From IMG/VR virus record IMGVR_UViG_3300031873_000046, positions 1 to 22,070 of that record: DNA of 22,070 bases. One strand, 5' to 3'. Both the position numbers and the translations under genes were made by a program. Positions within the stretch are counted from its first letter, which is position 1, and each line of letters starts with the position of its first letter. The stretch comes from a virus. Shown here one piece after another: positions 1-22,070 of the stretch. Below the pieces are notes generated by a model that saw nothing but the letters and a program-made list of their open reading frames with translations, was not told where the DNA came from and made no database searches.

Positions 1-6
1 ATTCAC

Positions 7-80
7 GCTACGATATTTCAATAGAAGAAAACCACATTGGTAATGTGGAAACCTGGGGGCAGTACCCAGTCGTAGCTCCA
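7..80 (+). tRNA. tRNA-Thr(GGT) with non-canonical elbow
   Basis: Complete cloverleaf. The acceptor GCTACGA (7-13) pairs perfectly with TCGTAGC (70-76), followed by discriminator T77 and an encoded CCA. The D stem is TTTC/GAAA, the anticodon stem CCACA/TGTGG encloses loop TTGGTAA (anticodon GGT, 39-41), and the T stem CTGGG/CCCAG is perfect. The T-loop is GGCAGTA (58-64) instead of TTCRANN, and the D-loop AATAGAA lacks the GG dinucleotide. All four stems are intact, so this looks like a functional tRNA with altered D-loop/T-loop contacts rather than a decayed one. It would read ACC and ACU. Standard covariance-model searches may score it poorly. Confidence 0.85.
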
Positions 81-86
81 TATAAC

Positions 87-161
87 ACACGGTGGGCAGG
101 AAAGATATGCACCACTCCTACAAAGTGGACTAAAGAGGGGCAGTACCTCTACCGTGTACCA
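87..161 (+). tRNA. tRNA-Val(TAC) with C33 and non-canonical T-loop
   Basis: The acceptor ACACGGT (87-93) pairs with ACCGTGT (151-157), followed by A158 and an encoded CCA. The anticodon stem CCACT/AGTGG is perfect around loop CCTACAA, giving anticodon TAC (119-121). The base 5' of the anticodon is C instead of the near-universal U33. The T stem AGAGG/CCTCT encloses GGCAGTA (139-145), the same T-loop as in tRNA-Thr and tRNA-Lys of this island. The D stem has only three clear pairs (GCA/TGC). Identity rests on the anticodon alone; the odd loop position lowers certainty about decoding. Confidence 0.75.
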
Positions 162-166
162 TGAAC

Positions 167-243
167 GTCCCTGTAGTGTAGATGGAAAACATCACAGATT
201 GCGAATCTGTAGATCGGTGGTTCAAGTCCACCCAGGGACACCA
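167..243 (+). tRNA. tRNA-Arg(GCG)
   Basis: The acceptor GTCCCTG pairs with CAGGGAC (233-239), then A and an encoded CCA. The anticodon stem ACAGA/TCTGT encloses TTGCGAA, anticodon GCG, reading CGC/CGU. The T arm GGTGG-TTCAAGT-CCACC is canonical, and the D-loop contains GG (184-185). Most bacteria read CGU/CGC with an ACG anticodon deaminated to ICG; the GCG anticodon here would not need that editing. Confidence 0.93.
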
Positions 244-251
244 AAGCGATT

Positions 252-340
252 GGAAGTGTAACCGGACAAGCGTACCGGAACTGAGTGCTAACCAGATTGA
301 CGCTAAACACGTTGGGGTGCAAGTCCTCACACTTCCGCCA
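252..340 (+). tRNA. tRNA-Ser(GCT), long variable arm
   Basis: The acceptor GGAAGTG pairs with CACTTCC (330-336), then G and CCA. The D stem is CCGG/CCGG with loop ACAAGCGTA. Placing U33 at 286 gives anticodon GCT (287-289). The anticodon stem has mismatches at its two ends (A27-A43 and A31-C39). A long variable arm with an ACG/CGT stem fits serine class II tRNAs. The T-loop is TGCAAGT, with G at position 55. It would read AGC/AGU. The weak anticodon stem makes this the least certain of the four serine tRNAs. Confidence 0.78.
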
Positions 341-421
341 TAAGAATGCCGTGGGTTTGAGACCGAAGCGAGTGAGTGCGGGAAGGGGGACCAGATTGAA
401 CCCTACCTACGGCAGGTTTTC
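341..421 (+). other. Spacer with imperfect long hairpin between tRNA-Ser genes
   Basis: This is an 81-nt gap in a tRNA run otherwise spaced by about 5-10 nt. GCCGTGG (348-354) can pair with CTACGGC (407-413), and GGGTT can pair with AACCC further in, so the gap could fold as one long interrupted hairpin. No cloverleaf could be built: there is no T-arm or anticodon arm in the right place and no CCA. It may be a decayed tRNA, a processing element, or nothing functional. Confidence 0.3.
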
Positions 422-510
422 GGAAAGCAAACAGGGCAAGCGCACCTGGACCGTCTCGAAAACGGATTGACGCTAACCACGTTGGGGTGCAAGTCCTCTA
501 CTTTCCGCCA
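422..510 (+). tRNA. tRNA-Ser(CGA), long variable arm
   Basis: The acceptor GGAAAGC pairs with ACTTTCC except C7-A66, then G and CCA. The D stem is CAGG/CCTG with loop GCAAGCGCA. Anticodon loop CTCGAAA gives CGA (457-459), for UCG codons. The variable arm has an ACG/CGT stem. The T-loop is TGCAAGT. Its 3' half is nearly identical to that of tRNA-Ser(GCT), so the two probably arose by duplication. Confidence 0.85.
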
Positions 511-520
511 TAAGTTTATT

Positions 521-606
521 GGAAGAGTGACCGAGAGGCTAAAGGTGCTCCCCTGGAAAGGGATGCGGTTACGGCCACGCAGGTTCGAATCCTGTCTCTT
601 CCGCCA
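521..606 (+). tRNA. tRNA-Ser(GGA), canonical elbow
   Basis: The acceptor GGAAGAG pairs with CTCTTCC, then G and CCA. Anticodon loop CTGGAAA gives GGA (555-557), reading UCC/UCU. The long variable arm has a GCG/CGC stem. The T-loop TTCGAAT and a D-loop with GG are canonical, unlike the other three serine tRNAs here, which suggests a separate origin. Confidence 0.95.
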
Positions 607-619
607 TTTGGAGAATATT

Positions 620-706
620 ATGAGAATAAATTGGGAAGAATTGGGGTTGGCCTGGTTGATTGCCGTGGGAATTTCCGCTCTCATCACCTGCTTCCTAGAA
701 AAATAA
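620..706 (+). CDS. 28-aa single-pass membrane peptide
   Basis: ATG at 620 lies seven bases after GGAG (610-613). The product is 28 residues: a short amphipathic start (MRINWEELGL), then a hydrophobic stretch of about 17 residues (AWLIAVGISALITCFL) long enough to span the membrane, then a charged EK end. It sits alone between two tRNA-Ser genes. No function can be assigned. Single-helix phage peptides of this kind often turn out to be inner-membrane modulators, but that is only analogy. The ribosome-binding site and the clean membrane-segment layout support translation. Confidence 0.6.
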   Translation: MRINWEELGLAWLIAVGISALITCFLEK

Positions 707-709
707 GAT

Positions 710-799
710 GGAAGTGTAACTAGGCAAGCGTACTAGACTCGCCTTGAAAGCGATGGGACGGTGAAAGCCGTTGGGGTGCAAGTCCTCACACTTCCGCCA
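710..799 (+). tRNA. tRNA-Ser(TGA), long variable arm
   Basis: The acceptor GGAAGTG pairs perfectly with CACTTCC (789-795), then G and CCA. The D stem CTAG/CTAG has loop GCAAGCGTA. Anticodon loop CTTGAAA gives TGA (745-747), reading UCA and by wobble other UCN codons. The variable arm has an ACGG/CCGT stem. The T-loop is TGCAAGT (777-783), with G55. Its last 16 paired bases recur as a fragment at 1423-1438. Confidence 0.9.
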
Positions 800-812
800 T
801 TTGGAGAGACAT

Positions 813-1379
813 ATGAAGAAGACATATCTAGAACTCTTGGCTGAAATATCTCAGCAGCATACAAGTGCTGATACGTCATTGAATCAGGTTTCAAGTGGTA
901 TCAGACACGCAGCATCAGGGGGATTGATAAAACCCCATTCTACGAATGTGGATGTTGGGGGTGGTAAGTATGATGCGGGGAAACATCACGTAGAGAAGTC
1001 AGTAGAGGGATCGTCTTTGCATGTATATGATCCCTACAATAGAGCAGAATCGCACAACATAGAAGTCTTACATAATCACGAAGGTAAAGCAGATTATGTG
1101 GGATTACATAATGTCCTCAATGTCATTAAGGAACCGGAGAATCGGGCAGAGGCATTACACACGGTGAAGAAATTTATGAAGCCTGGGGGAACCGCGCACA
1201 TTACGACATACGAAGGGGACAAGAGTGGCACGGGTCGAATGAGTAAGCAAGATAAGGGACGCGGCTCGTCATGGCAGAATCATCGTTCGACAAAGAGTTA
1301 TGTACCGGAAGTGCAGACCGCATTTCCAAACCATCGTGTTCATGTGCAAGGGAAGCATATTATCATATCGCCATCGTGA
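813..1379 (+). CDS. Class I SAM-dependent methyltransferase-like protein
   Basis: ATG at 813 follows GGAGAG (803-808). The product is 188 aa. Features of a Rossmann-fold methyltransferase are visible: a glycine-rich motif I (VDVGGGKYD, near residues 47-55), an acidic end of strand 2 (VYDPYNR), a motif IV-like segment (NVLNVIKE) and a late strand after a PGG turn (MKPGGTAHITTYEG). The C-terminal part has WQNHRSTKSYVPEV, which resembles small methyltransferase-like proteins common on phages and plasmids. The substrate is unknown. Its place in a tRNA island makes RNA or nucleotide modification tempting, but nothing in the sequence decides this. It is short for the class and may lack a full substrate-binding domain. 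Confidence 0.65.
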   Translation: MKKTYLELLAEISQQHTSADTSLNQVSSGIRHAASGGLIKPHSTNVDVGGGKYDAGKHHVEKSVEGSSLHVYDPYNRAESHNIEVLHNHEGKADYVGLHNVLNVIKEPENRAEALHTVKKFMKPGGTAHITTYEGDKSGTGRMSKQDKGRGSSWQNHRSTKSYVPEVQTAFPNHRVHVQGKHIIISPS

Positions 1380-1382
1380 TGA

Positions 1383-1402
1383 GGTACCATGAGATTTGAA
1401 TT
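1383..1402 (+). repeat. 20-bp direct repeat, copy 1
   Basis: GGTACCATGAGATTTGAATT occurs exactly here and at 1601-1620. It spans the start of a truncated copy of the gene at 1607. The two copies bracket about 200 bp holding a tRNA 3' fragment and a 53-codon gene. Confidence 0.95.
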
Positions 1403-1481
1403 CTCCGCAGAGGAAATGAAGAAAGTCCTCACACTTCCTCAATTTTGGAGTTATAATGGGTTACTGGCTATCAGAGTTTGA
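1389..1481 (+). pseudogene. Truncated duplicate of the 1607-1810 gene
   Basis: A 30-codon frame begins MRFEFSAEEMKK, clearly related to MRFELSDDDCKR at 1607. Similarity stops after about 12 codons, where the sequence turns into a tRNA-Ser 3' fragment (1423-1438) and then the ribosome-binding site of the next gene. This looks like a 5' stub left by recombination. It may still be translated, but the tail is not protein-like. Confidence 0.6.
1423..1438 (+). repeat. tRNA-Ser 3'-end fragment
   Basis: AAGTCCTCACACTTCC matches exactly the T-arm and acceptor 3' strand of tRNA-Ser(TGA) (780-795) and tRNA-Ser(GCT) (321-336). Downstream similarity continues loosely through ATTTTGGAG, matching ATTTGGAG after tRNA-Ser(TGA). 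The rest of the tRNA is absent, so this is a scar and not a gene. Confidence 0.85.
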
Positions 1482-1617
1482 CAGAATAGAACGCTACGCA
1501 AAAGCATGGGGCATTTCAGTTGAACATGCGCGAATTTATTTCCAACAGCCAGAACTCAGACGGTATTTTGAAGAGTCAGTGAAATTTCTAACAGTGCAAG
1601 GGTACCATGAGATTTGA
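1456..1617 (+). CDS. Small protein of unknown function (53 aa)
   Basis: ATG at 1456 follows TTTTGGAG at a short spacing. The product, MGYWLSEFDRIERYAKAWG and onward, is charged and aromatic-rich and predicted helical, with no membrane segment and no motif I recognise. Its last 11 bases overlap the start of the next gene in another frame. It lies between the two copies of a 20-bp direct repeat and directly after the tRNA-Ser fragment, so it may have arrived as an inserted cassette that brought its own ribosome-binding site. Confidence 0.5.
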   Translation: MGYWLSEFDRIERYAKAWGISVEHARIYFQQPELRRYFEESVKFLTVQGYHEI

Positions 1618-1620
1618 ATT
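1601..1620 (+). repeat. 20-bp direct repeat, copy 2
   Basis: Second exact copy of the sequence at 1383-1402; here it forms the start of an intact gene (ATG at 1607). Confidence 0.95.
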
Positions 1621-1810
1621 ATCTGATGATGACTGTAAAAGGATCAATGCGTTTATTCGTGAGCAGGATAAGGTGACCGGTGGGGAGTATGGAGCAATCG
1701 GAGGGGCATACACCTATCACTTCACTCCAACATCACTTGGAGTAGCAGTTGTGATTGAAAATACGGTGACGAAAGCAGAATTGGATCTCACTGATTATGA
1801 TAGTTGGTAA
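1607..1810 (+). CDS. Small protein of unknown function (67 aa)
   Basis: ATG at 1607 has AGGG upstream. The product begins MRFELSDDDCKRINAFIREQ and has an acidic helical start, a glycine-rich middle (GGEYGAIGGAYTYHF) and a strand-rich end (GVAVVIENTVTKAELDLTDY). The composition suggests a small alpha/beta domain. I do not recognise the family. A stub of its first 12 codons is duplicated at 1389. It ends 14 bp before the tmRNA. Confidence 0.6.
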   Translation: MRFELSDDDCKRINAFIREQDKVTGGEYGAIGGAYTYHFTPTSLGVAVVIENTVTKAELDLTDYDSW

Positions 1811-1824
1811 TGTAACAATATAAC

Positions 1825-2168
1825 GGGGGTGAATTAGGATCGACAGAGGCGTATAGAGAAGAACAGGACATGCCGAGGACCAGGACCTCGTTAATACTTG
1901 GAAAAACCGAATTGTCGAACAACAGTTTGCAATGGCAGCTTAATCCGCTGCCCGTTGAACTACCGATGGGCTCCTGTAGGTAGGGAAGCGTCATTCTAGG
2001 AGGCAAGTGATAAGGCTAGCATCTGGTTGAGTGTGTAGCCGCCAGTCAATTAACCGTACTCACATACAGTGCCATCCTGTATGTGAAAGTAGAAAAGAAT
2101 GGCTAGCATGAAAATCCAACTTTGACATTGCTTTTGGACCTGGGCTGCGATGCCCTGCACCTCCACCA
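1825..2168 (+). ncRNA. ssrA: tmRNA (SsrA), trans-translation RNA
   Basis: The 344-nt RNA has both ends of a tmRNA. The acceptor GGGGGTG (1825-1831) pairs with CACCTCC (2158-2164), followed by A and an encoded CCA. The third pair is G-U, the AlaRS identity element. A pseudoknot follows: CGAGG/CCTCG crossed by CCAGG/CTTGG. The open frame after it ends ...GAA CAA CAG TTT GCA ATG GCA GCT TAA. By analogy with the E. coli TAGTC|GCA resume site, TTGTC|GAA suggests the tag EQQFAMAA after the tRNA-borne alanine; the exact resume codon is inferred. The -AA end fits a ClpP-targeting degron. No SmpB gene is in the window, so host SmpB would be needed unless one lies elsewhere. Confidence 0.93.
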
Positions 2169-2205
2169 AATAGAACTCATCCACCATGCGTGGAAGTGAG
2201 CAACG

Positions 2206-2226
2206 GGACCCTCAAGTTGGGGGTCC
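2206..2226 (+). other. Hairpin between tmRNA and tRNA-Glu
   Basis: GGACCC (2206-2211) pairs with GGGTCC (2221-2226) around a 9-nt loop. No T-tract follows, so it is not a typical intrinsic terminator. It could guide processing of the tmRNA-tRNA precursor. The rest of the 2169-2236 spacer holds nothing recognisable. Confidence 0.4.
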
Positions 2227-2236
2227 TAGCAATTAC

Positions 2237-2311
2237 GCTCCCATAGACTACTGGCTAGGTCGCTAGCTTCTCAAGCTGGAAGATCGGGATCGATACCCGA
2301 TGGGAGCACCA
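2237..2311 (+). tRNA. tRNA-Glu(CTC)
   Basis: The acceptor GCTCCCA pairs with TGGGAGC, then A and CCA. D stem GACT/GGTC encloses a loop with GG. Anticodon stem CTAGC/GCTGG encloses TTCTCAA, anticodon CTC for GAG. T stem TCGGG/CCCGA has loop ATCGATA, with A at position 54 but T55-C56 kept. Confidence 0.92.
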
Positions 2312-2316
2312 AATAT

Positions 2317-2392
2317 GTCCTTGTGGGCCAACTGAACGGTCACCTGCCTTCTAAGCAGGATTATGTGGGTTTGAGTCCCACCGAGGACACCA
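2317..2392 (+). tRNA. tRNA-Arg(TCT) with A19-U56 elbow pair
   Basis: The acceptor GTCCTTG pairs with CGAGGAC, then A and CCA. D stem GGCC/GGTC has loop AACTGAAC: the usual GG is GA. Anticodon loop CTTCTAA gives TCT for AGA/AGG. T stem GTGGG/CCCAC has loop TTTGAGT, so position 56 is T rather than C. The A in the D-loop and the T at 56 restore a Watson-Crick 19-56 pair. Confidence 0.93.
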
Positions 2393-2396
2393 TAAC

Positions 2397-2473
2397 GCCG
2401 CTGTAGTCCAATTGTATAAGACGCCTCTCTCCTAAAGAGGAAATTGTGGGTTAGAATCCCACCAGTGGCACCA
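2397..2473 (+). tRNA. tRNA-Arg(CCT) with U19-A56 elbow pair
   Basis: The acceptor GCCGCTG pairs with CAGTGGC (one G-U), then A and CCA. D stem GTC/GAC has loop CAATTGTATAA, where the GG is GT. Anticodon stem CCTCT/AGAGG encloses CTCCTAA, anticodon CCT for AGG. T stem GTGGG/CCCAC has loop TTAGAAT, with A56. U19-A56 would replace G19-C56. Confidence 0.92.
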
Positions 2474-2482
2474 AAGGATATC

Positions 2483-2881
2483 ATGAAATTTTTTGATGAG
2501 CGAGAACGCAGGGACCCCAGCGAACATCAGGATATTATTTTTGTGTTTGGGTCCAATCTAGCAGGTCGCCATGGCGCAGGAGCCGCCCTATTCGCTCGCT
2601 ATTGGTATGGAGCACAATTGCGTATTGGTGTTGGACGCACGGGACAGTCGTATGCGATTCCTACGAAGGATGCAGAACTCAATGTGCTGACATTAGATGT
2701 TATTCGTTTGCATGTGTGGTTGTTTCTAGACTATGCCAAGAAGCATCCAGAGGAAGAGTTTTTTGTGACACGAATCGGATGCGGTTATGCGGGATACAGT
2801 AATCCAGACATTGCCCCCATGTTTCGTGGCGCACCTGAGAATTGTATGTTTGAACAGTCGTGGAAAGAATTTTTAGAATAA
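2483..2881 (+). CDS. A1S_2505-type phage protein (macrodomain-like)
   Basis: ATG at 2483 has AAGGA upstream, 10 bp after the CCA of tRNA-Arg(CCT). The 132-aa product shows FVFGSNLAGRHGAGAALFA (about residues 19-38), GRTGQSYAIPTKD, VTRIGCGYAGY and IAPMFRGAPENC. From memory this pattern belongs to the phage 'A1S_2505 family non-structural protein'. The GSNLAGxHGAG start and TRIGCGxAGY strand resemble macrodomain folds, which bind ADP-ribose-type ligands. A role in NAD or ADP-ribose metabolism during infection is inference only. Its stop codon directly abuts tRNA-Arg(TCG), so mRNA and tRNA lie on one precursor. Confidence 0.8.
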   Translation: MKFFDERERRDPSEHQDIIFVFGSNLAGRHGAGAALFARYWYGAQLRIGVGRTGQSYAIPTKDAELNVLTLDVIRLHVWLFLDYAKKHPEEEFFVTRIGCGYAGYSNPDIAPMFRGAPENCMFEQSWKEFLE

Positions 2882-2962
2882 CTCCCTGTGATGGCAATTG
2901 GACGCCGACCTCGCTTCGAACGAGGGCTTTATATGCAGGTTCGAATCCTGTCAGGGAGACCA
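2882..2962 (+). tRNA. tRNA-Arg(TCG)
   Basis: The acceptor CTCCCTG pairs with CAGGGAG, then A and CCA. The D-loop AATTGGAC has GG. Anticodon stem CCTCG/CGAGG encloses CTTCGAA, anticodon TCG for CGN. The T-loop TTCGAAT is canonical. The region between anticodon stem and T stem (about 9 nt) is longer than usual for arginine tRNAs. It starts at the base after the stop codon of the preceding gene. Confidence 0.92.
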
Positions 2963-2968
2963 AATAAA

Positions 2969-3042
2969 GGACCCTTAGTACATTAGCAGGACACCGCATT
3001 GACATTGCGGAGAGACAGGAGCATAACCTGTAGGGTCCACCA
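2969..3042 (+). tRNA. tRNA-Val(GAC) with A54/G55/T58 T-loop
   Basis: The acceptor GGACCCT pairs with AGGGTCC, then A and CCA. Anticodon stem CCGCA/TGCGG encloses TTGACAT, anticodon GAC for GUC/GUU. T stem ACAGG/CCTGT has loop AGCATAA. Position 54 is A and 58 is T, the reverse of the usual T54-A58. D stem GTAC/GGAC has one mismatch and loop ATTAGCA. All other stems are intact. Confidence 0.88.
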
Positions 3043-3046
3043 TAAC

Positions 3047-3121
3047 GCACCGCAAGCTTTAATAGTGAAGCTCTTGGCTTTTAACCATGAGAACACGGGG
3101 CAGTACCGTGGCGGTGCACCA
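3047..3121 (+). tRNA. tRNA-Lys(TTT) with non-canonical elbow
   Basis: The acceptor GCACCGC pairs perfectly with GCGGTGC (3111-3117), then A and CCA. D stem GCTT/AAGC has loop TAATAGTG. Anticodon stem CTTGG/CCATG (one T-T mismatch) encloses CTTTTAA, anticodon TTT (3080-3082). T stem CACGG/CCGTG has loop GGCAGTA, identical to tRNA-Thr(GGT) and tRNA-Val(TAC). U34 of tRNA-Lys is the usual target of 2-thiolation, relevant to the TusA-like gene at 12445. This is the last tRNA of the island. Confidence 0.87.
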
Positions 3122-3153
3122 ATCCCCAATCAAATCAACCACTTATCACCCAC

Positions 3154-3182
3154 TTGACAAACCACCCCGATTCTGTTATAAT
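3154..3182 (+). promoter_or_regulatory. Consensus sigma70 promoter, start at or next to an ATG
   Basis: TTGACA (3154-3159), 17-bp spacer, TATAAT (3177-3182): a perfect match to the sigma70 consensus. The expected start, about 7 nt past the -10, falls at or next to the A of ATG at 3189, so the transcript would be leaderless. It restarts transcription after the tRNA island for the ligase-RtcB gene run. Confidence 0.92.
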
Positions 3183-3188
3183 CTGTTC

Positions 3189-3449
3189 ATGGAATACAAA
3201 AGCCGCTACGATGACCCAGAGTACCAGGAGAGAGTGTCAAATCAGATGCTCGCCACCCCCACACTTGAGATAGCTTGCCGTGCCATTATCGACCTTCGGG
3301 CCGAATTAATGGAAAGGGGCACCCTCCTCGGAAAAGCTAATGCTAAGATATCAGACCTTCAAAAAGATTCAGATGAGTTGAATGCCTCAAAAAGACTTAT
3401 CATGAATATGTTTACTGGTGGGAAATTATTCCCAGGAGAACGAACATGA
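3189..3449 (+). CDS. Unknown protein (86 aa), probably from a leaderless mRNA
   Basis: ATG at 3189 lies 6 nt beyond a perfect -10 box, with no room for a Shine-Dalgarno site. An alternative later start would cut the conserved-looking N-terminus MEYKSRYDDPEYQERVSNQM. The product is helical and charged: a central helix (LEIACRAIIDLRAELMERG) is followed by a heptad-like segment (KISDLQKDSDELNASKRLIM), suggesting a small coiled-coil dimer. The stop overlaps the ligase start (ATGA), so the two are translationally coupled. No family recognised. Confidence 0.7.
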   Translation: MEYKSRYDDPEYQERVSNQMLATPTLEIACRAIIDLRAELMERGTLLGKANAKISDLQKDSDELNASKRLIMNMFTGGKLFPGERT

Positions 3450-4606
3450 TCGAAAAGACATTCCCTACATTATACGGGGTTTCTTCAAAGGGTGTGACGA
3501 AGGTGTGGGCAATTCGAGTGCTTGCAGTCGATAAGAACGCTGATGCTGTAGTGATTAAGGTTACACATGGACAGCTTAATGGTAAGATGCAAGTGTCTCC
3601 CGAAACAATTCGTGAGGGAAAGAACATCGGAAAAGCCAATGAGACAACGGCATATCAGCAAGCCTGCCTGGAAGCTGAATCGAAATGGAAGAAACAACAT
3701 GATAAGAATTATACTGAGCACTTGCCTGCGATTGACGCGGGGATGGGAAAGATCACCCTCAAGCTTCTGCCTATGCTGGCACAGAAGTTCAAAGAACGCA
3801 AGCACAAGATTGTCTGGCCAGCCTATGTGCAACCGAAGCTGAATGGGGTTCGTTGTCTCGTTGAACGGAAGAATGGAAAGATCACGTATTGGTCGCGCAA
3901 ATCGAAGCAGTACAAGAATTTTAATCTTTTCATGGATCAGGAATTTCTCAGCATCATGGAAGATGGAGAAATCCTTGATGGGGAAATGTACAATCACGGC
4001 GAGGTCACATTCCAAGAGTTGATGTCTCTTATCAAGGACGAAAAGCACCCTGAGATCGACAAACTCAAAAAGTATGTGAAGTTTCATTGCTATGATCGTC
4101 CAAGTGCGAAAGGTGGATTCAAAGATCGTTTTGATAGTCTGGAATGGATGAACTGGGTTGATGATGTTATTCAGGGACTTGAGTATTTCAGAATAGTTGA
4201 CACCTCCAAAGTTCATAATGAAGCAGAAATGCTACATAAGCACGAAGTATTCACCGCCGATGCTTATGAAGGCACGATGGTTCGCTCAGGCGGCGACGAA
4301 CCCTACAATTTCCAGTACCGAGACAATCAATTGCAGAAGTACAAGGATTTTCTGGATGATGAATTCAAGATCGTCGGAGCAAAAGAGGGAGTTGGATCAG
4401 CAGAAGGACAAGCGACTCTCCGTTGTGTGACGAAGGGGGGAAAAGAATTCGATGTCCGTTGCAAGGGGGAAAACGCAGTCCGAGAAGAACAATGGCAGAA
4501 TTGGAAGTCCTATATAGGGAAAGAGTTGACAGTGCGTTATCAAACGCTGAGTGATGAAGGTATTCCGATTTTCCCAGTGGGGATTGCAATCCGAGATTAT
4601 GAATAA
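3446..4606 (+). CDS. ATP-dependent DNA ligase with N-terminal WGR-like domain
   Basis: The 386-aa product joins nicks through a lysyl-AMP intermediate. Motif I is KLNGVR with nucleophile Lys131. Motif III is LDGEMY (177-182), IIIa is HCYDRPS, IV is EGTMVR (275-280) and V is LQKYK (296-300). A C-terminal OB domain follows (from about 305). Residues 1-90 (TLYGVSSKGVTKVWAIRV, EGKNIGKANETTAYQQA) look like a WGR-type domain rather than the all-helical DNA-binding domain of T4 gp30. A separate protein at 9976 resembles that missing domain. It would seal Okazaki fragments along with RNase H of this phage. The start is fixed by the ATGA overlap and by AGGAGAACG upstream. Confidence 0.92.
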   Translation: MIEKTFPTLYGVSSKGVTKVWAIRVLAVDKNADAVVIKVTHGQLNGKMQVSPETIREGKNIGKANETTAYQQACLEAESKWKKQHDKNYTEHLPAIDAGMGKITLKLLPMLAQKFKERKHKIVWPAYVQPKLNGVRCLVERKNGKITYWSRKSKQYKNFNLFMDQEFLSIMEDGEILDGEMYNHGEVTFQELMSLIKDEKHPEIDKLKKYVKFHCYDRPSAKGGFKDRFDSLEWMNWVDDVIQGLEYFRIVDTSKVHNEAEMLHKHEVFTADAYEGTMVRSGGDEPYNFQYRDNQLQKYKDFLDDEFKIVGAKEGVGSAEGQATLRCVTKGGKEFDVRCKGENAVREEQWQNWKSYIGKELTVRYQTLSDEGIPIFPVGIAIRDYE

Positions 4607-4883
4607 CGACGAACGAGACCTGCTGAATACATATGGGCCCGAAGCAATCTATGGGCCTAGTAGCATGGTAACGATCCAGGAGTTGAGAGACGTGTTGGAT
4701 TCTGGGTATTGTCCACAGGGACCCTGGAGAACAGATTTGCTAGAGGGGGTTCGGATGTTGAAGAAAGCACCGGCCTGTCCAGTCCACGCTCGAAACGGAT
4801 TGGCACTCTGCAACAAATGCTGCAAGACGATTCTGTGTATGAAGTGTGATGACATTAGGTGTCAATGTGAATTTATCATGTGA
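4599..4883 (+). CDS. Cysteine-rich, putative zinc-binding small protein (94 aa)
   Basis: ATG at 4599 overlaps the end of the ligase gene by 8 bp. The N-terminal half (ERDLLNTYGPEAIYGPSSMV) is unremarkable. The C-terminal third holds a cysteine cluster, CPVHARNGLALCNKCCK then CMKCDDIRCQC, able to bind two zinc ions in a B-box or ribbon-like fold. Such small zinc proteins in phages often bind nucleic acid or RNA polymerase. No family is recognised, and function is open. Confidence 0.65.
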   Translation: MNNDERDLLNTYGPEAIYGPSSMVTIQELRDVLDSGYCPQGPWRTDLLEGVRMLKKAPACPVHARNGLALCNKCCKTILCMKCDDIRCQCEFIM

Positions 4884-4891
4884 GGTATAGA

Positions 4892-5293
4892 ATGAATGTG
4901 GAAGAAAATGAGATCCAGGATCTGAAGGACGACTTGGCGGCTGCACTCAAAGAGAATGCGGTTCTCCAGGCCGAACTTCAAGAGGCTTACCGAGATAGAG
5001 GCCTAGAATATGTTGATAATGATAAACCGGTGTTTGAGCAAATGAAGCAGGAACTTGGTTTGTCACATAGAACGATAGGCCAGTTGAAAACAGACCTCGA
5101 CAACGAGAGGAAATACTATGCGAGTAGCGGTGCCGATTTGATGAGGGCGCTATCAATTCTTAAAAATCTACACTTGAATGGAAAGCCCTCGTGGAGGTTT
5201 TTCGAAACGAAGACTGGACAAGATGAATTGTCGTGGGCTAGTGAAAAGCTCAACACACAGATGAGTAAATTTTTTAAGGAGTATGGAGGATAA
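4892..5293 (+). CDS. Coiled-coil protein of unknown function (133 aa)
   Basis: I chose ATG at 4892 because TGAGG (4882-4885) precedes it by 6 nt; an in-frame GTG at 4880 is possible. Residues 1-35 (EENEIQDLKDDLAAALKENA) form clear heptads of a coiled coil. A second helical part follows (FEQMKQELGLSHRTIGQLKT), then a C-terminal segment with KPSWRFFETKTGQDELSWA. The layout suggests a small scaffold or adaptor. No enzyme motif is seen. It sits in a run of small early genes between ligase and rtcB. Confidence 0.7.
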   Translation: MNVEENEIQDLKDDLAAALKENAVLQAELQEAYRDRGLEYVDNDKPVFEQMKQELGLSHRTIGQLKTDLDNERKYYASSGADLMRALSILKNLHLNGKPSWRFFETKTGQDELSWASEKLNTQMSKFFKEYGG

Positions 5294-5296
5294 ATC

Positions 5297-5530
5297 ATGA
5301 TTGATACCAGTGCATACAAGGCATTTGCTCAGACAGAAACCATTTCGGATCTCGATATGAGATTGGAATGGAATCGAATTGGAGACCACCTGAAAGTGGT
5401 GCTAGCTAATGGTACACTCTTGTATCAAAGTTCTATTGGCTATGCGTCTCCGCAGTTGTCGGCACGGCAAGTGAAGTGGATTCAGGAGGACTATAACCGA
5501 AAGAAGAAAAATTATGTCTTCAAACCCTGA
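5297..5530 (+). CDS. Unknown protein (77 aa)
   Basis: ATG at 5297 follows TGGAGG at the end of the previous gene. The product contains a strand pair (LEWNRIGDHLKVVLANGTLL) and ends in a basic helix (VKWIQEDYNRKKKNYVFKP). The middle segment YASPQLSARQVKWIQ resembles small phage proteins with one beta-hairpin and one helix, but I cannot name the family. The next gene starts inside it in another frame. Confidence 0.65.
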   Translation: MIDTSAYKAFAQTETISDLDMRLEWNRIGDHLKVVLANGTLLYQSSIGYASPQLSARQVKWIQEDYNRKKKNYVFKP

Positions 5531-5813
5531 CTACCTGCCCATTCCCTTTGCAGAGTGGTATGAGACGAATAAGAAGGAATTGAAAGCCGAACATGCGCTC
5601 TCCAACAAAGAGAATAATACGAAGTGCGACGTGTGCAATGGTAAGGGATATCGGGAATGTGATTTGGGACACGAACATGAATGCGGTGAGTGTTATGGAG
5701 AGGGAACCATTGATTTGCTGTTTGAGTTTGCGTCCACATCATACATCAATCAGCGTGACGCCGACAAAGTGAAGTATCTTCGATATCAGAAGGAGATGGA
5801 AAATGCCAGCTAA
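5514..5813 (+). CDS. DnaJ-type zinc-finger small protein (99 aa)
   Basis: ATG at 5514 overlaps the preceding gene by 17 bp. Two CxxCxGxG repeats are present, CDVCNGKG and CGECYGEG, the hallmark of the DnaJ cysteine-rich domain; only two of the usual four are here. There is no J-domain. The protein would bind one zinc ion and may be a small chaperone-like or RNA-binding module. Its stop lies inside the start of rtcB, so the two are probably coupled. Confidence 0.75.
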   Translation: MSSNPDYLPIPFAEWYETNKKELKAEHALSNKENNTKCDVCNGKGYRECDLGHEHECGECYGEGTIDLLFEFASTSYINQRDADKVKYLRYQKEMENAS

Positions 5814-6978
5814 CGTCTTACAGTCAACGAATGCGCCAATCAAGATTTGGTCTCCAATTCACGAAGTCGAATCTTCGGCACTGGACCAACTCAAGAATAC
5901 TGCCAGTTTGCCATTTATTTTTAAGCATGTGGCTGTAATGCCCGATGTCCATTATGGAATCGGCGCAACCGTGGGATCTGTTGTGGCAACCAAGGGCGCA
6001 ATTGTTCCCGCCTGTGTGGGGGTCGATATCGGCTGCGGCATGATGGCTGCAAAGATGCCATTCAAGTCTAAGCGTTTGCCTGATAACTTGCAGGGCTTGT
6101 TTGACTCGATATCGAAGGCGGTACCGGTTGGACAGGATATGCACAACTCTGCGGTGGTACCGTTGTGCATGGTAGGTTATGAGTGGTTGCCTGAGAAGAT
6201 TCAGGACGATCCTATGCGTGTTGTTAAGCAGATGGGAACGCTGGGTGGGGGGAACCACTTCATCGAGGTGTGTCTGGACCTTGAAGAGAATGTCTGGGTG
6301 ATGTTGCACTCTGGTTCGCGTGGAATCGGCAACAAGATCGGGAACTATTATATCGATCAGGCGAAGAAGATCATGGATGTCGAGCAAGTCAAGTTGCTGG
6401 ACCCAAACCTCGCCTATTTGCATGATGGGACAGAAATATTCAATGAGTATTGGCGCGACTTGCAGTGGGCCCAGAGATACGCCATGAAGAACCGCGAGAC
6501 GATGATGGCGTTGGTCATGTGCTCCATTGCAGAGGTGATTTTTGGTGATGCGAACACTGTCATTGCACCTGAACTGACTATTTCATGCCACCATAACTAT
6601 GCAGAGAGGGAGGATCATTTTGGGGAAAATGTTATTGTTACGCGCAAAGGAGCCGTTCGTGCTCGCGTGGGTGATATGGGCATTATTCCTGGATCGATGG
6701 GCACCCGCTCATATATCGTTGAAGGCCTGGGAAACAGCGAGTCGTTCTGTTCGTGCTCACACGGCGCAGGTCGTGTTATGTCACGAGGCAAGGCGAAGAA
6801 AGCGTTTACCCTAGAGGATGTCGAGAAGCAGACCGCAGGTATTATGTGCCGTAAGGATGCTGGGATTATTGACGAATTGCCTGGTGCATACAAGTCGATT
6901 GATACTGTAATGGAAAATCAATCGGATCTTGTGAAGATCGTAGCACAGTTACGCCAAGTTCTTTGTGTGAAGGGATGA
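5803..6978 (+). CDS. rtcB: RtcB-type 3'-phosphate RNA ligase
   Basis: RtcB joins RNA 2',3'-cyclic phosphate (or 3'-phosphate) ends to 5'-OH ends using GTP and manganese. The 391-aa product has all hallmark motifs: MPDVHYGIGATVGSV, GVDIGCGM with metal ligands Asp75 and Cys78, GGGNHFIEV (Asn151, His152), LHSGSRGIG (His169), CHHNY (His263), IPGSMGTRSYIVEG, and SHGAGR with His320 as the guanylylated nucleophile. Length fits the compact class. No archease gene is seen next to it. Anticodon nucleases leave just the ends RtcB joins, so repair of host or phage tRNAs is the natural role beside 13 phage tRNAs; T4 does this with Pnkp and Rnl1 instead. It overlaps the upstream zinc-finger gene by 11 bp. 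Confidence 0.95.
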   Translation: MPANVLQSTNAPIKIWSPIHEVESSALDQLKNTASLPFIFKHVAVMPDVHYGIGATVGSVVATKGAIVPACVGVDIGCGMMAAKMPFKSKRLPDNLQGLFDSISKAVPVGQDMHNSAVVPLCMVGYEWLPEKIQDDPMRVVKQMGTLGGGNHFIEVCLDLEENVWVMLHSGSRGIGNKIGNYYIDQAKKIMDVEQVKLLDPNLAYLHDGTEIFNEYWRDLQWAQRYAMKNRETMMALVMCSIAEVIFGDANTVIAPELTISCHHNYAEREDHFGENVIVTRKGAVRARVGDMGIIPGSMGTRSYIVEGLGNSESFCSCSHGAGRVMSRGKAKKAFTLEDVEKQTAGIMCRKDAGIIDELPGAYKSIDTVMENQSDLVKIVAQLRQVLCVKG

Positions 6979-7031
6979 ACTTGGTCATCGAAACTCAAGT
7001 TGAGGGTGAATGGAAACGGATAAAGGAGTAA
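6975..7031 (+). CDS. Possible 18-aa peptide
   Basis: ATG at 6975 overlaps the rtcB stop (ATGA) with AAGGG directly upstream, and the frame MNLVIETQVEGEWKRIKE ends at 7031, between the ribosome-binding site and start of the next gene. It exactly fills the gap, which favours translation by coupling. It is too short for family recognition. Confidence 0.35.
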   Translation: MNLVIETQVEGEWKRIKE

Positions 7032-7033
7032 TT

Positions 7034-7306
7034 ATGCCACTGAAAGATGCACCACAAATTAACTCAGAAGATTATGCAGCCTGTACGCGAGAAGGCCTCT
7101 TACAGATCATTCAAGACTTGACAACGAAGGCTTATCATAATCGGCAGTTGTTTGAGTATTCTTGCATGGAACATGTGTATGATTTTCGAGAAGTGGAAAT
7201 AGAATTGTCCAGGGCGGGAATTCCAGAAGATGATGGGTATAGTTGTTATTCTCCAGGTCAACGAGTCGCACTCTTAGCAAAAAAAGTAACAAAGGAGCAA
7301 GTATAA
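7034..7306 (+). CDS. Unknown protein (90 aa)
   Basis: ATG at 7034 has AAAGGAG 5-6 nt upstream, so it is preferred over an in-frame ATG at 7010. The product begins MPLKDAPQINSEDYAACTRE, is acidic and mostly helical, with an amphipathic helix (REGLLQIIQDLTTKAYHNRQ) and a C-terminal basic tail (LLAKKVTKEQV). No motif is recognised. It overlaps the next gene by one base. Confidence 0.65.
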   Translation: MPLKDAPQINSEDYAACTREGLLQIIQDLTTKAYHNRQLFEYSCMEHVYDFREVEIELSRAGIPEDDGYSCYSPGQRVALLAKKVTKEQV

Positions 7307-7716
7307 TGGAACTAGATCCCTATTTAATGAATCGCCTGGGAAATTGCCAAAACAGGTATCAGAAATTTCACACGTTTAGGCGAGTCGTCTGTGTCTGTTC
7401 AGCAGGATTATTACGTTCGCCCACAGCGGCGTTTGTCCTTTCCCAGGAGCCATTCAACTGCAACACACGAGCCGTTGGATTGGTTCCAGAATTTGCACTG
7501 GTCCCATTAGATCAGGTGTTACTGGAATGGGCTGATGAATTTGTGTGTATGACGCAAGACCAACAGGAAGCCGTTCAGGAAATGGTCAAATCTATAAGTC
7601 TCCCCACTCCAGTTATTTGCCTCGATATTCCAGATAATTTTTCATACCGAGATCCTGAGTTGATGCGTATGATTGTCGAACGATACGCCAAGGCACATGA
7701 AAAGGATGCTAAATAG
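7306..7716 (+). CDS. Low-molecular-weight protein tyrosine phosphatase-like protein
   Basis: ATG at 7306 follows AAAGGAG. The 136-aa product shows a CX5R-S phosphatase loop, CSAGLLRS (Cys31 to Ser38), after a hydrophobic strand (RRVVCV). Later come a WADEFVCMTQDQ segment and DIPDNFSYRDPEL near the C-terminus, where the general-acid Asp of this family lies. This pattern matches the short LMW-PTP-like proteins found in bacteria and phages. The loop Cys and Arg are present, so activity on phosphotyrosine, phosphoarginine or another phospho-ester is possible. The substrate is unknown; it might counter host kinase signalling. Confidence 0.75.
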   Translation: MELDPYLMNRLGNCQNRYQKFHTFRRVVCVCSAGLLRSPTAAFVLSQEPFNCNTRAVGLVPEFALVPLDQVLLEWADEFVCMTQDQQEAVQEMVKSISLPTPVICLDIPDNFSYRDPELMRMIVERYAKAHEKDAK

Positions 7717-7918
7717 TCATACTATGGCACAAGGCGACCCAATAGTATTCACAATCCGAGATCGTATGGGATGGATCTGTCCAAAGTGTAACAGGAGTAA
7801 CTCGCCTGATAATTCGACATGCCAATGTAATGGATATTTTATCAACTACCCACCCGTGATTGATAAGCCATGCGAAACCAATCTTCCAGATCCAGCATTC
7901 AGACCAACGTGCAAATAA
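7706..7918 (+). CDS. RanBP2-like zinc-finger small protein (70 aa)
   Basis: A WICPKCNRSNSPDNSTCQC segment fits W-x-C-x2-C-x3-N-x6-C-x-C, one residue short of the RanBP2-type finger at the last cysteine pair. These fingers bind single-stranded RNA or protein. The rest is proline-rich. The start is uncertain: ATG at 7697, 7706 or 7724 are all possible and none has an ideal Shine-Dalgarno spacing; 7706 is chosen as a compromise and overlaps the upstream stop. A promoter follows shortly after it, so this is the last gene of its run. Confidence 0.6.
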   Translation: MLNSHTMAQGDPIVFTIRDRMGWICPKCNRSNSPDNSTCQCNGYFINYPPVIDKPCETNLPDPAFRPTCK

Positions 7919-7924
7919 TTCATC

Positions 7925-7953
7925 TTGCATTTTTGCGATGGGTGTGATATAAT
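7925..7953 (+). promoter_or_regulatory. Sigma70 promoter
   Basis: TTGCAT (7925-7930), 17-bp spacer, TATAAT (7948-7953). It lies 28 bp before the ATG at 7981, giving a short leader with AGGAG. It starts the unknown-rnh gene run. Confidence 0.82.
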
Positions 7954-7980
7954 GATGGACACAATAATTGAGGAGTAATG

Positions 7981-9090
7981 ATGAGTATTAATAGACCACA
8001 GACAACTTCAGATCGAGTGAACCAGCTTCTGTCTAAGTCAGAACCTTCATTCACCGGTCAACCCGTGCTCACCCAACTTGATATGGGATTGGCTCTGAAT
8101 TGGTACTCCCAAAACCGAGAGAAAGAACACTCCCACAAGTATCTCACCGAATATTGCAAAGAACAGAATATTAAAGTCAAAGCACGTCAAATTGAGGCGC
8201 AAGTATCCACATTGGGATTCATCTGCCGCATGATATCCCGTGGTGCACGTCTTGATATGAAGTCCACCGGATGGGTCAACCGACACATCGCTGATATGGT
8301 GGCATTTGTGGGTGTGTTGCTTGAGGACCCCAAAGAGACACCCGCCGCTCCCCCAAAACCAGCCACAATCCAAGACCGACTTAGAGCCAAATCCAGTGAA
8401 ATTATTGGCAAATTGGAAGGTGTGGTAGATGAGTTTATCTTATCGGATTTTAAGAAAGTCCCCGATACGCTAGAATTAATGCGAACGCACGGAGCCATTG
8501 GTGCACATGGGCCCAATATCGTCAATGTCTTTAAGCATTTCCGCGATGAATTTCGTCTGGCGATTTCGGGGAAAGATGCACAACTCACCGAGGGGTATGC
8601 CAATTATACTTCAGCCCAGATGAAAAAGATGGAAGTTCTTTATGACCAGATCATCTCAGATGCGCTCACTGTGATGGGGGATGCCATTGCCAACCGAGCA
8701 CCCCGCACCAAGAAAATTAAGTCTCCTGAAAAGCAAGTTAAGTCCCTAAAGTTCTCAGAAGAAGATCCTGAACTCCATATCAAGTCCATCCCTCCCACTC
8801 GTATAGTTGGCGCAGAAGGTCTCTGGTCCTATCATCGTCCCACTCGCATGTTGAGCTACTACGTGGCGGATGATGCCTCAGGCTTGGGAGTCAAGGGCTG
8901 TACACTCACCAATTATTCCAAGACTAAATCCCGCACCAAGAAACTTCGCAAGCCCGAAGAGATATTACCCCAGATCTTATCGGGTGGGAAATTGTATCTG
9001 AGGAAGATCATGGATTCACTGACTACGAAGGATGCCAAAGTGACTGGACGACTAAATAGTGAAACCTTATTAGTGAGGGCAATAGTATAA
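7981..9090 (+). CDS. Conserved-looking protein of unknown function (369 aa)
   Basis: ATG at 7981 is preferred over ATG at 7978 because AGGAG is then 5 nt away. The product is soluble, with no membrane segment. Three parts can be seen: an N-terminal helical region (residues 1-115, LDMGLALNWYSQNREKE), a proline-rich linker near residue 120 (PAAPPKPATIQDRLRA), and a helical domain followed by a basic linker (RAPRTKKIKSPEKQVKSLKF) and a C-terminal strand-rich domain (YHRPTRMLSYYVADDASGL). The basic linkers and its place before RNase H suggest a DNA-replication or nucleic-acid role. I cannot name the family. Confidence 0.75.
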   Translation: MSINRPQTTSDRVNQLLSKSEPSFTGQPVLTQLDMGLALNWYSQNREKEHSHKYLTEYCKEQNIKVKARQIEAQVSTLGFICRMISRGARLDMKSTGWVNRHIADMVAFVGVLLEDPKETPAAPPKPATIQDRLRAKSSEIIGKLEGVVDEFILSDFKKVPDTLELMRTHGAIGAHGPNIVNVFKHFRDEFRLAISGKDAQLTEGYANYTSAQMKKMEVLYDQIISDALTVMGDAIANRAPRTKKIKSPEKQVKSLKFSEEDPELHIKSIPPTRIVGAEGLWSYHRPTRMLSYYVADDASGLGVKGCTLTNYSKTKSRTKKLRKPEEILPQILSGGKLYLRKIMDSLTTKDAKVTGRLNSETLLVRAIV

Positions 9091-9092
9091 TC

Positions 9093-9944
9093 ATGATACT
9101 CGTGGATTTCAGCAATCTTGCATACGCCTGTATATTGGAAAATCTGGCTACAACTAAGAAAACTCAGGCCGATATTACTATTGTACGGCAAATGTTGTTA
9201 TTCTCATTGCGCTCTAATGTGAAGAGATTCAAGCGCGAATATGGTGAGGTAGTGATATGTTATGACGCCGACACTTACTGGCGCACGGACATATTCCCCC
9301 ACTATAAATATAAGCGCAAAAAGGATCGGGAGAATTCGGCGCTCAACTGGGCCTCCATCCACACATGTCTCGATGCGCTCAAGGCGGAATTCAAAGCGAA
9401 TCTCATGTATAAGGTGCTTTCGGTTGAGAGATGCGAGGCCGACGACATTATTGGGTATCTTTCGCATGTTCATGGGCCCACGTCAAAGATCATGATTATC
9501 TCTGGCGACAAGGATTTCGCACAACTTCAAGTCCATGCTCACGTCCATCAGTATTCACCAACACTCAAGAAATTGATCCGAGATGAATTCCCAAAGATTA
9601 CACTCAAGCAACAGATCATCCGTGGTGATTTTGGAGATGGGGTGCCTAACATACTTTCACCAGATGATGTGTTTGTGGTGGGTGGGCGACAGAAGCCCAT
9701 CATGGAGAAGAAGTTAATCGGTTGGCTCAATATGCCAATCGAGTCCTTCTGTACAGAAGGCGAGATGCTAAAGAATTTCAAGCGCAATGAGATTTTGATT
9801 GACCTGCGGAATATTCCAGTGGAAGTCAAACAGCGAATAGGCTATGCCTACGAGACCACCAATCCAGCCGGTCGTGGTGCCTTCTTGAATTACCTGATAA
9901 TGAGTGGGTTGAAGGATCTAGCCGCGTCGGTAGAAGATTTTTAA
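9093..9944 (+). CDS. rnh: T4-type RNase H, 5'-to-3' flap exonuclease
   Basis: The enzyme removes RNA primers and adjacent DNA from lagging-strand fragments. At 283 aa it is close to T4 RNase H (305). FEN-family acidic residues are in place: VDFSN (Asp5), CYDAD (Asp58), EADDIIG (Glu115, Asp117, Asp118), SGDKDFAQLQ (Asp139, Asp141) and GDFGDGVPNI (Asp179, Asp182). A basic patch after Asp58 (HYKYKRKKDRENS) matches the helical-arch region. It starts 3 bp after the preceding stop. In T4 rnh lies next to dsbA; here they are 8.4 kb apart, with insertions between. Confidence 0.92.
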   Translation: MILVDFSNLAYACILENLATTKKTQADITIVRQMLLFSLRSNVKRFKREYGEVVICYDADTYWRTDIFPHYKYKRKKDRENSALNWASIHTCLDALKAEFKANLMYKVLSVERCEADDIIGYLSHVHGPTSKIMIISGDKDFAQLQVHAHVHQYSPTLKKLIRDEFPKITLKQQIIRGDFGDGVPNILSPDDVFVVGGRQKPIMEKKLIGWLNMPIESFCTEGEMLKNFKRNEILIDLRNIPVEVKQRIGYAYETTNPAGRGAFLNYLIMSGLKDLAASVEDF

Positions 9945-9975
9945 TGGCAGTTTAACAGTTCCACGAAGGAGAATT

Positions 9976-10530
9976 ATGAACTATGCGTCCGTGTTATTCA
10001 GTGAGATATTTCAAGAGTTTGACAAAGTAAAGAACCGCGAACAACGCATTGCCGTATTGCAGAAATATGGACAAAACCCCTGGTTTAGGGAATTTCTTAA
10101 TTATGCGTTCAACCCCAGGATCATCTTTGACATCATAAAGATCCCCACCTATAAGGCAGCAGTGGAACCCGCAGGCTTATGCTATTCCACTCTCAGTAAT
10201 GAGATGCGTCGGCTCTACATTTTTATTTTGGGACACCCGAAACGCACAGCCAAGCTGGACGCAAAAAAGGAAGAGCGTATCCTCAGTGTATTACTGGGAT
10301 CGATTCATAAAGACGAAGCCGCCTTGCTGGTGAAGTGCTTCAAGAAGGATCTGGGTGTGAAGTATCTCACTCCATCCCTGGTGAAGGAAGCATTTCCCAA
10401 GATGCCTTTCGTCCTGGAAGTTGAGCCTCCTGTCGTGAAAGATGCGTTTGGACATATCACGAAGGAAGTGGTTGATGGAAGTCTTCATGTGAAAAAGATT
10501 AAAACCACGGGCGCAACCATAAAGGTGTAA
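9976..10530 (+). CDS. Stand-alone protein resembling the DNA ligase N-terminal domain
   Basis: ATG at 9976 follows GAAGGAG. The 184-aa product is helical. Two segments resemble, from memory, the N-terminal DNA-binding domain of T4 ligase gp30: KVKNREQRIAVLQKYGQNPW (T4: IGSTKQKQAILEKNKDN) and HKDEAALLVKCFKKDLGV followed by VKEAFPKM (T4: KKDDVEVLRRVMMRDLEC then ANKVWPGL). There is no nucleotidyltransferase motif. The phage ligase at 3446 lacks this domain, so the two may act together on nicks, or this may be a free DNA-binding factor. The similarity is inferred by eye; the protein itself is certain. Confidence 0.65.
   Translation: MNYASVLFSEIFQEFDKVKNREQRIAVLQKYGQNPWFREFLNYAFNPRIIFDIIKIPTYKAAVEPAGLCYSTLSNEMRRLYIFILGHPKRTAKLDAKKEERILSVLLGSIHKDEAALLVKCFKKDLGVKYLTPSLVKEAFPKMPFVLEVEPPVVKDAFGHITKEVVDGSLHVKKIKTTGATIKV
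10127..10155 (+). promoter_or_regulatory. Possible internal promoter
   Basis: TTGACA (10127-10132), 17-bp spacer, TATAAG (10150-10155), inside the ligase-domain gene. It could boost the genes that follow (glycosyltransferase, ClpP). One -10 base departs from consensus, and the coding context could produce it by chance. Confidence 0.4.
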
Positions 10531-10532
10531 TC

Positions 10533-10706
10533 ATGGATACTATTGAAGTGAAGTTGGTGAAGTTAAATGATGGTCGCTATGCACTCAAGTATCCTAAGAC
10601 TCCTGTGATCTATGATATGGAGGGATACTACTTCACACCTACGACGATGGATGTGAAAATTAAATTGACTGCCGAGCAAGTGGACGCCTTGGTGCCCAAG
10701 GAATAA
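10533..10706 (+). CDS. Unknown small protein (57 aa)
   Basis: ATG at 10533 has AAAGGTG upstream and follows the preceding stop by 2 bp. The product, MDTIEVKLVKLNDGRYALKY and onward, is strand-rich with alternating hydrophobic and charged residues and ends in a short helix (LTAEQVDALVPKE). It looks like a small beta-barrel or SH3-like fold. No family recognised. Confidence 0.65.
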   Translation: MDTIEVKLVKLNDGRYALKYPKTPVIYDMEGYYFTPTTMDVKIKLTAEQVDALVPKE

Positions 10707-10708
10707 TT

Positions 10709-10756
10709 ATGTTCGTGATATATCAAATAACCAATATGCTCAATGGGGAATCATAA
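10709..10756 (+). pseudogene. GIY-YIG endonuclease N-terminal remnant
   Basis: The 15-codon frame MFVIYQITNMLNGES ends in TAA exactly where GIY-YIG homing nucleases continue with YIG (typical start: IYKITNxxNGKxYIG). Nothing downstream resembles the rest of the domain; the next gene starts 4 bp later. It reads as the 5' stub of a lost homing endonuclease. GGGG inside it may now serve as the ribosome-binding site of the glycosyltransferase. Confidence 0.55.
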
Positions 10757-10759
10757 CGT

Positions 10760-11545
10760 ATGAGTTTTGGTATTGTGACCCCCACCGTGGGGACTAAATT
10801 TTTGAGACAGTGCGTTGAGTCCGTTAGGGGACAAGATTGTTTGCATTATCTTTGGGTGGATGGAACCCAACATAGAGAGAAAGTGGATTCGATACTCGAT
10901 ACATGCCGACATGACAACTTACGAGTAAACTATTTGGATGAGAATGTGGGGAGAAGTGGTGGTGAATTTTATGGTCACCGTGTGTATGCCGCCTGTCCAT
11001 TTCTCATAAATACGGATTACATTAGTTTTTTGGATGAGGATAATTGGGTGGACCCGAATCACATTGAATCTTTCCGTAGTCTTATAGTAGAGAATAGACA
11101 CCAATGGATGTATTCTCTACGAAAGATTGTAAATGAAGCAGGCGAATACATTTGTGATGACAACTGTGAAAGTCTTGGGCATTGGCCTGTGCAATTTGAC
11201 AAATCTCGATTCCATATAGATACTGGGTGCTTTGCTATTCCCAGGAATTTGCTTGTGAAGATTTCTCATAATTGGATGGGGGGATGGGGGCAAGATCGAG
11301 AGTTTTTTGCAGCCATGAAATCCGCAGCACCAGATTTTGGGTGCACCATGAAACACACAATGAATTATAGAATGGGTAGTGAAACGAGCAGGGCGACCAC
11401 AGAAATGTTTTTACAAGGCAACAAAATATCTTGGCAAGCCTACACTGGCGAGAGGAACTACCCTTGGCACGAACAAAGAAACCCGAACACCAAGCAGTCG
11501 ATGTCGTTCCTGTACCAAACCACGAGTCAGAGACAACCATCATAG
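10760..11545 (+). CDS. GT-A family glycosyltransferase
   Basis: The 261-aa product starts MSFGIVTPTVG, the first Rossmann strand of family-2-like glycosyltransferases, followed by YLDENVGRSGGEF. A metal- and sugar-nucleotide-binding acidic motif, ISFLDEDNWVDPNHI (Asp92-Glu93-Asp94), sits near residue 90. A WMGGWGQDREFF segment later fits the acceptor or catalytic-base region. It could modify phage DNA bases, virion proteins or host envelope sugars; no specific substrate is visible. Its last 82 bases overlap the clpP-like gene if that gene starts at TTG 11464. Confidence 0.8.
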   Translation: MSFGIVTPTVGTKFLRQCVESVRGQDCLHYLWVDGTQHREKVDSILDTCRHDNLRVNYLDENVGRSGGEFYGHRVYAACPFLINTDYISFLDEDNWVDPNHIESFRSLIVENRHQWMYSLRKIVNEAGEYICDDNCESLGHWPVQFDKSRFHIDTGCFAIPRNLLVKISHNWMGGWGQDREFFAAMKSAAPDFGCTMKHTMNYRMGSETSRATTEMFLQGNKISWQAYTGERNYPWHEQRNPNTKQSMSFLYQTTSQRQPS

Positions 11546-12111
11546 TCCAAGAACCCTTGGCTGATTCTGACATGATTGGGCAGGGTTTGTTGACTCACCA
11601 CACACATTTTCTCACGGGAGAAATTGGTTATGAAAATGTGGGACGAGCGATACAATGGATTGTCTTTGAACACACGAACGCAGAGCCCCCCCATCACCTG
11701 AACCTCTATATTAATTCTGGGGGAGGTGATCTATACGGCGCGTTCGCTCTGGTGGATATCATAATGACTTCCAAGATTCCTGTCTATACGATAGGCATTG
11801 GAAACATCATGTCCGCAGCCGCACTGATATTTGCGTGTGGTGAACCAGGACATCGATATGTTGCCGCGCACACGGGTGTTATGATGCACGAATTTTATTC
11901 AGATATGGAGGGGAAAGAGCACGAACTGAAAGCGTCTATGATTGAACTGGGTTATTGCCGAGCCCGTGTCAACAATATATTAACGAAGCGTTGTGGCATC
12001 ACCGAGAAGAAAATCAAAGAGAAGTTATTGCAAGCATCTGATGTGTGGCTCACCGCAGAGGAAGCCATAAAGTATAAAATAGCCGACCACATTCTCAACA
12101 AAATCCTATAG
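11464..12111 (+). CDS. ClpP-like serine protease
   Basis: The core from about residue 37 matches ClpP: FLTGEI, LNLYINSGGGDLYGAFALVD, GNIMSAAALIF, VMMHEFY and ASDVWLTAEEAIKY. Counted from TTG 11464 the catalytic triad is Ser117, His142 and Asp193, all present, so activity is expected. AGAGGA precedes TTG 11464 by 7 nt; ATG at 11572 is possible but has no Shine-Dalgarno and would begin just before the core. ClpP needs a Clp ATPase; none is in the window, so a host ClpX or ClpA may serve. In T4-like phages the head protease is a different protein, so a degradative role, perhaps on tmRNA-tagged chains, is as plausible as a morphogenetic one. Confidence 0.88.
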   Translation: MARTKKPEHQAVDVVPVPNHESETTIIVQEPLADSDMIGQGLLTHHTHFLTGEIGYENVGRAIQWIVFEHTNAEPPHHLNLYINSGGGDLYGAFALVDIIMTSKIPVYTIGIGNIMSAAALIFACGEPGHRYVAAHTGVMMHEFYSDMEGKEHELKASMIELGYCRARVNNILTKRCGITEKKIKEKLLQASDVWLTAEEAIKYKIADHILNKIL

Positions 12112-12121
12112 GAGGACAATC

Positions 12122-12286
12122 ATGTTTCAGTCGAGACAGTTAGAGAAGCCAGCGCCCAAGACGAAATTTAGGAAGCAGGCAGAAGAAGAAGTGCGAGACA
12201 CCCAGAAGAAGAAGCAGCAACAGAAGCGGATGGCAGTACAACGTGGCTACGATATGTGGTCGGAGGATTCTGAAAATGGATGCTAA
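12122..12286 (+). CDS. Small highly charged protein (54 aa)
   Basis: ATG at 12122 follows GGAGG. The product is rich in Lys, Gln, Arg and Glu (EEEVRDTQKKKQQQKRMAV), a likely single charged helix, and ends with YDMWSEDSENGC. It could bind nucleic acid or RNA polymerase, but there is no recognisable family. It overlaps the next gene by 11 bp. Confidence 0.6.
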   Translation: MFQSRQLEKPAPKTKFRKQAEEEVRDTQKKKQQQKRMAVQRGYDMWSEDSENGC

Positions 12287-12452
12287 GTATGAAGCACTGA
12301 TAATCGAAGCAAAGATACGAATTAAAGATGCCGAATCGGAATTACTTCGTGCCAGAGGATGGCTCAAAAGCATTGAAGCCGAAGCCCAGCGGGGTAAGAC
12401 AAAGAAGGTCTCTGAGGGATCTATCGATACCCGCACTCTCCTGAATGGCTAA
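12276..12452 (+). CDS. Small helical protein (58 aa)
   Basis: ATG at 12276 lies 9 nt after GGAGG (12262-12266). The product is one long helix (YEALIIEAKIRIKDAESELL) with coiled-coil character and a basic turn (QRGKTKKVSEGS). No family recognised. It overlaps both neighbours. Confidence 0.6.
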   Translation: MDAKYEALIIEAKIRIKDAESELLRARGWLKSIEAEAQRGKTKKVSEGSIDTRTLLNG

Positions 12453-12690
12453 TATGGCGAACAAAGCACTTCCGGTGGTGGATTGTAGAGGACTCATATG
12501 TCCCATGCCAATCATCCAAGTTCGCCTCAGGTTGAACGTAATGAAAAAAGACGATGAATTGCTCATCTATGCTGATGACCCCACATTTGAGTCTGAATTT
12601 GGTCGTTTCTGCCAACTTGCCGATATTTCGCTCATTTCTAAGCAGGAATGTGGTGGATTTCAAAGCTACCACATCAGGGTTCTTGTATAA
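12445..12690 (+). CDS. TusA-like sulfur carrier protein
   Basis: The 81-aa product has the TusA/SirA signature: DCRGLICPMPIIQVRLRL with Cys19 in CPxP, then YADDPTFESEFGRFCQLAD (the DDP...D segment) and a C-terminal strand YHIRV. In bacteria TusA takes sulfur from IscS and passes it, via TusBCD and TusE, to MnmA for 2-thiolation of U34 in tRNA-Lys, -Glu and -Gln; relatives feed molybdopterin and sulfur oxidation. The phage encodes tRNA-Lys(TTT) at 3047, so help with wobble thiolation is a reasonable guess. The start may be ATG 12445 or 12454. Confidence 0.85.
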   Translation: MANMANKALPVVDCRGLICPMPIIQVRLRLNVMKKDDELLIYADDPTFESEFGRFCQLADISLISKQECGGFQSYHIRVLV

Positions 12691-12719
12691 CCCAACAAAA
12701 ACAACAACTTATATACCCC

Positions 12720-12748
12720 TTGACTTCTCAGATAGTTTGCGGTATACT
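12720..12748 (+). promoter_or_regulatory. Sigma70 promoter
   Basis: TTGACT (12720-12725), 17-bp spacer, TATACT (12743-12748), 26 bp before the ATG of the HD hydrolase, with CAAGGAGAA in the leader. Confidence 0.85.
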
Positions 12749-12774
12749 CATATTGTGAGAACAAGGAGAATACC

Positions 12775-13284
12775 ATGAGAATCACCGAGAAAGCCAGAGT
12801 CTTCGCCACTGCCGCCCATGCTGCGGTTGGGCAATTTCGAAAATATACTGGAGAGGCCTATATCCATCACCCAGCGATGGTCGCTGATATTGTCGCCAAC
12901 GTGGGTGGAACAGATGAGATGATTGCTGCCGCATTTCTCCATGACGTGCTGGAGGATACGAAGGTCACCGTTGATGTACTCCGCACTGAGTTTGGGGATG
13001 AGGTTGCCAATTTGGTTCTTTGGCTCACAAAAGTGGGAGAAGAGCATCACGGAAATCGAGCCGCTCGTAAGGCCCTGGATTGTGAGTATTTGGCGCTGGC
13101 TCCAGCCGAGGTTCACACGATCAAATTGGCGGACTTGATTGCAAATACACCCAGCATCGTGGAGCATGATCCTAAGTTTGCGAAGGTCTATGTACCAGAG
13201 AAATTGGCTCTCTTGGAAGTTTTGACCAAGGGGAATGTTGATTTGCGAAATCGTGCGTATGAACTTTGTTGGGAGGCATTATGA
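12775..13284 (+). CDS. HD-domain alarmone hydrolase-like protein (SpoT-HD/MESH1 type)
   Basis: The 169-aa product is a single HD domain with RelA/SpoT-hydrolase motifs: AYIHHPAMVADIV (His32), FLHDVLEDT (His56-Asp57, Glu60-Asp61), FGDEVANLVLWLTKV, and KLADLIANT with Asp120 and Asn124. These match the manganese-dependent (p)ppGpp 3'-pyrophosphohydrolase domain of SpoT and the small alarmone hydrolases. No synthetase domain is present. It could lower ppGpp and so block the stringent response, or remove alarmones made by defence toxins; both are inference. ATG at 12775 has AAGGAG upstream and its own promoter. Confidence 0.85.
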   Translation: MRITEKARVFATAAHAAVGQFRKYTGEAYIHHPAMVADIVANVGGTDEMIAAAFLHDVLEDTKVTVDVLRTEFGDEVANLVLWLTKVGEEHHGNRAARKALDCEYLALAPAEVHTIKLADLIANTPSIVEHDPKFAKVYVPEKLALLEVLTKGNVDLRNRAYELCWEAL

Positions 13285-13523
13285 TATATGTACTCTACTA
13301 TTTCGTAGGGTGTCTGGCTCTCCTTGCCGCCTACATGTTTGGGGTTTGGGAAGAGCGCAAGTATGGGTCTGCTGCCGCACAAAAAGAACTTGACAAACAG
13401 GTGTCAGAGTATTATACTGAGAAAGAAGCCTGGGATGCAGTTGAATCTGCTGCGTTGGTCCTGGATCATGAACCGGCCAGCAAACGAATCAAGAATTATG
13501 GCCATTTGCGATTGGTGAAATAA
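13281..13523 (+). CDS. Single-pass membrane protein (80 aa)
   Basis: ATG at 13281 follows GGGAGG and overlaps the HD-hydrolase stop (ATGA). Residues 1-21 (MIYVLYYFVGCLALLAAYMFG) form one N-terminal membrane helix without a clear cleavage site, followed by a charged cytoplasmic-type tail (EERKYGSAAAQKELDKQVSE). No family recognised. An internal promoter lies within it. Confidence 0.7.
   Translation: MIYVLYYFVGCLALLAAYMFGVWEERKYGSAAAQKELDKQVSEYYTEKEAWDAVESAALVLDHEPASKRIKNYGHLRLVK
13390..13418 (+). promoter_or_regulatory. Internal sigma70 promoter
   Basis: TTGACA (13390-13395), 17-bp spacer, TATACT (13413-13418), inside the membrane-protein gene. It would drive the small genes from 13570 onward. 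Confidence 0.65.
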
Positions 13524-13569
13524 TGAAAAGCAGATACCAGACGAAGTGTACAGATTGGAGAAAATAAGT

Positions 13570-13725
13570 ATGCCAACATTTCAAGTGACCACCGCCACCG
13601 TGTTTCAGTTTGAAGCCCAGAATGCTGAACAGGCAAAGTGGTTAGTCCAAAATGGTGAGATGCCTTCAAATCACACCATGGAAGACGCCTATATCATTGC
13701 TGTGGAGAATGTGACCAGTGAATAA
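13570..13725 (+). CDS. Unknown small protein (51 aa)
   Basis: ATG at 13570 lies about 9 nt after GGAG. The product (MPTFQVTTATVFQFEAQNAE...) has two strands around a helix (EQAKWLVQNGE) and an acidic end. It resembles small phage proteins of ferredoxin-like beta-alpha-beta layout, but no family is named. The 13524-13569 gap before it holds only a doubtful 14-codon frame. Confidence 0.6.
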   Translation: MPTFQVTTATVFQFEAQNAEQAKWLVQNGEMPSNHTMEDAYIIAVENVTSE

Positions 13726-13978
13726 GTATAAAACCATGGAAGACCACATTAAAGCAATCCGAGCGATGGCAAAAAAGAAAGGAGTGTCCGTTACCGTGGC
13801 TGCACAGAAGAGACCCAAGCCGACGCGGGGGCACCCCAGGCACGATGAACACCTGGAAGAAATTCCTCTGTTGGAACAGGGTGAGGATTTGGATAAGATC
13901 TACGTGAAATTTGCCGTGAATGATGCGGATGATATTGCGGACATTACCAGTGGCCGTATTGGAGTGGAGGAGGCTTAA
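13718..13978 (+). CDS. Unknown small protein (86 aa)
   Basis: The start is unsettled. GTG at 13718 has GGAG 10 nt upstream and overlaps the preceding stop; ATG at 13736 has no clear site. The product has a basic N-terminal half (MEDHIKAIRAMAKKKGVSVT, then KRPKPTRGHPRHDEH) and an acidic C-terminal half (DLDKIYVKFAVNDADDIADI). The charge split suggests nucleic-acid or polymerase contact. No family recognised. Confidence 0.55.
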   Translation: MNKYKTMEDHIKAIRAMAKKKGVSVTVAAQKRPKPTRGHPRHDEHLEEIPLLEQGEDLDKIYVKFAVNDADDIADITSGRIGVEEA

Positions 13979-13980
13979 TT

Positions 13981-14340
13981 ATGGAATACCTCATTAAAGT
14001 TGATGATGGAAACACTTTTTGCGGTAATCTCATTCATTGGGGGGATTGTTTCTTCAGCTTCTCGGATGATGAGACCGATGAAGAAAAAATTGACGAAATA
14101 ACACACTGGTGTGCAGCGCACTCGTACAAACTCGAAATCAATGATAAGTTAGTGGTCTCCAGTATCGGGGTTGGGGATTGGGTTCGCGTATCAGGAGTTG
14201 GAATCGGTGAAATTGTGGCTGTGGATCTGACTCGTAGAGAAGACTATTATGAGATTTGCATGGTAGATCTAGACGGTGGGATGTGGACCGATTGGTATCC
14301 TGAGACATTTATTCGTGAAGTGCGGAAGTCGAATAAGTAG
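13981..14340 (+). CDS. Unknown protein (119 aa)
   Basis: ATG at 13981 follows GGAGGAGG. The N-terminal half is mixed and acidic (FFSFSDDETDEEKIDEITHW); the C-terminal half is strand-rich with a glycine turn (VGDWVRVSGVGIGEIVAVDL), like a small SH3/KOW-type barrel. The barrel idea rests on the pattern alone. It lies in a run of small genes under the 13390 promoter. Confidence 0.65.
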   Translation: MEYLIKVDDGNTFCGNLIHWGDCFFSFSDDETDEEKIDEITHWCAAHSYKLEINDKLVVSSIGVGDWVRVSGVGIGEIVAVDLTRREDYYEICMVDLDGGMWTDWYPETFIREVRKSNK

Positions 14341-14371
14341 TTAATGTGCTCAACGTGAAAGGAGTTATATT

Positions 14372-14569
14372 ATGGCATCGCAGATAGGAACGAAGGCGGT
14401 ATTGGGATCGTGGCTGTCAACGAAGAAGGGGATGACTTACACCAAGTATTCCCATTTGCCGACCGATCAGAAGGTGGCAATTCAGAAGGAATACGCAGGA
14501 CGAGGGAGGAAGGTCAATGAGCCTGGACCAAGCGGTGTTGCACAAGAAGGAGCATCGACAACCGTTTAG
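14372..14569 (+). CDS. Unknown small protein (65 aa)
   Basis: ATG at 14372 has GAAAGGAG upstream. The product (MASQIGTKAVLGSWLSTKKG...) has a basic middle and a Gly/Pro/Ser-rich, probably disordered tail (GRKVNEPGPSGVAQEGASTT). The next gene begins 53 bp before its end with a strong site of its own. No family recognised. Confidence 0.6.
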   Translation: MASQIGTKAVLGSWLSTKKGMTYTKYSHLPTDQKVAIQKEYAGRGRKVNEPGPSGVAQEGASTTV

Positions 14570-14702
14570 GAAGTCGAAGAGCTTTGATCCAAGTTGCCGC
14601 AATCACGGGCGTTGCTCGTGGTGCGTGGGCAATAGAACTTATCATGACCAGAAGGCAGAATCATCTGCCGATGAACGAGAGGAACAGCATGACATCGAAT
14701 AA
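14517..14702 (+). CDS. Small Cys/His-rich protein (61 aa)
   Basis: ATG at 14517 has GGAGGAAGG just upstream, which supports this frame over the overlapping one. The core FDPSCRNHGRCSWCVGNRTY holds Cys-x3-His-x2-Cys-x2-Cys, a compact zinc-binding site seen in many small phage proteins (CRNHGxCxWC). The flanks are basic and acidic. Function unknown; RNA or protein binding is likely. Confidence 0.65.
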   Translation: MSLDQAVLHKKEHRQPFRKSKSFDPSCRNHGRCSWCVGNRTYHDQKAESSADEREEQHDIE

Positions 14703-14934
14703 GGAACTGTTGGCCCCAAAGGAAATGACTACGGGTGAAATAAAGAGTTTGGTTGATGAGTGGTTGGAGAAGGGTGGGAAAGTCACCCAGTGTGCTCCGA
14801 ATGTGGCGCTGAATTTTCGGTCTCAGGGTGATGTGATACATCCACCCCGCCCACATCGGTTAGCGGTGGCCAAAGCCAAGTCAGCCAAAGCCGCTGAAGC
14901 GAAGGAAAAAAAGAAAAAGAAAAAGAAGAAGTAG
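14689..14934 (+). CDS. Small protein with poly-lysine tail (81 aa)
   Basis: ATG at 14689 follows GAGAGGAA and overlaps the preceding gene by 14 bp. Residues 1-50 are ordinary (TTGEIKSLVDEWLEKGGKVT). The C-terminus is an Ala/Lys helix ending in EKKKKKKKK, strongly basic and likely to bind nucleic acid or an acidic partner. A slippery A-rich run encodes it, so frameshifting is possible. A consensus promoter begins 3 bp after the stop. No family recognised. Confidence 0.65.
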   Translation: MTSNKELLAPKEMTTGEIKSLVDEWLEKGGKVTQCAPNVALNFRSQGDVIHPPRPHRLAVAKAKSAKAAEAKEKKKKKKKK

Positions 14935-14936
14935 TC

Positions 14937-14965
14937 TTGACAAAGGTGCTGATTTGTGGTATAAT
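14937..14965 (+). promoter_or_regulatory. Consensus sigma70 promoter
   Basis: TTGACA (14937-14942), 17-bp spacer, TATAAT (14960-14965), 23 bp before the ATG of the winged-helix-like gene, with GAGGAGAG in the leader. Both boxes match consensus perfectly. Confidence 0.92.
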
Positions 14966-14988
14966 CTTTGAAATCATGAGGAGAGTCT

Positions 14989-15300
14989 ATGCGCGGAAAG
15001 AATAAGAATCCCACCCAGGCAGAAAAAGTATTATTGGTGCTCCTGGATGGACGCCAAGTGTCCGCAGCCGAAATTAGCGGGACGCTTGGTACTGAAATCG
15101 AACTCTATAGACTGTCTTCATATTTGTGGCAGTTGGAACAGATTGGAGCAAAGATCGCACGTATCAAAGTGCATCGTAATATTGCTGCCTACCAATTGTT
15201 GAATGCTGAGGAAATGACTAAATATGCCAGGGCCCGTGGGTTGCTGCCGCCCGATGCGATTGTTCTAAGTGCCAGTGATTTTGCTGTCTCGGCTGGATAA
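14989..15300 (+). CDS. Winged-helix-like small protein (103 aa)
   Basis: The product has the layout of a winged helix: helix (TQAEKVLLVLLDG), a 'VSAAEISGTLGTEIELYRLS' helix-turn-helix, a recognition-like helix (SYLWQLEQIGAKI) and a hairpin wing (IKVHRNIAAYQLLN), then a short tail. This suggests a DNA-binding regulator, possibly for the structured non-coding region that follows. It has its own consensus promoter, as regulators often do. The family is not named, and the fold is inferred from pattern only. Confidence 0.65.
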   Translation: MRGKNKNPTQAEKVLLVLLDGRQVSAAEISGTLGTEIELYRLSSYLWQLEQIGAKIARIKVHRNIAAYQLLNAEEMTKYARARGLLPPDAIVLSASDFAVSAG

Positions 15301-15313
15301 TGGTCCGAAAGAG

Positions 15314-15395
15314 TTTGATAGCAACCAAGCATAGTGCCGCTGCCGCTACGGCGGAAGCGTTTCGGGGCAGTTCCGATTTTGGCACATCTATCAAA
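15314..15395 (+). ncRNA. Candidate structured RNA with possible pseudoknot
   Basis: A closing stem TTTGATAG (15314-15321)/CTATCAAA (15388-15395) encloses GTGCC (15334-15338)/GGCAC (15381-15385). Inside, CTGCC (15340-15344) can pair with GGCAG (15366-15370), while CGGAA (15352-15356) can pair with TTCCG (15371-15375), a crossing arrangement that gives an H-type pseudoknot. A local hairpin GCCG-CTA-CGGC competes with it. No open frame with a ribosome-binding site covers it. I cannot match it to a known RNA family. Confidence 0.5.
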
Positions 15396-15414
15396 TAGTC
15401 GTCGGCCAGGTGGA

Positions 15415-15519
15415 GTCTTGTGGGGAAGTCATATTATAGTAGATTTATATGGTAATAGAATAGATAGTCAGTAATTTATCTCGGTAGATTTTGTTGTTTA
15501 CTGACTTCACCCACAAGAC
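15415..15519 (+). promoter_or_regulatory. Long-range hairpin with a competing alternative stem
   Basis: Bases 15415-15431 pair with 15502-15519 in a 17-bp stem with one bulged A (15509), closing a 70-nt AT-rich loop. Within the loop AGTCAGTAA (15466-15474) pairs with TTACTGACT (15498-15506), which reuses part of the outer stem, so the two foldings exclude each other. The element lies just before the WGR gene, whose GGGA site is at 15537. It could be a regulatory leader, a processing site, or a terminator; no T-tract follows. Confidence 0.5.
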
Positions 15520-15546
15520 CGTCCATCTTTATGAATGGGAACGAAT

Positions 15547-15885
15547 ATGAGCACACTAAGCGAAACTCTTGAGCGGTGCCTGAGACAAATAGAAAAGCCC
15601 ACAGGGACTGCAAAGGTCAGTGCAAAGGTCACTGCATGTCAGCCTTTGATGGTTCAATCCAAATCCCTATACTTCAAAGAGGGAACGTCCGATAAGGAAT
15701 ATCATATTCAAATCACCCAGGTGCATCCAGCACTGTCTGAATATCTCGTGAATTTTCAATATGGTCGGCGCGGGAATACACTCAAGAGCGGATCAAAAAC
15801 AGAAGCACCTGTGACTCTGGCAGAGGCTGAGGACATTTACGATCTCGTTGTGCGCGAGAAAATAGCAAAAGGATATCGGGGGTAA
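15547..15885 (+). CDS. WGR-domain protein (112 aa)
   Basis: I prefer ATG at 15547 (GGGA 6 nt upstream) to ATG at 15535. The domain runs from residue 37 to the end: SLYFKEGTSDKEYHIQI, then FQYGRRGNTLKSGSK in place of W-G-R (here Y-G-R) and AEDIYDLVVREKIAKGYRG, the usual C-terminal helix. WGR domains occur in PARPs and some ligases, where they bind DNA ends. It may bind nicked or damaged DNA. The DNA ligase at 3446 has a similar N-terminal module. Confidence 0.8.
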   Translation: MSTLSETLERCLRQIEKPTGTAKVSAKVTACQPLMVQSKSLYFKEGTSDKEYHIQITQVHPALSEYLVNFQYGRRGNTLKSGSKTEAPVTLAEAEDIYDLVVREKIAKGYRG

Positions 15886-15887
15886 TC

Positions 15888-16541
15888 GTGCGTATAGTAG
15901 CGTTTTCAGACACACATGGCTATCACAAGAAATTGACGATTCCCGATGGGGATATGTTGATCTGTGCTGGCGATTTCAGTATGCGAGCGAAGATGCACAA
16001 CGTGACTGAATTTGCAAGATGGTTCAAGGCACAGCCACACCAATATAAGATTATCGTTCCTGGGAATCATGATATGTTCTGTGAAGGAAACATCTCCTGG
16101 TGTCGGACAGAGTTTGAGCCTGCTGTATTGCTGAATCACGAAGAAAAAGAAGTGGCTGGGTATCGTGTCTTTGGTTCGCCCTATTCCAGTGCCATTCACG
16201 ATCCTTCCGATTGGTCCTTTGACTATCCTCCAGGTGGCCGTAAGTCAAAAGAATTGTGGGACTTCATTCCCAGTGGTATTGACATTTTGATTACTCATGG
16301 ACCCCCAAAAGGCATCCTCGATCTTGTGAGATTTCCAGCATACGGTGAAGATCCTCATGTTGGTGATGCGAATCTCTTGGAGAACGTGAAGCGAGTCCTA
16401 CCACGAATCCATCTGTTTGGACATATCCATGAGGGATCTGGATCGTACACAGCCGATACCTGGACCACGAAGTTTTACAATACTTGCATTTGTGACGTGC
16501 GATACGATCCCACAAATCCAGTGACCGTGATTGATTTTTAA
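15888..16541 (+). CDS. Calcineurin-like metallophosphoesterase
   Basis: Starts at GTG 15888 after GGGGG. The 217-aa product has the full motif set: FSDTHG (Asp8, His10), AGDF (Asp29), PGNHD (Asn60, His61), ITHGPP (His137) and FGHIHEG (His179, His181), binding two metals. Related small enzymes hydrolyse phosphodiesters or nucleotides, and some act on RNA 2',3'-cyclic ends or cyclic nucleotides. A link to removal of defence signals or to RNA-end processing before RtcB is speculative. It is close to a complete single-domain enzyme. Confidence 0.9.
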   Translation: MRIVAFSDTHGYHKKLTIPDGDMLICAGDFSMRAKMHNVTEFARWFKAQPHQYKIIVPGNHDMFCEGNISWCRTEFEPAVLLNHEEKEVAGYRVFGSPYSSAIHDPSDWSFDYPPGGRKSKELWDFIPSGIDILITHGPPKGILDLVRFPAYGEDPHVGDANLLENVKRVLPRIHLFGHIHEGSGSYTADTWTTKFYNTCICDVRYDPTNPVTVIDF

Positions 16542-16553
16542 TAAAGGAGACTT

Positions 16554-16700
16554 ATGCCCCAATACCTCGTACAGAATTCAGAAACAAAGGTCGTGAGTGA
16601 ATTACCTCTCATGACGTGGAATGATTTTCAGAAGTTTCTCAGTGAGAATCCTACGTATACCCCAGCACTGACCAAACCTGCATATGTGAAAGTCAACTAA
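16554..16700 (+). CDS. Small FmdB-like phage protein (48 aa), short paralogue
   Basis: ATG at 16554 has AAAGGAGA upstream. The start MPQYLVQNSETKVVSELPLM and the later FQKFLSENPTYTPAL follow the same plan as the next gene: MPxY strand, charged turn, helix with FL/LL-x2-NP. This pattern is common in small proteins of T4-like marine phages. The product is shorter than usual and lacks the C-terminal half. Function unknown. Confidence 0.6.
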   Translation: MPQYLVQNSETKVVSELPLMTWNDFQKFLSENPTYTPALTKPAYVKVN

Positions 16701-16702
16701 CC

Positions 16703-16963
16703 ATGCCAAACTACGATATCAAGTATAAACCAACGGGCGAAATCACCGAACGCACCTTGACAATTGCCGCTTTGGAAGAATTACTCAAAGATCCTAATTA
16801 TGAGGTGGCCTTTCTTACTATGAATATTGGAGATCCTGTAGTCCTGGGGTTTCATCGTCCTCCCAGTGACTTCGACAACTACGTTTTGGCTCCTATTGAA
16901 AAAAGATATAACGATGGCAAAAGGCGCGAAACGAGATTCGGGCGAAAAAGCCAAAATGTTTGA
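16703..16963 (+). CDS. Small FmdB-like phage protein (86 aa)
   Basis: ATG at 16703 begins 2 bp after the paralogous gene above. MPNYDIKYKPTGEITERTL is followed by a helix (LEELLKDPNYEV) and then GDPVVLGFHRPPSDFDNYVL, which fits the longer form of these T4-like-phage proteins (short strand-rich start, later 'DPxxLG...GF'). There are no zinc cysteines. Its last 50 bp overlap the nuclease gene. Function unknown. Confidence 0.6.
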   Translation: MPNYDIKYKPTGEITERTLTIAALEELLKDPNYEVAFLTMNIGDPVVLGFHRPPSDFDNYVLAPIEKRYNDGKRRETRFGRKSQNV

Positions 16964-17627
16964 ACACGTCACTATCCCAGGGCTGAAATTCGAACTGCCA
17001 GCCTTCACCACTTCAGATGGACGGTGGTACAAGACACCGGAAGGAAAACGATACCCATCCGCCTCGACGATTTCAGGCCTCTTGAACCGAGACGTAATTG
17101 CCAAGTGGCGAGCGAGAGTGGGGGCTGAGGAAGCAGACCGAAAGACCAAGCGTGGGGCAGATCGCGGCACGTATATCCACTTACTGTGTGAAAAATACCT
17201 TCTCAACACTATGACATTGCGAGAGAATTTGGGCATGATGCCCACCATGAAGGAACTCTACCTTCAACTCAAAAAAGAATTTGACAAACACATCACGAAG
17301 GTGTATGCTGTAGAACAGGCTCTATATTCAGACCGACTGCGGATTGCAGGGCGCACGGATGCGGTGGTTGTGTGGGATGGTGAGATCGTCATCCTCGATG
17401 TGAAGACTTCGGGCTATATTAAGCCGGTGGAGTGGATCACCAACTACTTTGTCCAGACCGCCTCGTATGCAGAAATGTTCGAAGAACGCACCGGCATTCC
17501 CATCAAGAAGGTAGTGATTGCGACTGCGGTAGAAGATACGGGATTTCCATCGGTTCATGTGAGGGACAAAGAGGAATATCTACCGATCCTCGATAAGTGT
17601 CTTGCGGAATACTACAAGGAGGCATAA
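16914..17627 (+). CDS. PD-(D/E)XK exonuclease, MGME1-like
   Basis: ATG at 16914. The 237-aa product has the RecB/Cas4/MGME1-type nuclease core: YPSASTISGLL, WRARVGAEEADR, RGTYIHLLCEKYL (His89), Glu134 in YAVEQALYSD, AGRTDAVVVWDG (Asp149), ILDVKTS (Asp162 and Lys164) and QTASYAEMFEERTG (Gln181). These are the metal-binding and catalytic positions of the fold. Such enzymes degrade single-stranded or flap DNA, and a phage copy may help recombination or host-DNA breakdown. Marine T4-like phages carry close relatives. The end overlaps the next start by one base. Confidence 0.88.
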   Translation: MAKGAKRDSGEKAKMFEHVTIPGLKFELPAFTTSDGRWYKTPEGKRYPSASTISGLLNRDVIAKWRARVGAEEADRKTKRGADRGTYIHLLCEKYLLNTMTLRENLGMMPTMKELYLQLKKEFDKHITKVYAVEQALYSDRLRIAGRTDAVVVWDGEIVILDVKTSGYIKPVEWITNYFVQTASYAEMFEERTGIPIKKVVIATAVEDTGFPSVHVRDKEEYLPILDKCLAEYYKEA

Positions 17628-18166
17628 TGAACAGGTTTATTTTCATTGGCATTCTCTGTATCGTGAGTTTTCTCGCATTTCCACTCTCAGATGAACGTAC
17701 CGAATTGGTAGATCTATCACGAACGGAACTGGTTGAACGCAATTTCAATGTTGTCAAAACTATTCGTGAAGAAAAATGTTTGACTCAAGCGATTTACTAC
17801 GAAGCGGGAAACCAGGGTGAACTGGGTAAAGAAGCCGTGGCGCTGGTCGTCATGAATCGAGTGGGACAAAAACACAGACCCAATACCGTGTGTGGTGTGA
17901 TAACCCAGGCTTTGGTAGTTAATGATCGAAAGATTTGCCAATTCTCATTCTGGTGTGAGAACAAATACAAGCCCAACAAAGAAAAGTGGAACGAATCGCA
18001 ACAAATCGCACATAGGGTATTGCAATCTTACTGGAAAGGTGCTATAATGTCACAATATAGCACTGCCGTTTACTATCACGCGGATTATGTGAAGCCGAAG
18101 TGGCGAAAGCAGAAGGTCTTCCTTGGAAAGATCGATAACCATTTATTCTATGGGGAGAAGCCGTGA
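17627..18166 (+). CDS. SleB-type cell wall hydrolase (Hydrolase_2) with signal sequence
   Basis: ATG at 17627 follows AAGGAGG. The 179-aa product has an N-terminal hydrophobic segment (residues 2-20, NRFIFIGILCIVSFLAFPL), a signal peptide or signal-arrest-release anchor. The enzyme domain starts near 50: CLTQAIYYEAGNQGELGKEA with catalytic Glu59, VMNRVG, CQFSFWC and YYHADYVKPKW. The family cleaves peptidoglycan, as in SleB and CwlJ. It is a good candidate endolysin, exported by the Sec system. A small membrane gene follows at once. Confidence 0.85.
   Translation: MNRFIFIGILCIVSFLAFPLSDERTELVDLSRTELVERNFNVVKTIREEKCLTQAIYYEAGNQGELGKEAVALVVMNRVGQKHRPNTVCGVITQALVVNDRKICQFSFWCENKYKPNKEKWNESQQIAHRVLQSYWKGAIMSQYSTAVYYHADYVKPKWRKQKVFLGKIDNHLFYGEKP
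18020..18048 (+). promoter_or_regulatory. Internal sigma70 promoter
   Basis: TTGCAA (18020-18025), 17-bp spacer, TATAAT (18043-18048), inside the cell-wall hydrolase gene. It would drive the membrane peptide and the dsbA-33-59 run. Confidence 0.6.
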
Positions 18167-18282
18167 ACCATGATACGTTCATGAATTGTGTCTACTATGT
18201 GATTGTGGCAGTGATGGTGAGTATTACGTTTTATTCGGTGTCGAAGTTGGTGCATTTTTTCTTTCAACATTATTCATATTAA
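18163..18282 (+). CDS. Single-pass membrane peptide (39 aa)
   Basis: GTG at 18163 follows GGGGAG and overlaps the hydrolase stop (GTGA), so it is coupled to it. One hydrophobic helix (NCVYYVIVAVMVSITFYSVS) is followed by an aromatic tail (LVHFFFQHYSY). Its place next to an endolysin makes a holin- or spanin-like part of the lysis module conceivable, but it is short and has no confirming feature. Confidence 0.6.
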   Translation: MNHDTFMNCVYYVIVAVMVSITFYSVSKLVHFFFQHYSY

Positions 18283-18294
18283 AGGAGTGATATT

Positions 18295-18564
18295 ATGGCC
18301 AAGACAGTAGTATTGGTGGAGAATTTGACAGAGGAAGAACGGACACGGTTGGTTAAGGCACTGAAGGACACTTCAGACAGCCGCACCCGCGTTGAGGCTG
18401 AGGGCGAATACTCACGCGAAGTGGTGAAGAAGATCGCGGAGGATTTGAAGCTCACGAAGAAGCTGGTGAACAAGATGGCCAAGGTCTACCACAAGCAGAA
18501 CTTCGAAGAAGAAGTGGCCGAGCATGAGCAGTTTGAGCAATTGTACAAGATTGCGGTGAAGTGA
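18295..18564 (+). CDS. dsbA: DsbA-like double-strand DNA-binding protein
   Basis: ATG at 18295 follows AAAGGAGTG. The product is 89 aa, the same length as T4 DsbA. The C-terminal half aligns well by eye: LVNKMAKVYHKQNFEEEVAE and FEQLYKI against T4 RLLALYHKDNRDVFEAET and VELYDTV. T4 DsbA is a small helical protein linked to late transcription. The order dsbA-33-59-32 is as in T4. Here one unknown gene lies between dsbA and the gp33-like gene. Confidence 0.8.
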   Translation: MAKTVVLVENLTEEERTRLVKALKDTSDSRTRVEAEGEYSREVVKKIAEDLKLTKKLVNKMAKVYHKQNFEEEVAEHEQFEQLYKIAVK

Positions 18565-18872
18565 TGCCCAAGTCTGAGATTGAACTGGATGATTATGAAG
18601 CCGTAAATCTCCTCTCGGTGCTTCGTGCATCAGGGATCAGTGATTGTTATATGGGAGAACAAATGCCCCAACCCAATCCGCTGGAAGTTCTCAATTCTGG
18701 CGATTGGATTGGACAGATCATTCGGAAATTGGAGAAGCGCCTGGATATGCTTCCCGATCAATCCGTGTCCACATTCCATTCGAAGCACTTTGGAATCATG
18801 TGGCCCAATAAATCACCACAGGAATATGTGGTGAGTGCATTAGCAAAGGTCCCCCATGCCAACAAAGGATGA
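18564..18872 (+). CDS. Unknown protein (102 aa) between dsbA and gp33-like gene
   Basis: ATG at 18564 overlaps the dsbA stop (TGATG). The product starts MPKSEIELDDYEAVNLLSVL and has two helical parts (GDWIGQIIRKLEKRLDMLPD) and a C-terminal segment (KSPQEYVVSALAKVPHANKG). No motif is recognised. Its position within the late-transcription and replication cluster suggests a related role. It overlaps the next gene by 17 bp. Confidence 0.65.
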   Translation: MPKSEIELDDYEAVNLLSVLRASGISDCYMGEQMPQPNPLEVLNSGDWIGQIIRKLEKRLDMLPDQSVSTFHSKHFGIMWPNKSPQEYVVSALAKVPHANKG

Positions 18873-19089
18873 GATGCGAATATGGTGCTTATCCTTGCGG
18901 GAGTATTGTGCTCACAAAAAGGTTGGGTTGTGGGAAGGACTTCAATTGTATTGCGAGCAGCTTGGAGTGGAACATGAATCGGCAGCATCCCTGCTTACGG
19001 CTGATATCCTTGCTGATCTTGAAATAGAAGTAGCAGATTTGAATCTCTTGAAAAAGCGGGGTGCGAAATCGGGTCGCTTGCCGATCTAG
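18856..19089 (+). CDS. 33: gp33-like late-promoter transcription factor
   Basis: ATG at 18856 has AAAGG 6 nt upstream. The 77-aa product is shorter than T4 gp33 (112). The middle and end, LWEGLQLYCEQLGVEHESAA and IEVADLNLLKKR, parallel T4 gp33 YLEATTAFLEENSIPETQFA and SEAIDENLLRPS, with similar spacing. T4 gp33 bridges RNA polymerase and the sliding clamp for late transcription. T4 gp33's hydrophobic clamp-binding C-terminus is not obvious; the end is KSGRLPI. Position before gp59 supports the call. Confidence 0.55.
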   Translation: MPTKDEMRIWCLSLREYCAHKKVGLWEGLQLYCEQLGVEHESAASLLTADILADLEIEVADLNLLKKRGAKSGRLPI

Positions 19090-19096
19090 GAGTGAT

Positions 19097-19696
19097 ATGA
19101 CTGGTTATGATGCGTGTTGTCTCTTTCGGGCGATGAAGTTGCACTTTGCTCCTGGGAAATATGATTTTTTCAAGTACCAAGGCAAGGCGAGATGTATTAC
19201 CTCAGAGGCATTTGAACACCACAGAGATAGATGGTCCTTCCGTAAGCTTGCCAAACTCTATCCTACTGATGATGGGTTGAAGTTTTTTCTTGCGGCAAAC
19301 TTCTTTGAATGTGATGTGAACTGGGTGAGGGACCTTCTCTCAGAAGAATCAAACCGAGTCTATCTTGAGAAAAGGCGCATTCAAGAATCACTGGAGTATA
19401 TTGTAACCGGTGATATCGGATATCTCTTTGAACACGACTTCAAGAGTCTCTTCAAAGTTGTGAATGGTGAGTATCCCCAGGTATTGACTATGACACTCCA
19501 GAAGGCCATCCATAAGGAAACTCTGATTGTCCTGAATAGCGTGATGGGGTTCTTTCCGGTGTGGGAACGAAAGGTTGCCGATACGATCATTTTTCCAACA
19601 TTCAAACACAAGTGCATCCGCTACGCTCCGTTCCTGAATATCGATGTCAAAAAGTTTCGAGAGGCCTTGCTATTGAAGTTGTCCTCAACTAAATAG
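19097..19696 (+). CDS. 59: gp59-like DNA helicase loader
   Basis: ATG at 19097 follows AGGAGT. The 199-aa product matches T4 gp59 (217 aa) in the N-terminal region: LFRAMKLHFAPGKYDFFKY and HHRDRWSFRKLAKLY against T4 MIKQHMNGKYDVIKY and KRRDKYFFQKLSEKY. A helical C-terminal half ends LNIDVKKFREALL, close to T4 LNIDSQKAKNVF. The protein loads the gp41 helicase onto gp32-coated forks. It lies directly before gp32 as in T4. Confidence 0.9.
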   Translation: MTGYDACCLFRAMKLHFAPGKYDFFKYQGKARCITSEAFEHHRDRWSFRKLAKLYPTDDGLKFFLAANFFECDVNWVRDLLSEESNRVYLEKRRIQESLEYIVTGDIGYLFEHDFKSLFKVVNGEYPQVLTMTLQKAIHKETLIVLNSVMGFFPVWERKVADTIIFPTFKHKCIRYAPFLNIDVKKFREALLLKLSSTK

Positions 19697-19756
19697 TAGT
19701 GTCAGATACGCGGTTCCATACGAGGTTTTATATAATCACATATATTAGGAGGTTTT

Positions 19757-20671
19757 ATGTCCACTACCCCCATGAGTTTTTCTGCGTTGAAACGGTCTCG
19801 CGGCTCCATCGAGCAACTGACCAAAGCCATCCAATCCGCCTCAGAATCTAGGAAAGATGATGAGCGGTTCTGGCAACCCACGGTCGATAATGCTGGAAAT
19901 GGTCACGCGGCCATTCGTTTTCTCCCTGCCCCACCACAAGATGGTGAAGAGGGATTGCCATGGGTGAGAACATTCTCACATGGGTTCAAGGGTCCAGGTG
20001 GTTGGCTGATCGATTTGTGCCCCACCACCTTACAGGGAAAGTGTCCAGTCTGTGAAGCGAACAGCAAGCTGTGGGAGACTGGTATCAAGGCGAATAAAGA
20101 TATCGCCAGTAGCAGAAAGAGAAAGCTCTACTACACGGCGAATATCTACATCGTCACAGATCCTGCCAATCCTGAGAACAATGGCAAGGTGCGCTTATAC
20201 AGGTTCGGAAAGAAAATCTTCGATAAGATTTATGCGAAGATGCACCCAGAAGAGGGGTTTGGTGAGAAGGCCTATATCCCATTCGATTTGTGGGAAGGTG
20301 CCACGTTCCGATTGAGAGCCCGTAAAGTGAGTGGTCAGAGAAATTATGATGATAGTGATTTCGCCGCGCCCAGTCCCATTTCAACAGATGAGGCGAAGAT
20401 CGAAGAGATTTGGAAGTCTGAATATGGACTCAAGGAATTCTTGAATCCTGAGAATTTCAAGAGCTATGAACAGATCAAGAGTCGATTTGCTTTGGTTGTT
20501 GGAAGTGCGGCAGCGGTTTCTACCGCCGATCAAGCTGGTTCACAGGGATTCTCAGATGCTGATGTTGGGATGACCCCACCGGCAAAGAGTGCAGCAGCAA
20601 CAGTGTTGCTTCCTGGTGAAGATGACGCCGATGCGGATTATGACCACTTTAAGAGTCTAGTAGACAGCTAA
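19757..20671 (+). CDS. 32: gp32 single-stranded DNA-binding protein
   Basis: ATG at 19757 follows TTAGGAGG. The 304-aa product coats single-stranded DNA at forks. The N-terminal basic segment LKRSRGS matches the cooperativity motif of T4 gp32. The core has a zinc site with the T4 plan, His75, Cys88, Cys96 and Cys99 (HGFKGPGGWLIDLC and KCPVC). Aromatic and basic strands follow (KLYYTANIYIVTD, GKVRLYRFGKKIFDKIY). The acidic tail (GEDDADADYDHFKSLVDS) is the partner-binding region. The 60-bp leader holds TATAAT (19731-19736) without a good -35; control by a phage factor or autoregulation is possible. Confidence 0.96.
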   Translation: MSTTPMSFSALKRSRGSIEQLTKAIQSASESRKDDERFWQPTVDNAGNGHAAIRFLPAPPQDGEEGLPWVRTFSHGFKGPGGWLIDLCPTTLQGKCPVCEANSKLWETGIKANKDIASSRKRKLYYTANIYIVTDPANPENNGKVRLYRFGKKIFDKIYAKMHPEEGFGEKAYIPFDLWEGATFRLRARKVSGQRNYDDSDFAAPSPISTDEAKIEEIWKSEYGLKEFLNPENFKSYEQIKSRFALVVGSAAAVSTADQAGSQGFSDADVGMTPPAKSAAATVLLPGEDDADADYDHFKSLVDS

Positions 20672-20693
20672 TCATTCGCTGTCAAGCTACTAT

Positions 20694-20725
20694 AATGCTG
20701 TGGAGTCTTCGGGCTTCACAGCATT
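20694..20725 (+). terminator. Hairpin terminator with UUCG loop between converging genes
   Basis: AATGCTGTG (20694-20702) pairs with CACAGCATT (20717-20725). Inner pairs continue to a C-TTCG-G tetraloop (20707-20712), giving a stem of about 14 bp. A T-rich stretch (ATTAGTTTT) follows on the + strand. It sits between gp32 (ends 20671) and the minus-strand gene ending at 20733, so it can stop transcripts from both sides. Confidence 0.85.
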
Positions 20726-20732
20726 ATTAGTT

Positions 20733-22070
20733 TTAGGATGTAGCAAGGGAGCGATTGACTTGACGAATCCAACTCGTCTCATCTTTGTGTGCGGGAGCCA
20801 TGCTCTGGTGAATAGTGCTTTGGTTTGTGGTGATATTTTTTACATTATTATTTACCACATTCGCATTAGTAGCAGGAGCGGCCCCTGTCCCAACTTCTGC
20901 ATTGCGCTTTCTCTCATTCGCATTCGTAAGTTGCTCCCCCGTGATTGGCTGTCCAAGTGTCTGATTTTCCTGTGGACTCAACTCCGTGGGTGCTGATGGG
21001 AGCCCAACATTAGCCAAATCCGCTGCCTTATTCGTTATATCCTTCTGCAAGGCATCCATGTTAGGTTCTGGTGGGGTAGTGTCTTGAGCAAGAGTAACGG
21101 GAGTGGGAGCCGTATCTTCTTTTTTCGTTTCACCTGACAACATATCTTTGACGCCCTGTGTGACCATTGGGACCAGGTTCGCCATATGGCTGAATCTGTC
21201 TGGATCATTTTCTGGGGTCACCTTTTCTTCACCCTCTTTCGAATAAATCTCTGAATACACATCACGAATCACGCTGGCCACAAGGAATGGAAGACCAGCA
21301 ATGGGGACACCACCAAGACCCTCCAAAACTGCGCCTGTCATATCACCCTGGGCAAGTTTTTGACTAGCAAAAATTAATCCTGCGGCTACGGATGCGAGAC
21401 CAAGAGTACCAGTACCAGCAATTTGTGCAGCGCCCTTCGTGACGATTTTTGGAATCGATTTCTTGAGGATGGCCTTTATGGCACCCTCTGTCAATTCGGG
21501 TGCAGCTTTTTTCGCTATTGCTGTGGCACCATGTGCTACGGCACCTTTGGCACCATGCTCCATTGCGCCTTTTATAGACTCCAATCCTTCTCCAACCTTC
21601 ACACCAGTCTCAAGCGCCTTCGCCGCATGTGCACCGGTCTTTATGGCTTCTTTGCCACCTGCTTTGGCGAGTTTGGTAGCATCTTCCCCCACTTCAACAG
21701 CTTTACCTGCTATTTTTCCACCCAACCCAAGTGCTTTTAATCCTAGTGGTCCCAACATTTTGAGTCCATCGAGGATCAGTAGAGAGAGTTTGGCTATCGC
21801 TGCGCCGATTAATTTGAGTGGGTCTAGCAATTTTCCCAAGAGTCCACCAAACTTCGCCGCCGCAATACCCAATAGACCAAACCACCCCATGATGGTCTCC
21901 ATCCAGCTTTTGGTGGGTTTGCCTGTCACATCTTTCGTGACTTGGGTGGGCATGTCTCGCTTATGAAACTTATGCTTTTCCAGTTCGGCTTCATCGTGTA
22001 AAAATTCAAGATGATCGGCCTGCTTTTGTGCAAGATCCACCCCCTTTTGCTCAAATCCTTCTATTGTAGT
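20733..22070 (-). CDS. Virion-type structural protein, C-terminal part (runs off the window)
   Basis: At least 435 residues are read on the minus strand, and the frame stays open to the right edge, so the true start is outside. A charged start (DLAQKQADHLEFLHDEAELEK) is followed by Gly/Ala/Leu-rich hydrophobic helices (GWFGLLGIAAAKFGGLLGKL, GLKMLGPLGLKALGLGGKIA), an Ala/Lys/Gly repeat-like region, another hydrophobic segment (LGLASVAAGLIFASQKL) and a polar, disordered tail (NANVVNNNVKNITTNQST) ending DETSWIRQVNRSLATS. This plan is common in tape-measure-like or internal virion proteins of large phages. It is the only minus-strand gene and converges on gp32. Confidence 0.75.
   Translation of the reverse strand, partial: TTIEGFEQKGVDLAQKQADHLEFLHDEAELEKHKFHKRDMPTQVTKDVTGKPTKSWMETIMGWFGLLGIAAAKFGGLLGKLLDPLKLIGAAIAKLSLLILDGLKMLGPLGLKALGLGGKIAGKAVEVGEDATKLAKAGGKEAIKTGAHAAKALETGVKVGEGLESIKGAMEHGAKGAVAHGATAIAKKAAPELTEGAIKAILKKSIPKIVTKGAAQIAGTGTLGLASVAAGLIFASQKLAQGDMTGAVLEGLGGVPIAGLPFLVASVIRDVYSEIYSKEGEEKVTPENDPDRFSHMANLVPMVTQGVKDMLSGETKKEDTAPTPVTLAQDTTPPEPNMDALQKDITNKAADLANVGLPSAPTELSPQENQTLGQPITGEQLTNANERKRNAEVGTGAAPATNANVVNNNVKNITTNQSTIHQSMAPAHKDETSWIRQVNRSLATS

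What the first reader, a model, noticed from the sequence alone, without database searches (positions are those of the whole stretch)
7..3121. Co-varying, non-canonical D-loop/T-loop elbows in 9 of 13 phage tRNAs
Canonical tRNAs hold the elbow with G18-U55 and G19-C56 and a T54-A58 reverse-Hoogsteen pair. Here the changes look paired. tRNA-Arg(TCT) has D-loop GA with T56 (A19-U56). tRNA-Arg(CCT) has GT with A56 (U19-A56). tRNA-Thr, Val(TAC), Lys and Val(GAC) have G55-C56 with A18-G19 (D-loop AATAG, AAAG or ATTAG). Ser(GCT), Ser(CGA) and Ser(TGA) have G55 with a D-loop AAGCG that allows C18-G55 and G19-C56. Val(GAC) swaps T54-A58 to A54-T58; Thr, Val(TAC) and Lys have G54/G58. Stems are largely intact (a few mismatches, mainly in the Ser tRNAs), so this is not general decay. 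U55 and U54 are the sites of TruB and TrmA modification, so these tRNAs could avoid host enzymes that probe the elbow, or nucleases that recognise it. Position assignment in variable-length D-loops is my inference.
Basis: partly seen in the sequence, partly recalled or inferred. Interest (0 to 1): 0.88.

Follow-up and report, generated by a model that had tools for sequence, protein, structure and literature searches.

The report
Phage tRNAs with rebuilt elbows
Many tRNAs of this phage and its relatives replace the near-universal loop-loop contact that gives every tRNA its L shape with a different, matching set of bases, and the same swap recurs independently in accessory tRNA arrays and even in single-copy tRNAs of the ocean's commonest bacteria, so a textbook "universal" feature of tRNA has a natural second solution.

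Summary
Nine of the window's 13 tRNAs lack the canonical G18-U55/G19-C56 elbow, with matched changes in both loops. In 82 unselected tRNAs of this phage clade with a 7-nt D-loop (no alignment freedom), 79 obey one rule: A18 with G55 or G18 with U/C55, plus any Watson-Crick 19-56 pair (shuffles: mean 33, maximum 48). On trees built from stems only, 18-55 switched together in 17 of 17 independent pairs (p = 1.5e-5), G54 with G58 (p = 1.2e-4), A54 with U58 (p = 5e-4) and 19 with 56 (p = 0.03); two control column pairs were not significant.

The alternative elbow also fills a tRNA array of Chthoniobacter flavus whose sampled core tRNAs are all canonical, and the only His, Phe and Val(GAC) tRNAs found in a SAR11 genome, so it very probably supports translation. 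Phage tmRNAs also carry G55.

Shown: repeated compensatory exchange that keeps the D-loop/T-loop contact. Inferred: these tRNAs cannot receive pseudouridine-55 and often not m5U54 or Gm18, making them independent of host elbow enzymes. Nuclease escape and compensated drift remain open.

The parts
7..80 (+). tRNA-Thr(GGT), D-loop AATAGAA / T-loop GGCAGTA: A18-G55, G19-C56, G54-G58
87..161 (+). tRNA-Val(TAC), GAAAGAT / GGCAGTA: A18-G55, G19-C56, G54-G58
   Evidence: missed by ARAGORN
167..243 (+). tRNA-Arg(GCG), canonical elbow GG / TTCAAGT
252..340 (+). tRNA-Ser(GCT), ACAAGCGTA / TGCAAGT: A18-G55, G19-C56, T54-A58 kept
   Evidence: register from ungapped comparison with Ser AGAGGCCTA of relatives
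422..510 (+). tRNA-Ser(CGA), GCAAGCGCA / TGCAAGT: A18-G55, G19-C56
521..606 (+). tRNA-Ser(GGA), canonical elbow
710..799 (+). tRNA-Ser(TGA), GCAAGCGTA / TGCAAGT: A18-G55, G19-C56
1825..2168 (+). tmRNA; T-loop with G55 (TGCGAT), D-loop ATTAGGAT (AG or GG, register ambiguous)
2237..2311 (+). tRNA-Glu(CTC), ACTGGCTA / ATCGATA: G18-U55, G19-C56, A54-A58
2317..2392 (+). tRNA-Arg(TCT), AACTGAAC / TTTGAGT: G18-U55, A19-U56
2397..2473 (+). tRNA-Arg(CCT), AATTGTATA / TTAGAAT: G18-U55, U19-A56
2882..2962 (+). tRNA-Arg(TCG), canonical elbow
2969..3042 (+). tRNA-Val(GAC), ATTAGCA / AGCATAA: A18-G55, G19-C56, A54-U58
3047..3121 (+). tRNA-Lys(TTT), TAATAGTG / GGCAGTA: A18-G55, G19-C56, G54-G58
   Evidence: missed by ARAGORN
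5803..6978 (+). RtcB RNA ligase (tRNA repair) downstream of the tRNA cluster; context, not part of the elbow itself
   Evidence: Pfam PF01139, E 2.8e-124

Best explanation
These are working tRNAs whose D-loop/T-loop contact has been rebuilt by compensatory exchange. The usual G18-U55 contact is replaced by A18-G55, the outer 19-56 pair is kept as a Watson-Crick pair of any kind, and the T-loop closing pair U54-A58 is often replaced by G54-G58, A54-U58, A54-A58 or C54-A58. SHOWN: the two loops change together, many times independently, and the stems stay intact. STRONGLY SUGGESTED: the rebuilt elbow supports translation, because single-copy tRNAs of a SAR11 genome use it. INFERRED: the gain is independence from host factors that read or modify the canonical elbow. 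G55 cannot become pseudouridine (TruB), a non-U54 cannot become m5U (TrmA/TrmFO) and A18 is not the TrmH substrate, so tRNAs and tmRNA made in bulk in any host fold and stay stable without those enzymes.
For: Fixed-register test on the unselected clade: D18-19/T55-56 are AG/GC 39, GG/TC 29, GG/CC 4, GT/TA 3, GA/TT 2, AT/GA 1, GC/TG 1, AG/GT 1, GC/GC 2; 79 of 82 fit the rule, shuffle maximum 48. Independent-pairs tests on stems-only trees: clade 18-55 8/8; pooled set without pattern-selected tRNAs 17/17, p = 1.5e-5, G54/G58 p = 1.2e-4, A54/U58 p = 5e-4, 19/56 p = 0.03, two control column pairs not significant. Orthologues of one isoacceptor carry different elbows on nearly the same stems: Glu(CTC) at 91% stem identity, Pro(TGG) at 89%. 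Function: all 23 Ala tRNAs with G55 keep G3-U70 and stem pairing equals that of canonical tRNAs. In a SAR11 genome the only His, Phe and Val(GAC) tRNAs found have A18/G55. Driver: in the unselected clade, positions 18 and 55 (targets of TrmH and TruB) changed 14 and 19 times against 6 and 6 for the unmodified 19 and 56, although a plain Watson-Crick pair with a G-U bridge should be the easier one to exchange. The tmRNAs, which have no anticodon, also carry G55. In Chthoniobacter flavus, 20 of 20 sampled core tRNAs are canonical while 20 of about 21 array tRNAs have G55.
Against: No expression, charging or modification data. The A18-G55 geometry was not modelled. C. flavus and a Saccharibacteria genome have TruB, so lack of TruB is not a precondition. 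In SAR11 the link between alternative elbows and missing TruB is not significant (14 of 17 against 40 of 62 lacking it, p = 0.24). The D-loop register of the tmRNA is ambiguous in three of four phages. Many tRNAs of the same phages keep the canonical elbow, so there is no uniform pressure.
Confidence: 0.6

Rival explanations
1. Compensated neutral drift: auxiliary tRNAs on phages and arrays are weakly constrained, so their elbows wander among structurally equivalent solutions with no gain from the change itself.
For: Many different 54-58 and 19-56 solutions coexist. Arrays are patchy: 1 of 145 sampled Verrucomicrobiota genomes matches the strict pattern, and that one is C. flavus itself. Fractions vary from 4% to 100% between viral loci that hold at least one (most of these loci were fetched for holding one).
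Against: The A18-G55 swap needs two changes through a poor intermediate, yet in the clade it is commoner than exchange of 19-56, which has an easy G-U bridge. Single-copy SAR11 tRNAs use it, so it is not confined to expendable copies.
Confidence: 0.25
2. Escape from tRNA-cleaving defence or toxin RNases that grip the canonical elbow; RtcB downstream of the cluster repairs those still cut.
For: RtcB lies downstream of the cluster. Phage tRNAs have been proposed to escape tRNA-targeting defence by anticodon-loop changes (PMC10264068) or by supplying specific tRNAs (PMC11555353).
Against: I know of no anticodon nuclease shown to need U54, U55 or G18 (own knowledge). tmRNA, which has no anticodon, is altered too. 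SAR11 core tRNAs share the trait.
Confidence: 0.12
3. One ancestral odd tRNA multiplied and changed anticodon, so the matched loops are shared ancestry rather than repeated exchange.
For: Thr, Val(TAC) and Lys of the window share the T-loop GGCAGTA.
Against: Stems-only trees need at least 32 changes at position 55 in the clade, and independent pairs agree. Orthologues of one isoacceptor differ in elbow.
Confidence: 0.02
4. Not translation tRNAs but decoys, sponges or dead copies.
For: The Ser tRNAs of the window have weak anticodon stems. Staphylococcal cell-wall tRNA-Gly is a known tRNA that has lost EF-Tu identity elements (PMC9976931).
Against: Intact stems, anticodons, encoded CCA, Ala G3-U70 and use in single-copy SAR11 tRNAs.
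Confidence: 0.05

Closest known systems
Canonical tRNA elbow (G18-psi55, G19-C56, T54-A58 reverse Hoogsteen)
   Same: Same two loops, same positions, Watson-Crick 19-56 kept, purine at 57 kept
   Different: 18-55 is A-G instead of G-psi; 54-58 often G-G, A-U, A-A or C-A; no U55 to pseudouridylate. The elbow review calls psi55 universally conserved (PMC4810234) and the T-loop review does not mention A18 (PMC7912444)
Suppressor tRNAs with altered D/T loops selected from libraries (Steinberg laboratory; from memory, papers not in the library)
   Same: They showed that other loop combinations can give active tRNA in E. coli
   Different: Laboratory selections, not natural genes; whether A18-G55 was among them I could not check
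Accessory tRNA arrays on phages, plasmids and chromosomes (e.g. mycobacterial arrays, PMC5966550)
   Same: Clusters of accessory tRNAs, often on mobile DNA
   Different: No loop changes are described there (the word 'loop' does not occur)
Phage tRNAs with anticodon-loop mutations that escape host tRNases (PMC10264068)
   Same: Phage tRNAs differing from host tRNAs, possibly for escape
   Different: There the change is in the anticodon loop; the terms T-loop and D-loop do not occur in that paper
Staphylococcal cell-wall tRNA-Gly
   Same: Bacterial tRNA that departs from consensus in the T-arm
   Different: Dedicated to peptidoglycan and escapes EF-Tu (PMC9976931); here T-stems and CCA are normal

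Membership tests
tRNA (Rfam RF00005) | Cloverleaf scoring above the gathering cut-off | tested here: met
   9 of 13 reach 29 bits, including Thr, Lys and Val(GAC) with the alternative elbow; Val(TAC) and three Ser do not
tRNA (Rfam RF00005) | Complete stems, anticodon loop of 7 with U33, encoded CCA | tested here: met
   Val(TAC) and the Ser tRNAs fold by hand, with 3-4 of 5 anticodon-stem pairs in Ser
tRNA with canonical elbow | G18, G19, U54, U55, C56, A58 | tested here: not met
   nine of 13 window tRNAs differ at 18, 19, 55 or 56
tRNA with D-loop/T-loop tertiary contact | Positions 18-55 and 19-56 covary | tested here: met
   17/17 independent pairs for 18-55; p = 0.03 for 19-56
Translation-competent tRNA | Charged and used by ribosomes | not testable with these tools
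   indirect only: Ala G3-U70 kept and single-copy SAR11 His, Phe and Val(GAC) tRNAs with the same elbow
Substrates of TruB / TrmA / TrmH | U55 / U54 / G18 present | tested here: not met
   G55 and A18 in seven window tRNAs; U54 absent in four of these; modification itself not measured

The most novel reading that the evidence does not exclude
A18-G55 (with flexible 54-58) is a second, natural elbow code for tRNA and tmRNA that mobile elements and some bacteria use to make their translation RNAs independent of, or invisible to, host enzymes and nucleases that read the canonical elbow.
Probability: 0.45. Interest if true: 0.93.

Novelty: new variant of a known kind. Interest (0 to 1): 0.86.

Why it matters
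The G18-psi55 contact is treated as universal and is built into tRNA finders, modification biology and structural models. A recurrent natural alternative shows which parts of the elbow are really required (Watson-Crick 19-56 and a fitting 18-55 pair), supplies ready tests of what psi55, m5U54 and Gm18 do, and offers a natural route to tRNAs that bypass host elbow enzymes. Practically, ARAGORN finds only 69 of 147 such tRNAs against 90 of 92 canonical ones in the same loci, so phage and array tRNA repertoires are under-counted.

Tried and rejected
Chance and general decay: rejected by shuffles, stem completeness and tree-controlled tests. Shared ancestry of one odd tRNA: rejected by within-isoacceptor switches. 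A phage-encoded TruB or TrmA: none found in seven phage records, though these may be fragments. TruB loss as the cause: TruB was not found in 54 of 79 SAR11-family genomes, but the association with alternative elbows is not significant. RNase P RNA carried to match the new elbow: found in 9 of 43 tRNA-rich viral records, but phages without it have just as many alternative elbows. Named phages: a pelagiphage has a Gly(TCC) match; window Thr and L089 Trp queries gave nothing. No plasmid match for the C. flavus array. The strict His pattern was too narrow in SAR11. Literature: no paper found describing A18-G55 elbows, within an open-access library only. The amino-acid table for the pooled sets still contains pattern-selected tRNAs and was not used.
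Full report
WHAT IS THERE. The window is a 22,070-base IMG/VR virus record. Its gp32-like protein is closest to Synechococcus and Pelagibacter phage proteins at 47-49% identity, and there is no close DNA relative of bases 1-12000 among 50,697 phage records. Bases 7-3121 hold 13 tRNAs and a tmRNA. ARAGORN finds only seven of the tRNAs. A descriptor that demands only stems, a 7-nt anticodon loop with U33 and CCA, and places no condition on D- or T-loop letters, recovers eight. The remaining five (Val(TAC), three Ser, Arg(TCG)) were parsed by hand.

OBSERVATION. Seven are A18-G19 with G55-C56 (Thr, Val(TAC), Lys, Val(GAC), Ser(GCT), Ser(CGA), Ser(TGA)). Arg(TCT) is G18-A19 with U55-U56. Arg(CCT) is G18-U19 with U55-A56. 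Glu(CTC) has only A54-A58 changed.

RELATIVES. RtcB, ligase, gp32 and a FEN-like protein were used as bait, so the choice is blind to elbows. They brought in a clade of phages with up to 31 descriptor-positive tRNAs per locus, giving 201 distinct tRNAs.

COVARIATION. For 7-nt D-loops positions 18 and 19 are fixed by counting. In the clade (82 tRNAs) the pairs of dinucleotides are AG/GC 39, GG/TC 29, GG/CC 4, GT/TA 3, GA/TT 2, GC/GC 2, AT/GA 1, GC/TG 1, AG/GT 1. Of 49 possible column pairs, the highest mutual information is D18-T55 (0.86; maximum of 2000 shuffles 0.11), and D19-T56 is second. 79 of 82 obey the rule against a shuffle mean of 33 and maximum of 48. All four Watson-Crick pairs occur at 19-56. 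With relatedness controlled on stems-only trees, independent pairs give 8/8 in the clade. In a pooled set of 326 tRNAs, from which those selected by my search pattern were removed, the result is 17/17 for 18-55 (p = 1.5e-5), p = 1.2e-4 for G54-G58, p = 5e-4 for A54-U58 and p = 0.03 for 19-56. Two control column pairs were not significant. Caveat: pooled loci outside the clade were fetched because they hold at least one alternative tRNA, so frequencies there are biased; the clade set is not. Trees from 53 columns are weakly resolved, which is why only supported branches were used for the pairs.

REACH. Cellular hits are of two kinds. First, accessory tRNA arrays, mostly in Verrucomicrobiota: in Chthoniobacter flavus Ellin428, 20 of 20 sampled core tRNAs are canonical, while about 20 of 21 tRNAs of the array on contig C52 have G55. 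Such arrays are patchy (1 of 145 genomes with the strict pattern). That these arrays are mobile is inferred; their flanking genes were not identified. Second, single core tRNAs: in a SAR11 single-cell genome with 31 distinct tRNA genes found, the only His (AATAGTA/GGCAGAA), Phe (AGGAGTA/TGCGAAT) and Val(GAC) (AATAGTA/AGCGTAA) carry the alternative elbow. The same Val, and sometimes His and Phe, recur in 17 of 79 SAR11-family genomes. Pelagibacter phage Mosig EXVC030M, host HTCC1062, matches an alternative-elbow Gly(TCC) tRNA at 87%; its record annotates a hypothetical protein there.

FUNCTION. Alternative-elbow tRNAs have stems as complete as canonical ones, and all 23 Ala tRNAs with G55 keep the G3-U70 identity pair. 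Because single-copy tRNAs of a free-living bacterium use this elbow, it very probably supports translation; that is inference from gene content, not an experiment. The genome is a single-cell assembly, so a second copy elsewhere cannot be fully excluded. Phage tmRNAs of the window, L012, L032/L045 and L046 also have G55. The matching D-loop letter is clear only in L012 (AG); the others read AGG or AAGG and allow either register.

WHY. In the unselected clade the modified positions 18 and 55 changed 14 and 19 times, the unmodified 19 and 56 six times each. Pure drift would predict the reverse, since a 19-56 Watson-Crick pair can change through G-U. That points to pressure on the sites that bacterial TruB, TrmA/TrmFO and TrmH recognise (site assignments from PMC7912444 and general knowledge). 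In C. flavus, which has TruB, core and array tRNAs differ, so the trait follows the element and not only the cell. Seven phage records carry no TruB or TrmA that I could find. TruB was not found in 54 of 79 SAR11-family genomes; all five genomes with two or more alternative tRNAs lack it, but the association is not significant (p = 0.17-0.24). I therefore put independence from host elbow enzymes first, compensated drift second and nuclease escape third.

KNOWN OR NOT. The elbow review calls psi55 universally conserved (PMC4810234); the T-loop review does not mention A18 (PMC7912444). Papers on phage tRNA escape (PMC10264068, PMC11555353) and large phages (PMC7824862, PMC7162821) do not describe elbow changes in the passages I searched. 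Selections of suppressor tRNAs with altered D/T loops exist (from memory; not held), so feasibility in the laboratory may be partly known. I file this as a new variant of tRNA, not a new class of RNA.

Noticed in passing
L045:7742-8071 (-), L046:12919-13202 (+); also records G005, G006, G116 (below cut-off), G117, G129, G137, G138: Phage-encoded RNase P RNA (Rfam RF00010, 82-192 bits) inside the tRNA cluster of 9 of 43 tRNA-rich viral records; in the two aligned, the S-domain part holding P13/P14 is shortened. In G005 it lies directly upstream of Thr(GGT), which is where the window's contig is cut off.
   Followed up: partly
SAR11-family genomes G032, G036-G113: TruB_N (the pseudouridine-55 synthase family) was not found in 54 of 79 genomes, including large single-contig ones, while all 14 control genomes have it.
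   Followed up: partly
window 12445-12690: TusA-like sulfurtransferase (Pfam E 1.1e-15), a part of the tRNA 2-thiouridine-34 sulfur relay in bacteria.
   Followed up: no
window 12775-13284: HD_4 domain protein, possibly resembling small ppGpp hydrolases.
   Followed up: no
L012:6267-6338, L046:12797-12870 and other Leu tRNAs of the clade: Leu tRNAs with short (5-6 nt) variable regions instead of the long arm usual in bacteria.
   Followed up: no
L012:6267-6338, L009:889: Leu(CAA) with D-loop AATGCAG and T-loop TGCAAGT/TGCGAGT: the two loops share a self-complementary TGCA (L012), which could form a short kissing helix instead of the usual parallel contact.
   Followed up: no
window 341-421: Between Ser(GCT) and Ser(CGA) a stretch with complementary ends (TGCCGT...ACGGCA) but no Rfam match; possibly a degraded tRNA.
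   Followed up: no
MT647606.1 7774-7869 (L357:1489-1584): Alternative-elbow tRNA-Gly match in Pelagibacter phage Mosig annotated as a hypothetical protein.
   Followed up: partly
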